A stretch of 64,000 nt of DNA from positions 1,240,001 through 1,304,000 of the forward strand of contig NZ_JARBAX010000002.1 of NCBI RefSeq assembly GCF_028807635.1. Direction: 5' to 3'. Source of the DNA: Streptomyces spiramyceticus (GTDB lineage Bacteria; Actinomycetota; Actinomycetes; Streptomycetales; Streptomycetaceae). This document shows positions 1 through 64,000 of this stretch, in pieces. Below the pieces are notes generated by a model that was not told the DNA's origin, did no database searches, and saw only the letters and a list, made by a program, of their open reading frames with translations. The first letter of the stretch is position 1. Every line of letters starts with the position of its first letter. The position numbers were made by a program, and so were the translations under genes.

Positions 1-71
1 GGACGGCCGACCGGCTGGACGACCGGACGGCCGACGCCGGTCGGCGGGAGCCCCTCTGACGACGCGTCACG

Positions 72-1436
72 TCACGCCAGGCGGCGGAATACGGGCTTCA
101 CCGGCCGCCCGGCCAGCCAGGGGGTGGGGTCGGCGGCGTCCAGTGCCTTCCGGTACACCGCACATGCCTGGGCCACCACGTCGACGGTGCGGTCGATGTC
201 GGCGTCGCCGAGCGCGCTGCTCACCACGAACGACGGGGCCAGCACTCCGCCCGCGAGGAGCCGGCGCAGGAACAGGGTGCGGTACTGCTGCGACGGCTGC
301 CGGTTCTCGTCGAGGGTGGCGAAGACCAGGTTGCTGGCCCGGCCCCGGACGACGACGTGGTCGCCGACGCCCATGCCGGCCGCGGCCGCGCGGACACCGG
401 CGGCCAACCGCTCGCCGAGGGCGTGCAGTTGCGCGGTAGTGCCCTCCTCGACATAGGTGGTCTGCACGGCCATCGCGGCTGCCAGCGAGTGGGTTTCCGC
501 GCCGTGCGTGGTGGACAGCAGGAACACCCGGTCGCCGGAGTGACGCAGCCCGCCCCGCTCCATCAGGTCGCGGCGCCCGGCCAGCGCGGAGACGGCGAAC
601 CCGTTGCCCAGCGCCTTGCCGAACGTGGAGAGATCGGGGACGACGCCGTACAGGCCCTGGGCGCCCGCCTCCGACCAGCGGAAGCCGGTGATCATCTCGT
701 CGAAGATCAGTACGCAGCCGTGCCGGTCGGCCAGTTCGCGGAGGCCGGCGAGGTACCCGGGAGTGGGGTCTCCCCTGCTCGAACGAAGTTGAGAGCTAGG
801 GGAAGGCTCGGCGTGCCCGGCGGGTTCGAGGATCAGGCAGGCTATCTCGTCCTGGTACCGGGTGAGCAACTCCTCCGTGGCGGCCAAGTCTCCGTAGGGG
901 AACGCCACGGTGAGCTCGGTGGTGGCCGCCGGAATGCCGGCGGACATCGGTGTGGTGCCGATGAACCAGTCGTCGACGGAGAAGAACGGATGGTCGCCGC
1001 AGATGGCCACCCGCGGGCGCCCCGTGACGGCGCGGGCGAGGCGCACCGCGGCGGTGGTGACGTCGGAGCCGTTCTTCGCGAACTTCACCATCTCGGCGGT
1101 CGGCACGGTGGCCAGAAAGCGTTCCGCTGCCTCGACCTCCATGATGGACGGCCGGACGAAGTTGCTGCCGCGGTCGAGTTCCCGCCGCGCCGCCTCGACC
1201 ACGCGCGGGTGGGCGTGGCCGAGACTGACCGACCGCAGGCCGGAGCCGTATTCGATGTAGCGGTTGCCGTCGATGTCCCACACGTGGGCACCGCGGCCGT
1301 GGCTGATGACCGGGGCCAGGTTCTCGGGGTACTGGTCGTCGCCCTTGGCGTACGTGTGCGCGCCGCCGGGGATCATGGCGTGCAGCCGCTCGTTCGCACT
1401 CTGCGACCGGGGCAGGAGGAACTCTTCGGTGTCCAC
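72..1436 (-). CDS. Class III (GSA-aminomutase-like) PLP aminotransferase
   Basis: A 454-residue fold-type I PLP enzyme of the glutamate-1-semialdehyde aminomutase family. It shows the N-terminal GGAHTY segment, the FDEMITGFR motif (Asp246) and TFGKALGNG, whose Lys274 should form the Schiff base. Haem-pathway HemL enzymes lie near hem genes; this copy ends a polysaccharide operon, so it more likely transaminates or isomerises a nucleotide-sugar or a small polymer substituent (inference). It starts with GTG, 7 bp after the epimerase-like gene. Residues about 210-225 (PSPSSQLRSSRGDP) are encoded by a dispersed repeat and interrupt the segment between LILEPAGH and GYLAGLREL, just before the active-site Asp. 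Family is secure; substrate unknown. Confidence 0.88.
   Translation of the reverse strand: MDTEEFLLPRSQSANERLHAMIPGGAHTYAKGDDQYPENLAPVISHGRGAHVWDIDGNRYIEYGSGLRSVSLGHAHPRVVEAARRELDRGSNFVRPSIMEVEAAERFLATVPTAEMVKFAKNGSDVTTAAVRLARAVTGRPRVAICGDHPFFSVDDWFIGTTPMSAGIPAATTELTVAFPYGDLAATEELLTRYQDEIACLILEPAGHAEPSPSSQLRSSRGDPTPGYLAGLRELADRHGCVLIFDEMITGFRWSEAGAQGLYGVVPDLSTFGKALGNGFAVSALAGRRDLMERGGLRHSGDRVFLLSTTHGAETHSLAAAMAVQTTYVEEGTTAQLHALGERLAAGVRAAAAGMGVGDHVVVRGRASNLVFATLDENRQPSQQYRTLFLRRLLAGGVLAPSFVVSSALGDADIDRTVDVVAQACAVYRKALDAADPTPWLAGRPVKPVFRRLA
764..806 (-). repeat. Dispersed ~43 bp repeat inside the aminotransferase gene
   Basis: On the minus strand this reads CCTTCCCCTAGCTC...TCGAGCAGGGGAGACCCCA. 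The same sequence with about seven differences occurs on the plus strand at 6080-6123. Its arms CCCCT/AGGGG are complementary, so it could form a hairpin. It adds about 14-15 codons without breaking the frame. Confidence 0.75.
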
Positions 1437-1443
1437 GCTGACT

Positions 1444-1995
1444 TCAGCTCTCTTTCTGCTTCAGGGCCTCGGCGAGGCTCGGTGCCTCCCGGTCCCGCTT
1501 GGACATCGATGTGGCCGGCAGCGGCCAGGGGATGGCGAGTTCCGGGTCGTCGAAGGCGATCGTCACGTCCTCGGCCGGATCGTGCGGGCGGTCGATCTGA
1601 TACGAGATGTCTGCGGTCTCGGTCAGCGCTTGGAAGCCGTGCGCGCACCCCGCCGGGACGTACAGGGTCACCTGCGTCTCGCCGGACAGGTCGAAGGAGG
1701 CCACGTTGCGGTAGGTCGGCGAGTCCGTCCGCAGGTCCACGACGACGTCGAAGACCCTCCCGTACGAGCACCGCACGAGCTTGGCCTCGCCGGCGCCGGA
1801 GCGCAGGTGCAGGCCGCGCAGCACGCCTCGCACCGAGCGGGACAGGCTGTGCTGGACGAAGGCGTTCGGGTCGAGGCCCACCGAGCGGACCACGTCGGCG
1901 TCGAAGGTGCGGCAGAAGAAGCCGCGTTCGTCGGCGTACGGCGTCGGCTCGAACAGGTACGCGCCGGCGATCGCCGGGACTTCGGTCGCTTTCAT
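1444..1995 (-). CDS. dTDP-4-dehydrorhamnose 3,5-epimerase-like cupin (RmlC family)
   Basis: A 183-residue cupin of usual RmlC length. Diagnostic stretches are DERGFFCRTF, QHSLSRS, RGLHL, the LVRC segment, VDLRTDSPTY and VPAGCAHGFQ. The family epimerises C3 and/or C5 of 4-keto-6-deoxy nucleotide sugars. A complete dTDP-rhamnose pathway (rmlA, B, D) is absent here and a glucose-1-phosphate cytidylyltransferase is nearby, so the substrate may be a CDP-linked 4-keto sugar (inference). The ATG start has GGAGG about 5 nt upstream and overlaps the preceding gene by 4 bp (ATGA). The frame runs open further upstream, but that part lies over the neighbouring gene. Confidence 0.88.
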   Translation of the reverse strand: MKATEVPAIAGAYLFEPTPYADERGFFCRTFDADVVRSVGLDPNAFVQHSLSRSVRGVLRGLHLRSGAGEAKLVRCSYGRVFDVVVDLRTDSPTYRNVASFDLSGETQVTLYVPAGCAHGFQALTETADISYQIDRPHDPAEDVTIAFDDPELAIPWPLPATSMSKRDREAPSLAEALKQKES

Positions 1996-3239
1996 GGGGC
2001 CTCCTGGCAGGCGTGGGGTCGGGGATGGTCGGCCGCCGGGAACAGGGCCGCGGTCAAGGCGGTGAACTGGGACTCGAGTTGTCCGGTGGCGATCAGGTTC
2101 CGCTCGGCGAGGGTTCGCCGCAGCTCCGCGGATCGCTTCTCCAGCGCCCGGAACTGTTCGAGCAGCCGGTCGGCGTCGACCTCGCGGGCCGGGTGGCAGT
2201 ACGCGGCAAGGCCCATCCGATCCATGAGCGCGTCGCTCTTCGCCGCATAGCTGAGGGCGAGCGTCGGAGTGCCGACCTTCAGCGCGCAGATCAGGTTGTG
2301 GTACCGGGTCGCCACCACGGCGCCGACAACCGCCGTCTCCTTCATCAGGTCGGCAAGCGAGGCCGTCTCGGCGGCGGTGACCAGCGGCGAGTCCACCGCG
2401 TCGAGGATCGCGGCCACCACCGGCGCATCGCACGCGTCGCCGGTGAGCAGCCGGACCGGCCTGCCGTCCTCGACCAGCGCGCGGACGAATCGGGTCGTCC
2501 CGTCGAGGTAGCGCCGGTGGATCTCCTCGGCCCGGGCGCGGTCGTCGTTGCCGCCGTGGAAGTCCATGACGCCGACGCAGACCGGGCCCGGCGCGTCCGG
2601 CGGACCCGAGGGCGCGCTCGACGGCGGCGTCGGCAGGGCGAAGGCGAGGTCCGGGTAGACCTCGTCGCGCGCCGTGTCCACGCCCATCTCCCGCATCGCG
2701 TCGCGGGATTGGGTGTCCCGGTACGACCGGTACGCGGCAAGGCGTGCCGACCAGCGCACCAGGGCCCGGGTCGGCCGGTTGCCGATCGCGGCGGCGCCGA
2801 CACCGACCAGCGCGACCCGCGTGCGCAGCAGCCGGCCGCTCGCGCAGAGCAGGATCAGCGAGTATGGGAAGCCCCACGGCCGCAGCGGCAGCGTGGCCTC
2901 CAGGACGCCCATGCCCGGCACGATCACCACGTCGTGCCGGCGCACCCAGGCGGCGGTGCGTACGGCGTCGACGAGTTTGCCCAGCCCCTTCCCCGCGATC
3001 GCGCCCGCCCGCGAGGCGGTCCGGTACTCGCCGCGGTACCAGTGCAGGCGCGTCGCGGGGATCCCGTACCGGGACGTGACGACCTCGGGTCCGCCGCACA
3101 GTGCGTCCACGACCGCCTCCGGGTGCTCGGCGCGGAGGTAGCCGAGCACTGCCTCGAGCGATCCGTCGTTGCCGAGGTTGCCGGAGCCGAGCAGGCCGAA
3201 CACCCCGACACGTACCGGGGTTTCGCCTCCGGACGTCAT
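1992..3239 (-). CDS. Polysaccharide pyruvyl transferase family protein
   Basis: A 415-residue protein with the N-terminal GxxGSGNLGNDG loop and the C-terminal VATRYHNLICAL segment typical of the CsaB/WcaK pyruvyl transferase superfamily (PF04230). Members attach ketal-linked pyruvate from PEP to sugars of capsules, exopolysaccharides or secondary cell-wall polymers, giving negative charge. It lies between a GT2 gene and the RmlC-like gene with 4 bp overlaps on both sides, so translation is probably coupled. Acceptor sugar unknown; some relatives have other transfer roles. Confidence 0.82.
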   Translation of the reverse strand: MTSGGETPVRVGVFGLLGSGNLGNDGSLEAVLGYLRAEHPEAVVDALCGGPEVVTSRYGIPATRLHWYRGEYRTASRAGAIAGKGLGKLVDAVRTAAWVRRHDVVIVPGMGVLEATLPLRPWGFPYSLILLCASGRLLRTRVALVGVGAAAIGNRPTRALVRWSARLAAYRSYRDTQSRDAMREMGVDTARDEVYPDLAFALPTPPSSAPSGPPDAPGPVCVGVMDFHGGNDDRARAEEIHRRYLDGTTRFVRALVEDGRPVRLLTGDACDAPVVAAILDAVDSPLVTAAETASLADLMKETAVVGAVVATRYHNLICALKVGTPTLALSYAAKSDALMDRMGLAAYCHPAREVDADRLLEQFRALEKRSAELRRTLAERNLIATGQLESQFTALTAALFPAADHPRPHACQEAP

Positions 3240-4192
3240 GCCTGCCTCCCTTCACGACCTTCACGTCCGGCGACGAGGGCGTCCACGGAGACGCTGAGCA
3301 GGGCCGGGTCGACCGGGGCGCGGTCCTCGACCCGCTCGCCGGCGCCCGGCCGGACCCGGCTGGCCATCCATGCGGCCAGGTGGCGGTAGCACGCGCGCCG
3401 GTCGGCCGGGGACAACGGCGCCCGCCGGATCGCCGAGGCGAAGCCCCAGAGGTACTCGGCGAGCAGCCGGGGCGTCGGGTGCAGCAGGCCTGCCCGGCGC
3501 GGGTCGAGGTTGACGCACCGGGAGCGCTTGCCGGGGTTCGCCCGCTCGGCGCGGGTGGGGTGGTCGCGGCGGAAGTACAGCAGCTCCGGCACCTGGTGGA
3601 AGGGCCCGTGCAGGGTGATCTCGGCGACGAAGGTGCGGTCCGCGTGGTGGTAGCTGTCGTGCGGCTTCACCCGGCGCAGCACGTCGGCCCGCATCACCCC
3701 GTAGAAGTCGTCGCCACCGGGCTCGAACAGCAGACTGCGGAAGCGCTCCGGCGCGTGTGGCGAGTCGGTGGCGAGCCCGTACTCGTACGGGACCTTCACC
3801 TGGCCGTCGCCGTCGATGACCGCCTGGCCGGAGTGCGCGAGGATCACGTCCGGCCGCTCGTCCAGCGCCTCCACGCAGCGCCGCAGCAGGTCCCGGGCGT
3901 ACAGGTCGTCGTGCGAGGCCCACTTGAACAGCTCGCCGCGGCACTCGGTGAACACGTAATTGTGGTTCGGTGCGGCGCCGATGTTCCGGGGCAGCCGTAT
4001 GTACCGGATGCGCGAGTCCTGCGCGGCGTACTTGCGGCAGATGCCCTTAGTCCCGTCGGTCGAGGCGTTGTCGGAGATGACCAGCTCGAAGTCCTCGTAG
4101 GTCTGGCCGAGCAGGGCGTCGAGCGCCTCGGCGAGGTACTCCTCGCCGTTGTAGACGGGCAGGCCGATGCTCATCCGGGGATGGGCGGTCAT
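3236..4192 (-). CDS. Family 2 glycosyltransferase
   Basis: A 318-residue GT-A enzyme. SIGLPVYNGEEYL and ELVISDNASTDGT form the nucleotide-binding half and ASHDDLY supplies the acidic metal-binding motif. The remainder is the acceptor-binding half (HADRTFVAEI). It should add one sugar of the repeat unit on the cytoplasmic side. The ATG chosen sits in an ATGA overlap with the flippase gene; the open frame upstream is a shadow of that gene. Donor and linkage cannot be read from sequence. Confidence 0.9.
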   Translation of the reverse strand: MTAHPRMSIGLPVYNGEEYLAEALDALLGQTYEDFELVISDNASTDGTKGICRKYAAQDSRIRYIRLPRNIGAAPNHNYVFTECRGELFKWASHDDLYARDLLRRCVEALDERPDVILAHSGQAVIDGDGQVKVPYEYGLATDSPHAPERFRSLLFEPGGDDFYGVMRADVLRRVKPHDSYHHADRTFVAEITLHGPFHQVPELLYFRRDHPTRAERANPGKRSRCVNLDPRRAGLLHPTPRLLAEYLWGFASAIRRAPLSPADRRACYRHLAAWMASRVRPGAGERVEDRAPVDPALLSVSVDALVAGREGREGRQA

Positions 4193-5508
4193 GGCGTCCT
4201 CACTTCGCGGTTGGGGTTCTGGTGGCGCTCGCGCAGGGCGGACCGCAGCTGCAGCCACCACACGGCCGAGCTGCTCAACGTCGCGGCGGCGACGCCCCAG
4301 GCCGAGCCGACCGTGCCGGCCACGGCCGCCCCGCCGAGCCCGCCGATGACGTAACAGGCGGAGGCGAACAGCTGGCTGCGCAGGCTGCGCCGGGCCGCGG
4401 CGAGCGCGCGCAGTCCGGCCGCCGCGCCGGTGCCGAGGCCGGCGCCCGCGACGCCGAGCGTGGCCGGCACGATGAGCTCCGAGGCGGCGTGCCAGACGTC
4501 GCCGAGTACGAGCTCGCCGGCCCGGTCCGGCATCAGCAGCAGCGCCCCGCCCCAGAGCAGCGCGGCGGCGGCCTGCCCGCCGCCCAGCAGGAGGCAGAAC
4601 CTGCCGAGGCGGTGCGGGGCTTGGCGCAGCACCCGTGCCGCCTCCGCGACGGTGACCAGCGACAGCCCCATCAGCACAGCGAGGAACGGGCCGAGCAGGA
4701 GCTCGGCGCCCCGGACCACACCCACCGCGCTGACCCCGACGATCGCGCCGAGCCCGAACGCCCGCAGCTGGCTCGCGCCGCTGGTGCTGACGTTCTCGAC
4801 CAGGTATCGGTAGCCGAGGTCGCGGTGCTCGCGAATCCACTCGCGCGCTCCGGTCAGCTGGGGCCGGATGCCGGACTGGAGGCAGCCGGCCACCGCGGCC
4901 ACCGCGGCGGACGCGCCCCAGGCGAGCACGAAAGCGGCCACGCTGCCCACGCGGGCCGCCACCACCATGGCCGGGACGAGCGCGACGCCCCACACGAGGT
5001 CGTTGACGAATGCCTTCCGCCCGGTGCCGGCGGCGAAGAACGCGTACCGCCAGGCGTCCTGCAGCAGCAGCCCCGGCAGGATGACGCCGAGGCAGGCGAA
5101 CGCGGGCCCCACTGGGCCGCCGACAGCAAGCCCGACCACCAGACACACTGCGCCGATGGCGGCACCGACGCCGAGCGCGCTACCCGACGACCGGGCCACC
5201 GCCCCGCGCCAGGACGCGTCCGACACGCCGCTGAAGCGCACCACGAGGGGGTCGGTGGCCACCCCACGGGAGACGCTGAGCACCACGCCGTAGGTCACCC
5301 AGGCCAGGCTGAACACGCCGAACGCGGCCAGCCCCAGCGAGCGTGCGACGTAGATCCCCACCGCGAAGTTGGTCATGCTGGAGGCCGCCTGGTCGGCCAG
5401 TCCCCAGGACAGCCGGCCGACGATGGCCCGCCCGGCGGTCAGCCGGGCGTGTCTGGCCCCGGCCGCCGAGGGCATCGGCTTCTCCCTCCCGGTGGTCATG
5501 GGCGTCAT
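4189..5508 (-). CDS. Wzx-type polysaccharide flippase (MOP superfamily)
   Basis: A 439-residue integral membrane protein with about twelve hydrophobic segments separated by short Arg-rich loops, starting with a RAIVGRLSWGLADQ amphipathic helix. This architecture and size match O-antigen/teichoic-acid flippases (PST/MOP superfamily). It would move the lipid-linked repeat unit across the membrane for the polymerase-like protein at 11770-13002. The start is the first ATG of MTPMTT, giving the 4 bp ATGA overlap that recurs in this operon; the second Met is 9 bp downstream. Confidence 0.82.
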   Translation of the reverse strand: MTPMTTGREKPMPSAAGARHARLTAGRAIVGRLSWGLADQAASSMTNFAVGIYVARSLGLAAFGVFSLAWVTYGVVLSVSRGVATDPLVVRFSGVSDASWRGAVARSSGSALGVGAAIGAVCLVVGLAVGGPVGPAFACLGVILPGLLLQDAWRYAFFAAGTGRKAFVNDLVWGVALVPAMVVAARVGSVAAFVLAWGASAAVAAVAGCLQSGIRPQLTGAREWIREHRDLGYRYLVENVSTSGASQLRAFGLGAIVGVSAVGVVRGAELLLGPFLAVLMGLSLVTVAEAARVLRQAPHRLGRFCLLLGGGQAAAALLWGGALLLMPDRAGELVLGDVWHAASELIVPATLGVAGAGLGTGAAAGLRALAAARRSLRSQLFASACYVIGGLGGAAVAGTVGSAWGVAAATLSSSAVWWLQLRSALRERHQNPNREVRTP

Positions 5509-6818
5509 GCCTCGATCAGCCCGGCGCCGTGCAGGGCGTCGGCCGCGGCGGCGACGGCGCCGAACGGCAGCCCGGACCGCTCGGCGACGTCCAGCAGACT
5601 GTGCTCGCCGTCGGAGAGGCTGAGCACCCAGAGCATGGCCATCTGGGCCTGCTTCGCGTCGCTGCGGCCGCCGAGTGAGTCGTACAACCCTCGTCGGCCC
5701 AGCTGTGGCTCGCCGTAGGGGCTGAGGTTGACGTACTGCCGGTTGCGGTCGAGGACGGCGAATGCCTCGCGGCAGACTGCAAGGGTGTCCGCCATCGCCT
5801 CCGGGGTGACGAAGTCCGGGTTGTCCGCCGAGGTGTGGTACTCGGGGTAGCCGGCGTACGGGGTCCGGCTGAGCGAGCCCACGCCGAGGTCGAACCCGGG
5901 CGAGCAGAACTGCCGCTCGTCGTAGCCGTACGGAGTGAACTCGGCGACGCTGTGCGGGCGTTCGGAGGCGGCCAGCACGTGCCGCATCACCCGGTCGATC
6001 TCCGCGTTGCCTCGCCTGCTCTGCTTGTACGTCAGTTGACCCGAGTCGCCGGCACAGGCCAGCACAAGCCCGTGCTTGACCCTTCCCCCAGCTCTCGGCT
6101 CCGCTCGAGCAGGGGATGCCCCATTGATCCGCTCCGCGTTGCGGGCCAGCCAGGTGATCGCCCCGATGGTGCCGGGCGCGAACAGGAACCGGTAGGTGTA
6201 GTACGGCGTTTCCTGTGCCAGCGCCCGGGCCAAGAACGTCGCCACCGCGATGCCGGCCAGGTTGTCGTTGGCCAGGGATGGGTGGCAGACGTGGCAGGAG
6301 ACGATCACCTCGTCGGGGACCTGCCCGGGGACGACGTGCTCGGCGTAGGTGAGGTGGCCGTCTGCGAGTGTGGAGTCGATGCGCACCTCGTACTCGCCGT
6401 CCGGCAGCGCGTCCAGGGTCTCCTGGGCCAGGCAGAACCCCCATTCCGGCGTGTAGTAGCTGGTGCGGTACGGCACCCAACTTGGGTGGTCCGGCAGGGT
6501 GTGCAGGTGTTCACGCAGCTCGGCCAGAGGCATGGTCGCCGACACCGGCACGCTGTAGCCGAGCACGTGCAGGCTGGACGCGGCGAAGTCGACGACCCGG
6601 TTGCCGGTGGTGTCGGCGATGTACGCGTCCCGGATGTTCCACTCCTGCGGCACCGTCCAGTCGAGCACTTGCGTCCCGGTCGGCACCTCGTGCACCTGCA
6701 GCGGAACGTACTCGCCGACGATCTCCAGGGTGGCGCGCACACCGTCGCCGGTGATGCTCCGGCACAGCGGGTACAGCCGCTCCACCAGCGCGTGCATCTC
6801 CTCACCGACAGCGGTCAT
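5505..6818 (-). CDS. DUF4910 / M28-like aminopeptidase-fold protein
   Basis: A 437-residue protein of the DUF4910 family, a peptidase-like zinc fold followed by a small winged-helix-like C-terminal domain (about 365-437). Visible motifs are SCHVCHPSLANDNLAG (175-190, probable metal ligands His and Asp), YTYRFLFAPGTIGAITWL, YKQSRRGNAEID and TPYGYDERQF. Members occur in polysaccharide clusters beside CDP-sugar genes, but their reaction is not established to my knowledge. About 15 residues (231-245) after ITWLARNAER are encoded by a dispersed repeat. The SDR gene precedes it and the flippase follows, with 4 bp overlaps on both sides. Confidence 0.85.
   Translation of the reverse strand: MTAVGEEMHALVERLYPLCRSITGDGVRATLEIVGEYVPLQVHEVPTGTQVLDWTVPQEWNIRDAYIADTTGNRVVDFAASSLHVLGYSVPVSATMPLAELREHLHTLPDHPSWVPYRTSYYTPEWGFCLAQETLDALPDGEYEVRIDSTLADGHLTYAEHVVPGQVPDEVIVSCHVCHPSLANDNLAGIAVATFLARALAQETPYYTYRFLFAPGTIGAITWLARNAERINGASPARAEPRAGGRVKHGLVLACAGDSGQLTYKQSRRGNAEIDRVMRHVLAASERPHSVAEFTPYGYDERQFCSPGFDLGVGSLSRTPYAGYPEYHTSADNPDFVTPEAMADTLAVCREAFAVLDRNRQYVNLSPYGEPQLGRRGLYDSLGGRSDAKQAQMAMLWVLSLSDGEHSLLDVAERSGLPFGAVAAAADALHGAGLIEA
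6080..6123 (+). repeat. Second copy of the dispersed repeat, inside the DUF4910 gene
   Basis: Reads CCTTCCCCCAGCTC...TCGAGCAGGGGATGCCCCA on the plus strand, the same unit as at 764-806 but opposite in orientation. It lies in frame in the host gene and encodes residues NGASPARAEPRAGG between conserved blocks of the DUF4910 protein. Confidence 0.75.
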
Positions 6819-7840
6819 CGGCGCCACCGCAGGGTGTCGTCGACGGCGCCGGCGTCGGACGCCTCGCGCAGCACGGCAAGCCGGGTGAAGCGCTGCTCGA
6901 AGTCCTCCCGGGTCAGTCCGAACTTCCGGTAGGCGTCGGCGAGTTCGAGTGCGCCCCGCTTCACCGTCCACTCGCAGTCGAAGCCGGGTATCGCGGCGCG
7001 GAACCGGGAGAAGTCCACCCGGTACGACCGCGGATCGGCACCGGTCTCCCCGGTGATCACCACCTTCGCGCCGGACACCGCCTCGGCGACCTGCTCGGCG
7101 ATCTCGGCGACCGTGACGTTGTTGGTCTCGCTGCCGATGTTGAACGCCCGGTCGTGCACCGCTTCGCGCGGCGCGGTCAGTGCGGCCGTGAAGGCCCGGG
7201 CGATGTCGGCGGCGTGCACCAGCGGGCGCCAGGGGGTGCCGTCGGAGAGCACGAGGACCTCGCCGGACAGGAGCGCGTGGCCCACCAGGTTGTTCAGCAC
7301 GATGTCGGCGCGCAGCCGGGGCGAGTAGCCGAAGGCGGTGGCGTTGCGCATGAACACCGGGGTGAAGTCGCCGTCGGCCAGCGCGTGCAGGTCGTCCTCC
7401 ACCCGCACCTTGGACTCCGCGTACGGCGTGACCGGGCGCAGCGGGGCGTCCTCGCTCACCAGGTCGCCGCCGCCGGCGGCGCCGTAGACCGAGCAGGTCG
7501 ACGCGTAAAGGAAGCGCCGTACTCCGGCGTCGCCGGCCAGCCGGGCCAGCCGTACGGAGGCGTGGTGGTTGATGTCGTAGGTGAGGTCCGGCGCCAGCGA
7601 TCCCAGCGGGTCGTTGGAGAGCGCGGCCAGGTGGATCACGGCGTCCACCCCGGCCACGTGTTCGGCCGTGACGTCGCGCAGGTCCACCCGATGCCCCTGC
7701 GGGTCGGCGGGCGACGGGCCGAGGACGCAGTCGGCGAACAGGCCGGCGTCGAGGCCGACGACCTCGTGCCCGGCAGCCGCGAGGACCGGGGCCATCACGG
7801 TGCCCAGATAGCCCTGGTGTCCGGTCAGTAGTACGCGCAA
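6815..7840 (-). CDS. NAD(P)-dependent sugar epimerase/dehydratase (extended SDR)
   Basis: A 341-residue extended SDR. GHQGYLG (7-13) binds the dinucleotide, ASTCSVYG carries the catalytic Ser/Thr and YAESK (Tyr140, Lys144) the catalytic pair. It resembles nucleotide-sugar 4-epimerases and dehydratases. Next to a glucose-1-phosphate cytidylyltransferase it is the only candidate in this block for the 4,6-dehydratase or ketoreductase step, but sequence alone cannot decide. The start is TTG (CAA at 7838-7840) with a GGGGGA upstream, 3 bp after the PIG-L stop. Confidence 0.85.
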   Translation of the reverse strand: MRVLLTGHQGYLGTVMAPVLAAAGHEVVGLDAGLFADCVLGPSPADPQGHRVDLRDVTAEHVAGVDAVIHLAALSNDPLGSLAPDLTYDINHHASVRLARLAGDAGVRRFLYASTCSVYGAAGGGDLVSEDAPLRPVTPYAESKVRVEDDLHALADGDFTPVFMRNATAFGYSPRLRADIVLNNLVGHALLSGEVLVLSDGTPWRPLVHAADIARAFTAALTAPREAVHDRAFNIGSETNNVTVAEIAEQVAEAVSGAKVVITGETGADPRSYRVDFSRFRAAIPGFDCEWTVKRGALELADAYRKFGLTREDFEQRFTRLAVLREASDAGAVDDTLRWRR

Positions 7841-7843
7841 GGT

Positions 7844-8491
7844 TCAATCCCCCAGGTTGAGCGTGAGTTTGGTGACGGCGAACGCCTCGGCGTATCGCTC
7901 GTGGCATTCGATGCCGCGGATCCGGGCAAGGCCGAGGAAGGCCTCCCGGTCGTACCAGGGCCGGTGCCGCTGCGAGGGGTAGTGCTCCTGCAACAGCCGC
8001 ACCTTTTGTTCGGCGATCTCCGGCGACAGCGGCTGGTACGCCCCCATACGGCCGAGATCGCCGTCCCACTTGACGATCTCGTAGCCGAGCACGAGGTGGT
8101 CGCGGAAAGCGGTGGTCATCAGCTTCGCCAGGCCGCGGTGATCCTGGTGCGCGTCATCGGTACGCGGTGCGAGGACCAGATCCGGCTCGGTCCGCTCGCG
8201 CAGCTCCTCGACCGCGGCCTTGGCCCCCTCCCAGTGCGCCGGCAGTCGGCCGTCCGGCAACTTGTCCACGGCCAGGCGCAGTTCGGCGCCCGGGCAGAAG
8301 GCGGCGAGCGCGGCCCGCTCCTCCTGCTCCCGCTCGCTGCCACCGCCGGAGAGCACCAGCGCGTCGATGCGCGTGCCCGGATGTGCGAGGCACATCGTCA
8401 GCAGCGTGCCGCCGGCGCCGATGGCGATGTCGTCGCAGTGCGCGCCCACCGCGACGATCCGGTCCAGGCGCCCGGCCCCGAGCCGGATCAC
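7844..8491 (-). CDS. PIG-L / LmbE family deacetylase
   Basis: A 215-residue PIG-L (LmbE-like) protein. The zinc site AHCDD (17-21) near the N terminus and the DDAHQDHRGL motif with two further His are intact, so an active metal-dependent N-deacetylase of an N-acetyl-sugar derivative is expected. The GTG start lies in a GTGA overlap with the cytidylyltransferase gene; an ORF that begins 13 codons earlier overlaps that gene without reason. Its place between CDP-sugar and SDR genes points to nucleotide-sugar or lipid-linked sugar deacetylation (inference). Confidence 0.87.
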   Translation of the reverse strand: MIRLGAGRLDRIVAVGAHCDDIAIGAGGTLLTMCLAHPGTRIDALVLSGGGSEREQEERAALAAFCPGAELRLAVDKLPDGRLPAHWEGAKAAVEELRERTEPDLVLAPRTDDAHQDHRGLAKLMTTAFRDHLVLGYEIVKWDGDLGRMGAYQPLSPEIAEQKVRLLQEHYPSQRHRPWYDREAFLGLARIRGIECHERYAEAFAVTKLTLNLGD

Positions 8492-9282
8492 GCGCTCACC
8501 CCCGCGCCGTCCCGTTCCCACACGGCCCACGGGCGGTCACCCCGGGCGTAGGCGGTGTCGAGCGCGGCCCGCTCCTTCACGGTGTCGGTCGGCTTCCAGA
8601 AGCCGCGGTGCTGGTGCGCCACCAACCGGCCCTGCTTGGCCAGTTGTGCGCATCCGTCGGCGACCAGGTCCCCGTTCTCCGGTATGTGGTCGAAGACCTC
8701 CTGGCGGAGCACGAAGTAGCCGCCGTTCTCCCACAGCGGCAGTTCACTCACCGCGGTGATGCCCCCCACCAGGCCGTCCTCGCCCAACTCCACGCAGTGG
8801 AACGACGACTGCGGCGGCACCACCATCATCGACGCACCGGCGTCGCGCCGGGCGAACCGGTCGATCATCTCGGGCAGCGGGGCGTCGGTGAGCACGTCGG
8901 CGTAGTTGGCGAGGAACATCTCGTCGCCGTCCAGGTGGTGCCGCACCCGGCGCAGCCGCTCTCCGATCGGTGACTCGATGCCGGTCTGCGCGAACGTGAT
9001 CGTCCAGTCCGAGATGTCGGTGGACAGCAGCTCGGTCCGCCCGCCCCGCAGCACGAAGTCGTTGGACGTCGTCTCCTCGTAGTTGAGGAAGAAGTCCTTG
9101 ATGTGGTGGGCCCCGTACCCGAGGCACAGGATGAACTCCGTGTGCCCGAAGTGCGCGTAGTAGCGCATGACGTGCCAGATCAGCGGCCGGGGGCCGACCA
9201 TCGCCATCGGCTTGGGCACGTCGTCCGCGGCACCGCTCCGCATCCGCATCCCGTAACCGCCGCAGAACAGGACGACCTTCAT
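8488..9282 (-). CDS. rfbF: Glucose-1-phosphate cytidylyltransferase
   Basis: A 264-residue sugar nucleotidyltransferase with FCGGYGMRMR at the N terminus, VPKPMAMVG, the LCLGYG segment, DVLTD and the late FWKPTDTVKER motif typical of RfbF/DdhA. It makes CDP-glucose from CTP and glucose-1-phosphate, the entry step to CDP-3,6-dideoxyhexoses and branched CDP sugars such as yersiniose. No obvious RfbG-type CDP-glucose 4,6-dehydratase or RfbH 3-dehydrase is in the window. It sits between the C-methyltransferase and PIG-L genes. Confidence 0.92.
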   Translation of the reverse strand: MKVVLFCGGYGMRMRSGAADDVPKPMAMVGPRPLIWHVMRYYAHFGHTEFILCLGYGAHHIKDFFLNYEETTSNDFVLRGGRTELLSTDISDWTITFAQTGIESPIGERLRRVRHHLDGDEMFLANYADVLTDAPLPEMIDRFARRDAGASMMVVPPQSSFHCVELGEDGLVGGITAVSELPLWENGGYFVLRQEVFDHIPENGDLVADGCAQLAKQGRLVAHQHRGFWKPTDTVKERAALDTAYARGDRPWAVWERDGAGVSA

Positions 9283-9293
9283 GCTGTGCCCTT

Positions 9294-10529
9294 TCAAGAC
9301 GCGACCTCGACAATGCTCAGTTCCGGGATGGGAAAGACAAGGCGGCCGCCCCACTCGTGCACGAAGGACAGTTGCTCGACCAGTTCGGCCCGCAGGTTCC
9401 ACGGGAGGACGAGTACGTAGTCGGGCTTGTCGGCGGCTATCCGCTCGGGCGGCAGGATCGGGATGCGGGTGCCCGGGGTGAACCTGCCGTGCTTGTAGGG
9501 GTTGCGGTCGACCGTGTACGGCAGCAGGTCGGGCCGGATGCCGCAGTGGTTGAGCAGGGTGTTGCCCTTGCCCGGGGCGCCGTAGCCGACGACCGTCTCG
9601 CCGCGCTCGGCCGCCTCGATGAGGAACCGCAGGAGGTCCCGGCGCACCTTGGCCACCCGGGCGGAGAACTCGGTGTACCCGGACAGCTCCTGCAGCCCGG
9701 CGGCCTTCTCCCGGTCCAGCACGTCGGCCACACGCCGGGTCGGCTCGCCGGCCACCTCGGCCGGCCGGGCCCACAGCCGGACGGAGCCGCCGTGCGTGGG
9801 CAGCAACTCGACGTCCACGAGCGCGAGTCCGCCGCTGGCCAGTGCCCGGGCCGCGGACGCGACTGTGTAGTACTGGAAGTGCTCGTGGTAGATCGTGTCG
9901 TACTGGTTCTCCTCGATCAGGGTCAGCAGGTGCTGCACCTCGATGGAGACCCAGCCGTCGTCGGCGACCAGGGCGCGCAGCCCCCGGGTGAACCCGACCA
10001 CGTCGGGGATGTGCGCGTACACGTTGTTGGCCACGACCAGGTTCGCCGGGCCGTGCTCGGCGCGGACGGCCGAGCCGGTGGCCGGGTCCAGGAACTCCGT
10101 GAGTGTGGGCACACGCGCGTCCCGCGCCGCGGCGCCGACGTTCACCGACGGCTCGATGCCCAGGCAGCGGATCCCCCGGTCCACCATGTGCTTGAGCAGG
10201 TACCCGTCGTTGCTGGCGACCTCGACCACGAAGGCGTCGGAGACGAGAGCGAGGCGCGCCGCGGTGTCGGCGACGAACGTGCGCGCGTGCTCCACCCAGG
10301 AGGTCGAGTACGAGGAGAAGTACGCGTACTCCTTGAACGTCTCCTCCGGCGTGATCAGCGGCGGTATCTGCGCCAGCCAGCAGTCGGTGCAGACCCGCAG
10401 GTGCAGCGGGTACGCCGGCTCCGCCGTGTCCAGTTGGTCCGCGGCGAGAAAGCTCTCACATGGTGGCGTCGCCCCGAGATCGACGACGCTCGCCATCGCT
10501 TCCGAGCCGCAGAGTCGGCATTTGGTCAT
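9294..10529 (-). CDS. Zinc-binding sugar C-methyltransferase (NovU/TylCIII type)
   Basis: A 411-residue enzyme with the three-part layout of nucleotide-sugar C-methyltransferases: an N-terminal zinc module (Cys4, Cys7, Cys47, Cys50), a SAM-binding Rossmann domain (VVEVASNDGYLL near 105-116), the QYDTIYHEHFQYYT motif, and a C-terminal domain with VGYGAPGKGNTLLN. Characterised relatives methylate C3 or C5 of 4-keto-6-deoxy nucleotide sugars. Paired with a CDP-glucose synthase 11 bp downstream, it suggests a C-branched CDP sugar. ATG start within an ATGA overlap with the GT4 gene. Confidence 0.88.
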   Translation of the reverse strand: MTKCRLCGSEAMASVVDLGATPPCESFLAADQLDTAEPAYPLHLRVCTDCWLAQIPPLITPEETFKEYAYFSSYSTSWVEHARTFVADTAARLALVSDAFVVEVASNDGYLLKHMVDRGIRCLGIEPSVNVGAAARDARVPTLTEFLDPATGSAVRAEHGPANLVVANNVYAHIPDVVGFTRGLRALVADDGWVSIEVQHLLTLIEENQYDTIYHEHFQYYTVASAARALASGGLALVDVELLPTHGGSVRLWARPAEVAGEPTRRVADVLDREKAAGLQELSGYTEFSARVAKVRRDLLRFLIEAAERGETVVGYGAPGKGNTLLNHCGIRPDLLPYTVDRNPYKHGRFTPGTRIPILPPERIAADKPDYVLVLPWNLRAELVEQLSFVHEWGGRLVFPIPELSIVEVAS

Positions 10530-11767
10530 CTACTGTCCCCATCCCCCCTGCTCGCGTGGGTGTCCCCGCCGCGAGTCATTGCTGACCGCCCCGCGATCGC
10601 GGTGCGGTACCCCTCCACCAGGCGCTCGAGGCCGACGGCCGGGCTGAACCCCTGCTCGTAACGGCGCCGGGCCGCCCGGCCCATCTCCCGGCCCAGGTCC
10701 GGCTCGGCCGCGATCCGGCGTATGCAGGACGCGAGCGAGGCGGCCTCGCCCGGCCGGTGCAGCAGCCCGGTCACCCCATCATCGACGAGTTCTACGAAGG
10801 CGCCGTGTCCGGCGGCGACGGTCGGGACCCCCGCCGCCATCGCCTCCACGACCACCAGGCCGAACGCCTCCAGCCAGGTCGAGGGAGCCACCACGGCGAC
10901 CGACCGGGCGATGGCCTTTTGGCACTCCGCCGTGTCGTACAGGCCGACATAGCGCACGTCGTCCCGGCCCGCCGCCCAGGCGGTCACCTCTCGCTCCAGT
11001 GGCCCGGCGCCGGCGATCACGAGTGGCACGCCCACACCGCCGTCGGCGGCGATCTCGTCCCACGCCGTCATGAGCAGCCGCACGCCCTTGGCCTCCGCGA
11101 GCCGGCCGAGATAGAGCAGCTGCTCGCCGGCGCCCGCTCGGCCGGCGCCCGGGTCGGGCACGAAGTTGTGCTTCACCGCCAGCCGCTCGGCCGGCATGCC
11201 GGCCTGCACCAGGACGTCGCGCTGCGCCGCGGAGATGCAGAAGAACCGCTCCACGCCGGACCACCACCGCCGCCGGTTGACCGACAGGCTGACCGCGAGC
11301 GGCACCGTCGCAAGGCGGGAGTTCCGGTAGCAGCCGTGCCGGACGGCGGGCAGCGGCGCCGACCCGACGCACTCGGTGCACGGCCGGCCGTCCCGCTGCA
11401 GCGTGCCGGGCGGGCAGACCTGGGTGTAGTTGTGCAGCGTGGCGACGGCGGGCACGCCGGCGTCGGCGCAGGCGGCAAGCACCGCGGGCGACAGGAGCGG
11501 GAAGACGTTGTGGACGTGCACCACGTCCGGCCGCTCGGTGCGAAGCCGGTCGGCGAGCTCCGCGCGAACCGCCGGGTTCCACGGCACAAGGAGCGGCACC
11601 GCGGCCTTGGCAAGGAGGGACCGGGCGGCGATGTCGTCGCTGCGCCGCTCGAACACCTCGACCCGGTGGCCGGCCTCGCGCAGCAGCGCCACCTCCTGGT
11701 CGACGACCTTGTTCTCCCCGCTCGGCTGGGCCGAGGCGTAGCGGTTGTGCACCACGAGGACGTGCAT
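10526..11767 (-). CDS. Family 4 glycosyltransferase
   Basis: A 413-residue GT-B enzyme. The N-terminal domain holds HNRYASAQPSGENKVV and VVHVHNVFPLLSP; the C-terminal domain has LLYLGRLAEAKGV and the E-x7-E type signature EAFGLVVVEAMAAG. An unusual cysteine pair (CTEC...) in the N-terminal domain is also seen in many GT4 proteins of this type. It should transfer one sugar to the lipid-linked acceptor. The ATG start gives a 2 bp gap from the polymerase-like gene; the upstream open frame is a shadow. Confidence 0.9.
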   Translation of the reverse strand: MHVLVVHNRYASAQPSGENKVVDQEVALLREAGHRVEVFERRSDDIAARSLLAKAAVPLLVPWNPAVRAELADRLRTERPDVVHVHNVFPLLSPAVLAACADAGVPAVATLHNYTQVCPPGTLQRDGRPCTECVGSAPLPAVRHGCYRNSRLATVPLAVSLSVNRRRWWSGVERFFCISAAQRDVLVQAGMPAERLAVKHNFVPDPGAGRAGAGEQLLYLGRLAEAKGVRLLMTAWDEIAADGGVGVPLVIAGAGPLEREVTAWAAGRDDVRYVGLYDTAECQKAIARSVAVVAPSTWLEAFGLVVVEAMAAGVPTVAAGHGAFVELVDDGVTGLLHRPGEAASLASCIRRIAAEPDLGREMGRAARRRYEQGFSPAVGLERLVEGYRTAIAGRSAMTRGGDTHASRGDGDSR

Positions 11768-11769
11768 GC

Positions 11770-13002
11770 TCAGGTCACCTCCGATTTTCGGGCCCATCGG
11801 GGTATGTGTCGTCGAGGGACTTCGGGCGTCGAGAGGGGAGTGGCCGAGGCAGGTGCCGCAAGCAGCGAGGCGGCCACGGTCAGATGCAGCAGATACGGCG
11901 AGGCGTCGCCCAGCCCGGCCTCGGTGTACGACGCGATCGCGCAGTAGCTGATCAGGAAGATCGCGCAGGCCCTCGACAGCGACGGTGGCCGCAGCAACGC
12001 GACGCCGCCAAGCACGATGATGATCGCCGCCACCAGGGCGACGCCGGTCAGACCCTGCTCGTGGTAAACGGCCAGCCAGCTGTTGTCGATCGGCAGCCCG
12101 CCGAACGACTTGTCGCCCAGGCCCGCGCCGAACAGCTGCTCCGAGGTCGACCGGGGGGCTGCCAGCAGGGCGTCCCAGACCTTGGCCCGACCGGTGAGGT
12201 TGGAGAAGTTCTCTTTGCTCTGTCCGCGCAGGAACCACGCCTGCAGCGCGGAGCTGAACGCCACCGCGGCCACGACGGCGCACAGCACCGCCCAGGCGAA
12301 GAACCGGCGGGCGGCGGCGCTGGTCAGGAGGAGCGAGCCGATTGCCAACACCAGCCCGATGAACAGGCCGAGCGTGGCCGTCCGGGTATGGGTCAGCGCG
12401 AGCAGGACGAGTGCCGGCACGATGACTACCGCCGCGCTGCGCCTGTCGGTCCGGCGGCCCAGAACGAGCAGCACGGTGAGCCCGATGATCACCGCGGCGT
12501 ACTGTCCGATCTGCGGCGGGGTGAGCGGCCACAACGCGCCGACCAGCCGCCCGCCGTAAAGGTCGGGCATGGCGGCGCCCGGTGAGATGACCAGGCCGGC
12601 GGCCACCGACCCGAGGACCACGAAGTAGATCCGGATGTGGTGCCGGACGAACGTCGGGCTGCCGTCCCACCAGCGGCTGAGCAGCCACAGCGTGCCGACG
12701 AAGAGAGCCAGCCGGGCGCAGCGGAACAGCGCGCCGAACCCGGACTCCAGGTTCGCGCTGGAGATCACGCTCGGCACCAGCAGCAGGGTGAGCAGGAATA
12801 CGAAGGCGCTGGCCCGGACGCGCAGCCGGAGATTGACTGCGAGCGCCAGCGCGAACGCGGCGACCAGCGCGCCCATGGTGACCATCTGGATGAGGGAGCG
12901 GGGCAGCGGGACGATGGTCTTCGCCCCGGCGGAGCCGAGCGTGTTGAGGATCAGCAGCCCCCAGGCTGTCCCGACGATCTTCGAGGTGTGGTCCGCGCCC
13001 AT
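11770..13002 (-). CDS. O-antigen ligase / Wzy-like polymerase membrane protein
   Basis: A 410-residue protein with roughly ten to twelve transmembrane segments and a long periplasm-side loop containing GRAKVWDALL, as in the Wzy_C (PF04932) family of O-antigen ligases and polymerases. In a Gram-positive context it would polymerise flipped repeat units or ligate polymer to an acceptor. Start chosen at ATG (MGADHTSK); a GTG lies 12 bp upstream and overlaps the beta-helix gene. It fits functionally with the flippase (4189-5508) and the Wzz proteins (20654-23538). Confidence 0.8.
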   Translation of the reverse strand: MGADHTSKIVGTAWGLLILNTLGSAGAKTIVPLPRSLIQMVTMGALVAAFALALAVNLRLRVRASAFVFLLTLLLVPSVISSANLESGFGALFRCARLALFVGTLWLLSRWWDGSPTFVRHHIRIYFVVLGSVAAGLVISPGAAMPDLYGGRLVGALWPLTPPQIGQYAAVIIGLTVLLVLGRRTDRRSAAVVIVPALVLLALTHTRTATLGLFIGLVLAIGSLLLTSAAARRFFAWAVLCAVVAAVAFSSALQAWFLRGQSKENFSNLTGRAKVWDALLAAPRSTSEQLFGAGLGDKSFGGLPIDNSWLAVYHEQGLTGVALVAAIIIVLGGVALLRPPSLSRACAIFLISYCAIASYTEAGLGDASPYLLHLTVAASLLAAPASATPLSTPEVPRRHIPRWARKSEVT

Positions 13003-13003
13003 C

Positions 13004-14524
13004 TCAACCACCGTCCCGTGCGCGGAAGGTGCTGCCCGCGTCCTGCTGGTACGGCGTGCCCTGCCACTGTCCGAAGTCGAGCACCCGGCTCGGGTCGTGG
13101 GCCACGAACTTCCATGGGCCGAGGTAGACGTTGTCGTGCCAGCGGTTGTGCTGCTTGCGGGTGATCGCCTCAGCCACCCGCTCGCCCTGGTAGGGCGACC
13201 AGTCCGGATAGGTGCCGTAGTTGGCAAGGACCGCCATTCGGTCGCACTTCACCGTGCACTCGACGACGGACTTGTCCAGCACGAAGCGGTTGTCGTGGAT
13301 GTCCACCCGCTGGGTCTTCCACCGGCAGTCGTCGTAGAGCGGTGCGGTGGCGATCGCCGGCCGCGCGCAGCGGTCGGTATTGTTCACCAGCAACGTGCAG
13401 TCACCGGACGAGGTGTTGGCCGGGCTGTTGCAGAACCGGTCGGCGTTTTCCCACAGGGTGATCCCGGACCAGTTGTTCTCCAGCACGTTCCGGTAGATCT
13501 CGATCTTGTCCGTGCGGGCTCGGATCCGTGGTTCGCCGCCGGACTCGGACAGGTAGACGGTCGCGAGCGGGAAGCTGTCGCCGCGGTCGGCATACTTGCG
13601 GCCCTCGACCCAGTTGTTCCGCCGGATCGTGTTCTTCCGGATGACCGCGTTGTAGCTGGTCTCGTAGATCAGCGCGGCACCGTCGTTGGCCTCGAGCACG
13701 TTGTCCTCGATGCGGAAGTCGTTGTTGTTGGTGTCCGCCCACAACCCGGTTCCGCGGTTGTCGTGCACCCAGTTGCCCCGCACGTCGGCGCCGTTGACGG
13801 CCCAGAACTTGATGCCTCCGGTGCAGCCGCAGCCCTTCCGCCGCCGCTCCCAGTCGTCGGTGTTGTTGCCCACGATCTCGTTGCCCTCGACCACCAGGTC
13901 GCTGAGAGGGCCGCCGGCCTTGTACGCGTTCATGCCGTACTGGCCGTTGCCGCGCAGGCAGCTGGCGCGGACCCGCTGGCGGGCACCGGCCATCAGCCCG
14001 GCACCGGAGTTGTGCTGGATCGTCGCGTGCTCGATCACCCACCCGTCGGCCGAGTCATGGTTGACCACGCCCTCGTCCGGCGGCGCCACGAAACGTTGCA
14101 CGGTCAGGTGGCGGATGGTGACGTCGCGGGCGGTACCGCCGAACGCGTACTGATTGGTCTTCCGGCCGTCGAGCACCGCGCTTGGCGCGCCGAGGTAGCG
14201 GTTCCCCTTCTTGGGGATGACCTGGGCGTAGCGGTTCGGCTCGAGCCTGTGCTTGCCCGGTCGAAGCCAGAACGTGGTGTTCGGGGGGCTGCTCTTGGTC
14301 TTCGCAGCGACGTCACCGATCACCGCGGGGTCGACCGTCACCGCGCCCGCCGGCGCCTTCGCCGGCCCGGCCACGGGCTTGGCGCACACCCGGGCCACGG
14401 ACGTGGCTCGTGCAACGGTCGGCTCCGCCGGGGGGCCCGGTGTACTCACGCAGCCAGTCGCCGTCAGCAGTACCAGCACCAGCCGTGCCGTCGGCAACGC
14501 CCAGTGCCGCTTCTCGATCACCAC
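13004..14524 (-). CDS. Secreted right-handed parallel beta-helix protein
   Basis: A 506-residue export candidate. The N terminus has RHW then a hydrophobic run ending in TATGC, a signal peptide with a weak lipobox. From about residue 75 it is built of repeating beta-helix coils rich in N-x-N ladders (VEGNEIVGNN, NWVHDNRGTGLW, DNVLEANDGA, KNTIRRNNW). The fold is that of polysaccharide lyases, epimerases and glycosidases, including mannuronan C5-epimerases, but I see no motif that fixes the reaction. It starts at GTG 14524 (or the adjacent GTG 14521) behind AGGGGGA. The flanking heparinase-like gene supports a role on the uronic-acid polymer. Confidence 0.78.
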   Translation of the reverse strand: MVIEKRHWALPTARLVLVLLTATGCVSTPGPPAEPTVARATSVARVCAKPVAGPAKAPAGAVTVDPAVIGDVAAKTKSSPPNTTFWLRPGKHRLEPNRYAQVIPKKGNRYLGAPSAVLDGRKTNQYAFGGTARDVTIRHLTVQRFVAPPDEGVVNHDSADGWVIEHATIQHNSGAGLMAGARQRVRASCLRGNGQYGMNAYKAGGPLSDLVVEGNEIVGNNTDDWERRRKGCGCTGGIKFWAVNGADVRGNWVHDNRGTGLWADTNNNDFRIEDNVLEANDGAALIYETSYNAVIRKNTIRRNNWVEGRKYADRGDSFPLATVYLSESGGEPRIRARTDKIEIYRNVLENNWSGITLWENADRFCNSPANTSSGDCTLLVNNTDRCARPAIATAPLYDDCRWKTQRVDIHDNRFVLDKSVVECTVKCDRMAVLANYGTYPDWSPYQGERVAEAITRKQHNRWHDNVYLGPWKFVAHDPSRVLDFGQWQGTPYQQDAGSTFRARDGG

Positions 14525-14532
14525 GCGTCCCC

Positions 14533-16500
14533 CTAGCCCCGGAACCTGAGTACGGTGGTGAACCCCTCCACGCCGTCGGCGAAGCCTGTGCCGACCAGCG
14601 CGGTGGTGGGCTCCTTGCGCCCGAAGCCGGCGGAGTACCAGCCCAGCGGCGGTTCGGTCTCGCCGCGATGCGCCCGCCAGGACAGCTGCCCGGGCAGGTC
14701 GAGCACCGCGGAGCGGTCCTCGCCGTCCCGGGTCCAGGTGAGCTGTGCCCGGTTCCCCACCAGATCCGCGGCGATCAACGGGCCGAGGTGGAAGGCCAGT
14801 TGCACGGCACGGCGCGGGCCGCGCACCTCGTCGACCACCCGCAGCTCCTGGCTCGCGGCGGTCAGCTCCACCCGGCGGCGGTGCACGGAGCGCTGGTAAC
14901 CGTCGTGCTCGGCGCACCAGCGGGCCGTCCCCCCGTCGGAGGCGTCGGATGTGTCCGCGACCAGGACGCGGCTGCGGGCCTGCCGGGTCCACAGGAACGG
15001 GCCGCCGGAGACGGACTGGTCACCGCCGTCCAATTGCAGGGTGTTGTGGCCGAGGGTCGACCGGAAGTACTGCCGCCACTCGGGCTGCCCGTGGTAGCAG
15101 TACGTCCCCGGGTCGGCGAGCACGTCGACCCCGTCGTGCCGGACCTCCACGGACAGCGCGTCCGCGTGGGCATGCGCGGCGATGGACAGGAACCCGTGCG
15201 GACCACCGTCGCAGCGGCACCAGATGTCCTCCGGACCGCGCAGAATCGTCATGCCCGCGTCAGCGAAATGGGCCGGTCGGCTTGCCGGGCGGGTCACGGC
15301 CGGTGCGATTTCATTTTTCGCGTACGGCCGGATGAGCGCGGCAAGGAGCGGGGTGCGCACATCGGTGCCACCCGCCGCCGGCCACCAGGCGAGCCGGCCG
15401 AACACCGCGTCCCCGGTGGCCAGCAGCGAGGCCCAGCGGTCGGTGCCCGCGCCATCCACGACCAGACCGTGCCCGTCGTCCGCGTCTCCCTGGCGCGGCG
15501 GCCGTAACCGGCCGTCCACGACTGCCGCGAGCGCGTCGGTCATCCGCAGCAGCACAAGGCGGATCGACGCGGGGACCGGCACGTCGGCGGCGTCCGCCTC
15601 GGCCACCGCGGCCAGGCCGAGCTCAAGGACAAGTCCGTGATACTCGGTGGCCAACTCGCGGTTGAGGCCGGACTCGAAGGTGTTGCTGCGCAGATGCCGC
15701 TCCAGCGACTTGAGCGCGCCGGCTCGCCAACGCGCCGAGGAGGGGAACCACCCGAACGCGCAGGCCGCGGCCAACTGCCCGGCGGCCTCCGCGATGACGT
15801 GGTTGTTCGCCGAAGATCCCCGGCTGGGGAAGGCGGCCAGCCAGCGCTGGTGGTGCCAGATCTGGTTCAGCGCCACCGGGTTGTCCTCGAACAGACCGGC
15901 CACGCCCGGCCAGCCGTCGAGCAGCCGGCGGATCCACACCCAGGAAAGCAGCCGGATCCCCAGCTCGATGCCGCTGATCCAGTGCACTCCGCGTAGTGGC
16001 GCGTTGGCCGTCCACCACAACCGCAGGTGCTCGGCCACCCGCTCGGCGTACCGCTCGTTCCCGGTGATCGCGTAGGCGGCGGCGAGCACGGTGAGGTACT
16101 GATGCCGGGACGGCTCCCAGATCTGCTTGATGTCCCCGACCACGTCCTCGTTCCGGTACGGCACGTCGAAGGCGTAGCCCCACGGAGCCCGGCGCCCGGT
16201 CTTCGGGTCGTACCACCAGTCCGGGTCGGCCAGGTCGTCGCGGTCCACGCCGAAGAACTCGGCGTGCCCGGCCATCAGCCGGTCCGCCTCGGCGATGAGA
16301 CGTTTCGCAGCGTCCGGTGGCACTGCGGCGATCGTCCCGGCGGGCAGTACCGCGGTGAACCGGGCGCCGGTCACGCTCGGGCAGTCCGGCAGCGCCGACC
16401 GCCACCGCCGCCTGCGCACCGCGTCGCCCACCCGGCCGCCGACCTCCCGCGGTCCCATCCGGGACAACCGCCGCAGGTACCAGCCCGCGCTCATGGTCAT
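14533..16500 (-). CDS. Heparinase II/III-type polysaccharide lyase
   Basis: A 655-residue protein with an N-terminal alpha/alpha-toroid (about 60-350, including HWISGIELGIRLLSW and NNHVIAEAAG) and a C-terminal beta-sandwich (about 395-655) with AAHAHADALSVEV and DPGTYCYHG. These are hallmarks of heparinase II/III and oligo-alginate lyases that cleave uronic-acid glycans by beta-elimination. No signal peptide is obvious, so it may act in the cytoplasm, or on stalled or recycled polymer. Such genes often accompany polymer-synthesis operons. The ATG start gives a 4 bp overlap with the oxidoreductase gene. Confidence 0.87.
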   Translation of the reverse strand: MTMSAGWYLRRLSRMGPREVGGRVGDAVRRRRWRSALPDCPSVTGARFTAVLPAGTIAAVPPDAAKRLIAEADRLMAGHAEFFGVDRDDLADPDWWYDPKTGRRAPWGYAFDVPYRNEDVVGDIKQIWEPSRHQYLTVLAAAYAITGNERYAERVAEHLRLWWTANAPLRGVHWISGIELGIRLLSWVWIRRLLDGWPGVAGLFEDNPVALNQIWHHQRWLAAFPSRGSSANNHVIAEAAGQLAAACAFGWFPSSARWRAGALKSLERHLRSNTFESGLNRELATEYHGLVLELGLAAVAEADAADVPVPASIRLVLLRMTDALAAVVDGRLRPPRQGDADDGHGLVVDGAGTDRWASLLATGDAVFGRLAWWPAAGGTDVRTPLLAALIRPYAKNEIAPAVTRPASRPAHFADAGMTILRGPEDIWCRCDGGPHGFLSIAAHAHADALSVEVRHDGVDVLADPGTYCYHGQPEWRQYFRSTLGHNTLQLDGGDQSVSGGPFLWTRQARSRVLVADTSDASDGGTARWCAEHDGYQRSVHRRRVELTAASQELRVVDEVRGPRRAVQLAFHLGPLIAADLVGNRAQLTWTRDGEDRSAVLDLPGQLSWRAHRGETEPPLGWYSAGFGRKEPTTALVGTGFADGVEGFTTVLRFRG

Positions 16501-18698
16501 CGCGCCCTCGCCAACGTCACCGGCGCGCCGCCGGCCAGGCCGGCCTGCACGGCGAGGGTGGCCGACGTGGTGGCGACCAGCGACTCCAGCGACACCGGCA
16601 TCGGCCCGCCGGTCCGCACGGCCTTGATGAACGCGGCCAGCTCGGCAGACTGGCCCTTGTCCCGGGCCTTGGGCAGCCGCGAACTGACCCACCGCTTGCG
16701 GCCGACCCCTCCGTCTGCAAACAGCGAGGCACGGACGAAGTCGTCGAGCCGCAGCACCTTGCCGTCCGCGATCAGGTCCAGCGTCTCCTTGGGGAAGGCC
16801 GACGAGCCGGTGGTGACGTAGCTGATGGTGGCGGTGGACCCGTCCGGGTAGCGCAGCACGACCTGCAGGTCCTCGTTGCCGGACGTGGCGACCGCGTACA
16901 CCGAGACCGGGTCGGCCTCGAGCAGCCAGCTTGCCGTGTCGATGAAGTGTCCGCCCTCGCCGGCGAACCGCGAGCCCTCGGTGCCCTGTTGGAGGTACCA
17001 GCTGCCGTGCTGCAGCCGGCCCGCGTTGACCAGGTAGCGGAGGCTCGCCGGACCGTTCCGGGCGCCGAACCGCTTCCTGGCCTCCTGCAGCAGCGGCGCG
17101 AACCGGCGGTTGAAGCCCACCTGCAGGCGGTCGTTGCCGGACTTCTCCACCGCCGCGAGCACGCCGGCCAGCTCGTCCTCGGTGAGCGCCAGGGGCTTCT
17201 CCACGAACACCGCCTTGCCGGCAAGGAGTGCCCTTTGGGTCAGTTCGGCGTGCGAGCTGTGGCGGGTGACCACGAACACCGCGTCGATGGACGGGTCGTC
17301 GAGCACGGCGTCGAGATCGGTGGTCGCCTCGGCGAAGCCGAACTTCCGCTTCGCGTTGGCCGCGGACAGCGCCGTCGTGGTGACGACCGTGGACAACTCG
17401 ACGCCGTCGCGCTGTGCCAGGTGCGGCAGCAGCATCGAGGTCGCGTAGTTTCCCGCGCCGGCGAACGCCACCCGCACCGACGCCTTGGCGGGCCGGGCCG
17501 GGGTGGGCGCTTTGCCGCTGCGTCGCACCGCGGGCACGGCCACCGCCGGGGCCGCTTCCCCCGCTTCCCTCGCTTGCTCGGGGTACCGGAACAGCACGGC
17601 CACGGCCTTCAGGTCGCCGTCCTTCAGGCGCTGGTACGTCTCGACGGCGTCGTCGAAGTCGGCGATGTGGGAGACCAGGGGCTCCACGTCGATGCGGCCG
17701 CGGGCGAGGAGATCGAGGAAGCACGCCAGGTTGCGGCGCTCAGTCCAGCGCACGTAGCCGATCGGGTAGTCCCGCCCCTCGAGCTCGTACTCCGGGTCGT
17801 AGCGTCCGGGGCCGTAACTGCGGGAGAACCGGACGTCGAGCTCTTTCTCGTAGTATGCGTTCCATGGCAGGTCCAGGCGGCACTTGCCGATGTCGACGAC
17901 CCGGCCGCGGTCCCGGCAGAGCCGGGCGGCCAGCTCGACGGGCTGGTTGCTGCCGCCGCCGGCGGCCAGGTACACCTGGTCCACGCCGTGACCGCCGGTG
18001 AGCTCGGCGACGGAGGCTTCCACGGCCGCGGACGCGGGATCACCGCAGGCCGCGGCGCCCAGGCGCTCGGCGAGCTCGCAGCGCGCCCGGTCGGGGTCGA
18101 CCCCGACGACACGGACCCCCGAGGCGGTGAGGAGCTGCACCACCAACTGCCCGATAAGACCGAGGCCGATGACAAGGGCCACGTCGCCGAGCTGTGGCTC
18201 GCCGCGGCGGACGCCCTGCATCGCGATCGACCCGACGGTGCCGAAGGCCGCGTGCCGCGGCGCGAGGCCGTCCGGCACCCGGGCGTAGAGGTTCTTCGGC
18301 ACCCAGTTCAGCTCGGCGTGCAACGCGTGCTCGTTGCCGGCGCAGGCCACCAGGTCGCCGACCTTCACATCGTCGATCCCGGTGCCGACCTGCTCGACCA
18401 CCCCGCACAGCGAGTAGCCCAGCGGCGTGTAGGAGTCCAGCTTGCCCATCACCTTGCGGTAGGTGGCGGGCACCCCGTTGGTGGCCACGCTCTGCATGAC
18501 CTTGGCCACCTGGTCCGGCCGGGTGCGGGCCTTGCCCAGCATCGACATGCCGGCCTCGGACACCTTCATGAGCTCGGTCCCGGTGGATATCAGCGAGTAG
18601 GCGCTGCGGACCAGCACACCGCCCGCCTTGCACCCCGGCACCGGCACGTCGAGCACCGTCAGCTCGCCGCTCTTGTAGTTCTGTACAACCTGCTTCAC
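16497..18698 (-). CDS. Bi-domain oxidoreductase: zinc-type alcohol dehydrogenase fused to Gfo/Idh/MocA
   Basis: A 733-residue fusion. Residues about 1-365 form a medium-chain dehydrogenase (AFGTVGSIAMQG, VIGLGLIGQL Rossmann motif). Residues about 395-733 form a Gfo/Idh/MocA oxidoreductase (VAFAGAGNYATSMLL, VFVEKPLALT, GEGGHFIDT). Such fusions are typically next to heparinase-like genes in exopolysaccharide clusters, as here, and are thought to act on a sugar-nucleotide or uronate intermediate; the reaction is unproven. An Ala/Pro-rich linker joins the halves. The GTG start has GGGGA upstream, and the asparagine synthase-like gene ends 17 bp upstream. Confidence 0.88.
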   Translation of the reverse strand: MKQVVQNYKSGELTVLDVPVPGCKAGGVLVRSAYSLISTGTELMKVSEAGMSMLGKARTRPDQVAKVMQSVATNGVPATYRKVMGKLDSYTPLGYSLCGVVEQVGTGIDDVKVGDLVACAGNEHALHAELNWVPKNLYARVPDGLAPRHAAFGTVGSIAMQGVRRGEPQLGDVALVIGLGLIGQLVVQLLTASGVRVVGVDPDRARCELAERLGAAACGDPASAAVEASVAELTGGHGVDQVYLAAGGGSNQPVELAARLCRDRGRVVDIGKCRLDLPWNAYYEKELDVRFSRSYGPGRYDPEYELEGRDYPIGYVRWTERRNLACFLDLLARGRIDVEPLVSHIADFDDAVETYQRLKDGDLKAVAVLFRYPEQAREAGEAAPAVAVPAVRRSGKAPTPARPAKASVRVAFAGAGNYATSMLLPHLAQRDGVELSTVVTTTALSAANAKRKFGFAEATTDLDAVLDDPSIDAVFVVTRHSSHAELTQRALLAGKAVFVEKPLALTEDELAGVLAAVEKSGNDRLQVGFNRRFAPLLQEARKRFGARNGPASLRYLVNAGRLQHGSWYLQQGTEGSRFAGEGGHFIDTASWLLEADPVSVYAVATSGNEDLQVVLRYPDGSTATISYVTTGSSAFPKETLDLIADGKVLRLDDFVRASLFADGGVGRKRWVSSRLPKARDKGQSAELAAFIKAVRTGGPMPVSLESLVATTSATLAVQAGLAGGAPVTLARAR

Positions 18699-18715
18699 CC
18701 GAAGTCCCCTTGTTC

Positions 18716-20650
18716 CTATGCCGTTAAGCGGGTGCTCTGGCCGGAGCCAGAGGTCGCGCCGCGATACCAGTACTCGAGGGTCAGCACATGCCACAGATGC
18801 TTGGAGAAGTCCCGCTGCCCGGCGGCGTCCTCGGCGACCATGCGCGCCAGCGCGTCGCGGCGCAGGAGCCCGGAGTTGACGAGCACGCCGTCGTTGACCA
18901 CCTCGCGCACCAGAGGTGCCAGATCCCGGCTCATCCAGGCCCGCAGCGGGGCGCTGAACAGGCCCTTGGGCCGGTACACGATCTCCCGGGGCAGGATCGA
19001 GGTGGCCGCTTCCTTGAGGACGGCCTTGCCCTGTCGTCCGACGATCTTGCGATCGCCGGGCACGGCGAACGCCGCCTTGACCACCTCGACATCCACGTAC
19101 GGCACCCGCACCTCGGTCGACGCGGCCATGCTCGACCGGTCCGTGTAAGCGAGGTTCAGGCCCGGCAGGAACATCCGGGCGTCGCCCAGACACATGCGGT
19201 TGACGAAGTCGTCGAGGTCGTTGTCCTGGTAGATGTCCGCGTGCTCGGTCAGCACGTCCTCGACCGCCTGGGCCAAGTCCGGATTGACGAGGGCGAGCAG
19301 CTCGTCCTGGTCGTACATGGTGTAGCTGCGCCGGAACGCGGTCTCCTCCGGCAGATCGGCGAAGGAGAGGAACCGCTTCGCGAAGCGCACCGACCGGTAC
19401 CCGCGGCGGGCCGTGGCGACCGGCAGCCTGTCCACGGCCCTGGACAGGCCGCGCCGCAGGGGCCGCGGGACGCGCTGGTAGCGCAGCGCGATCAGGTTGG
19501 CCAGGTGCTTGCGGTAACCGGCGAACAGCTCGTCGGCGCCCATCCCCGACAGCATCACCTTGACCCCCGCCTCCCGGGCGGCCTCGCAGATCAGGAACGT
19601 GTTGATCGCGGCGGGGTCGCCGATCGGCTCGTCCAGGTGGTACGTCATCTCGGGCAGCAGGTCGAGCACATTCGGCGCGATCTCGATCTCGTGCAGGTCG
19701 ACGCCGAACCGCTCGGCCACCTGCCGGGCGTAGCGAAGGTCGTCCGGCATCGCCTCGAACTTGGCGTCCTCGGCGCGGAATCCGATCGTGTACGCGGAGA
19801 TCCCGGGTCGGTCGCGGGCCGCAAGCGCGGTCAGGTAGCTGGAGTCGAGACCGCCGGAGAGGAAGGTCGCCACGGGTACGTCGGAGAGCAGATGGCGTCG
19901 GGTCGACTCCTCGACGACGGCGGCCAGGTCCGGCTGCTCGCCGCTCCGAGCCCGCTCCCGGCCCTCGGCGGCGATGTCCCTCAGGTGCCAGTACCGGCCG
20001 CGCTCCACCCGGCCGTCGGGCCGGCACCTGAGCCAGCTTCCCGGCGGCAGCTTCTCCGCCTCGCGGTACGCGCACCGCGAGTCCGGCACCCAGTAGTACA
20101 ACAGCGAGGCCACCAGCGCCGCATGGTCCACCTCCAGCGACCCGCCGGTGGCGACGGCGAGCGCCTTGAGCTCGGAGGCGAACACCAGGCCCGCACCGCG
20201 CCGGAGCAGGAACAGCGGCTTGATGCCCAACTGGTCGCGCGCCAGCACCAGTTCACCGGTGCGCTCGTCGAAGATCCCGAACGCGAACATGCCGCGCAGC
20301 CGGGGAAGGCAGTCCGTTCCCCAGCGCCGCCAGGCCTCGAGCAGCACCTCGGTGTCGGAGGTACCGCGGAAGCGCACCCCGGCGGCCGCCAACTCGGCCC
20401 GCAGCTCGGGCGCGTTGTAGAGCTCACCGTTGTACGTCAGGACCAGGCCGCCCGAGACCATCGGCTGGGCGCCGGTCTCGGACAGGTCGATGACGGCGAG
20501 CCGGCGGTGCCCGAGCTGTACTTCGCCGTTACCGGCGGGGTGGCCGTACCGGCCCGCCCCGTCCGGGCCGCGGTGGGCGAGGGTATCGGTGAGCCGGTCG
20601 GTCACGGCCTTCCCGTCCGGCCATAGGTAAGTTCCTGAGATGCCACACAT
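18716..20650 (-). CDS. asnB: AsnB-type glutamine-dependent amidotransferase
   Basis: A 644-residue class II amidotransferase. MCGISG exposes Cys2 as the glutaminase nucleophile after Met removal. The N-terminal domain (about 1-200) has LAHRGPDG and YNGELYN, and the synthetase domain has the PP-loop SGGLDSS (265-271). The family makes asparagine, but AsnB homologues inside polysaccharide loci usually amidate carboxyl groups, e.g. uronic acids to uronamides. Here it lies beside an AlgD-like dehydrogenase and a lyase of uronate type, so polymer amidation is the better guess (inference). The ATG is 3 bp from the Wzz-like stop. Confidence 0.9.
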   Translation of the reverse strand: MCGISGTYLWPDGKAVTDRLTDTLAHRGPDGAGRYGHPAGNGEVQLGHRRLAVIDLSETGAQPMVSGGLVLTYNGELYNAPELRAELAAAGVRFRGTSDTEVLLEAWRRWGTDCLPRLRGMFAFGIFDERTGELVLARDQLGIKPLFLLRRGAGLVFASELKALAVATGGSLEVDHAALVASLLYYWVPDSRCAYREAEKLPPGSWLRCRPDGRVERGRYWHLRDIAAEGRERARSGEQPDLAAVVEESTRRHLLSDVPVATFLSGGLDSSYLTALAARDRPGISAYTIGFRAEDAKFEAMPDDLRYARQVAERFGVDLHEIEIAPNVLDLLPEMTYHLDEPIGDPAAINTFLICEAAREAGVKVMLSGMGADELFAGYRKHLANLIALRYQRVPRPLRRGLSRAVDRLPVATARRGYRSVRFAKRFLSFADLPEETAFRRSYTMYDQDELLALVNPDLAQAVEDVLTEHADIYQDNDLDDFVNRMCLGDARMFLPGLNLAYTDRSSMAASTEVRVPYVDVEVVKAAFAVPGDRKIVGRQGKAVLKEAATSILPREIVYRPKGLFSAPLRAWMSRDLAPLVREVVNDGVLVNSGLLRRDALARMVAEDAAGQRDFSKHLWHVLTLEYWYRGATSGSGQSTRLTA

Positions 20651-20653
20651 GTG

Positions 20654-22174
20654 CTACCGCGCCTCCTGGTCGCTGTCCGGGACCCGTGCGGCCCACATCG
20701 GCTGCCGCTCCGTCCGCCGCCGGCCCGTCCCGTTCTGTCGGGCCAAGCGCTCGCTCTGGCCGCGCAGCGCGGTGTGCAGCCCGTCCCACAGCGTGCCGTC
20801 GGTTCTGTCCCGCGGATCGGGGTCGATCAGCACCACACCGATCACCGCGATGCCCTGGTCCGCGAGCTGCCGCGCCACGGTGTGCAGCCATGCGGCGCTG
20901 CCGTGCCCGGCACGCACGACGAGCACGGTCCGGGTGCCGAGGTACTGGAGGTCGGTCCACGCCGTGCCGGGCGCCACCGAGCCGACGCCGAGCCGGCGCT
21001 CCTGCTGCGGCACGGCCGCGGCACGCTCGCCGCTGACCACGGTCGGGTCTCCCGGCTTCAGGCGGCGGCCCCCGAGCTGCGGGCCCGGCAGGCCGTCGAT
21101 GATGACCACGGGCCCCTCCGGTTCCAGTGCCCGGGCGAGGTCCAGGGCGATCGCACTCGTGCTGCGCGCACAGCCCAGTTCAAGGAGCGACACCGGTTCC
21201 GCGGAGCCGAGCACCGTGCGGGCCAGGGACGTGGTGAGCCTGGTCCGTGCCTCGCGGATCCGTCGGCGCTGCCAGGGCCTGCCCGTCCGGCGGGGCAGCT
21301 CCGTGATGACCGAGGCGCCCAGGTTCGCCGCGATCTCCCGGCGCAGCACGGGGCGGTCCGCCACCACCGAGCCGACCGCGGCCAGCGCGAGCCCGAGGAC
21401 GAGTCCGAGTGCGAGCCCGATCGCGGCGTTGGTGGCGGCGGCCTTGGGCAGGGAGTGCTGCACCGCGCGCGGGGCGTCCACGATCTGTGTGCCGGCGATG
21501 AGCTGGGGCGTGCCGGTGCGTGCCTCCGCCGCGCGCTCATCGAAATCGGCTATCCGCGAGGTGAGTTCGGCCCGGCGGGCGAAGAGCGACTCGAAGTTCG
21601 CCGAGGCTTCCGGGCTGTTGTCCTGCGGTCCGTCTCCGATCGCCTTGTTGACCTGGGCGAGTTCGTCCCGCATGCGGTCGCGCTGGTCGAGCAGAGCCTT
21701 GGCCTCGGCTTTCGCGGCTGCCTGTATCTGCTTCACATGGTTCGCGACGAACGCTTCGGCCAGCGCCTTGGCGCGGGCCACCGCTTCCGCGTCGTTGTCA
21801 CCCGTCACATTGATCTGCAGCAGGTTGTTGGTCAAGCCGATGCCCTCGTAGTCCTGCATGAAGTCCTCTGGTTTGTCTATGGAGTTGAGGGCCTGCAGGG
21901 CGTTACTGGCGATCCGTGTGGTCTGCAGCAGCGCGACGTCGGTGCGGATCAGCGTTCCGGGGTCGTTCGGCTGGTCGGCCTGATGCGCGACGAGCACCTT
22001 GGTCACCGCGGTCGGCGGTGGCGGCATCAGGACTGCCACCGCCGCGCCGACGAGCAGCCCGAGGAGTGCCATGAAGGACCAGAGGCGGCGCCGTCTGCGT
22101 ACCGCCACCACCAGCGCCTGCAGGTCGAAGAGCGGAGCGGCGGCCGACGACTCCGAAGTCGTACTCGTCGTCAC
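20654..22174 (-). CDS. Wzz-type chain-length determinant with C-terminal Rossmann-like extension
   Basis: A 506-residue protein. A first transmembrane helix (about 30-55, LWSFMALLGLLVGAAVAVL) is followed by an extracellular helical region with coiled-coil character (about 150-240), then a second helix (AAIGLALGLVLGLALAAVGSVV) and a cytoplasmic domain of about 220 residues. The layout is that of polysaccharide co-polymerases. The cytoplasmic part (ITELP..., VVIIDGLPG) resembles the fused BY-kinase position but lacks a recognisable Walker A lysine motif, so it is probably an inactive ATPase relative. GTG start in a GTGA overlap with the next Wzz-like gene. Confidence 0.8.
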   Translation of the reverse strand: MTTSTTSESSAAAPLFDLQALVVAVRRRRRLWSFMALLGLLVGAAVAVLMPPPPTAVTKVLVAHQADQPNDPGTLIRTDVALLQTTRIASNALQALNSIDKPEDFMQDYEGIGLTNNLLQINVTGDNDAEAVARAKALAEAFVANHVKQIQAAAKAEAKALLDQRDRMRDELAQVNKAIGDGPQDNSPEASANFESLFARRAELTSRIADFDERAAEARTGTPQLIAGTQIVDAPRAVQHSLPKAAATNAAIGLALGLVLGLALAAVGSVVADRPVLRREIAANLGASVITELPRRTGRPWQRRRIREARTRLTTSLARTVLGSAEPVSLLELGCARSTSAIALDLARALEPEGPVVIIDGLPGPQLGGRRLKPGDPTVVSGERAAAVPQQERRLGVGSVAPGTAWTDLQYLGTRTVLVVRAGHGSAAWLHTVARQLADQGIAVIGVVLIDPDPRDRTDGTLWDGLHTALRGQSERLARQNGTGRRRTERQPMWAARVPDSDQEAR

Positions 22175-23538
22175 CTTGAACCTCCCGTCGCGTTGTCGCC
22201 GACCGCGAGCGCCAGCGTGGCGGCATCCCGAGGATGGCCGGCGGACCGTTTCGGACGGGTCCGGACCAGGCCGGCGAGGACGATGCCGACGACCTCGTGC
22301 TTGGCGTCCGCACATGCCCCGGCGATGTCGGCGAGTTCCGCTGAGGTCCAGCTGCCCGCGCTGAGCACGATCAGGGCACCGGACTCGTTGGTGCGGTCCG
22401 GCACCATGGGCCGGGACGTCGAAACTCCTACCACCCGCAGCATCGGATCGCCCTCGGCCTCGGCGACGAGCTGTCCGGCGGCTCGGCGGGCGATCTCGTC
22501 GCCGGCCGGGACGACAACCAACAGCCTTCGGGGGGCCGGGAGTTGGTCCCGGAGCCGGGTGCACACCCGCCGGTAGCGGAGCTGCCTGCCGGCCTCGTCG
22601 CCGGAGGTCTGCAGGGGCGGTATGTCCCACCGGATGTCGACGCCGAGCAGCCGGCGGATCCGGGCCCGCGGGCCGTGGTCCTCCGGCCGGTGCGCGGACC
22701 GTTCACCGGGTACGTCGACGGTGCCGAGCAGCGTCGAGTCCAGCGCCGCGGCGATCTCCGGTTCGGTGCGCAGCCGACGGCTCATCCGTGCGGCGGTGAG
22801 ATGGCCGACGACCGCGAGCAGGAAGAACAGCACCGCCCCGGCGACGATGAGCTGCATCCGCGTCGGCGGTGCCTCGCTGTCCGGCCGGGCCGCCGGCCCC
22901 ATGACGACCATGTTGGCCTTGTTGGCGGCCGGGTCGACCTGGTCCAGCTTCTTGATGGCGTCCTGCAGCGCGGTGCGCAGCTTCGCGAGCTCGGTGCGGG
23001 TCTGCACGCTCTCCACGGTCTGCCCCGGATCGGTCGCCTCGGCCAGCTCGGTGATGCGGCGGCTGGTCTGCACCACCATCTTCCGCAGCTCCTCGGGCCC
23101 CGTCGTCGCTTCGGAGTCGGTGTTGTCGCCTGCGAGCCGCGCGGCGAATGTGACGAATTGCTGGGCCACTTGGTCGGAGAGTTCCTGTGCGCGCTCCGGG
23201 CTGTCGGCCGTACCCGAGATCTTGACGATGTTCCCGTCGGTGGCCTTGGCGCTCACCCGGTCCCGCAGCTCGCTGCCGCTGACCCCGGTCCAGCCGAGCG
23301 TGGCGGCCGCACGGTTGACCACCACCGAACTGGTCGCGATCTCCGCCTGAGTCAGCAGCTCGCGCTCCTCCCACTGACCCGGCAGCAGTACCGATGCCGA
23401 CGTCGTATAACGCGGCGGGAACAGCAGAGAGGTGCCGTAGCCGACGAGCGCACCCACCAACGTGAGGACGGTGAGCAGCCGCCAGCGCTGACGGATGATC
23501 CGGCCGATGGTGACCAGGCGTATCGTGTCGTCGCTCAA
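22171..23538 (-). CDS. Second Wzz/YveK-like chain-length determinant
   Basis: A 455-residue paralogue-like co-polymerase. It has TM1 about 20-40 (LLTVLTLVGALVGYGTSLLF), the YTTSASVLLP beta segment after TM1, a long helical extracellular region, TM2 about 230-255, and a cytoplasmic C-terminal domain of about 200 residues without a visible Walker A motif. Two adjacent Wzz-like proteins are unusual and may form a hetero-oligomer that sets chain length. The start is TTG in a TTGA overlap with the upstream GT4 gene, making three start-codon types in consecutive overlaps. Confidence 0.78.
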   Translation of the reverse strand: MSDDTIRLVTIGRIIRQRWRLLTVLTLVGALVGYGTSLLFPPRYTTSASVLLPGQWEERELLTQAEIATSSVVVNRAAATLGWTGVSGSELRDRVSAKATDGNIVKISGTADSPERAQELSDQVAQQFVTFAARLAGDNTDSEATTGPEELRKMVVQTSRRITELAEATDPGQTVESVQTRTELAKLRTALQDAIKKLDQVDPAANKANMVVMGPAARPDSEAPPTRMQLIVAGAVLFFLLAVVGHLTAARMSRRLRTEPEIAAALDSTLLGTVDVPGERSAHRPEDHGPRARIRRLLGVDIRWDIPPLQTSGDEAGRQLRYRRVCTRLRDQLPAPRRLLVVVPAGDEIARRAAGQLVAEAEGDPMLRVVGVSTSRPMVPDRTNESGALIVLSAGSWTSAELADIAGACADAKHEVVGIVLAGLVRTRPKRSAGHPRDAATLALAVGDNATGGSR

Positions 23539-24815
23539 CGGCCCGGCCTCCTCCGTATCCGGCCCGGGCCGCGCGCCGACACCGGAGCGTTCTCACGGCA
23601 GGCGGCGGCGTAGGCGGCCAGCAGCGACGCCTGCGAGTTCCGCCAGGACAGTGGCCCGCCGATCCGCTCCTGGCCGATCTTGCCCATCCGGGCCCGCTGC
23701 TCCGGATCGTCGAGCAACTCCGTGATGAGCTTGGCGAATTCGGCCTCGTCGTTGGCGGGCGCGTAGACGGCGGCGTCACCGGCGGAGACCCGCGCCTCCC
23801 GGAGGTCGAACGAGACGATCGGCCGGCCCATCACCATGTACTCCAGGACCTTGTTCATGGTCGACACGTCGTTGAGCGGATTGCGCGGGTCGGGGGAGAG
23901 GCACACGTCCGCAGTGGACAGATAGCGGACCAGGTCGGCGTCCGGGATGCGCCCGGTGAACTGCACCTGCTCCGAGAGCCCGAGCCGCCGGGACAGCTCC
24001 ACCATCGCGTCGAAGGCGTCGCCGGCGCCGACGAACACCGCATGCCAGTCGGTCCGCCCGAGCTCGTCGCGCAGCTTGGCGAGAGAGCGCAGGGCGTAGT
24101 CGACCCCGTCCTGCGGGCCCATCACGCCGAGGTAGCACAGCAGATGAGGTTTGCCGCGCTTCAACTCCGGTTCGGGCGGCACCGGGTGGAAGCGGTCGAT
24201 GTCGGGCGCACTGCGCACCACGAAGACGTCCTCCGGCCTCCGGCCGCCGCGGCGCAGCGCGACGTCCCGGTAGCTCTCGTTCGTGGCGAGCACGACGTCC
24301 GCGGCCCGGTAGGTCCGCCGTTCCAGCGCGCACACGGCGCGGTAGAGCAGGTCCTTGCCGCGGTCGAACCGGGAGAGGTACAGCTCGGGCACCAGGTCGT
24401 GCTGGTCGAAGACGAACCGCGTGCCGCGCCGCTTCAGCCACAGCGCCGGCAGAAACAGCAGGTCGGGCGGGTTGCAGGCGTGGACCACGTCGACCGGGCC
24501 GACCTTGCGGGCCAGCCGGAACGTGTGCCACAAGGCCGATCCGTACTCGCGCAGATAGCCGGCCGGTCCTCCGGTGGCCGCGCGCAACGGGTAGCGGTGG
24601 ATCCGCACCCCGTCGATCTCCGCCTCCGGCTCGGTGTCCCGCTTCGTCCCCCGGGGGCAGATGACGTGCACCGTCCAGCCCGCGTCGCGCAGCGTCGTGC
24701 ACTCCTGCCACACCCGCCGGTCGAAGGGCACCGACAGGTTCTCCACCAGGATCAGCGCGCGCCGGTCCGGCCGGTCGCCGCTGGCTGTGTCATCAAACGA
24801 TGTGTCACCAAGCAA
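23535..24815 (-). CDS. Family 4 glycosyltransferase (start uncertain)
   Basis: GT-B glycosyltransferase. The N-terminal block RALILVENLSVPFDRRVWQE is followed by VDVVHACNPPDLLFLP, FDQHDLVPELYL, LCYLGVMGPQDGVDYALRSL and the C-terminal NDVSTMNKVLEYMVMGRPIVSF, as in capsule and EPS GT4 enzymes. The start is unclear. A TTG at 24815 (used here, 426 aa) gives about 20 residues before the conserved core and overlaps the dehydrogenase gene by 11 bp; another TTG at 24878 would give 447 aa and a 74 bp overlap. Neither has a strong Shine-Dalgarno sequence. Confidence 0.82.
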   Translation of the reverse strand: MLGDTSFDDTASGDRPDRRALILVENLSVPFDRRVWQECTTLRDAGWTVHVICPRGTKRDTEPEAEIDGVRIHRYPLRAATGGPAGYLREYGSALWHTFRLARKVGPVDVVHACNPPDLLFLPALWLKRRGTRFVFDQHDLVPELYLSRFDRGKDLLYRAVCALERRTYRAADVVLATNESYRDVALRRGGRRPEDVFVVRSAPDIDRFHPVPPEPELKRGKPHLLCYLGVMGPQDGVDYALRSLAKLRDELGRTDWHAVFVGAGDAFDAMVELSRRLGLSEQVQFTGRIPDADLVRYLSTADVCLSPDPRNPLNDVSTMNKVLEYMVMGRPIVSFDLREARVSAGDAAVYAPANDEAEFAKLITELLDDPEQRARMGKIGQERIGGPLSWRNSQASLLAAYAAACRENAPVSARGPGRIRRRPGR

Positions 24816-26118
24816 GGCCCACGTACCCCGGTTCGGTCCGGCGCGCGTCGGCGTCGGGAAGGTGGATGAGGTCGACAATCACCGGGCCGTCGCCATGGGG
24901 CAGCGCCGACACCACGGCCGGATCCCTGGTCCCGACCAGGCACACCTCGGCATGGTCCAGCACCTTGTCGACGGAGTTCGCAAGGAGCTGGGCGAGGTGC
25001 GGCAGCCGGGTCTCGATGTACTCGCGGTTCGCGCCGAGCAGCCGGGAGAGGTTCACATTGGGGTCGTAGATCCGCAGGTCGTACCCCTTGCCGAAGAGCC
25101 GCTCCGCCAGCTCGACGAGCGGGCTCTCGCGGAGGTCGTCGGTGCCGGGCTTGAAGGAGAGACCGAACAGGCCGACCCGACGCTTGCCGGTGCGCTCGAC
25201 CAACTCCACCGCACGCTGCAGGTGTTCGGAGTTGGAGGGCAGCACATGGGCGAGGATGGGGACCGAGACATCGGCCCGCCGCGCCGCGTGCACCAGGCTG
25301 CGCAGGTCCTTTGGCAGGCAGGAGCCACCGAAGGCGAAGCCGGGCCGCAGATAGGCGGGGCTGATGTTCAGCTTGCGGTCGGCCAGGAACACGTCGATCA
25401 CCTGGTGCGAGTCCACCCCGAGCGCCTGGCACACCGCGCCCAGCTCGTTCGCGAAGCCGATCTTGAGGCCGTGGAACGCGTTGTCCGCGTACTTGATCGC
25501 CTCGGCCGTCGGGACCGGCACCCGGAACACCTCGCCGGGCAGCCCCTCGTACAGCGCCGCCACCACGTCGCCGCTTGCCGCGTCGAGCTCGCCGATGACG
25601 GTCTTGGGCGGGTCGAAGAAGTCCCGCACGCTCGTGCCCTCGCGCAGGAACTCCGGGTTGACCGCGACCCCGAAGTCCACCCCGGCCGTGCCGACGTACT
25701 TCTCCAGGATCGGAACCAGCAGATTCAGACAGGTGCCCGGGAGCATGGTGCTGCGGAACACGACGGTCTGCCGCCCGCCCCGCTCGGCCACCGCGGCACC
25801 GATCTGCTCGGTGACCCGCTCCAAGTATGTGGTGCACAGGCTGCCGTTGGGCTCCGAGGGCGTGCCCACGCAGATCAGCGACACCTCGCTGCCCATGATC
25901 GCCTCGCGGACGTCGGCGGTGGCGCGTAACGCTCCGGTCCGCACGACCTCGGCGATGAGCTCGCCTATCCGCTCCTCGACCACCGGGGCCTCGCCGTCGT
26001 TGACCAGGTCGACCTTCACCTGGTTCACGTCCACCCCGATGACCTCGTGACCCAGGCTCGCCAGGCACGCGGCCGACACGCAGCCCACGTAGCCGAGCCC
26101 TAAGACGCTGACCCTCAT
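24805..26118 (-). CDS. Nucleotide-sugar dehydrogenase, AlgD-like (GDP-mannose 6-dehydrogenase type)
   Basis: A 437-residue NAD-dependent four-electron dehydrogenase. GLGYVG (7-12) binds NAD. CVGTPS, the NPEFLREG motif, Lys209 in IKYADN and the catalytic Cys267 in GFAFGGSCLPKD are all present. The C-terminal block GLSFKPGTDDLRESPLVELA and IYDPNV resembles AlgD more than UDP-glucose dehydrogenases, which usually have GSCFPKD. It should supply an activated uronic acid, plausibly GDP-mannuronate. No GDP-mannose synthesis gene is in the window. ATG start with GGGGGAGGAAC upstream. Confidence 0.86.
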   Translation of the reverse strand: MRVSVLGLGYVGCVSAACLASLGHEVIGVDVNQVKVDLVNDGEAPVVEERIGELIAEVVRTGALRATADVREAIMGSEVSLICVGTPSEPNGSLCTTYLERVTEQIGAAVAERGGRQTVVFRSTMLPGTCLNLLVPILEKYVGTAGVDFGVAVNPEFLREGTSVRDFFDPPKTVIGELDAASGDVVAALYEGLPGEVFRVPVPTAEAIKYADNAFHGLKIGFANELGAVCQALGVDSHQVIDVFLADRKLNISPAYLRPGFAFGGSCLPKDLRSLVHAARRADVSVPILAHVLPSNSEHLQRAVELVERTGKRRVGLFGLSFKPGTDDLRESPLVELAERLFGKGYDLRIYDPNVNLSRLLGANREYIETRLPHLAQLLANSVDKVLDHAEVCLVGTRDPAVVSALPHGDGPVIVDLIHLPDADARRTEPGYVGLAW

Positions 26119-26191
26119 GACCCGTTCCTCCCCCTGGGCAGGCCGTTTTGGCCTGCCATCCGTGCGTCGACCGGACGACGCCCCCCGAGCA

Positions 26192-27700
26192 TCAGTAGGC
26201 CCCCTGCCCATAGAGCACCGCACGCAGCGTCTTCCACAAAATCACTGCGTCAAGGGCGAGCGACCAGTCCTCCACGTACCGCAGGTCAAGCCGGACCGCT
26301 TCCTCCCACGGCAGGTCGCTGCGTCCGCTGATCTGCCACAGGCCGGTGAGCCCGGGCTTGACCAACAGCCGCCGCCGGATGTCCGGGCCGTACGCAGCGG
26401 ACTCCTCCGGCAACGGAGGCCGCGGACCGACGAGCGACATCGATCCGGTAAGTACGTTGAAAAGCTGCGGGAGTTCGTCGATCGAGTACCGGCGCAGCAC
26501 CGCTCCCACTCGGGTCACCCGCGGATCCCGGCGGAGCTTGAACAGCAGGCCGGCGCCCTCGTTGCGGTCGGCCAGCGCGGCACGTGCCCTGTCGGCACCG
26601 GCGACCATGGTGCGGAACTTGAAAATGGTGAACTCGCGGCCGTCCTTGCCGACCCTGCGCTGGCGGTAGACCACTCCACCCCGACTGTCCACCAGCACGA
26701 GCAGCCCGACGAGCACCATCAGCGGCGCGAACAGCATCAGCAGGACCGCCGCGCCCATCCGGTCGACGACCCCTTTGACCACCCGGCGGCCCCCGGTGAA
26801 GGTCGGCATGCTGACCCGCAGCAGCGGGATCCCGAGCACCGCGTCGACGTGCAGCCGCGGGCCGGCCACCTCCATCAGAACGGGGGCCACGACCATCTCG
26901 GCATCGCTGCCTTCGAGGTTCCAGGCCAGCCGCTGCAGCCGGTCCGGTGACCAGTGCGGGTCCGATGTGACCGCGACGACACGGTAGCCGTCGCGGCGGA
27001 CGTGGCCTGCGACGTCGGTCAGTCGGCCGACGACCGGCACTCCGTCCAGTTGGTCACCGTCGAGCCCGAGACCGTCCGGCGTGCACACCGCCTCCACCCG
27101 CCAGCCGAGGTGCGGGAGCTTACGGGTTCGGGTGATCAGGTCGCGCACGGTGGCCGGGCTCCCGGCAGCGAGCACCGGGCGCAGGCACCGCCCTTCCTTC
27201 CGCTGTTTGTGCAGCCAGAGGCGCAGCAGATACCGCTCGGTCATGGTGATGAGCGCGATCGCCGGTATCGCGACGAAGATCCAGAGCTTGATGTTGCGCG
27301 AGGTGAGGGCGATCCCACCGAGCGCCAGTACGACGACCGCCATGAACAGTGAGCGTCCGAGCCGGTGGAACTCCTCGGCGCCCTGGCCGAGCACGGGCGG
27401 GGCCCACGACCGGCTCACCGCAAGCGCTCCCAGCACCAGCAGCTCGGTGGCGAAGGCGAGGATCCCCCACTTCTCGTGCCAGTTGGCCGCGTCCCGGACC
27501 CCGAAGAAGCCGCCGATCGCCGCCACCACGAAGGCGGTGGCCACGGTATCGCTGGTGATCACGGTACGGCGGTACCGCTGCTCCCAGTCGGTCGCGGGCT
27601 GTCTGATTGCCCCGTTCACCGGACGCCCGCGCGCCGGTAGGAACGGGCTGACTAAGTCGCCCTGCTGCACGCCACTGGGCTCGACGTGTTCGCTCAACAC
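26192..27700 (-). CDS. Polyprenyl-phosphate sugar-1-phosphate transferase (initiating enzyme)
   Basis: A 502-residue WbaP/CpsE-type protein. Four N-terminal transmembrane helices (about 45-140) are followed by a soluble Rossmann-like linker (about 165-270). One more helix (AAVLLMLFAPLMVLVGLLVL) precedes the catalytic domain with RRVGKDGREFTIFKFRTM, the DELPQLFNVL motif, MSLVGPRPPLPEE and KPGLTGLWQISGRS. It loads the first sugar-1-phosphate onto undecaprenyl phosphate and starts repeat-unit synthesis. It is the first gene of the operon. The GTG start follows a strong GGGGGGAGGAAC that is part of a triple repeat. Confidence 0.92.
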   Translation of the reverse strand: MLSEHVEPSGVQQGDLVSPFLPARGRPVNGAIRQPATDWEQRYRRTVITSDTVATAFVVAAIGGFFGVRDAANWHEKWGILAFATELLVLGALAVSRSWAPPVLGQGAEEFHRLGRSLFMAVVVLALGGIALTSRNIKLWIFVAIPAIALITMTERYLLRLWLHKQRKEGRCLRPVLAAGSPATVRDLITRTRKLPHLGWRVEAVCTPDGLGLDGDQLDGVPVVGRLTDVAGHVRRDGYRVVAVTSDPHWSPDRLQRLAWNLEGSDAEMVVAPVLMEVAGPRLHVDAVLGIPLLRVSMPTFTGGRRVVKGVVDRMGAAVLLMLFAPLMVLVGLLVLVDSRGGVVYRQRRVGKDGREFTIFKFRTMVAGADRARAALADRNEGAGLLFKLRRDPRVTRVGAVLRRYSIDELPQLFNVLTGSMSLVGPRPPLPEESAAYGPDIRRRLLVKPGLTGLWQISGRSDLPWEEAVRLDLRYVEDWSLALDAVILWKTLRAVLYGQGAY

Positions 27701-27701
27701 G

Positions 27702-27817
27702 GTTCCTCCCCCCCCGGGAGGCCCCGCCCCCCGCACAGTTCCAGCCCTCGGGAGGCCCCCGCCCCCCGTGTCGCGCTGTTCCTCCCTCCGGGAGGCCCCC
27801 GCCCCCCCGCGAATGAC
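27702..27817 (-). repeat. Three tandem G-rich repeats in the leader of the polysaccharide operon
   Basis: Three units begin at plus-strand GTTCC at 27702, 27738 and 27778 (36, 40 and 40 bp). Each carries the core CGGGAGGCCCC(C)GCCCCCCG. In the transcript each unit contains GGGGGGCGGGG, CCTCCCG and a GGAGG-like element ending in GGAAC, so CCTCCC can pair with GGGAGG. The copy next to the start codon provides the Shine-Dalgarno sequence of the first gene. Confidence 0.8.
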
Positions 27818-28021
27818 GTACCGGCTATTGCCGCGCTACTCGAACACCCCACCAAGGCGGCAGGTGGTCTCGTATGTCCTGCCAGAGTCTCGAGGTGCGC
27901 GGGAACCGGTCGAAACCTCGGGTGCTCCCCGCACCCAAGGCCCACTCTCGGGCTCCAAGAATTGGTCGGCCCCACGTCTGGCGCCGGGGACGCGACTGCT
28001 GGCGTCCATAGCGCCGGACCT

Positions 28022-28051
28022 ATAGATCATTATTTGTCGCCTCGTGTCCAA
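28022..28051 (-). promoter_or_regulatory. Candidate promoter of the polysaccharide operon
   Basis: On the minus strand TTGGAC (28046-28051) is followed after 17 or 18 nt by GATCTA/ATCTAT in an AT-rich patch unusual for this region. Transcription from here would give a leader of about 310 nt containing the three G-rich repeats. Prediction only. Confidence 0.3.
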
Positions 28052-28212
28052 GCATGTGAGGCACGGTCAATCTAGACCATCGGGGCCCGCCTGGAGAGGG
28101 GATGTGTGCAACTTGTGCTGAAGCTTTGAAGGTTGATCCACCGACGGGTGATCGGCTGCGGGTGCCTTGACGACGGAGACGTGCCTTGTGACCTGTGATG
28201 ACGGGAGTCCTC

Positions 28213-28321
28213 CGGGCTGCTGGCACCGGGTTGGTCACCGGACGCCAACCCCACCGGAGTGTTCTGGATCGTCACCGACAAGCTCTCCAGCCACAACAGC
28301 CTCGAACGTGAGAGAGCGTGA
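28213..28321 (+). pseudogene. Fragment of an IS630-like transposase
   Basis: One plus-strand frame reads PDANPTGVFWIVTDKLSSHN before a stop at 28319-28321. The core IVTDxLSSHxS resembles the second catalytic Asp block of IS630 (DDE_3) transposases. No start, first Asp or final Glu block is present, so at most about 35 codons remain. The match is by eye and short. Confidence 0.35.
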
Positions 28322-28322
28322 G

Positions 28323-28353
28323 GTGTCCGGCAGAGAAATTCCTGGCCGGACAC
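28323..28353. terminator. Hairpin after the IS630-like fragment
   Basis: Perfect 9 bp inverted repeat GTGTCCGGC / GCCGGACAC with a 13 nt AT-rich loop, starting 1 bp after the TGA of the transposase fragment. It could be a terminator or an insertion-sequence end. Confidence 0.4.
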
Positions 28354-28424
28354 TTCATTCGGTCTCCTAGAAGAGCCCGACCTTCTTGGGCGAGTAGCTC
28401 ACCAGCAAGTTCTTCGTCTGCTGG
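28351..28424. repeat. Copy 1 of a diverged ~74 bp flanking repeat
   Basis: Begins CACTTCATTCGGTC, contains TTGGGCGAGTAGCT and ends TTCTTCGTCTGCTG. A related sequence in the same orientation lies at 31001-31073, with about three quarters of positions identical by eye. On the minus strand one frame gives DEELAGELLAQEGRALLGDRMK, similar to EERLRQLLAQRIGHLPGGPNK in the other copy, so both may be transposase or protein remnants. Confidence 0.6.
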
Positions 28425-28708
28425 TGGTACACGGATTACACCCCACTTGACCAGCCAGAATGGTCTTGACGGGTGCTGTCGGTGGCGTGCTGGGCCGTGA
28501 ATGGCCCGGATCTTGGTTCGGGGGGCGATGTTCTCGACTGTCTCGTCGGTGAGCAGCTGACACACGTGGAAAACATTCGCGGCACTGCTGGTGTTCCTGA
28601 TCCTGTCTCCCAGCCTCAAGAAGCTGATCAAAAGCGCGGCATACCGGAACCGAGCCTGTGGCAAGACCAAGGTCATCCGCGCTAAGCGCGAAGCAGCGTT
28701 CAGGGCTC
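28425..28708. other. Non-coding or degenerate stretch
   Basis: Between the flanking repeat and the IS3 end I see no convincing gene. A minus-strand frame stays open through here and includes a hydrophobic RFRYAALLISFLRLGDRI, but it has no recognisable start signal or family. It is probably decayed coding DNA. Confidence 0.4.
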
Positions 28709-28748
28709 TGAGCTTGTTCCGCTTTGACGGACACCATTGGTGTGGTGG

Positions 28749-29621
28749 TCAGGCTGCGAGTGCTGTCTCGTACTCGGCGGGACTGCGGTAGCCGAGGCTG
28801 CTGTGCAGACGATGCAAGTTGTACCAGCCTTCGATGAAGTCGAAGATCGCGGTGCGGGCGACGGCCCGGCTGGGCCAGGCGGTGGTGCCGAGCAACTCGC
28901 GCTTGATGGTGGCGAAGAACGATTCGGCGAGCGCGTTGTCCCAGCACTGCCCGGTGCGGCCGACCGACAGCCGAACTGCGAACTCATCTGCCAGGACGGC
29001 GAATTGCTGGCTGGTGTACTGGCAACCGCGATCCGAATGGAAGATCACCGGACGGGTGGGGCGACGCTGCCGGCAGGCGGCCTTGAGAGCATCGGCGACC
29101 AGATCGGTTCGCAGATGATCGGCGGTCGCCCAGCCGACCACGCGGCGCGAGGCGATGTCGATGACCGTGGCCAGATAGAGCCAGCCCTCCTCGGTCGGGA
29201 TGTAGGTGATGTCGCCGCACCAGCGGGCATCGAGCCCGGTGGCGGCGGGCTGGAAGTCCCGGATGATGAGATCGGGCCGGGCGGCGGCCCGTGGATCGGG
29301 GATCGTGGTCAGGTGCCGCCGGCGGCGGTGCCGGCCCTGGATCCCGGCGGCCCGCATCAGCCGCGCGACACGGCGGCGGCCGCATGCGGCGCCCTCCCGC
29401 TTGAGCACGGCATGCACGCGCGGGGCGCCGTAGGTGCCACGGGATCGCGTATGGACCTCGGCGATCTGCTCCGTCAGCTCAGCGCCACGGACCGCCCGGG
29501 GGCCCAGCTTGCCGGTACGGCGGGCGTAGAAGGCGGTTCGGGAGACCTCCAGCAGTTCACACGCCCGTTTGACGTTGTGACCGCCATGCTTTTCCGCCTC
29601 GATGAACGGGTGCACCGTCAC
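28749..29621 (-). CDS. IS3-family transposase OrfB
   Basis: A 290-residue integrase-type DDE transposase. An N-terminal HTH_21-like segment (CELLEVSRTAFYARR) is followed by the catalytic triad: Asp in WCGDITYIPT, Asp in FHSDRGCQYTS and Glu in NALAESFFATIKRE. The C-terminal YNLHRLHSSLGYRSPAEYE is also typical. The GTG start overlaps the orfA stop by 4 bp. In intact elements OrfA and OrfB are fused by -1 frameshifting; with OrfA truncated, no functional OrfAB can form. Confidence 0.93.
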   Translation of the reverse strand: MTVHPFIEAEKHGGHNVKRACELLEVSRTAFYARRTGKLGPRAVRGAELTEQIAEVHTRSRGTYGAPRVHAVLKREGAACGRRRVARLMRAAGIQGRHRRRRHLTTIPDPRAAARPDLIIRDFQPAATGLDARWCGDITYIPTEEGWLYLATVIDIASRRVVGWATADHLRTDLVADALKAACRQRRPTRPVIFHSDRGCQYTSQQFAVLADEFAVRLSVGRTGQCWDNALAESFFATIKRELLGTTAWPSRAVARTAIFDFIEGWYNLHRLHSSLGYRSPAEYETALAA

Positions 29622-29757
29622 CGGGTCTCCTTCATTGACGCGAAGAAAGCCGTGGCCCGCTTGAGGACCTCCACGTCCTCCCGCAGCCGGCGGTTCTCCC
29701 GCCGCAGCGCGGCCAACTCCTCGCGTTCACTTCCGTATTCACCGCGCCACAGCCCGT
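29618..29757 (-). pseudogene. IS3-family OrfA, C-terminal remnant
   Basis: The minus-strand frame ends REELAALRRENRRLREDVEV followed by LKRATAFFASMKETR and a TGA overlapping the orfB start. This is the leucine-zipper tail of OrfA. The helix-turn-helix half is gone, and the frame upstream of about 29757 no longer resembles OrfA. The boundary is approximate. Confidence 0.65.
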
Positions 29758-29790
29758 TCCGCGGCGCCGGGACCAGCCCCGGCCGAATCC

Positions 29791-30876
29791 GTGAGGCCGC
29801 GCGGTTTCCACCGGCTCACCGTCTCCGACGTTCGACGGGAAACGGCCGACGCCGTGTCCGTGGCCTTCGAGGTGCCCGATGACCTGGCGGCCGCCTTCCA
29901 CTTCCGGCCCGGTCAGCACCTCACCCTGAAGACCGTGATCCACGGCGTCGACGTACGCCGCCCGTACTCCATCTGCAGCGGCATCACCGACGCTGAGCTG
30001 CGCGTGGCGGTCAAAGCGCAGCCGGTCTGGGTCAACAGCCGGCTCCGGGTGGGCGACGAGGTGGAAGTCGGCGTTCCCAGCGGTCGGTTCGCGATCGACC
30101 TCAACCCGCTACGCGCCCGGCACGTGCTCGGGATCGCCGCCGGAAGCGGCATCACCCCGATCCTCTCCATCGTCAAAAGCATCCTTGTCATCGAGCCGCG
30201 CAGTCGGTGCACCCTCGTCTACGGCAACCGGGACGAGACTTCGACCGTCTTCCGTGAGGAACTCGCCCGCTTGGAGAAGGAGTACGCCGCGCGCCTTCGC
30301 GTTCTCCGGGGCCTCAGCCGTCCCGCCCCCCGGCGACACGGCGGACCATCGGGGCCGGATCGATGCCATGGGCTTGCGCGCACTCATCCACAGAAGGGCT
30401 CCGAACTCGACGATGCCGACGAGGCGTACTTGTGCGGCCCATCCGGCATGACCGCGGATATGCGCAGGGTCCTCACCGAAAGCGGGATGGAATCGTCCCG
30501 CATCCACTCCGAGCGCTTCGCCGCGGCCGCACCGACCACCCCGCGTGGTGCGAACCCTGCCGGCACCGCGGGCCGGGACAGCGGCGATGAGTCAGCGGGG
30601 CCGTATGACGTCACAGTGATCGACCGGGGCGTCGGCACGATGCTGTCCGTCCGCGGCTCCGAGTCCGTCCTGGACGTCGCTCTCCGCGCGGGTCTCGACG
30701 TCCCGTACTCCTGCCGCGAAGGCATCTGCGGCACCTGCCGAGCCAAGGTCACCTGCGGTGACGTCCATCATGACCCCAGCGACCTCGAGCCCGCAGAGGT
30801 GGCGGAAGGCTTCGCCCTCGCCTGCCGCACCCGCCCCGCCGGTCATGGCGTCACGTTGGACTTCGACCACGGCTGA
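29791..30876 (+). pseudogene. paaE-like ferredoxin-NAD(P) reductase, frameshifted
   Basis: The layout is of phenylacetyl-CoA epoxidase reductase PaaE: FAD domain (RPYSIC), NAD domain (AAGSGITPILSI, YGNRDE, CGPSGMT) and a C-terminal plant-type 2Fe-2S domain (YSCREGICGTCRAKV). Between about 30325 and 30410 the reading frame is wrong. The expected HGRIDA...LRALI block is found in the +1 frame (HRGRIDAMGLRALIHRR), and the original frame resumes at SELDDADEAYLCGP. Two compensating indels, the first near a C6 run, explain this. No RBS precedes the GTG, and no paaABCD genes are present. Pseudogene or sequencing error. Confidence 0.65.
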
Positions 30877-31265
30877 CCACGGACCACACAGCGGGCCAGC
30901 CGCAGTCGTCCGGATTCGGTCAGTGGGGCATTACGGTGGGGCACGAGGGCCTCCTGTCATCGGCGTAGATGTCGCAATCCACACCGAGCCAGAAGGCCCT
31001 CACTTATTCGGTCCTCCTGGAAGATGCCCAATTCTTTGGGCGAGTAGCTGACGTAAACGTTCTTCGTATGCTGCGCGCGAGATCGTCGAATTATCGGGTA
31101 CCTGCCCTGCCCGGAGATAACTCGGTCGATGTCTTCCGCCCCAGGGATCTCTCGACCGGTCGTCGTGTCGGCGGTGGTCAGGGGGGAGGGCTGCCTCAGC
31201 GGCCTGACGATGCGTCGGGAAAGTCAGCCATTGGTCAGCATGAGTCCTGAAAAGCCCGGGGAAAG
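30877..31265. other. Intergenic region with diverged flanking repeat, copy 2
   Basis: No gene is supported. Positions 31001-31073 repeat the sequence at 28351-28424 in the same orientation (CACTTATTCGGTC ... TTTGGGCGAGTAGCT ... TTCTTCGTATGCTG). The rest shows no strong hairpin or coding signal. Confidence 0.55.
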
Positions 31266-31294
31266 CTGACCGAACATGCGAATCGTTGTACGCT
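31266..31294 (+). promoter_or_regulatory. Candidate panD promoter
   Basis: CTGACC (31266-31271), 17 nt spacer, TACGCT (31289-31294), a good match to an actinomycete vegetative promoter. Transcription would start near 31301, about 55 nt before the panD start. Confidence 0.45.
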
Positions 31295-31355
31295 CCGGAG
31301 ACCGCCCTTGACCTGCGTGAAGCAGGCAGGGAGCAGACATTTCGGGAGTTTCTTC

Positions 31356-31790
31356 ATGTTTCGGACAATGTTCAAGTCCAAGATCCACCGTGCCACCGTG
31401 ACGGAGGCCGACCTCCACTACGTCGGCTCTGTCACCGTCGACGCCGACCTCCTGGAGGCGGCCGATCTGCTGCCCGGTGAGCTCGTCCACATCGTCGACA
31501 TCACCAATGGCGCCCGCCTGGAGACGTACACCATCGAGGGTGAGCGCGGCTCCGGCGTCATCGGCATCAATGGCGCCGCCGCCCACCTCGTACACCCCGG
31601 CGACCTGGTGATCCTCATCAGCTACGCCCAGGTCGACGACGCCGAGGCGCGGTCCCTGAAGCCGCGGGTCGTCCACGTCGACGCCGACAACCGGATCGTG
31701 GCCCTCGGCGCCGATACGTCGGAGCCCGTGCCCGGCACCGATACGCGGCGCAGCCCGCACGCCGCCCCTGCGGAGGCAGTCCAGGTCTGA
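31356..31790 (+). CDS. panD: Aspartate 1-decarboxylase proenzyme
   Basis: A 144-residue PanD. It converts L-aspartate to beta-alanine for pantothenate and Co[21 protein letters not shown] leads to YVGSV, where self-cleavage between Gly24 and Ser25 makes the pyruvoyl cofactor. [11 protein letters not shown] and [17 protein letters not shown] complete the family core. The tail after about residue 120 is longer than in E. coli and low in conservation. The ATG at 31356 follows GGGAG; an ORF start 48 bp upstream is unlikely, because the core begins at MFRTMF. Confidence 0.96.
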
Positions 31791-31812
31791 GGCGGCAGCC
31801 TCTCGGGCCGCC
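31791..31812 (+). terminator. Possible panD terminator
   Basis: GGCGGC and GCCGCC arms starting directly after the panD stop, 10 nt loop, followed by CCCC rather than T. Confidence 0.4.
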
Positions 31813-31847
31813 CCCGCTGATCATGTCCGCGCCCTAAGCTCGCTGTC

Positions 31848-32534
31848 ATGCTCACGCTGCTGCACACCTCCCCGGTCCATGTCCCGGTCTTCGACGTCCT
31901 GCGGGACCGCGAACACCCCGGCCTCGGACTGCGCCATCTGGTGTACGAGGAACTGCTGGCCCGGGCCCGCTCCGGCGGGCCCGGCGCGGTGGGGCCCGAG
32001 ATCGCCACGGTGCTCGCCGAGGCCGTCGCCGACGGCGCGACGGCTGTGCTCTGCACGTGCTCCACGATCGGCGGTACGGCGGAGTCGTACGCCGCGCAGG
32101 CCGGTGTCCCGGTGCTGCGCGTCGACCGGCCGATGGCCGCGGCGGCGGTCGCGGCGGCCCCTGGCCGCGACCCGGTCCGTATCGCGGTCGTCGCGGCGCT
32201 GCACAGCACCCTGGCACCGACGGCCGACCTGATCAGGGAAGAGGCGGACGCGGCCGGACGGCAGGTGCACATCCTCACCGTGCCGGCCGAAGGCGCGTGG
32301 AAATACTTCGAGGACGGGGACCGGGACGGCTACCTGGACGCCGTGGCCGAGACCGTGGACGGGATCGACGGGATCGACGGGGTTGACGGGGTCGCCGGGG
32401 TCGACGAGGTCGATGTCGTTGTCCTGGCCCAGGCCTCCATGGCGGACGCGGCCGCCCGTACCCGTACCGCCGTTCCCGTCCTCTCCAGCCCGGTCCCGGG
32501 ACTGCGCGCGGCAGCGGCGGTCGCCCTCCGCTAG
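31848..32534 (+). CDS. Asp/Glu racemase-superfamily protein
   Basis: A 228-residue member of the Asp/Glu racemase superfamily. The first catalytic-type cysteine motif is present (LCTCSTIGG, Cys69/Cys71). The usual second cysteine site instead reads VVLAQASMAD, so a two-cysteine racemase mechanism is doubtful; hydantoin racemase-like or isomerase-like relatives are possible. A run of GIDGIDGVDGVAGVDEVDVV near residues 171-190, encoded by 9 bp repeats, has been inserted into a surface region. It lies 57 bp after panD on the same strand. Confidence 0.78.
   Translation: MLTLLHTSPVHVPVFDVLRDREHPGLGLRHLVYEELLARARSGGPGAVGPEIATVLAEAVADGATAVLCTCSTIGGTAESYAAQAGVPVLRVDRPMAAAAVAAAPGRDPVRIAVVAALHSTLAPTADLIREEADAAGRQVHILTVPAEGAWKYFEDGDRDGYLDAVAETVDGIDGIDGVDGVAGVDEVDVVVLAQASMADAAARTRTAVPVLSSPVPGLRAAAAVALR
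32358..32411 (+). repeat. Six 9 bp tandem repeats inside the racemase-like gene
   Basis: Units GGGATCGAC, GGGATCGAC, GGGGTTGAC, GGGGTCGCC, GGGGTCGAC and GAGGTCGAT encode an Asp-Gly repeat in frame. Confidence 0.8.
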
Positions 32535-32635
32535 AAGCGCCGGATCCGCTGCGGCATGTGTGGGCCCGGCGGGCGGGGGCAACCGCACGGGGAGAAAGTG
32601 GTCCTGACCGTTCCACCACCGGCAGGGAGTCAGCC

Positions 32636-32854
32636 ATGACCCAGCCCCCCGTCCCAGGTCCAGTACCCCCCGGGCCCGTGCCGACCCCACCGCCGCCCGG
32701 CCCGCCGGGGCCGGATCCCGGCCCCCTCCCGGGCCCGGGCCCCGTCCCACCGGGACCCGCCCCGGATCCCATCCCCAAGCCCCCGTCACCCGGCCCGGAC
32801 CCCAGCCCCGTTCCGGAGCCCGAGCCGCAGCCGGGGCCCATCGGGCCGCTCTGA
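32636..32854 (+). CDS. Small proline/glycine-rich protein
   Basis: A 72-residue protein composed almost entirely of Pro, Gly, Asp and Glu (PPGPVPTPPPPGPPGPDPGP and similar). No signal peptide, cysteine or folded domain is visible. AGGGAG lies at a suitable distance before the ATG. Composition bias alone could create such an ORF in GC-rich DNA, but the start signal and tidy termination favour a real small gene. Function unknown. Confidence 0.5.
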   Translation: MTQPPVPGPVPPGPVPTPPPPGPPGPDPGPLPGPGPVPPGPAPDPIPKPPSPGPDPSPVPEPEPQPGPIGPL

Positions 32855-32858
32855 GCAG

Positions 32859-32914
32859 CAGTCCTAACCAGTTCTAACCAGTCCTTATCAGTCGGCACCA
32901 GTCCTGATCAGTCG
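32859..32914. repeat. Period-10 tandem repeat over the gnd stop codon
   Basis: Five and a half units of CAGTCNNNAY (CAGTCCTAAC, CAGTTCTAAC, CAGTCCTTAT, CAGTCGGCAC, CAGTCCTGAT, CAGTCGG). The gnd stop (TGA, minus strand, 32908-32910) lies in the last full unit. Confidence 0.85.
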
Positions 32915-34350
32915 GCGCGCACCTCGGACCGGTTACCGCCCCAGAGAGTGTGGAACGAACCCTCGCGGTCGGTGCGCCGGTAGGTGTGCGCCCCGAAGAA
33001 ATCGCGCTGCCCCTGGGTGAGGGCCGCGGGCAGCCGTTCGGCGCGCAGCGCGTCGTAGTACGCCACTGCCGCCGAGAAGCCGGGCGTCGGGACCCCGCCC
33101 CGAGCGGCGGCCGTCACCACCGCGCGCCAGTCGTCCTGCGCCGTACCGATCTCCTCGGTGAAGCCCTTGTCGGCGAGCAGGCTCGGCAGGTCGGGGCGGT
33201 CGTCGTACGCGGCCCTGATCCGGTCCAGGAAGGCGGCACGGATGATGCAGCCCTCGCGCCAGATCGAAGCCACCGCGCCGAGGTCGATGTTCCAGCCGTA
33301 CGCCTCGCTGCCCGCCCGGATCTGGTGGAAGCCCTGGGTGTACGACACGATCTTGGACGCGTAGAGCGCCTGCTCGACCTGGCCGGCGAAGGCGGCCGCA
33401 TCGGCCTCGCCCAGCGGCTCCGACCGGGGCCCGGGCAACGCGCCCGACGCCTTCCGCAGGTCCTTGTGCCCCGACAGGGAACGGGCGAAGACGGCTTCGG
33501 CGATGCCCGACACCGGCACGCCCAGGTCGAGCGCGATCTGCACGGTCCAGCGTCCCGTGCCCTTCTGCTCGGCCTCGTCGGCGACGATGTCGACAAAGGG
33601 CTTCCCGGTGTCGGCGTCGGTGTGGGCGAGCACCTCGGCGGTGATCTCGATCAGATACGAGTCGAGGCGGCCGGTGTTCCAGGAGCGGAAGGTCTCCGCG
33701 ATCTTCCCGGGGCTGTAGCCCGCAACCGCGCGCAGCAGGTGATACGCCTCCGCGATCAACTGCATGTCGGCGTACTCGATGCCGTTGTGCACCATCTTCA
33801 CGAAGTGGCCCGCGCCGTCGGGGCCGATGTGGGCCACACAGGGGCTGCCGTCCTTCGCCTTCGCGGCGATCTTCTCCAGCAGCGGCCCCAGTGAGCCGTA
33901 CGACTCGACGGATCCGCCCGGCATGATGCTGGGGCCGTGCAGCGCGCCCTCCTCGCCGCCCGAGATGCCCGTACCGACGAAGTGGATGCCGTGCTCCCGC
34001 AGTTCCTTCTCACGGCGCCGCGTGTCCTCGAAGTGGGCGTTGCCGCCGTCGATGATCACGTCGCCGGGCTCAAGGAGCGGCGCGAACTCCCGGATCACCG
34101 CGTCTGTCGGCTCGCCCGCCTTCACCATGACGACGAGGCGGCGGGGGCGCTCCAGGGACGCCACGAACTCTTCGGGGCTGTCGGCCGGAACGAACGTGCC
34201 TTCCTTGCCGAATTCCTCGACGAGGGCGTGGGTCCTGGACGCCGTGCGGTTGTGCACCGCGACTGTGAAGCCATGACGCGCGAAGTTGCGGGCGAGATTG
34301 CGGCCCATCACCGCGAGCCCCGTTACACCGATCTGGGCTGTACCGCTCAT
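32908..34350 (-). CDS. gnd: 6-phosphogluconate dehydrogenase (decarboxylating)
   Basis: A 480-residue long-form 6PGDH of the oxidative pentose phosphate pathway, making ribulose-5-phosphate, CO2 and NADPH. GVTGLAVMGRNLARNFARHG binds the cofactor and the HNRT after it suggests NADP. DGGNAHFEDTRRREKEL, GTGISGGEEGALHGPSIMPGG, KMVHNGIEYADMQLIAEAY (catalytic Lys) and the C-terminal QRDFFGAHTYRRTDREG are all present. The ATG at MSGTAQ follows AGGAG. The frame upstream stays open for 38 codons only because of a hexamer repeat. Confidence 0.96.
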   Translation of the reverse strand: MSGTAQIGVTGLAVMGRNLARNFARHGFTVAVHNRTASRTHALVEEFGKEGTFVPADSPEEFVASLERPRRLVVMVKAGEPTDAVIREFAPLLEPGDVIIDGGNAHFEDTRRREKELREHGIHFVGTGISGGEEGALHGPSIMPGGSVESYGSLGPLLEKIAAKAKDGSPCVAHIGPDGAGHFVKMVHNGIEYADMQLIAEAYHLLRAVAGYSPGKIAETFRSWNTGRLDSYLIEITAEVLAHTDADTGKPFVDIVADEAEQKGTGRWTVQIALDLGVPVSGIAEAVFARSLSGHKDLRKASGALPGPRSEPLGEADAAAFAGQVEQALYASKIVSYTQGFHQIRAGSEAYGWNIDLGAVASIWREGCIIRAAFLDRIRAAYDDRPDLPSLLADKGFTEEIGTAQDDWRAVVTAAARGGVPTPGFSAAVAYYDALRAERLPAALTQGQRDFFGAHTYRRTDREGSFHTLWGGNRSEVRAD

Positions 34351-34370
34351 GCGTGTGCTCCTGAAGGTGT

Positions 34371-34420
34371 GCGTGTGCCTGTCCGTGTCCGTGCGTGTAC
34401 CTGTACCTGTACTTGTACGT
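34371..34420. repeat. Hexamer microsatellite upstream of gnd
   Basis: Degenerate 6 bp repeats on the plus strand: TGTCCG, TGTCCG, TGCG, TGTACC, TGTACC, TGTACT, TGTACG, TGGCTG. It lies within the presumed gnd leader, about 20 nt before the start codon. Confidence 0.7.
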
Positions 34421-34526
34421 GGCTGTGTGCTGGTGTTACTCACGACGTCCCGTAGCTTCCGCATTCCGCGCCGGTGGAATCGTGCGGGCGCGATTGGGGC
34501 CCGTTCGGCGGCACGGCGCGGGCTGA

Positions 34527-36757
<2,231 letters not shown>

Positions 36758-36969
36758 GGACTACACGATCTCTCGGCGCGGCGTTCAAGTCGTCGTCCCT
36801 CGGCAGGCATTCGGAGGTACTGCCGACGTAGTACGTGAGTACGCCGAGGTCCTCCTCCCGGCGCTGTAACCGCCTACCAGGGGTGGAGACCATGCCTCCC
36901 GACTACTCCCGACTACGGTGAACCGGGCGCGACGGCAGGTGAAGCGGATGGATGAAGGGGCGGCGGTAA

Positions 36970-37659
36970 GTGGACCTGGCAGCAGTGGCCTCCGTGGGCG
37001 GATTCTTCGCGCTGCGGACCGACGAGCCCGACGGCGGCGGGCATGTCCCGCTCGCGCAGATCTACGCGGGCGACAAGCCGGGGCTGACCTTCCGCGTCGA
37101 CAAGGTCGCGGCGCGGCTGCACGCCCCCGAACGCCGCGTCGCCGCTTCCGTCGCGCACCTCGGGCTCGCCGCCCGCCTGTGGTCCATCGCCCTGGGTCCG
37201 GCCGCGCTGTACGGCGAGTTCCCCGACCTCCCGCCCGGCGACCTGCGCTGGGACGCCGACCGGAGCTCGCCCGACGACCTGTGGCTCGCCGCACCGCGCA
37301 CCCTGCCCGCGACCGCCGACCGGATCCGTGAGGTGGTCCAGTACGGCCATCTCCTCCCGCTGGCCGACGCACTCGTCCGGGACTGCCGGATCTCGCGCCC
37401 ACTGCTCTGGGGGAACGCAGGCTCCGCCCTGGCCGGCGCGGCCCGCGAGCTGCACACCTGGGCGAGGAGGAACGGTCGCCCGGAGGTGGGGGAGCGGGCA
37501 CTGGAAATGGCCGCCGAGCTCTTCCGGCACCCCGATCTGCGCACCACCGGCACCCTCGCAGGCGCGGCGTTCCGGCGCCGCAGCTGCTGTCTCTACTACC
37601 GGTGCCCGTCGGGAGGGCTCTGCGGCGACTGTGTATTCGACCGCGCTCCCGTGAGCTGA
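36970..37659 (+). CDS. FhuF-type (2Fe-2S)-binding protein
   Basis: A 229-residue protein whose C terminus carries the ferric-siderophore-reductase signature CC-x10-C-x2-C: Cys206-Cys207 and Cys218, Cys221 (RRSCCLYYRC and GLCGDC), with an extra Cys212. The rest is helical, as in FhuF-like proteins that reduce siderophore-bound iron in the cytoplasm. Start codon GTG. No siderophore transport genes are adjacent, so its partner is elsewhere. Confidence 0.85.
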   Translation: MDLAAVASVGGFFALRTDEPDGGGHVPLAQIYAGDKPGLTFRVDKVAARLHAPERRVAASVAHLGLAARLWSIALGPAALYGEFPDLPPGDLRWDADRSSPDDLWLAAPRTLPATADRIREVVQYGHLLPLADALVRDCRISRPLLWGNAGSALAGAARELHTWARRNGRPEVGERALEMAAELFRHPDLRTTGTLAGAAFRRRSCCLYYRCPSGGLCGDCVFDRAPVS

Positions 37660-37774
37660 GTCACTCGGTCCGCTGTCTCGTTTGTCGTCGGAGCCCGTCA
37701 AAACGTAAAGTTCGGATTTTGGTACTTCGATTGTGGTACTTCACAGCACGAGCGACACGAGGACAACAGCGGCG

Positions 37775-39280
37775 ATGACGGTGACAGAGGACAGTCCGGC
37801 GTACGGCGAGAGCCCAGACAGCCCGGACAGCCCGGCCTTCGGCCCCGGCATCGACCCGGAGCGGATGGCCGTCTGCCTGAGCGTGCTCGACGAGCTCGAC
37901 AAGCTGGACGTCGACCACCCCGACGCCATCGCGGTACGCCGCGCCACCGCCGGCATCTACCGGACCGTGAAGCAGCGCCGCCGCCAGGAGCGCCGGGCCG
38001 CGAAGACCGCCCACGACAGGGCCGTCACGCACGCCACCGCCACCGGCTCGGCCGAGCGCATCGACGACGAGACGCAGGGCGTCCTGCCGTCCTCCAGGGC
38101 CACCGCGGAGATCGCGGGCATACTCCAGCGCCCCCGCTCCTGCTACATCTGCAAGACCCGGTACGTCGAGGTCGACGCCTTCTACCACCAGCTGTGCCAG
38201 AAGTGCGCCGCCGAGAACCGCGCCCGCCGTGACGCCCGTACGGACCTCACCGGCAAGCGCGCGCTGCTCACCGGCGGCCGGGCCAAGATCGGCATGTACA
38301 TCGCGCTGCGGCTGCTGCGCGACGGTGCGCACACCACCATCACCACGCGCTTCCCGAACGACGCGATCCGCCGCTTCAAGGCGATGCCGGACAGCGACGA
38401 GTGGATCGGCCGCCTCAAGATCGTCGGCATCGACCTGCGCGACCCGGCGCAAGTCGTCGCGCTGGCCGACTCGGTTGCCGCCGAGGGTCCGCTCGACATC
38501 CTGATCAACAACGCCGCGCAGACGGTACGCCGCTCCCCGGGGGCGTACAGCGAGCTGGTCGCCGCCGAGTCGGCGCCGCTGCCTGCGGGCGAGCTGCCGC
38601 CGGCGCAGGTCATCGGCACCTTCGGCAGTGGCACCGTGGACCGCGTGGCCGCGCTGCCGGCCGCCCGCAGTGAGGACGGCCTCACCGCGCAGGACGTGAC
38701 GGAGCTGGCGCTGGTCTCGGGATCGGCGTCGCTCGCCCGGATCGAGGCCGGCACGGCCATCGACGCCGGCGGTCTGGTCCCCGACCTGCACGACACCAAC
38801 AGCTGGATCCAGACTGTTTCGGAGGTCGACCCGGTCGAGCTGCTCGAAGTGCAGCTGTGCAACTCGACCGCGCCGTTCATCCTGATCAGCCGCCTGCGCG
38901 CGGCGATGGCCGCGTCGTCCGCGCAGCGGAAGTACGTCGTGAACGTGTCCGCGATGGAGGGTGTCTTCAGCCGCGGTTACAAGGGTGCGGGGCACCCGCA
39001 CACCAACATGGCGAAGGCCGCGCTGAACATGCTGACGCGCACCAGCGGCCAGGAGATGTTCGAGAAGGACGGCATCCTGATGACCGCCGTCGACACCGGC
39101 TGGATCACGGACGAGCGCCCGCACCCCGACAAGATGCGGCTCGCCGAGGAGGGCTTCCACGCGCCGCTCGACCTCGTCGACGGCGCGGCGCGGGTGTACG
39201 ACCCGATCGTGCGGGGCGAGGAGAACGGCGAGGACCTGTTCGGCGTCTTCCTGAAGGACTACGCCCCGGCGAACTGGTAG
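37775..39280 (+). CDS. Short-chain dehydrogenase with N-terminal zinc ribbon
   Basis: A 501-residue protein. An acidic N terminus and a basic helix (about 55-85) precede a four-cysteine zinc ribbon (Cys123, Cys126, Cys141, Cys144: CYICKTRY, CQKC). The SDR domain then starts at GKRALLTGGRAKIG, with INNAAQ and a C-terminal HTNMAKAALNMLTR that positions the catalytic Lys. The usual YxxxK Tyr position reads H, preceded by a KGAGH segment, so catalysis may differ. A long insert (about 240-340) is unusual. ATG at 37775 chosen; a GTG 42 bp upstream is possible. A repeated TGGTACTTC upstream may be regulatory. Confidence 0.82.
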   Translation: MTVTEDSPAYGESPDSPDSPAFGPGIDPERMAVCLSVLDELDKLDVDHPDAIAVRRATAGIYRTVKQRRRQERRAAKTAHDRAVTHATATGSAERIDDETQGVLPSSRATAEIAGILQRPRSCYICKTRYVEVDAFYHQLCQKCAAENRARRDARTDLTGKRALLTGGRAKIGMYIALRLLRDGAHTTITTRFPNDAIRRFKAMPDSDEWIGRLKIVGIDLRDPAQVVALADSVAAEGPLDILINNAAQTVRRSPGAYSELVAAESAPLPAGELPPAQVIGTFGSGTVDRVAALPAARSEDGLTAQDVTELALVSGSASLARIEAGTAIDAGGLVPDLHDTNSWIQTVSEVDPVELLEVQLCNSTAPFILISRLRAAMAASSAQRKYVVNVSAMEGVFSRGYKGAGHPHTNMAKAALNMLTRTSGQEMFEKDGILMTAVDTGWITDERPHPDKMRLAEEGFHAPLDLVDGAARVYDPIVRGEENGEDLFGVFLKDYAPANW

Positions 39281-39302
39281 GCGGGCGGCACGTGCCGCCC
39301 GC
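39281..39302 (+). terminator. Perfect palindromic terminator after the SDR gene
   Basis: GCGGGCGGCAC followed directly by its exact complement, beginning right after the TAG stop and followed by a C- and T-rich stretch (CTTTCCCC). Confidence 0.7.
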
Positions 39303-39335
39303 GGCGCTTTCCCCTACCCGCCCCTTCCCGAAGTC

Positions 39336-39408
39336 CTCAAACTCCCCCAGACTTCGTCCGGGGGGACCCCCAACGGGCTGAAATACGCAGCCACTGGGGG
39401 AGTTTGAG
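39336..39408. repeat. Intergenic inverted repeat with 15 bp arms
   Basis: CTCAAACTCCCCCAG (39336-39350) and its exact complement (39394-39408) around a 43 nt loop that contains CCGGGGGGACCCCCAACGG. Repeats of this look are common between Streptomyces genes. It separates two convergent genes and may act as a bidirectional terminator. Confidence 0.75.
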
Positions 39409-39536
39409 GAGCGGGGTCTGGGGCGGGGCCCACGCGGCGGCAGCCGAAAGTGTCACAGCCGGGAAGGGGCGGGGTGGGGAACAAGCCCCGCGCAGCGGCT
39501 CGCGTTCGGTCGCGTGACGGCGCGTCACGCGCACCC

Positions 39537-40088
39537 TCACGCACCTGATATACGCCCCGCCGCCACCATCTCCAGCACCGGCCGCCAGTCCTCCATCACC
39601 CCCGCGTCGAGCCCGACCGCCTTCCCCGCATCATCCGCCTGACGCAGCGTCACCGCATCCTCCGCCAGCGGATCGCGCGCGAACGCCGCCGCCTCGTCGG
39701 GCGTCATCGCCCCGCCCTGCAGCCCGAGCGTCAGCGCGCTCTGCGCCGACAGCGGGCGCCCCGGTTCCTCCGCCGCCAGATAGCGCTTCGCCGGCACATG
39801 GAGCTGTACGAGCCGGGCGACCCGCTCGCCGAGCAGCGGGCGTACCGCGTCCGCCGCCCGGTCGGCGTGACCCGCGTCGTCACCCGGCTGGAGCAGATGC
39901 CCCAGGTCATGAACGAGCCCCGCCAGCTGGAGCTCCTTGTCGCTGGGGTGCGAGCGACGCAGCAAATGCGCCGTCTGGAGTGCGTGATCGTGCAGATCGA
40001 CCGGATCGCCGCTGCGGTCGGACGCGTCCCAGGCGCCCCGGCAGGCATGCAGCAGAGCCATCAATTCCTCGACGGTGCGCAGCTCCAT
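39537..40088 (-). CDS. HD-domain phosphohydrolase-like protein
   Basis: A 183-residue HD-domain protein. HDHALQTAHLLRR and LAGLVHDLGHLLQPG supply the metal-binding His/Asp set (about 33-64). The arrangement resembles small PhnZ/MIOX-like HD proteins that can carry a di-iron site, as well as ordinary phosphohydrolases. No partner domain or phosphonate genes are near, so the substrate is unknown. ATG start preceded by GGGGAGG. Confidence 0.8.
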   Translation of the reverse strand: MELRTVEELMALLHACRGAWDASDRSGDPVDLHDHALQTAHLLRRSHPSDKELQLAGLVHDLGHLLQPGDDAGHADRAADAVRPLLGERVARLVQLHVPAKRYLAAEEPGRPLSAQSALTLGLQGGAMTPDEAAAFARDPLAEDAVTLRQADDAGKAVGLDAGVMEDWRPVLEMVAAGRISGA

Positions 40089-40390
40089 CCCGTTCCTCCC
40101 CGAAGCGTGAGCATCTGTGCCTCCGAGCAGATCACGTGGGGCTCGGCTTCCGGCTGAACGGGGCACGAAGGGCGGAAGGCCGAAATGTGACGGAATCCAT
40201 CGAGCGGAACCCCGCTCATATGGGTACTCTGTTGGTCACGGACAGCCCAACCAAGGCCACTCCAGTGTGAGTAAACGGCGCCACCGCGACCGAACTGCCC
40301 CAATATTCCGGACCCGTTGGGTGCCGGTCGCCCGCCGGCCAAGGCCGCGGCGACTCGTCCGACGGGTTACGCGACACAAAGGAGTGCGCG
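40089..40390. other. Intergenic region upstream of the small peptide gene
   Basis: About 300 bp between divergent genes, with AT-richer patches (AATATTCC near 40309). AAAGGAG just before 40391 is the ribosome-binding site of the small peptide. No promoter could be assigned with confidence. Confidence 0.4.
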
Positions 40391-40573
40391 GTGACGCCAG
40401 AGGTTACAAAGCAGGACAAGCGACACGAACGTGGCGAACAGGCCGGTGAGCCCCGACGCCGTCGGCCCGACGAGCTCGGCAGCCTCGAAGTCTGGTCCCG
40501 CTCCGCCCCGATCAGACTGGCCGGGTACGAAGACGACCTGGCCGAGCCGCACATTCTGCCGGGTATCGACTGA
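40391..40573 (+). CDS. Small acidic/basic peptide of 60 residues, possible peptide precursor
   Basis: GTG start with an excellent AAAGGAG 8 nt upstream and a strong terminator hairpin 40 bp after the stop, so it is a self-contained transcription unit. The first about 28 residues are almost all charged (TKQDKRHERGEQAGEPRRRR). The second half, EVWSRSAPIRLAG then YEDDLAEPHILPGID, has a different composition with single Trp and Tyr and no Cys. This leader/core look recalls ribosomally made peptide precursors, but no modification enzyme is adjacent; a small regulatory protein is equally possible. Not identified. Confidence 0.6.
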   Translation: MTPEVTKQDKRHERGEQAGEPRRRRPDELGSLEVWSRSAPIRLAGYEDDLAEPHILPGID

Positions 40574-40611
40574 GCGGGACCGCCGGGCGAAACCGAGCGA
40601 GACGAGTAAGA

Positions 40612-40654
40612 CCGGGTCCCCCGCGCACGCCGTGAGGCGGGCCGGGGGACCCGG
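40612..40654 (+). terminator. Strong terminator hairpin after the small peptide
   Basis: CCGGGTCCCCCG and its exact 12 bp complement around a 19 nt loop. It lies between the small peptide stop and the restored stop of the convergent HxlR gene at 40679, so it can serve both. Confidence 0.75.
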
Positions 40655-40678
40655 CACGTGCGCCGCCCGGCGCCTGCG

Positions 40679-41297
40679 TCACACCGGCTGCCGCGTCGCC
40701 TCCACCAGCAGGTCCCGCTCGGCAAGCCGCCCACCGCACTCCCCGCAGGCCCGCCGCTCCCTCCGGCGGCACTGCCGCGCTGCGCCTGCGGGTCGCCGCC
40801 GAGGGGATGGAGCGGCCGTCGTCACCGCTCGGGCCGAGCGTGCTGCCGATGTCGCGCGGCTGTACGGGGTCACCGCACCCGTCGCAGACCATGACCGGCT
40901 CCATGCGCCGACCGCAGGTACTGTGCCGCATCCGTGCCGACGGCTCCCGGTGGTCACCCGCCCAGCGGTACTCCCAGCCCCGGACGGCGACCAGAACCGG
41001 CCAGATTTCCCGGCCTCGCCGGGTGAGCCGGTACTCGTACCGCACAGGCCGGTCCTGGTACGCGACACGGTCGAGGAGCCGCTCCTCGGTCAGCCGGGCC
41101 AGGCGGGCCGCGAGTACGGCATCGGAGATGGGCAGCAGCCCCCGCCCGTCCTGGTAGCGGCGTACGCCCTGATGGGCGTACCACAGGATCAGCAGCGCCC
41201 ACTCGTCGCCCAGCAGGCCGAAAGCGACCGCGATGGCGTTCGGCCCGCCTGCGGGAAGCGGGGTCGGGGCCGGCGTCGGCGTCGCCGCGTCGTTCAC
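40679..41297 (-). pseudogene. HxlR-family regulator, probably frameshifted near the C terminus
   Basis: The HxlR winged-helix domain is clear: FGLLGDEWALLILWYAHQGV, PISDAVLAARLARLTEERLL and YEYRLTRRGREIWPVL. It is followed by a zinc-ribbon half CDGCGDPVQPRDI. In the original frame translation runs on as low-quality Gly/Ala/Arg sequence to 40512, through a perfect terminator and into the convergent peptide gene. In the adjacent frame the missing second half appears (RRACGECGGRLAERDLLVEA) and stops at 40679. A 1 bp indel near 40745-40775 therefore broke the gene. GTG start at 41297, 5 bp after the oxygenase stop. Confidence 0.68.
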
Positions 41298-41302
41298 TGT
41301 CA

Positions 41303-41680
41303 GGCCGCGTACCAGCCCGGGAGCGCGGAACCGGGCGCCCAGGCCGCATGCGTACCGCTGGAGATCCGCTCGGGCAGCCGTACACGGGGCGAGAGGACCG
41401 TCGGCCGGGCGTGCCGCGTCGAGGACCAGGCACTCGGAGCGGTCGGCGTTCATGTCGGTCGTGAGCGCAACGAGGTAGCCGTCGTCCTCGGCGGTGCTGT
41501 TCGCGCGCGGGACCATCGTCGTCTCGCTGCCGAAAACCCCGTCGCCGTACGCGTACCTCTCCTCCCTCCCGGTGTGCAGATCGTGCTTGACGACGCCGCC
41601 AGCGGTGCAGCGTCGTCTCCATCCGCTCCAGCGCCAGGAAGCGGGGTCGACAGGGCGCGTCCGACGATCTCAACGTCCAT
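41303..41680 (-). pseudogene. Carotenoid oxygenase (RPE65/lignostilbene-dioxygenase family), internally deleted
   Basis: An N-terminal MDVEIVGRALSTPLP, as in family members, is joined within about 15 codons to the C-terminal end GGVVKHDLHTGREERYAYGD and VFGSETTMVPR, SECLVLDA. Most of the about 500-residue enzyme is missing and the junction is out of frame. A second +1 shift in a C4 run separates DGPLA from the normal tail RVRLPERISSGTHAAWAPG, which ends at the TGA 41303-41305. Such enzymes cleave carotenoids or stilbenes with non-haem iron; this copy cannot. Confidence 0.7.
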
Positions 41681-42176
41681 GGGTGTGGTCCCCCTCCGTA
41701 GCTGTGCCTGTCGTGGGCGTCCGCGCCGGTTCGACCTCAAGGAAGCGCCGCCGCCGTGGTCCCCGGTACAGCAGCGCCGTCCAACCCGCCCGCCCCAGCG
41801 CGGCCGCGCACTTCGTCAACGTGTCCTGTTCCTCCTGCGCGGCGCCCCCGCCCGGCGGCCCGACCCACTCGACCCGGGCCGTCCCCGGCTGCTCGCCGGG
41901 CCCGACGCGGTACCCGGTCGCGCTCCGGCGCCCGTCCGCGTCGACGGCGGAGGGAGTGATGCCCGCCGCCTCCAGCGCCAGGGCCACCGAACGCACCGGC
42001 TGGTTGAGCTCCCAGGCGGCCGGAACCGCCTCGGGGGCGTCGGCCTCCGTATTCGTCAGGCGCCGGATCTGGAGCAGCCCCTCGAACGCCACCCGGACCT
42101 CGGCGGCCCGCTCCCGGGCAGGCACGGCGGGCTCCGGCCCGTCACCGGTGGCCGCAACGAAGGCTCCGGCCGTCAT
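41670..42176 (-). CDS. Uncharacterised protein
   Basis: A 168-residue protein, not recognised. It has no signal peptide, transmembrane helix or cysteine cluster. A central segment (AAWELNQPVRSVALALEAAG) and a C-terminal LGRAGWTALLYRGPRRRRFL look structured. The stop overlaps the start of the oxygenase pseudogene by 11 bp, so it probably headed the same operon. ATG at MTAGAF chosen; the open frame extends 15 codons further. Confidence 0.65.
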   Translation of the reverse strand: MTAGAFVAATGDGPEPAVPARERAAEVRVAFEGLLQIRRLTNTEADAPEAVPAAWELNQPVRSVALALEAAGITPSAVDADGRRSATGYRVGPGEQPGTARVEWVGPPGGGAAQEEQDTLTKCAAALGRAGWTALLYRGPRRRRFLEVEPARTPTTGTATEGDHTHGR

Positions 42177-42224
42177 GGGCACCCCAAATCCGCACGCGGC
42201 TTCACGCGACGGAAACCACAATAG

Positions 42225-42256
42225 GCAGAGTTACTTGAATAAGCAGAGTTACTTGA
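42225..42256. repeat. 18 bp tandem duplication at the end of the lipase maturation factor gene
   Basis: GCAGAGTTACTTGA occurs at 42225-42238 and 42243-42256. The second copy contains the TAA stop of the gene, the first lies just after it. Confidence 0.75.
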
Positions 42257-43670
42257 CCACCCTCCCGGCAAGAGCCACCGGGGGCAGGAAGTCGCGTACG
42301 AGCGTGCGGTGCCACCAGGCGTGCGTGGCCCGCAACTCGTCCCACGTCGTGTAGCGGTACCGATAGACGCGGGCCCGGATGTGGGTCGGCGGGGCGTCGG
42401 GGAAGGGGTTCTCGCGCAGCAGCCGCAGGGTCGCCGGATCACCCGTCAGCAGCCGTTCGACGAACGGGCCGAACCACGAGTGCGCGTACGCCGGAGAGAG
42501 CGCCGCGAACCACACCATCCAGTCGAGCCGCAGATGATACGGCGCGAACTGGCGCGGCAGCCGCAGCGGATCGCCCGGCTTGCCCTTGAAGCCGTACTCG
42601 CGCCACACCGTTCCGGCGTGGACCACCGGTTCGTCCGTACCCTCGACGACGATCTCGTGGCGGACGCGGCTGATGCTGCCGAAGGCGCCGTACGTATTGA
42701 CCAGATGGAACGGATCGTACGAGCGGTTCATGGCCTGGTGCCGCGAGAGCAGATTGCGGGCGGGCCGGTAACTGAGCCCGAGCAGCAGTGCTGTGACGGC
42801 GATGACCAGCACTTCGTACCAGAGCGGGGAGGCCGGGAGGGCGGGCGGATCGGCGATGAAGGAGCCGTCGATCGCGGACAGGGCGAGGACGATCGTCAGC
42901 CAGTTCAGCCAGGCGAAATTGCCGGACAGGACCAGCCACAACTGCGTCACGACAATCAGGCAGGCTGCCACGCTCGCGACCGGCTGAGGAGTGAAGAGGA
43001 GGACCGGGACGAGGAGTTGGGTCACGTGGTTGGCGGCGACCTCGATCCGGTGGAAGAGCTTGGGCAGATGGTGGAAGAACCAGCTCAGCGGGCCCGGCAT
43101 CGGCTGAGTTTCGTGGTGGTAGTACAGGCAGGTCAGGTCCCGCCAGCAGCGATCGCCCCGCCATTTGATCAGCCCGGCGCCGAACTCGACGCGGAAGAGC
43201 AGCCAGCGGATCAGCCACAGCACCAGGACGGGCGGGGCGGTGCGCTCGTTGCCGAGGAAGACGGCCAGGAATCCGGCCTCCAGGAGCAGGGACTCCCAGC
43301 CGAAGCCGTACCAGGTCTGCCCGACGTTGACGATGGACAGGTACAGCCCCCACAGCGCCGCCCACATCAGCATCGCTGTCCACAGTGGCAGTTCATCGGC
43401 CGCGCCTGCGGCGAGCGCGGCCGCGAGCAGGCAGCCCGTCCAGGCGCAGGCCGCGAAGAAGCGGTCGGAGTAGTGGAGGCGGAAGAGTGTGGGCGCAGCA
43501 CGCCACGGCACGCGCTGGAGGTAGGCGGGCACAGGCAGGATGCCGTTGGCGCCGATGAGCGCGCGGAACTGGAGGGCTGCGCCGAGGAAGGCGACGAGGT
43601 ACACGGCGGCGAGAGCCCGCTGGAAGACCAGGCGGCTCAGCCAGTAGTCGGGTGCGGTGAACCACTCCAT
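42249..43670 (-). CDS. Lipase maturation factor family membrane protein
   Basis: A 473-residue polytopic protein of the LMF1/LMF2-like family (PF06762). Visible features are an N-terminal amphipathic helix with WLSRLVFQRALA, several helices, the conserved RVEFGAGLIKWRGD-CWRDLTCLYYHHETQPMPGPLSW block, LLSRHQAMNRSYDPFHLVNTYGAFGS, and the soluble C-terminal region with FKGKPGD and APYHLRLDW. In animals such proteins mature lipases; the bacterial role is not established. ATG at MEWFTAP. Confidence 0.9.
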   Translation of the reverse strand: MEWFTAPDYWLSRLVFQRALAAVYLVAFLGAALQFRALIGANGILPVPAYLQRVPWRAAPTLFRLHYSDRFFAACAWTGCLLAAALAAGAADELPLWTAMLMWAALWGLYLSIVNVGQTWYGFGWESLLLEAGFLAVFLGNERTAPPVLVLWLIRWLLFRVEFGAGLIKWRGDRCWRDLTCLYYHHETQPMPGPLSWFFHHLPKLFHRIEVAANHVTQLLVPVLLFTPQPVASVAACLIVVTQLWLVLSGNFAWLNWLTIVLALSAIDGSFIADPPALPASPLWYEVLVIAVTALLLGLSYRPARNLLSRHQAMNRSYDPFHLVNTYGAFGSISRVRHEIVVEGTDEPVVHAGTVWREYGFKGKPGDPLRLPRQFAPYHLRLDWMVWFAALSPAYAHSWFGPFVERLLTGDPATLRLLRENPFPDAPPTHIRARVYRYRYTTWDELRATHAWWHRTLVRDFLPPVALAGRVVK

Positions 43671-43742
43671 TGCCTCAAGTATCGGGGCGTGGGGGTGCGG
43701 GCGCCTGCGGCGGGCTTGTTCCCGGGCAGCCGCCCGCACCCC

Positions 43743-44249
43743 CTACCCCGCCGCGATCCGCCGCAGCGTCGCGCCCAGCCGTCGCGCGTACCAGCGTTGG
43801 CAAACAGGCACGATGGGCCCCGCCAGCCGCGTGTACCACCGCCCCGGCCTGCTGAACGCGGTGACCGTGAACCACACCGTCCCGTCGTCCGCCAGCTCGA
43901 CGACGAACGACTCCTCGCCGCACTCCGGATGGCCCCCGGTCGTCCCGTAGGCGAACCCCGTCCTGTCCGTCTCGTACGCCGTCCAGACCACCTCGCACGG
44001 CGCCGCGACCCGCAGCGGCCCCACGCCGATCGCGCACTCGACGGCCGCGCCCGGCTCGGCCCGTACCGCGTCGGCACGCACCCGTACGCCCGACTCCCGG
44101 TGCAGTCGCCAGGTGGTCACTGCCGCACCCGCCGCTTCGAAGGCCGGGCGGCCGGTGCCGATCCGGGTGCGGTGGTGGAGGTGGTTGTACCCGGCGGGCA
44201 GAACGCTCTGGCGGGTGCCGCCGACCTCGGGGTAGTTGAGGGTGCTCAT
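43743..44249 (-). CDS. DUF1990 family protein
   Basis: A 168-residue DUF1990 protein. LPAGYNHLHHRTRIGTGRPA opens the domain and YGTTGGHPECGEESFVVEL and FTVTAFSRPGRW are typical later blocks. The function is unknown, though a lipid-binding or START-like fold has been suggested for the family. The start overlaps the YndJ-like gene by 4 bp (ATGA), so the two are co-expressed behind the paired operators at 45.1 kb. Confidence 0.87.
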   Translation of the reverse strand: MSTLNYPEVGGTRQSVLPAGYNHLHHRTRIGTGRPAFEAAGAAVTTWRLHRESGVRVRADAVRAEPGAAVECAIGVGPLRVAAPCEVVWTAYETDRTGFAYGTTGGHPECGEESFVVELADDGTVWFTVTAFSRPGRWYTRLAGPIVPVCQRWYARRLGATLRRIAAG

Positions 44250-45070
44250 GCTGTTGTCGTCTCCTTGAGTCGTCGCCAGGCCAGCACCGCGCAGAGTGCG
44301 AAGCCGAGGGCGTTTCCCAGGCCGTGGGTCGCGGCCATCCAGGTCAGGGTGGGGTGCGGGATTCCGGTTGCCTCGCCGAGCGCCCAGCTCAGGGCGAGCA
44401 GCATGGTCGCGACGAGTACGGTCGCCGAGACGGCGAGCAGCGCCCTCGTGGTCCGGTCCTGCCGATCGTCGCGTACGTCCTGCCACGTCAGCAGGGCGAC
44501 CGCCCACATGCCCGCGGTCAGTACGAGCGCCCCCGCCAGTTCGGCCCAGTCGTCGATGAAGTACCCGGCGAGGACGAGCAGCGTGCCGAGCGGCACGCTC
44601 AGCGCGGCGAAGCGGCCGGCGGGCCGGCCGGGGACCGCCCGGCAGACGAGCCCGGCCACCAGCGCCGCCGCGAAACCGGCGAAGTGGAAATGCGGCACGG
44701 TGAGCGCCAGGATCTCCAGGTCGAAGCCGAACAGCTCGTGGCCCGACCGTTCCGCGACGAGCGCGAGCCCCGCGACCGACGGCGTCACGAGCGCGGTGAG
44801 CACGGCGATCTCGGCCGGGGCGAGCGAGCGCGTACGGGCGAGCCGTGGCGGGGCGTGCAGCGCGAGGGCTAGCGTGCCCAGCGCGTACACGACGGCGAGC
44901 GCGGTCGCGGTCCCGCCGCGCGGCAGCCACAGGGCGACGGCTCCGGGCACCGCGAGCAGCGGCCAGAGGCGCGTGATGCGGGCGAGACGGGGCGAGCCGA
45001 TCAGGCGCAGGCCCATGGGCACGACGACGAGCATGCCGAGCATCACGATCAGGTTGACCAGTGCGGACAT
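44246..45070 (-). CDS. YndJ-like integral membrane protein
   Basis: A 274-residue protein with eight to nine transmembrane helices, LTVPHFHFAGFAAAL in the middle and TLTWMAATHGLGNALGFAL near the end, both typical of YndJ family proteins, which often sit beside DUF1990 genes. Function unknown. The ATG at 45070 with a GGGGGG ribosome-binding site is preferred over an upstream TTG at 45100 that would place coding sequence over an operator palindrome. Confidence 0.83.
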   Translation of the reverse strand: MSALVNLIVMLGMLVVVPMGLRLIGSPRLARITRLWPLLAVPGAVALWLPRGGTATALAVVYALGTLALALHAPPRLARTRSLAPAEIAVLTALVTPSVAGLALVAERSGHELFGFDLEILALTVPHFHFAGFAAALVAGLVCRAVPGRPAGRFAALSVPLGTLLVLAGYFIDDWAELAGALVLTAGMWAVALLTWQDVRDDRQDRTTRALLAVSATVLVATMLLALSWALGEATGIPHPTLTWMAATHGLGNALGFALCAVLAWRRLKETTTA

Positions 45071-45086
45071 CGCGAACCCCCCAGAT

Positions 45087-45141
45087 TTGAACACGTTCAA
45101 GTGGCGAGGATGACCTTACGGCTTCATTTGAACGCGTTCAA
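45087..45141. promoter_or_regulatory. Paired TTGAAC-N2-GTTCAA operators
   Basis: Two palindromes, TTGAACACGTTCAA (45087-45100) and TTGAACGCGTTCAA (45128-45141), have starts 41 bp apart (about four helical turns) and share the right flank GTNGCGAG. They lie between the YndJ/DUF1990 operon and the divergent lipoprotein gene. The symmetry is typical of TetR-family operators; no such regulator is encoded in the window. Confidence 0.72.
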
Positions 45142-45215
45142 GTCGCGAGGTGTGCCGGGGTGCGGCAGACAATTGGGGGACGCGACGGCTCGGGGCAACG
45201 ATTCGGGAGTTCGTT

Positions 45216-46070
45216 GTGCGCTCACCCAGACGTCGGCCTGCCCTGGCCGCCGCGGTCGTGGCCGCCGGACTCGCCGCCGCCGGATGCGGCGGCGGGAACG
45301 GCAGGAGCGCCGACGACGCGATGGCACCGCAGGAGGTGATCCTCCAGCCGGCCGCGGCACCGGGCCCCGACCCCTTCACGGAGTCGACGGCCAGGAAGAG
45401 CGCCGAAACCGTCCCGGCGCCGAGCACGGACAGGAATCCGAGCCCGGTGAGCAGTACGTCGCCCGTGGCGCAGGAGCTGAGCAGCATCCCCGGTTCGACA
45501 CCCGGCCTGTACGGCGGCACGCACTCCGTCGCCAGCTGCGATGTCGAGCGGCAAATCCACTTCCTCACCGAGGACTCCGCCAGGCGCCGCGTCTTCGCCC
45601 AGGTGAGCGGCGTAGACCCCAATGGCGTCCCCGGCTACCTGCGCGGCCTCACCCCGGTCGTCCTGCGCGCCGATGCCCGCGTGACGAATCATGGCTACAC
45701 CAGCGGCACCGCCACCGGTTTCCAGGCCGTACTCCAGGCCGGCACCGCGGTGCTCGTCGACGCCCACGGGGCGCCGCGCGTGCGGTGCGCCTGCGGAAAC
45801 CCGCTGCTTCCGCCCACCAGCGGCACAGGAAAGGTGATGCACCGGGGGCAGCCGTGGCCGGGATACCGGCCCGACCGGGTCGCGGTCGTCAAGCCCGTGA
45901 CGCAGCCGATCGACGTCCTGATGATCGTCGACGTCGTCAGCAACACCTGGATCGAGCGCAAGGCGGGCGACGACTGCCGCCAGGACAGGACATCCGACGC
46001 GGGGCCGATCCCACCACCGCCCTCGAACGACGTACTGCCTCCTCCGCCGGGCGGCGACGGCGCCTCCTGA
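45216..46070 (+). CDS. Secreted lipoprotein of unknown function (DUF6777-like)
   Basis: A 284-residue lipoprotein. RSPRRRP and a hydrophobic stretch end at the lipobox LAAAGC, followed by a Ser/Pro/Thr-rich linker. The folded part (about 85-250) has GLYGGTHSVASCDVERQIHF and VDAHGAPRVRCACGNPLLPP with three cysteines, and VVSNTWIERKAGDDC. The tail is proline-rich. It matches a common actinobacterial surface lipoprotein family, from memory. GTG start, GGGAG 6 nt upstream; it is divergent from the YndJ operon and may share its operators. Confidence 0.78.
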   Translation: MRSPRRRPALAAAVVAAGLAAAGCGGGNGRSADDAMAPQEVILQPAAAPGPDPFTESTARKSAETVPAPSTDRNPSPVSSTSPVAQELSSIPGSTPGLYGGTHSVASCDVERQIHFLTEDSARRRVFAQVSGVDPNGVPGYLRGLTPVVLRADARVTNHGYTSGTATGFQAVLQAGTAVLVDAHGAPRVRCACGNPLLPPTSGTGKVMHRGQPWPGYRPDRVAVVKPVTQPIDVLMIVDVVSNTWIERKAGDDCRQDRTSDAGPIPPPPSNDVLPPPPGGDGAS

Positions 46071-46120
46071 ACGGCTCCGATCCGGTCGAGGAATCGGGCA
46101 AATGATGGCAAGGTGGCAGC

Positions 46121-48187
46121 ATGGTTGATCGGGAAGTGAGCTCCCTTTCGCTTCCGGACGACTGGCCCGCCCACCCGGATCTGAGCATGGCCCTCAATCG
46201 CATGGGCTGTTTCGACTGGGATCTGGACAGCGGACTGCTGTACATGGACGAGGCTGCTCTCGATGTGTTCGACATGGCTCACGACGAATACAGCGGCCGT
46301 CCGGAGGACCTCGCGTCACGTGTGACGCCGAGCGAGGGTGCCCGGCTCGACGCGCTCGTCGCCGAAGCGCTCAAGAACGGCAGTTCCACCTACGGTGCCT
46401 ACTTCCGCATACGCACCCGCGAGGGGGGCCTGCGATGGAGCCACACCCAGGGCTCCATCGGCCGTGACAGCACCGGCCGCCCCCGCCGCATCATCGGCAT
46501 CGTCCGCGACGCCACCCAGGAGCTCGCCGACTCGACCGCCCGCGTCGAACAGGACGCGGACCGCCGCCGCAGGACCAGCGTCGTACAGGGCACCACGGCC
46601 GCCCTCGCGCACGCGCGCACCGTGCAGGACGTCATCGACGTACTCAATGACTCCCAGGGCCTGGAGAACCTCGGCGCCGCCAGTCTGGTGGTGGGCCTGG
46701 TCGAGGCGGGCCGCATCCATCTCGTCGCCGACGGCCCCTACGGTTCCTTCGTGCCGGGCACCCGCTACACCCGGATCGACGAGCAGTACCCGATGAGCGA
46801 GGTGGTCCGTACCCTCAGGCCCCGTTTCATCGAGTCGGCGGAGGACTTCGCCGACTCCTACCCGATTCTGTGGCCGCACATCAAGGGTCTCGGCATCACC
46901 TCCGCCGCCTACCTGCCGCTGATCGCCCAGGCCCGCCCCATCGGCGCGATCGGCCTCCTCTACAGCGACAGGACGGGCTTCACCGCCGACGAGCGCAATG
47001 TGCTGATCGCCCTCGGCAGCAGCATCGCGCAGAGCATCCAGCGGGCCATGCTCTTCGAGCAGGACAAGGACCTGGCGGCAGGGCTGCAGCAGGCGATGCT
47101 GCCGCGCCGTATCCCCGCCGTCCCCGGGGCGCAGATCGCGGTCCGCTACCGCTCCGCCCGCCTCGGCCGCGACATCGGCGGTGACTGGTACGACGTCATC
47201 CCGCTGCCCGGCGGCCGGGTCGGCGCGGTCATCGGCGACGTACAGGGTCATGACACGCACGCCGCCGCCGTCATGGGGCAGCTGCGCATCGTGCTGCGGG
47301 CCTACGCCGCCGAGGGGCACACCCCCGCCACCGTCATGGCCCGCGCCTCGGTGTTCCTGGACGAGCTGGACACCGAACGCTTCGCCACCTGTACGTACGC
47401 CGAGGCCGACCTGAGCACCGGCGTTGTCCAGCTCGTCCGCGCAGGGCACATCGACCCGCTGCTGCGGCTCGCCGACGGCAGCTGCCGCAGGCTGCCCGTC
47501 GAGGGCGGCATGCCGCTCGGCCTCTCCGCCGAGTTCGGGCAGCTCGAATACCCCGTCACCACCATCGAACTCGACCCGGGCCAGACCCTGCTGCTGTGCA
47601 CCGACGGCCTGGTGGAACAGCCGGGCGCCGATCTCGACGACGGCATGCAGATGCTGTCCGCCATGGTCCGCACCGGGCCGCGCGACCTCCAGCAGCTCGC
47701 CGACAAGCTCTGCGAGGTCGTCGACGAGCGGGGCGGCGAGGACGATGTGGCGCTGCTGCTCCTGCGCCGCAAGGGCGCGGACCTGCCGCAGACCGGCGGG
47801 CGCCTCCAGCAGCATGTCGCGCAGAACGATCCCGAGGCGCTGAGCTCCGCGCGGCACATGATCCGGGCGGCGGTACGGGCCTGGGGTGCGCGGGAGCGCT
47901 CGGACGAGATCGAGCTGGCCGCGGACGAGCTGATGACCAACGCGCTGCTGCACACGGACGGCGGAGCTGTCATCACGGCCCGGGTGCTGACCGGGGCGCA
48001 GCGCAGGCTGCGCGTCGAGGTGGACGACCGCTCCAGTGTTCTGCCACGCCGCCGGGAGGCGGGGGAGGCGGGCGTCTCGGGGCGGGGGCTGATGCTGGTC
48101 GACCGGCTGGCGGACGTGTGGGGCGTGGAGTCGAGGGGAAACGGCAAGTGCGTCTGGTGCGAGTTCGTGGTGCCTGAGCGGCACTGA
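46121..48187 (+). CDS. PAS-GAF-SpoIIE phosphatase with HATPase domain
   Basis: A 688-residue signalling protein: PAS domain (about 25-145, FDWDLDSGLLYMDEAAL), GAF domain (about 165-315), PP2C-type SpoIIE phosphatase (about 330-545, with DIGGDWYDV and GDVQGHD metal-site motifs) and a C-terminal RsbW-like ATPase domain (about 560-688, AADELMTNALLHT). Such Streptomyces proteins likely dephosphorylate anti-anti-sigma factors and may phosphorylate them too, linking a sensed signal to alternative sigma factors. No sigma or anti-anti-sigma gene is adjacent. ATG start, 50 bp after the lipoprotein gene. Confidence 0.93.
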   Translation: MVDREVSSLSLPDDWPAHPDLSMALNRMGCFDWDLDSGLLYMDEAALDVFDMAHDEYSGRPEDLASRVTPSEGARLDALVAEALKNGSSTYGAYFRIRTREGGLRWSHTQGSIGRDSTGRPRRIIGIVRDATQELADSTARVEQDADRRRRTSVVQGTTAALAHARTVQDVIDVLNDSQGLENLGAASLVVGLVEAGRIHLVADGPYGSFVPGTRYTRIDEQYPMSEVVRTLRPRFIESAEDFADSYPILWPHIKGLGITSAAYLPLIAQARPIGAIGLLYSDRTGFTADERNVLIALGSSIAQSIQRAMLFEQDKDLAAGLQQAMLPRRIPAVPGAQIAVRYRSARLGRDIGGDWYDVIPLPGGRVGAVIGDVQGHDTHAAAVMGQLRIVLRAYAAEGHTPATVMARASVFLDELDTERFATCTYAEADLSTGVVQLVRAGHIDPLLRLADGSCRRLPVEGGMPLGLSAEFGQLEYPVTTIELDPGQTLLLCTDGLVEQPGADLDDGMQMLSAMVRTGPRDLQQLADKLCEVVDERGGEDDVALLLLRRKGADLPQTGGRLQQHVAQNDPEALSSARHMIRAAVRAWGARERSDEIELAADELMTNALLHTDGGAVITARVLTGAQRRLRVEVDDRSSVLPRRREAGEAGVSGRGLMLVDRLADVWGVESRGNGKCVWCEFVVPERH

Positions 48188-48195
48188 GCAGACCT

Positions 48196-48257
48196 GACCG
48201 TACCGTTCGGTAACGGTGTGTGTTGCGGACGTACTTGACCGTAACCGATCGTTCGGG
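48196..48257. promoter_or_regulatory. Related GACCGTA...TTCGG elements upstream of the acyltransferase
   Basis: GACCGTACCGTTCGGTAACGGT contains ACCGTTCGGT, a perfect palindrome nested in ACCGT/ACGGT arms. At 48238-48257 a variant, GACCGTAACCGATCGTTCGG, recurs. Symmetry and duplication suggest a regulator-binding region for the gene at 48302. Confidence 0.4.
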
Positions 48258-48301
48258 ATTGACTGCGCTCTCCCACTCGCCTCCAATGACGTGAGGGCTC
48301 C

Positions 48302-49645
48302 TTGAGCACCGAGCTTCTGGCACCTCTTGACCTGGCGTTCTGGCACCTCGAATCCACCGAGCACCCGATGCACCTCGGCGCGCTCGCCCTCTTCGAGGGC
48401 CATGCCGACGCCGATGCCGACACGGTCGCTGCGCTCCTCGCCGAGCGCGCCGCCGCGATTCCCCGGCTGAAAATGCGCGTACGCGACGTCCTGCTGCCTG
48501 TCGGCGGCGCGGCCTGGTCCACGGCCAAGGACTTCGACGTACGCCGCCACGTCCGGCAGATCCGGCTCCCCGACGGCGACTTCGCCGCCCACGCCACCCA
48601 CATCGCCGGGGAACTGATGGAACAGCCGCTCGAACGCGGCCTGCCGCCCTGGGAGATGTACGTCCTCACGGGCGGCACCGCCCCCGGCCCCTTCGCCGTC
48701 CTCGTCAAACTCCACCACGCCCTGGCCGACGGCATGCGCGCCGTCGCCATCGGCGCCGGAATCTTCGACCAGATCGCGGGCGCCCGCGCCGCCGGTGCCC
48801 GCCGCGAGCGCAGCGTGCCGCCACGGTCCTGGCTGGCGGGCCCGCGCCAGGTCGTCGGCTTCGCCCGCGACCGCATCGAGGAGGTGGGCCGGGCCGTCGG
48901 CATCGGCGCGGACGTGCTCCGGGCCAGCCGACTCGACCTGTGGGGAGCCGGGGCCCTCGCGGCCGGCTCCAGCGGAACGCGGCGGCTCGGCACCGCCGTG
49001 CTCGGCCTCGACGACGTACTCAAGATCCGCAGGGTGGCGGGAGGCACGGCCAACGACGTGCTGCTCGCCGTCGTCGCGGGCGCCCTGCGCCGCTGGATGC
49101 TGGAGCGCGGCGAGCCGCTGCCCGGCGCGGACCCGCGTGCCCTGGTGCCCGTGTCCCGGCGCCGGCCCGGCAGCCCGGCGGGCTCCGGCAACAAACTCTC
49201 CGCCTACCTCCTCGGGCTGCCCGTCTCCGAGCCGGACGCCTGGGCGCGGCTCACCTCGGTCCGCGCCGCCATGGACCGCAACAAGGCCCAGGGGCCGGGG
49301 CGCGGCGCCGGAGCGGTCGCCGTACTCGCCGATCAACTCCCGCCGCTCGCGCACCGGTTCGGCGCCCCGATCGCGGGCAGTGCGGCCCGGTTGCTCTTCG
49401 ACGTCCTCGTCACGAGTGTGCCGCTGCCCCGCTCGACGCTCTCGCTGGGCGGCAGCCCGCTGCGCCAGATCTACCCGATGGCGCCGCTGGCTCGCGGCCA
49501 GTCCCTGGCCGTCGCCCTGTCGACGTACGGCGGGCAGGTGCACGTCGGCCTCGTCGCCGACGCCAAGGCGGTGCCCGACCTGGACCGGCTGGCCGGGAGC
49601 ATGAACGACGAGCTGGCCGCACTCCTGCGAGCCGCCACCGGCTGA
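48302..49645 (+). CDS. Wax ester synthase / diacylglycerol acyltransferase (WS/DGAT)
   Basis: A 447-residue bifunctional acyltransferase that makes triacylglycerol or wax esters for storage. The catalytic HHxxxDG motif is KLHHALADGM (His138, His139, Asp143). PLDLAFWHLES opens the condensation-like fold, and NDVLLAVVAGALRRWM and the late LFDVLVTSVPLP (N-terminal and C-terminal halves) are conserved. Start TTG with GAGGG 8 nt upstream. Confidence 0.9.
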   Translation: MSTELLAPLDLAFWHLESTEHPMHLGALALFEGHADADADTVAALLAERAAAIPRLKMRVRDVLLPVGGAAWSTAKDFDVRRHVRQIRLPDGDFAAHATHIAGELMEQPLERGLPPWEMYVLTGGTAPGPFAVLVKLHHALADGMRAVAIGAGIFDQIAGARAAGARRERSVPPRSWLAGPRQVVGFARDRIEEVGRAVGIGADVLRASRLDLWGAGALAAGSSGTRRLGTAVLGLDDVLKIRRVAGGTANDVLLAVVAGALRRWMLERGEPLPGADPRALVPVSRRRPGSPAGSGNKLSAYLLGLPVSEPDAWARLTSVRAAMDRNKAQGPGRGAGAVAVLADQLPPLAHRFGAPIAGSAARLLFDVLVTSVPLPRSTLSLGGSPLRQIYPMAPLARGQSLAVALSTYGGQVHVGLVADAKAVPDLDRLAGSMNDELAALLRAATG

Positions 49646-49659
49646 GGCACGCTGGAAAC

Positions 49660-50520
49660 ATGCCTGAGCTGCCGGAAGTGGAAGCACTGCGAGAGTTCCT
49701 CGACGCGCACTTGGTCCGACGGGAGATCGCCCGGGTCCTCCCGGTCGCTGTCAGCGTCCTCAAGACGTACGACCCGCCGCTCTCCGCGCTGGAGGGCGCC
49801 ACCGTCACCGCCGTCGCCCGGCACGGCAAGTTCCTCGACATCGGCGCGGGCGGCCTGCACCTGGTGACACACCTGGCCCGCGCGGGCTGGCTCCACTGGA
49901 AGGACGAACTGCCGGCCGCCCCGCCCCGCCCCGGCAAAGGCCCCCTGGCCCTGCGCGTCGCCCTCACCGGCGGGGCGGGCTTCGACCTCACCGAGGCGGG
50001 CACGAAGAAGAGCCTCGCCGTGTACGTCGTACGCGACCCCGCCGACGTACCCGGCATCGCACGGCTGGGCCCGGACCCGCTGGCCGAGGACTTCGGCCGC
50101 GCCGACTTCGCGGCGCTGCTCGACGGTGAACGGCGCCAGCTCAAGGGCGCGTTGCGCGACCAGAGCCTCATCGCCGGGATCGGCAACGCGTACAGCGACG
50201 AGATCCTGCACGCCGCGAAGATGTCCCCGTTCAGGCCCGTCGCGAACCTCACCGAGGACGAGATCACGACGCTGTACGAGGCGATGCGCACCACGCTGGC
50301 GGAGGCGGTCGAGCGCTCGCACGGGCTCGCCGCGGGCCGGCTGAAGGCGGAGAAGAAGAGCGGACTGAGGGTCCACGGCCGGACCGGCGAACCGTGCCCG
50401 GTCTGCGGCGACACCATCCGGGAAGTGTCCTTCAGCGACTCGTCGCTGCAGTACTGCCCGACGTGCCAGACGGGCGGCAAGCCACTCGCGGACCGTCGGC
50501 TGTCGAGGCTGCTCAAGTAA
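49660..50520 (+). CDS. Fpg/Nei family DNA glycosylase
   Basis: A 286-residue base-excision repair enzyme. After Met removal the N-terminal Pro2-Glu3 (MPELPEVE) is the Schiff-base catalytic pair. The H2TH domain holds LIAGIGNAYSDEIL and MSPF. The C-terminal zinc finger uses CPVCG and CPTCQ. The SLQYCPTCQTGGK form is common in actinobacterial Fpg/Nei family proteins rather than classical MutM. ATG preceded by GGA, 14 bp after the acyltransferase stop. Confidence 0.92.
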   Translation: MPELPEVEALREFLDAHLVRREIARVLPVAVSVLKTYDPPLSALEGATVTAVARHGKFLDIGAGGLHLVTHLARAGWLHWKDELPAAPPRPGKGPLALRVALTGGAGFDLTEAGTKKSLAVYVVRDPADVPGIARLGPDPLAEDFGRADFAALLDGERRQLKGALRDQSLIAGIGNAYSDEILHAAKMSPFRPVANLTEDEITTLYEAMRTTLAEAVERSHGLAAGRLKAEKKSGLRVHGRTGEPCPVCGDTIREVSFSDSSLQYCPTCQTGGKPLADRRLSRLLK

Positions 50521-50585
50521 CACCCGGTCAAGTAATACCCAGCCCGCGCGAACGCCCGCTCGCCCGGTCCCGAGAGCCCGACGCC

Positions 50586-50605
50586 CGGGCCCCGGTCCGG
50601 GCCCG
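50586..50605. terminator. Hairpin between convergent glycosylase and anti-sigma genes
   Basis: CGGGCCC and GGGCCCG with a 6 nt loop, 1 bp from the anti-sigma factor stop. Confidence 0.5.
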
Positions 50606-50606
50606 C

Positions 50607-51296
50607 TCACGCTTCGATCGTGACCAGGCGCATCCCGTCCAGTGTGCGCACCTCGAAGCGGTCTATCTCGGCGCCGTGCAGCGCGGCGCCGCCCTCCGTG
50701 CGCAGTGGATCCTCGTGGCCCCTGGTGTCCGGGAAGCCGTAACCGCCGGCGGGCACCGCCCACGTGGTGACCGTCTGCTCCTTGCCGTCCTTGCCGACCG
50801 CTACGAGCTTGCACGTCAAAGGGCCCTTCACCCGCGCCAGTTCGAGGCCGACCCCCGACCCCCAGCCCCGCTCCTGGAGTGCGACGGTTGCCGAGACGCC
50901 CGTTGCCGGGTCCGTGGCGGCGTACCGGCGTACCGAATCATCCCCGGGATCCTGGGTCTGAAGGCCCAGCACCGCCACCGGTGCGGCGATGATCAGCGCC
51001 GCCGCCGCGGAGATCAGCCGCAAACGGCGCCTGCCACTGCGCCGCCGCCCCGTCTCGATCGCGTCCAGCAGCTGGTTGAGCAGCGTGGGCCTGGGCGGCT
51101 CCGGCAGGAGGACGCCGTGGGCGCCGGCAGGGTGCGCGAACGCGGCCAGCGCCGATTCGAGTCCGGCGAACTCACTGAGCCGTACGGCGCAGGTGGCGCA
51201 GTCGGCCAGGTGTTCCTCGAAACGGAACGAATCCGCTGGATCGAGGACACCGAGCGCGTACGCGCCGACGTCCCGATGCCGCTGCTTCGGGCTCAT
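50607..51296 (-). CDS. Membrane-anchored zinc-finger anti-sigma factor
   Basis: A 229-residue RskA/zf-HC2-type protein. The zinc-binding anti-sigma domain has HLADCATC (His29, Cys33, Cys36). One transmembrane helix (LISAAAALIIAAPVAVLGL) and an extracellular RskA-like domain (about 115-229, VKGPLTCKLVAVGKDGKEQ) follow. It should hold an ECF sigma factor at the membrane and release it by regulated proteolysis. Unusually no sigma factor gene is directly adjacent; the nearest is at 56527-57060. ATG start at 51296. Confidence 0.9.
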   Translation of the reverse strand: MSPKQRHRDVGAYALGVLDPADSFRFEEHLADCATCAVRLSEFAGLESALAAFAHPAGAHGVLLPEPPRPTLLNQLLDAIETGRRRSGRRRLRLISAAAALIIAAPVAVLGLQTQDPGDDSVRRYAATDPATGVSATVALQERGWGSGVGLELARVKGPLTCKLVAVGKDGKEQTVTTWAVPAGGYGFPDTRGHEDPLRTEGGAALHGAEIDRFEVRTLDGMRLVTIEA

Positions 51297-51436
51297 GAGT
51301 CAGTTCCTTGTGGGGTGGGTCGCGTGGTTCATGGGGGGTGTGGCGGGCGTATCGGGCCCAGTCGTCCTCAGGTACGGAAATGAGCGCGTTTCTGCTCAGG
51401 TGCCGGTTGCCGGACACGTCTCCTAAACTCCGCACC

Positions 51437-52240
51437 ATGTTGCGTGCACTGGCTGTCGACGACGAACGACCGGCGCTGGAGGAGCTCCTCTACCTGCTGC
51501 GCGCCGATCCCCGGGTCCGCAGCGCGGAAGGGGCCACCGACGCCACCGAGACACTGCGCCGGATCAACCGCGCGCTCGACGCGGGCCCCGACGGCGACGA
51601 CGCCATCGACGTCGTCTTCCTCGACATCCACATGGCCGGGCTCACCGGACTCGATGTCGCCAGGCTGCTCGCCGGATTCGCCAGGCCGCCGCTCATCGTC
51701 TTCGTCACCGCCCACGAGGGGTTCGCCGTCCAGGCCTTCGACCTCAAGGCCGTCGACTACGTCCTCAAGCCGGTCCGCAGGGAGCGACTCGCCGAGGCCG
51801 TACGCCGCGTCTGCGACCAGGTGGAATCGGCACGGGCTCCAGCGCCGGCCCTGCCACCGCAGCCAGGCACCGTTGACCACATCCCCGTCGAACTGGGTGG
51901 AGTAACCCGCTTCATCCCGATCGACGACATCGCGTACGTCGAGGCCCAGGGCGACTACGCCCGCCTCCACACGCCCGCCGGCAGCCACCTCGTGCGCATC
52001 CCGCTCTCCACCCTGGAGGAGCGCTGGGCCGCCCGCGGCTTCGTCCGGATACACCGCCGCCACCTCGTCGCCCTGGCCCGCATCGACGAACTGCGGCTGG
52101 ACGCGGGGGCAACGAGCGTACGGGTCGGCGAAGCCGAACTCGCGGTGAGCCGCCGCCACGCCCGCGAGCTCCGCGACCTGCTGATGCTCCCCCGCAGCCG
52201 CCCCAAGGGCACGGGAGGTACCCCGACCGCGAGCGGCTGA
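51437..52240 (+). CDS. LytTR-family response regulator
   Basis: A 267-residue two-component regulator. The receiver domain has acidic Asp8-Asp9, phospho-acceptor Asp63 (VVFLDIHMAG), the Thr in FVTAHEG and Lys in VLKPVRR. The LytTR DNA-binding domain follows (about 150-255: IDDIAYVEAQGDYARLHT, FVRIHRRHLVAL). It pairs with the LytS-type kinase at 54546-55796; between them lie a small membrane protein and a symporter on the same strand, so the kinase may sense the transported solute. ATG 51437. Confidence 0.93.
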   Translation: MLRALAVDDERPALEELLYLLRADPRVRSAEGATDATETLRRINRALDAGPDGDDAIDVVFLDIHMAGLTGLDVARLLAGFARPPLIVFVTAHEGFAVQAFDLKAVDYVLKPVRRERLAEAVRRVCDQVESARAPAPALPPQPGTVDHIPVELGGVTRFIPIDDIAYVEAQGDYARLHTPAGSHLVRIPLSTLEERWAARGFVRIHRRHLVALARIDELRLDAGATSVRVGEAELAVSRRHARELRDLLMLPRSRPKGTGGTPTASG

Positions 52241-52287
52241 CCAGCTGCCTCTACCCACGCCGGGTGCCGCTGCATAGACTCCCGGCG

Positions 52288-52674
52288 ATGTCCGCAGAGC
52301 CGCAGCCCCGCCGCGAAATCGTCACCGGAGTGCCCCGCAGCGCCCGGCGGCGGCCGCCCGGCCACGCCCCGGCACGGTCCGAGATCACGGAGCAGACGAC
52401 GCTGGGCGCGACGTACGTCCGATCCCTGATGCGCAGTCAGCTGCGCACGGCCGCGATCTCGCTCGGTGCCCTGGTACTGCTCGTCGGCTCGCTGCCGCTG
52501 CTGTTCGCGCTGCCGCAGGTCTTCACCGGCTCCGACCTGCCGTCGCCCGCGCCCTTCGTCTGGGCGGCGCTCGGCGTGGCCGTCTACCCCGTCATGTGGC
52601 TGATCGCCCGATGGCAGGTCCGGCGCGCGGAGCGCAACGAGCGCGCGTTCAGCAAGCTGGTCGAAGGGCGGTGA
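52288..52674 (+). CDS. Small two-helix membrane protein next to the symporter
   Basis: A 128-residue protein. A charged N terminus (about 1-55) is followed by two transmembrane helices (ISLGALVLLVGSLPLLFAL and FVWAALGVAVYPVMWLIA) and a basic tail. Small two-helix proteins of this kind typically precede acetate-type solute:sodium symporters in actinobacteria, as DUF485 proteins do elsewhere, and may assist them. ATG at 52288 chosen over an upstream start in the same frame. Confidence 0.75.
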   Translation: MSAEPQPRREIVTGVPRSARRRPPGHAPARSEITEQTTLGATYVRSLMRSQLRTAAISLGALVLLVGSLPLLFALPQVFTGSDLPSPAPFVWAALGVAVYPVMWLIARWQVRRAERNERAFSKLVEGR

Positions 52675-52690
52675 CCGGACGATGCTGGGC

Positions 52691-52738
52691 CTTCCCGGAG
52701 TGAAGCCCCGGCAAGTTCCCGGAGTAAAGCCCCGGCAA
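52691..52738. repeat. 24 bp tandem repeat upstream of the symporter
   Basis: TTCCCGGAGTGAAGCCCCGG plus CAAG occurs twice in tandem (52691-52714, 52715-52738) with one mismatch, in the gap between the small membrane protein and the symporter. Confidence 0.8.
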
Positions 52739-52803
52739 GTCCCTGCCCTCCGGCCGGACCGGGCGGGCCGCTCCGCCGGACAGTCTTCGCGGGGTGGCGT
52801 CGA

Positions 52804-54549
52804 GTGAACCAGGCGTACGCGGTGGCCGCCGTCACCGTCGTCGTGCTCGCCACCGTGCTCATCGGCGCCCTCGGCCTGCGCATATCCCGTACCACCTCCG
52901 ACTTCTACGTCGCCTCCCGCAGTGTCAAGCCCGGCCTCAACGCCGCCGCCATCAGCGGCGAATACCTCTCCGCCGCCTCCTTCCTCGGCGTCGCCGGACT
53001 CGTCCTCCTCCAGGGCCCCGAAATGCTCTGGTACCCGGTCGGCTACACCGCCGGCTATCTCGTCCTCCTCGTCCTCGTCGCAGCCCCGCTGCGCCGCTCC
53101 GGGGCGTACACGCTCTCCGACTTCGCCGAGGCGAGGCTCGAATCGCCGCAGGTCCGCAGGCTCGCCAGCCTTTTCGTCGTCGGCATCGGCTGGCTCTACC
53201 TGCTGCCCCAGCTCCAGGGCGCCGGCCTGACCCTGGAGATACTCACCGGCGCACCCGACTGGGTCGGCGGACTGGTCGTCGCGGTCGTCGTGACCGGGGC
53301 GGTGGCGGCGGGCGGGATGCGCAGCATCACCTTCGTGCAGGCCTTCCAGTACTGGCTCAAGCTCACCGCACTGCTCGTCCCCGCCCTCTTCCTCGTCGTC
53401 GCCTGGCTGGGGGACGACGCCCCGCGCGCACGGTTTGCGGAGCCCGCGACCTTCCGTGAGCACACGGTCGTGACGATCGACGACACCGTACGGATCGACC
53501 TCGACCGGCCGCTGCGCGTCACCGTGACCGGCAGCGTCGACGACCGGCGCTACCACCGGCAGCCGCTCGGCCTCGACGCCGGCGTCCATCTCATCGGCGC
53601 GGGCACGACCCTCGGCTTCCCCGCCGACGCCCAGGTCCCGGAGAAGGCCGCCGCCGAGGGGGCGGGGGCGTCCAGCTGGTCGCAGCCGCTGGCCAGCAGC
53701 CGCGAGGAGCACCCGCTGTACGCGACGTACGGGCTGATCCTCGCCACTTTCCTCGGCACGATGGGGCTGCCGCACGTCGCCGTGCGCTTCTACACCAGCC
53801 CCAACGGCACCGCGGCCCGCCGCACCACCCTTGTCGTACTCGGCCTGGTCGGAGCGTTCTACCTGCTGCCGCCGGTCTACGGAGCGCTCGGCCGGATCTA
53901 CGCGCCCGAGCTGTCCCTCACCGGGGAGGCGGACGCCGCCGTTCTGGTCCTGCCCGACCGGATCATCGGCGGCGTCGGCGGCGACCTGCTGGGGGCGCTG
54001 CTCGCGGGCGGGGCGTTCGCGGCGTTCCTGTCGACCGCCTCCGGGCTGACCATGTCGGTCGCGGGCGTGCTCACCCAGGACGTCCTCCCGGCGCGCGGGG
54101 TGCGCCACTTCAGGCTCGCGACCGTCCTCGCCATGGCGGTGCCGCTCGCGCTGAGCATCGTGACCGTCAATGTGCCGGTGGCCGACGCCGTGGGCCTCGC
54201 CTTCGCCGTCTCCGCCTCCTCCTTCTGCCCGCTGCTCGTCCTCGGCATCTGGTGGCGGGGACTCACCCCGCCGGGCGCGGTGGCCGGCCTGGTCGTCGGC
54301 GGCGGGGCCGCGCTGACCGCGGTGATGACGACGAGGGCGGGGCTGCCCGCAGGCGGCTGGTCGCACTCGCTGCTGGCCTGGCCCGCCGTCTGGTCGGTGC
54401 CGCTCGGCTTCCTGACGATGGTGCTGGTGTCGCTGGCGACCCGCGACCGTATACCTGCCGGGACGGCCGCCACCCTGGCCAGACTTCACCTGCCCGAGGA
54501 ATTGATGGCGAAGGCCGACACGGGCCTGAGCGTGAATGGGGAACGATGA
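52804..54549 (+). CDS. Solute:sodium symporter, cation/acetate type
   Basis: A 581-residue SSS-family transporter of ActP/MctC type with about thirteen helices. Hallmarks are RTTSDFYVASRSVKPGLNAAA, ISGEYLSAASFLGVAGL, FLGTMGLPHVAVRFYT and FAAFLSTASGLTMSVAGVLT. A soluble insert (about 215-300) sits between helices, as in related monocarboxylate carriers. Expected to import acetate, pyruvate or a similar acid with sodium or protons. GTG start; its stop overlaps the kinase start by 4 bp, so carrier and kinase are made together. Confidence 0.9.
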   Translation: MNQAYAVAAVTVVVLATVLIGALGLRISRTTSDFYVASRSVKPGLNAAAISGEYLSAASFLGVAGLVLLQGPEMLWYPVGYTAGYLVLLVLVAAPLRRSGAYTLSDFAEARLESPQVRRLASLFVVGIGWLYLLPQLQGAGLTLEILTGAPDWVGGLVVAVVVTGAVAAGGMRSITFVQAFQYWLKLTALLVPALFLVVAWLGDDAPRARFAEPATFREHTVVTIDDTVRIDLDRPLRVTVTGSVDDRRYHRQPLGLDAGVHLIGAGTTLGFPADAQVPEKAAAEGAGASSWSQPLASSREEHPLYATYGLILATFLGTMGLPHVAVRFYTSPNGTAARRTTLVVLGLVGAFYLLPPVYGALGRIYAPELSLTGEADAAVLVLPDRIIGGVGGDLLGALLAGGAFAAFLSTASGLTMSVAGVLTQDVLPARGVRHFRLATVLAMAVPLALSIVTVNVPVADAVGLAFAVSASSFCPLLVLGIWWRGLTPPGAVAGLVVGGGAALTAVMTTRAGLPAGGWSHSLLAWPAVWSVPLGFLTMVLVSLATRDRIPAGTAATLARLHLPEELMAKADTGLSVNGER

Positions 54550-55796
54550 CCGGGATCGAAATCGCGGCGTTGGCCGCCGCCGGCGCCGTACTCCTCGCCG
54601 TCGGCATCGTCCTGGGCCGCGTCACCGCCCGGCACGGGCGAGGCGAGGACCTCGACCTCGGTACGCCCGTCGAGCGCGCCACCTTCCAGACCCTGCACAC
54701 CGCGTCGCTGGCCGCACCCCCGCTGCGCGCGGGCCTCACCGAGGACACGGCCCGCAAGGCCGCCCGCCGGCTGCGCTCCCTGCTCGGCACCGAGGCGCTC
54801 TGCCTCACCGACCGCGAGACGGTGCTCGCCTGGGACGGGCCGGGTGTCGGCCATCACCGGGAGCCGGTGATGCGCCGCGTACGGGAGATGCTCGACTCGG
54901 GGCGGAGCCAGAGCGTACGCACGGACTGCGACGACCTCCAGTGCCCGCTGCGCTGGGCGGTGATCGCGCCGCTGACCGGCGAGGAGGGCGTGCTGGGCGC
55001 GCTCGTCGCGTACGGGTCACGGGAATCGGCCGTACTGGTCAGGGCCGCCACCGAGGTGGCCCGCTGGGTGTCCGTTCAACTGGAACTGGCGGAGCTCGAC
55101 CGCTCGCGGACCCGGATCGTCGAGGCGGAGATCCGCGCCCTGCGTGCCCAGATATCGCCGCATTTCATCTTCAACTCGCTCGCCGCGATCGCCTCGTTCG
55201 TACGCACCGACCCCGAGCGTGCCCGCGAACTCCTCCTGGAGTTCGCCGACTTCACCCGCTACTCCTTCCGCAGGCACGGCGACTTCACCAACCTCGCCGA
55301 CGAACTGCGCTCCATCGAGCAGTACCTGGCGCTGGCGGGCGCCCGCTTCGGCGACCGCCTCAAGGTGACGCTCCAGGTCGCCCCCGAGGTGCTGCCGGTG
55401 GCGTTGCCCTTCCTCTGCCTCCAGCCGCTCGTCGAGAACGCCGTCAAGCACGGGCTCGAAGACTCCCGGGACGAGTTCAAGGTCACCATCGCCGCGCAGG
55501 ACGCGGGCTCCGAGGCCATGGTGATCATCGAGGACAACGGCGTCGGCATGGACCCGGAGCGGCTGCGCCGGATCCTCGCGGGCGAGCACACCACCTCGTC
55601 CGGCATCGGCCTCTCCAATGTCGACGACCGGCTGCGCCAGGTGTACGGGGACGAATACGGACTCGTCATCGAGACGGGCGTCGGCGCGGGCATGAAGATC
55701 ACGTTGCGATTCCCCAAGTACCGCGCGGGCGTGCACTCGTCGGCGCCCGCCGGGCGCGAGCCGGATCAGCATCAGAAGAGGTGGATGGCGAGATGA
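54546..55796 (+). CDS. LytS-type sensor histidine kinase
   Basis: A 416-residue kinase. One N-terminal transmembrane helix (EIAALAAAGAVLLAVGIVLG) is followed by a GAF-like sensor (about 50-180) containing RTDCDDLQCPL. The His_kinase domain has the phosphorylated His in ISPHFIFNSLAAI, and the ATPase domain has LQPLVENAVKHG, IEDNGVGM and GIGLSNVDDRL. It should phosphorylate the LytTR regulator at 51437-52240. Translation is coupled to the symporter (ATGA). The 3' end overlaps the convergent hypothetical gene by 25 bp. Confidence 0.92.
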   Translation: MTGIEIAALAAAGAVLLAVGIVLGRVTARHGRGEDLDLGTPVERATFQTLHTASLAAPPLRAGLTEDTARKAARRLRSLLGTEALCLTDRETVLAWDGPGVGHHREPVMRRVREMLDSGRSQSVRTDCDDLQCPLRWAVIAPLTGEEGVLGALVAYGSRESAVLVRAATEVARWVSVQLELAELDRSRTRIVEAEIRALRAQISPHFIFNSLAAIASFVRTDPERARELLLEFADFTRYSFRRHGDFTNLADELRSIEQYLALAGARFGDRLKVTLQVAPEVLPVALPFLCLQPLVENAVKHGLEDSRDEFKVTIAAQDAGSEAMVIIEDNGVGMDPERLRRILAGEHTTSSGIGLSNVDDRLRQVYGDEYGLVIETGVGAGMKITLRFPKYRAGVHSSAPAGREPDQHQKRWMAR

Positions 55797-56389
55797 CCGA
55801 GCGGCAGCCCCAACTGCCAGGCGGGCATCCACACCTTCTCGCTCTCGTCCACGAGGTCCTCCCCGGGGCCGTCTCCGGGACCTTCGCCGGGATCGTTCCC
55901 GGGATCCTCCGCGAGTTCCCGCGCCCGGGGCGCGGGGAGCGCCCCGCCGAGGTCGGCGGCGAGCAGTTCGGTGTCGTTCAGCCACCGCCATGACACCAGG
56001 GCCAGTTCCAGGTCGGGGTCGAGCGTCTTGCGGCCGTCGGCGCGGGCCATGCGGTCGGCGAGCCTTTCCCGTACCCACTTCTCCCAGGGATGGCCGTACG
56101 TGGTGAGCGAGAGCCACTCGTCCAGGCCGGCCACGACGCGGATGCCGGACAACTCGTCCGAGCTGTCGGACAGGTAGATGGTGAGCGCCAGCGTTTCCCG
56201 ACCCGCCCGGAACTCGAGCGTGCCGGGCGGAATCAGATTGCCCGTGCGGAGCAGCTCGTCGCCGATGTACTCGGCGTACAGCCAAGCCATCGGTACCGCA
56301 AGCCTGTCTCCGCTGGTGCCATTCGTACTCTCGGGCAGCACAGCACTCCACCTTCTCCCGGACGGATCTGTTCTGTGTTTTCGGGGCAT
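55772..56389 (-). CDS. Uncharacterised actinobacterial protein
   Basis: Not recognised; 205 residues from the ATG. The core (about 30-125) reads VPMAWLYAEYIGDELLRTG, PPGTLEFRAGRETLALTIYL, GLDEWLSLTTYGHPWEKW and looks like a folded cytoplasmic domain. An Asp/Gly/Pro repeat (DPGNDPGEGPGDGPGED) precedes the C-terminal WMPAWQLGLPLGHLAIHLF. A GTG at 56341 has a much better ribosome-binding site (GGTGGAG) than the ATG at 56389 and may be the true start. It follows the ECF sigma gene on the same strand and may be its target. Confidence 0.68.
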   Translation of the reverse strand: MPRKHRTDPSGRRWSAVLPESTNGTSGDRLAVPMAWLYAEYIGDELLRTGNLIPPGTLEFRAGRETLALTIYLSDSSDELSGIRVVAGLDEWLSLTTYGHPWEKWVRERLADRMARADGRKTLDPDLELALVSWRWLNDTELLAADLGGALPAPRARELAEDPGNDPGEGPGDGPGEDLVDESEKVWMPAWQLGLPLGHLAIHLF

Positions 56390-56526
56390 CGCCGAGCTTT
56401 CACTCTCAGACACGCACAGCGTGGGGTCTTTACTCAACTTGGCGCTGTGGTTTCGAATTCGGCCTGGTCTGCACGGGTGCGGGAGGGAGAAGAATTGACC
56501 TGCGGTGCGGGCGGGACGAGGGGGGC

Positions 56527-57060
56527 TCAGGAGGTGTCGAGCCCGTAGCCGTGCAACGCCTTCCTGAGCGCGCGCAGCGCGTAGCACGTACGGGACTTGA
56601 CGGTGCCGGCCGGTATGCCGAGCGCCTCGGAAGCCTCCGCGACCGACCGGCCGCGGAAATAGACCTGCGTCAGCACTTCGCGATGGGCGCCGCGCAGCGT
56701 CCTGACGGCCTCGCGCACATCGAGTGCGGTCACTGAGCGTTCCGCGTGGTCGTCGGGGAGGGCCGAGTGCTCCAGTGCGTCGGCGCCGACCTCGTACGGC
56801 CGGGAACGGCGTGCACGCCGGGCGTCGATCGCCAGCCTGCGGCCCACCGTGAACAGCCACGGGCGCATCGAATCGTGTCCGCTCGCCAGCGCCTCGGGAT
56901 GCTGCCAGGCCCGTACCAGGGTCTCCTGGAGCAGGTCCTCCGCCCGCTGCCTGTCCCCGTAGGTGAGGCCGAGAAGGAAGCTGAAGAGCGCCTTGCCATG
57001 CTCGCGCTGAAGGTCGGCGAGCGCCCGCTCGTCGGTGTGCTGCTTGAGGGAGGAAGTCAC
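56527..57060 (-). CDS. ECF-type RNA polymerase sigma factor
   Basis: A 177-residue sigma-70 family protein with only regions 2 and 4. Region 2 includes LLGLTYGDRQRAEDLLQETL and RPWLFTVGRRLAIDARR; region 4 includes LRGAHREVLTQVYFRGRSVA and EALGIPAGTVKSRTCYALRA. No adjacent anti-sigma gene is seen; the zf-HC2 protein at 50607-51296 is a distant candidate partner. The GTG at 57060 with AAGGAG about 9 nt upstream is preferred; longer starts run into the divergent upstream region. Confidence 0.92.
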   Translation of the reverse strand: MTSSLKQHTDERALADLQREHGKALFSFLLGLTYGDRQRAEDLLQETLVRAWQHPEALASGHDSMRPWLFTVGRRLAIDARRARRSRPYEVGADALEHSALPDDHAERSVTALDVREAVRTLRGAHREVLTQVYFRGRSVAEASEALGIPAGTVKSRTCYALRALRKALHGYGLDTS

Positions 57061-57350
57061 CGTTGACACTCCTTCGGGAGACCGGGTGGCCGTTGGCCGG
57101 ACGGCCGCGAAGGTATCCGCCACCTGGCGTGATTGCGGCTGTGCTGCACGCGGCGTTCGAACGGGCGGCAAGGGCGTGCGGTGAGCGGTCGAACGGTGCG
57201 ACGAGCGGCACGCCGAACGGTCCCCCGCACCGTGCGGCATCCGGCCGTATCCGGCCACCTGATCGAGCGACAGCGGTGTCCCCTGAAATGCGGCTGACCA
57301 CTCTTATGGGTTCATTTGTATGACTATCCCCAACGGTGGAAGTCGGTCAG

Positions 57351-58517
57351 ATGATGAAGCGAAAGCTGCAAGGGGCGGCGGCCGTGACCGTGCTGCTGAT
57401 CGGAAGTGCGACAGCCTGCACAGGACACAACGCGGCCACGCACCAGGGCTCGGCCCCCTCGGCGGCAGGCGCGTTCGCAAAGGAGCGCGGTTTCACCCTC
57501 GTCGCATCGGGCGACGTACTCCCGCACGCCTCGATCATCCGCCAGGCCGTACGGGACGCGGGCGGCAGCGGCTACGACTTCCGGCCGATGCTGTCCGGCG
57601 CCAAGCCGGTCGTCTCCGAGGCCGATCTCGCGATATGCCACATGGAGACGGTGTACGGCCCGGACGGCGGCCCGTACACCGGCTACCCCAACTTCCAGTC
57701 CCCGCCCGAGGTGGCCGCGGGCCTCCGGGCCACCGGCTACGACGCCTGCTCCACCGCGTCCAACCACACCCTGGACGCGGGCACTGCCGGCATAGAAAGG
57801 ACCCTCGGCGCGCTCGACAAGGCAGGCGTCAAGCACGCGGGCTCCGCCCGCACCGAGGCCGAGTCCCGGCAGCCCGCATGGCTGGATGCGGGCACCGCCA
57901 AGGTCGCCCAGCTCTCGTACACCCACGGCACCAACGGGTACCCGCTGCCCGAAGACCGGCCCTGGGCGGTGAACCTGATGGACGAGCGCAAGATAGTCGC
58001 CGACGCGCGGGCTGCCAGGAAGGAGGGCGCCGACGTCGTGCTGGTCTCGCTGCACTGGGGCACGGAGTGGCAGGACGCCCCCGACGACCAGCAGCTGCGG
58101 CTGGGCAGGGCGCTCACCGCGTCGCAGACCGGTGGCCGCCCCGACATCGACCTGATCCTCGGCACGCACGCGCATGTCCCGCAGGCGTACGAGAAGGTCA
58201 ACGGCACCTGGATCATCTACGGCATGGGCGACCAGATCGCCGGCCCGATGATCAACTACACGGGCGCCCACGACCCCCGCGGCAACCAGGGCACCATCGG
58301 CCGCTTCACCTTCGCACCGCCCGAACGGTCCGGGCAGCGCTGGGAGGTGCGGAAGGCGGAGTTCATACCGCAGTGGTTCGACACGGACGCGGGCCGGACG
58401 GTGAACCTCAACGCCGCGATCGGCCGCGGCGCCGACCACACGGCCGTACGGGACACCATCCGCCAGGTCGTCCTCAGTCGGGACGCCGCCGAAGCAGGCC
58501 TGCTCATGGGCGAATAG
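57351..58517 (+). CDS. CapA/PgsA family lipoprotein
   Basis: A 388-residue exported protein of the CapA family (PGA_cap, a calcineurin-like phosphoesterase relative). After a signal peptide ending GSATAC (possible lipobox) come ASGDVLPH, NHTLDAG, VSLHWGTEW and ILGTHAHVPQ, the metal-site motifs of the fold. In Bacillus CapA supports poly-gamma-glutamate capsule export; in Streptomyces its role is not settled. ATG 57351 (or 57354) chosen; a GTG 15 bp upstream is in frame. Confidence 0.88.
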   Translation: MMKRKLQGAAAVTVLLIGSATACTGHNAATHQGSAPSAAGAFAKERGFTLVASGDVLPHASIIRQAVRDAGGSGYDFRPMLSGAKPVVSEADLAICHMETVYGPDGGPYTGYPNFQSPPEVAAGLRATGYDACSTASNHTLDAGTAGIERTLGALDKAGVKHAGSARTEAESRQPAWLDAGTAKVAQLSYTHGTNGYPLPEDRPWAVNLMDERKIVADARAARKEGADVVLVSLHWGTEWQDAPDDQQLRLGRALTASQTGGRPDIDLILGTHAHVPQAYEKVNGTWIIYGMGDQIAGPMINYTGAHDPRGNQGTIGRFTFAPPERSGQRWEVRKAEFIPQWFDTDAGRTVNLNAAIGRGADHTAVRDTIRQVVLSRDAAEAGLLMGE

Positions 58518-58589
58518 CGGGCGGCCCCGGCCCACGGCCCCGGCCCACTCCTGTCCGCTCCTACTCCTCGCTGCGCACCTGAGCCCCGG

Positions 58590-58905
58590 GCGGCGTCTTC
58601 GCCAGCTCCGACCGCGAACCACACCGCGAAGCGGGCCCGCGCCTCCCAGTTCAGGAACGTGATCAGCCAGATCGAGAACACCACCCCGATCGCCGGAACG
58701 AACGGCATCCCGGGGCAGCGGAAGGTGCGCGACAGGTCCGGCTGCCTGTACCGCAGCAAGATCATGGCGATGCACACCACGACGAACGCCAACAGGATCC
58801 CGATATTGGTCAGTTCGGCCGCTTCGCCGATCGGCAGGAACCCGGCGATCACCGCCGACGCGACGCCGACGATCCAGGTCACCCAGACCGGGTCGCCGCA
58901 CCCGT
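58590..58905 (-). pseudogene. C-terminal fragment of an APC-family amino-acid permease
   Basis: The minus-strand frame reads VTWIVGVASAVIAGFLPIGE, AAELTNIGILLAFVVVCIAM, RYRQPDLSRTFRCPGMPFVP and WEARARFAVWFAV, the last helices of cationic-amino-acid-type permeases. The first eight or more helices are absent. Upstream, before about 58905, the sequence no longer matches the family, and downstream no proper stop region is kept. A decayed remnant between two intact surface-protein genes. Confidence 0.7.
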
Positions 58906-59036
58906 GAAGGCCCCGCCGACCCGAACGGGAAGAACGGGTTCCGTACGCCCATTGGGTACTTCGTCATCCGTTGCCGGTGTTGGTCGGCCGCCGGGGGCTG
59001 AGGCCGTGCGAGCTATTAGTCATGAAAAAGGATGAG

Positions 59037-59876
59037 ATGCTACCGGGGCGCAGAGTGGTACTGCGCCTCGCCGCCTGCTTCGGAGCCGTCACCGTCCTGC
59101 GGGCGCTGAGCCCTGACCAGGCCCAGCCGCCGGGCGGCCCTCCCTCCTCCGGAGGGCCGCCCCGGGCCGCGGGCCCCCAGGCCGGTGCGCCGGTCAGGGT
59201 CTCGTCGTACCGGCTGCAGCCCATGACGGCGCACGCGCCGCCCAGATTCCGGCCCGCCCGTTCGCTCGTGCGGCAACGGCCGTTCCTGCGGTTGGCCGGG
59301 CTCGGCCACAGCATGGTCCTGACCTTCGACGATGGTCCCGACCCGCGCTTCACGCCGGGCATCCTCAGCACGCTGCGCCATTACGACGTGCGCGCGATGT
59401 TCTTCGTATGCGGCGAAATGGCAGACGTGCACCGGGACTTGCTGCGGGAGATGGCCGAAGACGGGCATGTCGTCGGCAACCACACCTGGTCCCATCCGCT
59501 GATCCCGAGGCTCTCGCGCGACGCCATCCGCGACGAGCTGGGGCGTACCAGCGAGGTGATCGAGCGGGCCGTCGGGTATGCCCCGGCCTGGTACCGCGCA
59601 CCGTACGGAGCGTGGAGCCGCAGTTCGTTCGAGATCGCTGCGGAGCTCGGCATGGAACCGCTCGGCTGGAGCCTCGACACCCTGGACTGGCGCGAGCCCG
59701 GCACCGGCACGATCGTCCGCCGGGTGCGCGAGGGTGCCGGTCCCGGTGTGGTGGTGCTGTCGCACGACGCCGGCGGCTACCGTGCGCAGAGCGTGGCGGC
59801 CCTGCGCACGTATCTGCCGTGGCTGCTCGACGCGGGGTACCGGATCGCGGTGCCCAACCCGATGCCCCGGATGTGA
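59037..59876 (+). CDS. Secreted polysaccharide deacetylase (NodB/CE4)
   Basis: A 279-residue CE4 enzyme. An N-terminal signal anchor (VVLRLAACFGAVTVL) and a Pro/Gly-rich linker precede the NodB domain. Motif 1 is TFDDGPD, motif 2 HVVGNHTWSHP (metal His pair), motif 3 RAPYG, motif 4 LDTLDWREPG and motif 5 VVLSHDAGG, so metal and catalytic residues are complete. It should remove acetyl groups from peptidoglycan or a surface glycan. ATG 59037 chosen because AAAGGA lies 5 nt upstream; ATG 59022 lacks a site. Confidence 0.9.
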   Translation: MLPGRRVVLRLAACFGAVTVLRALSPDQAQPPGGPPSSGGPPRAAGPQAGAPVRVSSYRLQPMTAHAPPRFRPARSLVRQRPFLRLAGLGHSMVLTFDDGPDPRFTPGILSTLRHYDVRAMFFVCGEMADVHRDLLREMAEDGHVVGNHTWSHPLIPRLSRDAIRDELGRTSEVIERAVGYAPAWYRAPYGAWSRSSFEIAAELGMEPLGWSLDTLDWREPGTGTIVRRVREGAGPGVVVLSHDAGGYRAQSVAALRTYLPWLLDAGYRIAVPNPMPRM

Positions 59877-59891
59877 CGACCAGCCCCCCGC

Positions 59892-59925
59892 CCTGGTCGC
59901 CGCCCGTCAGCGGGTGGCGACCAGG
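59892..59925. terminator. Bidirectional terminator between deacetylase and sortase genes
   Basis: CCTGGTCGCC and exact complement GGCGACCAGG with a 14 nt loop. Its right part lies over the last codons and stop of the sortase gene. Confidence 0.55.
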
Positions 59926-60566
59926 CGGGCGAAGGCGACGACATTGCCGGCGTAACCGGTCGCCCTCGAATAGCCGCCGCCGCAGGTGATCAGCCGCAGT
60001 TCCGGGTGCCCGGTGTCCCCGTACACGTGGGCGCCCGGGAAGTTCTCCTTCGAGTACACCTGGACGCCGTAGACCTCGAACACGGCGGTGCGGCCGTCGT
60101 AGCGGATCACCTCGACCCGGTTGCCCTTTTCCAGCGAGCCGAGACCGAAGAAGACCGCGGGACCCGAGTCGTTGTCGACATGGCCGGTGATGACCGAGGT
60201 GCCTCGCTGGCCGGGGGAGATGCCGTTCTGGTACCAGCCCGCCAGGTTCGGGTCCTGGGCGTGCGGTGCGTCGATCCAGCCCTCCGCGTCGAGCCCCACG
60301 TCGACGATCGGGGCGTCGACCTGGATGACGGGGACGCGGACCCGTGAGGCCGGGGCGTACGGCAGAGGCCGGACAGCGGCCGGCGCCGCCGGTGTGGCGG
60401 CGGCGTCGGGAATGCTCTTGAGCGCGGCGGCCGAGGCCGGCTGCGGGGGGCCGAGCGATACGTCGGCGCCGTTCCGCATGAGCGCGAGGCCGGTGAGCAT
60501 GACCAGGGCCAGGACCCCCCACGGCGAGCGCTTCCTCGGATCCGAGCCGCTGTACTGCTGGCCCAT
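59907..60566 (-). CDS. Class F sortase
   Basis: A 219-residue sortase. An N-terminal membrane anchor (GVLALVMLTGLALM, about 17-30) is followed by an Ala/Pro linker and the beta-barrel with catalytic His129 (SVITGHVD), Cys195 (RLITCGGG) and Arg201 (YSRATGYAGN). Class F enzymes are actinobacterial. The two neighbouring secreted proteins (60879-61358, 61489-62031) end in Gly-rich segment, hydrophobic helix and Arg cluster, the shape of a sorting signal, but lack LPxTG. ATG start at 60566. Confidence 0.9.
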   Translation of the reverse strand: MGQQYSGSDPRKRSPWGVLALVMLTGLALMRNGADVSLGPPQPASAAALKSIPDAAATPAAPAAVRPLPYAPASRVRVPVIQVDAPIVDVGLDAEGWIDAPHAQDPNLAGWYQNGISPGQRGTSVITGHVDNDSGPAVFFGLGSLEKGNRVEVIRYDGRTAVFEVYGVQVYSKENFPGAHVYGDTGHPELRLITCGGGYSRATGYAGNVVAFARLVATR

Positions 60567-60691
60567 GGTGCTCCCTTCGTCGCGTCTGTACGGACGCTAA
60601 GTGCGGGACGTGGGAGCGGCGAGGTGTGAGGGGCGAACGGGTGGCGTGGCGGCCTTCAGTGACCCATCCGGGTGGCTCGTCGTACAAAAGT

Positions 60692-60725
60692 ATCTGACGG
60701 TCTGTGACCTGCGACTCCGTCAGAT
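60692..60725. promoter_or_regulatory. ATCTGACGG inverted repeat in the sortase/surface-protein intergenic region
   Basis: ATCTGACGG and its exact complement CCGTCAGAT separated by 16 nt, in the about 310 bp between divergent genes. It could be an operator or a leader hairpin. Otherwise this intergenic region shows GGGAGG before 60879 and no other feature. Confidence 0.5.
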
Positions 60726-60878
60726 CAGGGTGCTTTGCACCGGCGTGTCGCCTCACCGGGGTGGACCAGTCCCGAAATGCGCTGGTTGCGAGGCGCAGTG
60801 AGTGTTCGTCATGGGACGCGTTCTCGTCGATCTTCCCGGAGCACCGCTCCGGGGCGCCGTCCCATGGGAGGTTCTACG

Positions 60879-61358
60879 ATGCGTGCTTCACGCGCTTTCG
60901 CGGCGACCGTGGCGGCTTGCGCGGCGGTCGGACTCGCAGCTCCGGCGGCTGTTGCCAGCAGCGGCCCGGGCAACGTCAATGTCAACCCGTTCTCGGTCCA
61001 CCAGGGCGGCAGGATGACGGTCAGCGCCGCCGGCTGCACCCACGGCGGCACCGTGACGTCCAACGCCTTCCCGACGGCCCGTCTCTCGGCGGGCGCCACG
61101 GGGTACGCCACTGCCAAGATCCGGCACAACGCCACTCCGGGGCACTACAACCTGGCCGTCAAGTGCAATGACAATCCGTTGACGGCAACGCATCAGTACA
61201 CCGTCCTCGCGGCCCGCGGCGCGCAGGGCGGTCTGGGCGGATCGCTCAATCCGTCCGACACGGAAATGGCGGTCGGCGCTGCCCTCGTCGGTACGGCTGC
61301 CATCGGCGGCGGAATCTTCATCATGCGCCGTCGCCGCATGAACAACCACGGCTCCTGA
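60879..61358 (+). CDS. Secreted protein with C-terminal membrane anchor, possible sortase substrate
   Basis: A 159-residue exported protein. The signal peptide (about 1-26) ends at AVASS. A single Ig-like beta domain (about 28-112) has one cysteine pair (SAAGC, AVKC). The C terminus has a Gly-rich hinge (GAQGGLGGSLNPSDTE), a hydrophobic helix (AVGAALVGTAAIGGGIFIM) and RRRR. It shares this plan and the AAGC-HGG/TGC-SPA core spacing with the convergent gene at 61489-62031. ATG with GGGAGG 7 nt upstream. Confidence 0.85.
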   Translation: MRASRAFAATVAACAAVGLAAPAAVASSGPGNVNVNPFSVHQGGRMTVSAAGCTHGGTVTSNAFPTARLSAGATGYATAKIRHNATPGHYNLAVKCNDNPLTATHQYTVLAARGAQGGLGGSLNPSDTEMAVGAALVGTAAIGGGIFIMRRRRMNNHGS

Positions 61359-61411
61359 CAGCGCGTACTCTCTCTTTCGGATCTTCCCGGTCTTCCGGGC
61401 AGCACGCAGAA

Positions 61412-61457
61412 ACGTCCGTCGCCCCGAGTCCCTGTGAGGACGCGGGGCGACGGACGT
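61412..61457. terminator. Strong bidirectional terminator
   Basis: ACGTCCGTCGCCCC and its exact 14 bp complement with an 18 nt loop, centred between two convergent genes. Confidence 0.8.
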
Positions 61458-61488
61458 GTGAAGCGGAGGCGGTTATTCTGCCGAGCGG

Positions 61489-62031
61489 TCAGGTCTGCCG
61501 GCTGTTGCTCCGTCGGCGCAGTACGTAGACCACACCTCCCGCAGCAGCGACAACGAGCGCCGCACCGGCGACGATCTCCCCGGTGTCCATCCCTCCGACG
61601 CTGCCGCCGGTACCGCCGCGGGCGGGCCGGGTCGGGACGGGGGTGGTGGTGGCGCTGATCGTGCGCGTGGCCGACGGTGTGGGCGTGGACGTGGCGCCAC
61701 CGGCGATGGTGAGGTCGGACGTGTCCGTCCCCTTGGTACAGCTGTACGTCACCGTGTAGACGGCGCCACGTTTGGCGTCCCAGTCGACCGTGGCGGTGGC
61801 CGATCCCCCGACGGGGATGGTGGTGGTGTCGAACACCCCGGACGTCACCGTGGCGGGCGAATTGCAGCCGGTGACGGTCAATCTGACTTGTCCGCCGGCG
61901 GCGATGGTGGACGGGGTGGCGGTGCCGATCACTGCGGTGCCCTTGGCGTCGGCGGCCGAGGCGCCAGGGGCGCCGAGCGAGAGAGCGGCAACGCCGAGCG
62001 CGGCGGCCGACGCGAGCGTTATCGCGCGCAT
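61489..62031 (-). CDS. Secreted protein with C-terminal membrane anchor, paralogue-like partner
   Basis: A 180-residue exported protein. Signal peptide about 1-27 (ending GASAAD), Ig-like domain about 30-110 with cysteines in VTGC and TYSC, a Ser/Thr/Pro-rich stalk (about 112-137), a Gly-rich hinge (GGTGGSVGGMDTGE), a helix (IVAGAALVVAAAGGVVYVL) and RRR. The plan matches the protein at 60879-61358. Possible substrate of the class F sortase nearby. ATG with GGAGG upstream. Confidence 0.85.
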   Translation of the reverse strand: MRAITLASAAALGVAALSLGAPGASAADAKGTAVIGTATPSTIAAGGQVRLTVTGCNSPATVTSGVFDTTTIPVGGSATATVDWDAKRGAVYTVTYSCTKGTDTSDLTIAGGATSTPTPSATRTISATTTPVPTRPARGGTGGSVGGMDTGEIVAGAALVVAAAGGVVYVLRRRSNSRQT

Positions 62032-62213
62032 GGTCAAATCCTCCGGTCTCCGAGGAGCAGCGGCGGAACCTTTATCCACTCATGGCAGGAAATTGCACCT
62101 CGATACCCGGAACGCTAGGAGTAGTGGTGGAGGCGCGCGAACACAGTCGTGCGAATGGGGCAATGGTGTCCCCCACTCAGCCCACAGCCGACCCCGCCAT
62201 CCCTGGGATTTCA

Positions 62214-62978
62214 TCACTTGGTCGCGTCCGGGAAGAGGTCCATGAAGGGCCCGGCGGTGGCTGAAATGCCGCGGCCGAAGGGGGCGTCGAAGTCCCAGAT
62301 GAGGAAGAGCAGGAAGGCGATGAGCGCGCTGTAGAGGCCGGCCAGGAGCAGTTCCCGTCCGGTGCGGCGGATCTGGAGGGTGAAGACCAGGCCGACGGCG
62401 ACCAGCGCTCCGATGATGAGGCCGAACCAGACGACGCCCGGCATGGTGGCGCTCGCGCCCTGTCCGCGCGCGCCCCGGGCGTCGTCCACGGCGGCCACCT
62501 GGTCGACCAGCGGCTGATAGGCCTGGCCCTCGTGGTCGGTCCTGGGCTTGTAGTCGGTGACGTCGCGGCGCAGTTTGTCCAGGAGTTCGGCGCCGCGTTC
62601 GCTGAGGGTTCCCTGTTCGGACATGTGATTCCACTCGGTGTGGATGACGTACGAGACGTACGCGTCGACGTCGGCGCGGATACGGTCGCGGACCTCGGCG
62701 GGGTAGACCTCGGAGCGGGCGCTCACCTCGTGCAGGGCCTGGGCCTCCTGCCGTACGGAATCCTGGGCGGCGGTGCGGCCCTCCCAGACGCCGGCGATGG
62801 CCAGGCCCAGCACGATCGCGTAGACCACGCCGATCATCATCGTCATGTACTCGATGACGTCCGGGGTCTCCGAGGGGTCGTCGTTGTCGCCGACGCGGCG
62901 GTGATTGATGACGGTGATGGTGAGGACGACCGCGCACGCGGACGCCATCGCAATGCTCAGAACAAGCCATTCCGACAC
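62214..62978 (-). CDS. DUF4239 (bestrophin-like) membrane protein
   Basis: A 254-residue protein with two N-terminal helices (about 4-24, 45-65), a soluble helical region (about 75-175, EAQALHEVSARSEVYPAEVR) and two C-terminal helices (VVWFGLIIGALVAVGLVFTL, LLLAGLYSALIAFLLFLIW). This layout is the DUF4239 family, proposed to resemble bestrophin channels. GTG start; 15 bp after the polyproline gene, so probably its operon partner. Confidence 0.83.
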   Translation of the reverse strand: MSEWLVLSIAMASACAVVLTITVINHRRVGDNDDPSETPDVIEYMTMMIGVVYAIVLGLAIAGVWEGRTAAQDSVRQEAQALHEVSARSEVYPAEVRDRIRADVDAYVSYVIHTEWNHMSEQGTLSERGAELLDKLRRDVTDYKPRTDHEGQAYQPLVDQVAAVDDARGARGQGASATMPGVVWFGLIIGALVAVGLVFTLQIRRTGRELLLAGLYSALIAFLLFLIWDFDAPFGRGISATAGPFMDLFPDATK

Positions 62979-62993
62979 GTGAACCTCTGTCAG

Positions 62994-63557
62994 CTAGCGG
63001 GATCGGGGGCGGAGCACGGCGGCGGCGAACACCGCGGGGGCCGTGACCAGGAGCGTGAGCGACACGAGGGACGGGCCGCCCCTGGGCTCCTTACGGGTGG
63101 CCTTCCGGTAGACGGGGATGGCGACCGGGGCGGGGGAGGGCGGTTTCAGCCGGAGGGACGGGGTGGGCGTGGGGCTGGGAGTCGGGCTGGGGGGTGGTGG
63201 CGGTGCCGGTGGGGGCGGTGGAGGCGGCGGTGGTGGCGGCTCCGGGCGTACGGGCTCGGCGACCGGCGGTGGCGGCGGTGGCGGTGGCGGTGGCGGTGGA
63301 GGAGGAGGCGGCGGTGGGGGAGGCGGGGGCGTCGTAGCCGGTTTGGGCGGCGGCTCGGGCTTCGGGCCCGCCGTGCAGACCGCACTGCCGCCCACAGCTA
63401 CCGCCGAGCCCGACGACAGTTCAGCGCCGGCGGGCTGCGAGATCGAGGCGTACGCACAGTCGTCGGCCGCGGCCGGTAAGGGGCTCAGCAGCAGGCCGGT
63501 CAGGGTGGCAGCGGCCAGCAGGCGTCCAAGGAGGCGAGGGTGCACGTCGGGGAGCAT
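62994..63557 (-). CDS. Secreted polyproline-repeat protein with C-terminal anchor
   Basis: A 187-residue protein. The signal peptide (LLGRLLAAATLTGLLLSPL) ends near PAAADD. A short domain with two cysteines (DDCAYAS, SAVCTAG) is followed by about 75 residues almost entirely of proline in two blocks, broken by VAEPVRPE. A C-terminal hydrophobic helix (LVSLTLLVTAPAVFAAAVL) and Arg follow. The coding run GGCGGTGGC (plus strand) is a long trinucleotide-type repeat, so length may vary between strains. ATG at MLPDVHP. Confidence 0.78.
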   Translation of the reverse strand: MLPDVHPRLLGRLLAAATLTGLLLSPLPAAADDCAYASISQPAGAELSSGSAVAVGGSAVCTAGPKPEPPPKPATTPPPPPPPPPPPPPPPPPPPPPPVAEPVRPEPPPPPPPPPPPAPPPPPSPTPSPTPTPSLRLKPPSPAPVAIPVYRKATRKEPRGGPSLVSLTLLVTAPAVFAAAVLRPRSR

Positions 63558-63784
63558 GGTCCAGCGATGCGTGCCGCACGCAACGGAAGCGACCGATTCC
63601 CCTGATGGGTGGGACTTTCGGCGATTTGCGTTTGATACGGACGGCTGTCGGCGAACACGTTTGCGAAGGAGTTTGGAAATTTCTTCGGGACGCGTTGAAC
63701 ACGGGCGCACACCCTGCCCGTACCTAGGGCCATGAAGCGACGCACTGCAGCGCCGCAATCAACCTTCGGTACACAGGAGTTCAC

Positions 63785-64000
63785 ATGAAGACCTGGCGGA
63801 ACGCCTCGCTCGCGGTGACGGCGGCGGCTGTGATGGCGCTGACGACGGCGTGCGGTCAGGACACGGCCGACCAGTCCCCCAACGGCCAGTCCGTGGGCAA
63901 CGCCAACCCGGCGCAGCAGCCCGCGGACAGCGGCTACGGCTCGGACACGGGGTACGGCGAAGACTCCGGCGAACAGGCCGCACCCAAGGCCGCGGGACAA
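63785..64000 (+). CDS. Lipoprotein, truncated by the window end
   Basis: The first 72 codons of a lipoprotein. MKTWRNASLAV and a hydrophobic segment lead to the lipobox LTTAC; the mature part begins GQDTADQSPNGQ and is rich in Gln, Asn, Gly and Ser. ATG preceded by AGGAG. The remainder and function lie beyond the window. Confidence 0.8.
   Translation, partial: MKTWRNASLAVTAAAVMALTTACGQDTADQSPNGQSVGNANPAQQPADSGYGSDTGYGEDSGEQAAPKAAGQ

Follow-up and report, generated by a model that had tools for sequence, protein, structure and literature searches.

Which sugar is made by a gene block that combines a cytidylyltransferase-like enzyme, a C-methyltransferase, a PIG-L protein, an SDR and a DUF4910 protein? 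Such a block was found in the window, i.e. the whole stretch of 64,000 nucleotides of Streptomyces spiramyceticus DNA analysed here, and the original prediction saw in its five genes a possibly undescribed pathway from CDP-glucose to a branched CDP-deoxy sugar. The present analysis places the block in a larger gene set, common to many bacteria, whose probable product is an uncommon sugar with a branched carbon chain, destined for a surface polysaccharide.

Organisation of the locus

All five genes lie on the minus strand at the positions given by the original prediction (Table 1). They are contiguous, and the spacing of +11, -4, +3 and -4 bases, obtained when the PIG-L start is taken as 8491 (GTG, 4-base overlap) and not as 8530, fits the earlier description of genes overlapping except for two short gaps. 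The 4-base overlaps run on past the block, upstream to the GT4 gene and downstream through the flippase, GT2, pyruvyl transferase and RmlC-like genes, with the aminotransferase gene 7 bases beyond the latter. The edges of the block are therefore arbitrary, as it is cut from an 11-gene coupled stretch.

Table 1. Features of the locus in the window
Feature	Position	Strand	Evidence
Class III (GSA-aminomutase-like) aminotransferase, module gene 7	72..1436	-	NF004856 704 bits
RmlC-type 3,5-epimerase, module gene 6	1444..1995	-	PF00908 187 bits
Polysaccharide pyruvyl transferase	1992..3239	-	PF04230 89 bits
GT2 glycosyltransferase	3236..4192	-	PF00535 61 bits
Putative oligosaccharide flippase (SCO0397 position)	4189..5508	-	4-base overlap with DUF4910
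DUF4910 + DUF2172 + HTH_47 protein, 437 aa	5505..6818	-	DUF4910 370 bits
SDR, predicted NDP-sugar C4 dehydrogenase/oxidoreductase, 341 aa, TTG start	6815..7840	-	PF01370 (Epimerase) 160 bits
PIG-L/LmbE-type deacetylase-like protein	7844..8491 (or from 8530)	-	PIG-L 50 bits
Divergent cytidylyltransferase-like nucleotidyltransferase (type II), 264 aa	8488..9282	-	TIGR02623 185 bits, below cut-off
C-methyltransferase (TylC3/TcaB9 type), 411 aa	9294..10529	-	Pfam Methyltransf_13/23/14
GT4 glycosyltransferase	10526..11767	-	PF00534 95 bits; 4-base overlap with C-methyltransferase
Wzy-like, beta-helix, heparinase-like, ADH/Gfo-Idh bi-domain oxidoreductase, asparagine synthase-like and Wzz-like genes; starts not fixed	11770..22390	-	Pfam

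The operon context is that of polysaccharide export, with glycosyltransferase, flippase and Wzy/Wzz-like genes, the Pfam match of the Wzy-like gene being weak and under the cut-off. In locus L013 the position of the flippase is taken by a 'hypothetical protein', and a flippase is annotated near the module in loci L014 and L016. The gene order in 11770..22390 is that of L013 and of the product list SCO0384-0391 given in Table 4 of PMC3610822.

Recurrence of a seven-gene module

The gene-neighbourhood check proposed with the original prediction was run on DUF4910 loci with at least 7.5 kb of flank per side, and co-occurrence was consistent. In Streptomycetaceae, all six partners adjoin the DUF4910 gene in 32/32 loci. 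Outside this family all six were found in 21/46 loci and at least five in 31/46, in taxa including Alphaproteobacteria, Cyanobacteria, an Anaerolineae genome and other Actinobacteria. Since it recurs across phyla, the gene set is confirmed to be more than a chance assembly. The recurring unit is not the predicted five genes, but seven: the block, the RmlC-type epimerase and the class III aminotransferase, the last two lying outside the block.

A divergent nucleotidyltransferase and its PIG-L partner

The cytidylyltransferase of the window scored 185 bits against TIGR02623 (RfbF), below the curated cut-off of 300.25, and 19.9 against Pfam NTP_transferase, again below the cut-off (21.2). Four other enzymes of this kind, here named type II, scored 205-229 bits with TIGR02623, and five canonical RfbF (type I) scored 389-468. 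RfbF is nevertheless the nearest relative of the window enzyme by sequence and by predicted structure, which shares the RfbF fold. Residues G10, G11, R15, K25, R111, D131 and D236 (1tzf numbering), which we take to be the catalytic residues of the nucleotidyltransferase, are kept in 76/76 enzymes. The Glu-Lys-Pro motif (E178-K179-P180), presumably the sugar-phosphate motif of RfbF, is gone in the window enzyme. Of the enzymes without PIG-L, 31 cover the site and all of these have Glu and Lys (8 more do not cover it), whereas the Lys position holds another residue in 68/69 PIG-L-linked enzymes, the enzyme of locus L104 retaining it. The sugar used by the window nucleotidyltransferase may differ from glucose, the textbook substrate. 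The gene names of the original prediction hold in Pfam, but 'glucose-1-phosphate cytidylyltransferase' is shaky, and CDP-glucose synthesis cannot be read from an enzyme failing the RfbF cut-off and lacking this motif.

Among DUF4910 loci, a PIG-L gene was present in 75/75 type II loci besides the window and in 0/6 type I loci. A survey of 396 Actinomycetota genomes gave 70 cytidylyltransferase places, all typed (13 type II, 56 type I and the exception L104), and PIG-L adjoined 13/13 of the former and 0/56 of the latter; the overlap, 13 genomes shared between sets of 14 and 13, has a hypergeometric p of 1.8e-23, with kinship ignored. One further genus added 21 new PIG-L places, at all of which a type II enzyme adjoins. 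The two genes lie at most 400 bases apart on the same strand in 73/76 loci. A type II enzyme without Glu-Lys-Pro, adjoined by PIG-L in every type II locus examined, is new here. Both the zinc motif and the fold of PIG-L/LmbE are present in the window protein. As GalB illustrates, this fold can do other than N-deacetylation.

The remaining enzymes of the module

The SDR has 6vo6 as nearest PDB structure (103 bits; the next at 81), which we take to be Cj1427. At the site of T-D-E, whose Asp-Glu pair presumably marks NDP-sugar 4,6-dehydratases, it reads S-T-C-S, and its relatives S-[TS]-C-S. Cys stands in the place of Asp in 91/91 SDRs and Glu follows in none (0/91), while the Tyr and Lys are kept in all 91. 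In the available part of PMC10680097, Cj1427 figures as a C4-dehydrogenase. A search of the genome with the RfbG family profile gave nothing above the cut-off, the best of 3 weak matches reaching 75.7 against 278.45; the SDR itself was rejected as RfbG on motif and score. One RfbH-family protein (661.5 bits, cut-off 423) is encoded about 72 kb before the window, grouped with RmlA (411 bits), two DegT-type transaminases and a P450. This group is probably a dTDP-sugar cluster, and its RfbH was rejected as part of the route on account of that setting. The absence of RfbG noted in the original prediction thus extends, at the family cut-off, to the whole genome, that of RfbH is true of the block and not of the genome, and no RfbG/RfbH pair, named at the time as refuting evidence, lies elsewhere in the operon. 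With an SDR family lacking the dehydratase motif and a genome with no RfbG over the cut-off, both likewise new here, a 6-deoxy sugar is not supported.

The C-methyltransferase carries the Methyltransf_13, 23 and 14 domains of the TylC3/TcaB9 family. Its nearest PDB structure is 4rv9 (D-mycarose 3-C-methyltransferase, 280 bits), TcaB9 giving 245-249 bits, and four zinc Cys together with Y-H-E-H are kept in 97/97 relatives. From the predicted branched CDP-deoxy sugar, a C-branched nucleotide sugar stays likely, and the CDP-glucose and deoxy parts are unsupported.

The RmlC-type protein scored 159 bits with TIGR01221 (cut-off 155.75), and the His of RGxH and the Tyr are kept in 92/92. The aminotransferase reached 704 bits with NF004856 (cut-off 486), with the PLP Lys kept in 61/61. 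Against hemL (TIGR00713) it scored 214 bits, far from the cut-off of 527.3, and a separate hemL elsewhere in the genome scored 587, so that a housekeeping hemL function was rejected. Among 60 loci, the aminotransferase alone was found in 27, one of two alternative reductases alone in 19, neither in 14 and both in 0. This mutual exclusion, also a new observation, suggests that the aminotransferase and the reductases finish the same carbonyl.

The DUF4910 protein combines DUF4910 (Pfam, 370 bits), DUF2172 and HTH_47, and matches 3k9t of the PDB with 469 bits. The zinc ligands are well kept (His 97/97, Asp 94/97, His 97/97). Ser (94/97) and Pro (97/97) occupy the two acid positions, and a peptidase function was rejected, both catalytic acid residues being replaced.

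Proposed pathway and alternatives

Gene content, conserved catalytic residues and partner counts are direct observations, on which a model was built; we give it, as a whole, an even chance. Within an exopolysaccharide operon of Streptomyces, the five genes would be the core that makes the sugar. In this operon a nucleotide-hexose undergoes C4 oxidation, C3 methylation, C5 epimerisation and transamination, and is exported into exopolysaccharide. We infer the order of steps, the C3, C4 and C5 positions and all substrates. The divergent nucleotidyltransferase would activate a hexose-1-phosphate, probably not plain glucose-1-phosphate, and PIG-L, its constant partner, would strip an acyl group, most simply N-acetyl, from that sugar. 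The SDR would oxidise C4 with the C6 hydroxyl retained, as Cj1427 of Campylobacter does, the C-methyltransferase would add a methyl at C3 of the 4-keto sugar and the RmlC-type enzyme would invert C5. A precedent for a 3-C-methyl hexose keeping the C6 hydroxyl is 3-C-methyl-D-mannose of the Helicobacter pylori O antigen, as reported in the accessible text of PMC12961483. The aminotransferase would turn the remaining ketone into an amine, which related clusters would reduce instead, with a putative zinc-dependent, non-peptidase step by DUF4910 near this last conversion. The glycosyltransferases would then transfer the sugar, and the flippase/Wzy/Wzz genes export it.

A more far-reaching reading, which we regard as doubtful, makes type II and PIG-L an unrecognised two-enzyme entry. 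An N-acetylhexosamine-1-phosphate would be activated (the nucleotide not being certain) and lose its N-acetyl group immediately afterwards. The nucleotide hexosamine so formed would then be oxidised at C4 and methylated at C3 with the C6 hydroxyl kept. This would define a class of C-methylated aminosugars across at least Actinobacteria, Alphaproteobacteria, Cyanobacteria and Chloroflexi, in which amination and reduction are interchangeable and the step before them is catalysed by DUF4910 with a new chemistry.

A conventional CDP-deoxysugar route is possible, though not what we expect. CDP-glucose would be made, the SDR or an in-trans enzyme would be the 4,6-dehydratase, and the product would be a CDP-6-deoxy-3-C-methyl sugar resembling vinelose, with PIG-L and DUF4910 as late tailoring enzymes. 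Besides the kinship of the window enzyme to RfbF, this is consistent with canonical RfbF in six DUF4910 loci (the five scored above were those tested), with a C-methyltransferase in 13/55 other canonical RfbF loci of Actinomycetota and with the TylC3/TcaB9-type relatives of known function, whose substrates are 6-deoxy sugars. The long-standing name 'deoxysugar' cluster (PMC2000904, in the part available) points the same way. The sub-threshold RfbF score and missing Glu-Lys-Pro, the dehydratase Asp/Glu in none of the 91 SDRs and the lack of RfbG over the cut-off in the genome all argue against it.

A sugar like kansosamine, which Mycobacterium kansasii carries in its lipooligosaccharide, is an unlikely product. 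Kansosamine is 3-C-methyl, 4-N-acylamino and 6-deoxy, the last feature speaking against this product; DUF4910 or PIG-L would act on the N-acyl group. According to the available text of PMC4403928, the M. kansasii lipooligosaccharide cluster has four genes without a counterpart in M. marinum, listed as cytidylyltransferase, epimerase/dehydratase, rhamnose epimerase and methyltransferase, and the additional glycosyltransferases are expected there to act on fucose and N-acyl kansosamine; consecutive locus tags, however, leave no room for PIG-L between cytidylyltransferase and epimerase. One genus, with a PPE gene beside locus L116, has type II, PIG-L, C-methyltransferase and RmlC-like genes together, in 5/21 loci with this aminotransferase too, which favours such a sugar; DUF4910, in 0/21, tells against it. 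So does the finding that 12/19 reductase-type DUF4910 loci (6/10 with full flanks) lack both this aminotransferase and PIG-L, on which ground amide transfer by DUF4910 was rejected as a general rule of the module. This rejection is only suggestive, as six of these 12 are on short stretches and one, L061, has a DegT-type gene. Action of DUF4910 and PIG-L at a later stage, with the completed polymer or an oligosaccharide on its lipid carrier as substrate instead of a nucleotide sugar, would suit their place among glycosyltransferase and export genes, but appears very improbable given the tight same-strand linkage of PIG-L to the nucleotidyltransferase.

Comparison with known systems

The exopolysaccharide model shares its enzyme types with the TDP-L-mycarose and tetronitrose pathways (TylC3, TcaB9), in which a 3-C-methyltransferase is followed by an RmlC-type 5-epimerase and then C4 conversion. 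Unlike these, the window has no 4,6-dehydratase and no TDP enzyme, and its aminotransferase is of class III and not DegT. From RfbF (1tzf, 1wvc, TIGR02623) the window enzyme differs by the missing E178-K179-P180, by a score of 185 against a cut-off of 300 and by the adjoining PIG-L. GDP-heptose modification in C. jejuni, with the C4-dehydrogenase Cj1427, C3/C5 epimerases and C4 reductases, resembles the model in C4 oxidation without dehydration and a variable last reductase; it differs in its GDP-heptose substrate, and C-methylation, DUF4910 and PIG-L are not mentioned in the available part of PMC10680097. Its epimerases (entries such as 8dak and 8db5) are relatives of the window RmlC-type protein at 60-70 bits.

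A wholly undescribed gene set, as first suggested, is not supported. The link of DUF4910 to sugar clusters dates from 2014 (Das et al., PMC4000134, available text), with epimerase/dehydratase, nucleotidyltransferase and methylase genes nearby. CA_C2195 (3k9t) of that study shares the domain architecture, the single-zinc site and the Ser and Pro that replace Asp and Glu of the peptidases, but has sialic-acid-type and N-acetyltransferase genes as its own neighbours (Table 2); PIG-L, cytidylyltransferase and aminomutase have no mention in the main text. The SCO0381-0401 'deoxysugar/glycosyltransferase' cluster of S. coelicolor, compared by product list alone, follows the order of the window operon: transferase, methyltransferase, transferase, hypothetical, epimerase/dehydratase, putative peptidase, hypothetical, glycosyltransferase, membrane protein, epimerase and GSA aminomutase (PMC3610822 Table 4; PMC2000904). 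It is a standing entry in both, and dates back to the genome paper according to the former; no assignment of a product to a cluster of this type was found in the available open-licence PMC text. For years, transcriptome and proteome studies have counted the 'deoxysugar' cluster among those for secondary metabolites. Seen as a seven-gene module with no recognisable dehydratase and a non-canonical first enzyme, it raises testable questions, namely which sugar-1-phosphate type II uses and whether the product is deoxy at all.

Cj1295 of C. jejuni, presumably a DUF4910/DUF2172 member, is reportedly needed for di-O-methylglyceroyl pseudaminic acid. It is a putative aminopeptidase that modifies the flagellin glycan, and similar genes of other species, C. 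acetobutylicum included, are mostly in sugar clusters (Hitchen 2010, PMC3068675, available text). Cj1295 belongs to a nonulosonate pathway and not to the seven-gene module, through which DUF4910 would gain a place in a defined pathway other than those of nonulosonate sugars.

Layout and conservation of the module

The five genes predicted originally at 5505..10529 were present at these positions, all on the minus strand. Their tight packing was true as well, but it does not stop at these five: between the GT4 gene (11767) and the RmlC-like gene (1444), adjacent genes either overlap by 4 bases or lie 3 to 11 bases apart, and the aminotransferase gene follows 7 bases beyond the latter. In the upstream genes, Pfam recognised Wzy, beta-helix, heparinase, bi-domain oxidoreductase, asparagine synthase and Wzz types, some weakly and some clearly. 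This gene set is an exopolysaccharide operon. The window covers 1240001-1304000 of contig 2, and the best relative of its DUF4910 protein comes from Streptomyces and is 95% identical.

Co-occurrence was scored with profiles derived from the window together with five plasmid loci. The loci analysed were 80 named ones surrounding DUF4910 genes (the top 80 of 586), seven on plasmids, hand-picked from 42 records, and 12 obtained by drawing 296 Actinomycetota genomes. Full loci, with at least 7.5 kb on both sides, represented 32 of 36 from Streptomycetaceae and 46 of 60 others (DUF4910 above the score limit). C-methyltransferase, cytidylyltransferase, PIG-L, SDR, RmlC-type epimerase and aminotransferase accompanied DUF4910 in all 32 Streptomycetaceae full loci. 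Among the 46 others they were found in 39, 38, 33, 37, 36 and 24 loci, respectively, with all six partners in 21 and none in 5. The proposed families thus recur together, but the recurring unit has seven genes and not five. In the fairer draw, DUF4910 occurred in 13/296 genomes; of the five loci from outside the genus and above the score limit, three had the C-methyltransferase, two PIG-L and none all six partners, and therefore DUF4910 has further contexts. One example, L018, is on an Agrobacterium plasmid typed as conjugative: the C-methyl set is absent there, and DUF4910 is close to genes for pseudaminic acid (pseB, C, F, G, I, H) and to an acetyltransferase gene of the AAC(3) type.

Features located in the window and in comparison loci (L-numbers; L172 is a stretch of the same genome, C2:1164500-1184000)
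Feature	Position	Remark
C-methyltransferase	9294-10529	minus strand
Cytidylyltransferase-like	8488-9282	minus strand
PIG-L (deacetylase-like)	7844-8491	minus strand
SDR	6815-7840	minus strand
DUF4910	5505-6818	minus strand
RmlC-type epimerase	1444-1995	
Class III aminotransferase	72-1436	
Heparinase-like	14533-16485	single TTA codon, position 327 (gene start not fixed)
Asparagine-synthase-like	18716-20650	single TTA codon, codon 642, near gene end
DRL-type oxidoreductase (PF21135)	L112:8090-9508	directly before type II enzyme and PIG-L; no C-methyltransferase found at this locus
300-aa family	L034:7514-8413	relatives in L046, L065, L069, L077, L076, L068, L149
Second, shorter C-methyltransferase-like (Methyltransf_13 and _14)	L115:6198-7343; L117:12570-13700; L118:6036-7163	adjoining the module
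RfbH-family 3-dehydratase (661 bits), RmlA (411 bits), two DegT-type transaminases, P450	L172:2051-3475 and 10717-18255	

Additional genes were observed beside the module. Found near it in eight loci (five cyanobacterial), the 300-aa family matched nothing in Pfam or NCBIfam under the limits applied; by eye, an H-x-D followed further on by H resembles Fe/2-oxoglutarate oxygenases. The shorter C-methyltransferase-like gene belongs to one Actinomycetota family, and locus L113 likewise gave two C-methyltransferase matches.

A distinct nucleotidyltransferase paired with PIG-L

Judged by its sequence, the first enzyme of the module differs from the textbook RfbF. The Glu-Lys-Pro motif of RfbF-like enzymes holds the sugar phosphate. 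Two kinds were distinguished in the collected loci: six RfbF-like enzymes (389-468 bits against the RfbF model, five tested), all with this motif, and 76 of a second kind (type II) including that of the window (205-229 bits for four others tested), which kept the catalytic residues in 76/76 and lost the motif. Assignment of the window enzyme as glucose-1-phosphate cytidylyltransferase agrees with its catalytic residues, but not with the lost motif or its score of 185 bits (cut-off 300.25). Window aside, PIG-L accompanied the second kind in 75/75 loci and the first in 0/6. The intermediate locus L104 (271 bits) is the sole one combining a Glu-Lys-Pro enzyme with PIG-L. Both genes lie on the same strand less than 400 bases apart in 73/76 loci.

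Nature of the sugar and proposed route

The 4,6-dehydratases carry a T-D-E motif. At this place the SDR has S-[TS]-C-S, with the Cys in 91/91 relatives, as are the active-site Tyr and Lys. Its closest solved relative is 6vo6, which we take to be Cj1427. The available text of PMC10680097 describes Cj1427 as a C4-dehydrogenase. Of RfbG and RfbH, both noted originally as missing from the five-gene set, RfbG had no match above cut-off in the genome, but an RfbH-family gene lies about 72 kb before the window. The RfbH/RmlA/DegT/P450 group of L172 is probably a dTDP-sugar cluster separate from the module. The SDR cysteine and the lack of an RfbG match speak against the predicted deoxy sugar; on these sequence features, the product need not be deoxy. 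A 3-C-methyl hexose retaining its C6 hydroxyl is reported for a Helicobacter pylori O antigen (PMC12961483, in part).

Two reductase families were found near the module, a classical SDR close to PRK08219 (slightly below its cut-off) and an extended SDR. At the limits used, the 60 non-Streptomycetaceae loci comprised 19 with a reductase, 27 with the aminotransferase and none with both, a striking split (Fisher p 5e-7 for all 60 and 2e-4 for the 46 full loci, uncorrected for kinship, the tree having too few informative pairs for a pair test). Location on the same strand within 300 bases of DUF4910 was seen for 15/19 reductases and 5/27 aminotransferases. The simplest reading is that one ketone is aminated in some bacteria and reduced in others, with DUF4910 acting immediately earlier.

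Most likely, a hexose would be activated by the nucleotidyltransferase and deacylated by PIG-L, followed by C4 oxidation, C3 methylation and C5 epimerisation. DUF4910 would then act before C4 amination, and transfer and export would complete the route. Positions C3, C4 and C5 are inferred from the nearest characterised relatives.

Comparison with known clusters

The module is real, conserved and partly described; the cluster is already known, which does not support its suggested status as an undescribed set. Gene order on a Streptomyces sp. KN37 plasmid is identical to that of the window operon. As far as the available parts of PMC3610822 (Table 4) and PMC2000904 go, the products listed for S. 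coelicolor SCO0381-0401, a "deoxysugar/glycosyltransferase cluster", are the same as those of the window. In the second mycelium the transcripts of this cluster are up (PMC3610822, in part). Of five of its proteins that were detected, four are reduced when bldA is mutated (PMC2000904, in part), and for an S. lividans adpA mutant nine cluster genes are given as reduced (PMC4021200). PMC2000904 names SCO0383 and SCO0399 as TTA genes, a pair different from the heparinase-like and asparagine-synthase-like genes of the window (considered up to 22390). According to the accessible text of Das et al. (2014; PMC4000134), the solved structure of a DUF4910 protein has its peptidase residues replaced, and gene neighbourhoods led to a proposed role in modified carbohydrate synthesis.

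New points are the nucleotidyltransferase type and its partnership with PIG-L. Together with the missing dehydratase, this partnership is of specialist interest for testing its putative chemistry. A similar enzyme set occurs in the M. kansasii lipooligosaccharide cluster, which, in the available part of PMC4403928, serves N-acyl kansosamine among other sugars and offers a chemical lead toward a 3-C-methyl-4-amino sugar.
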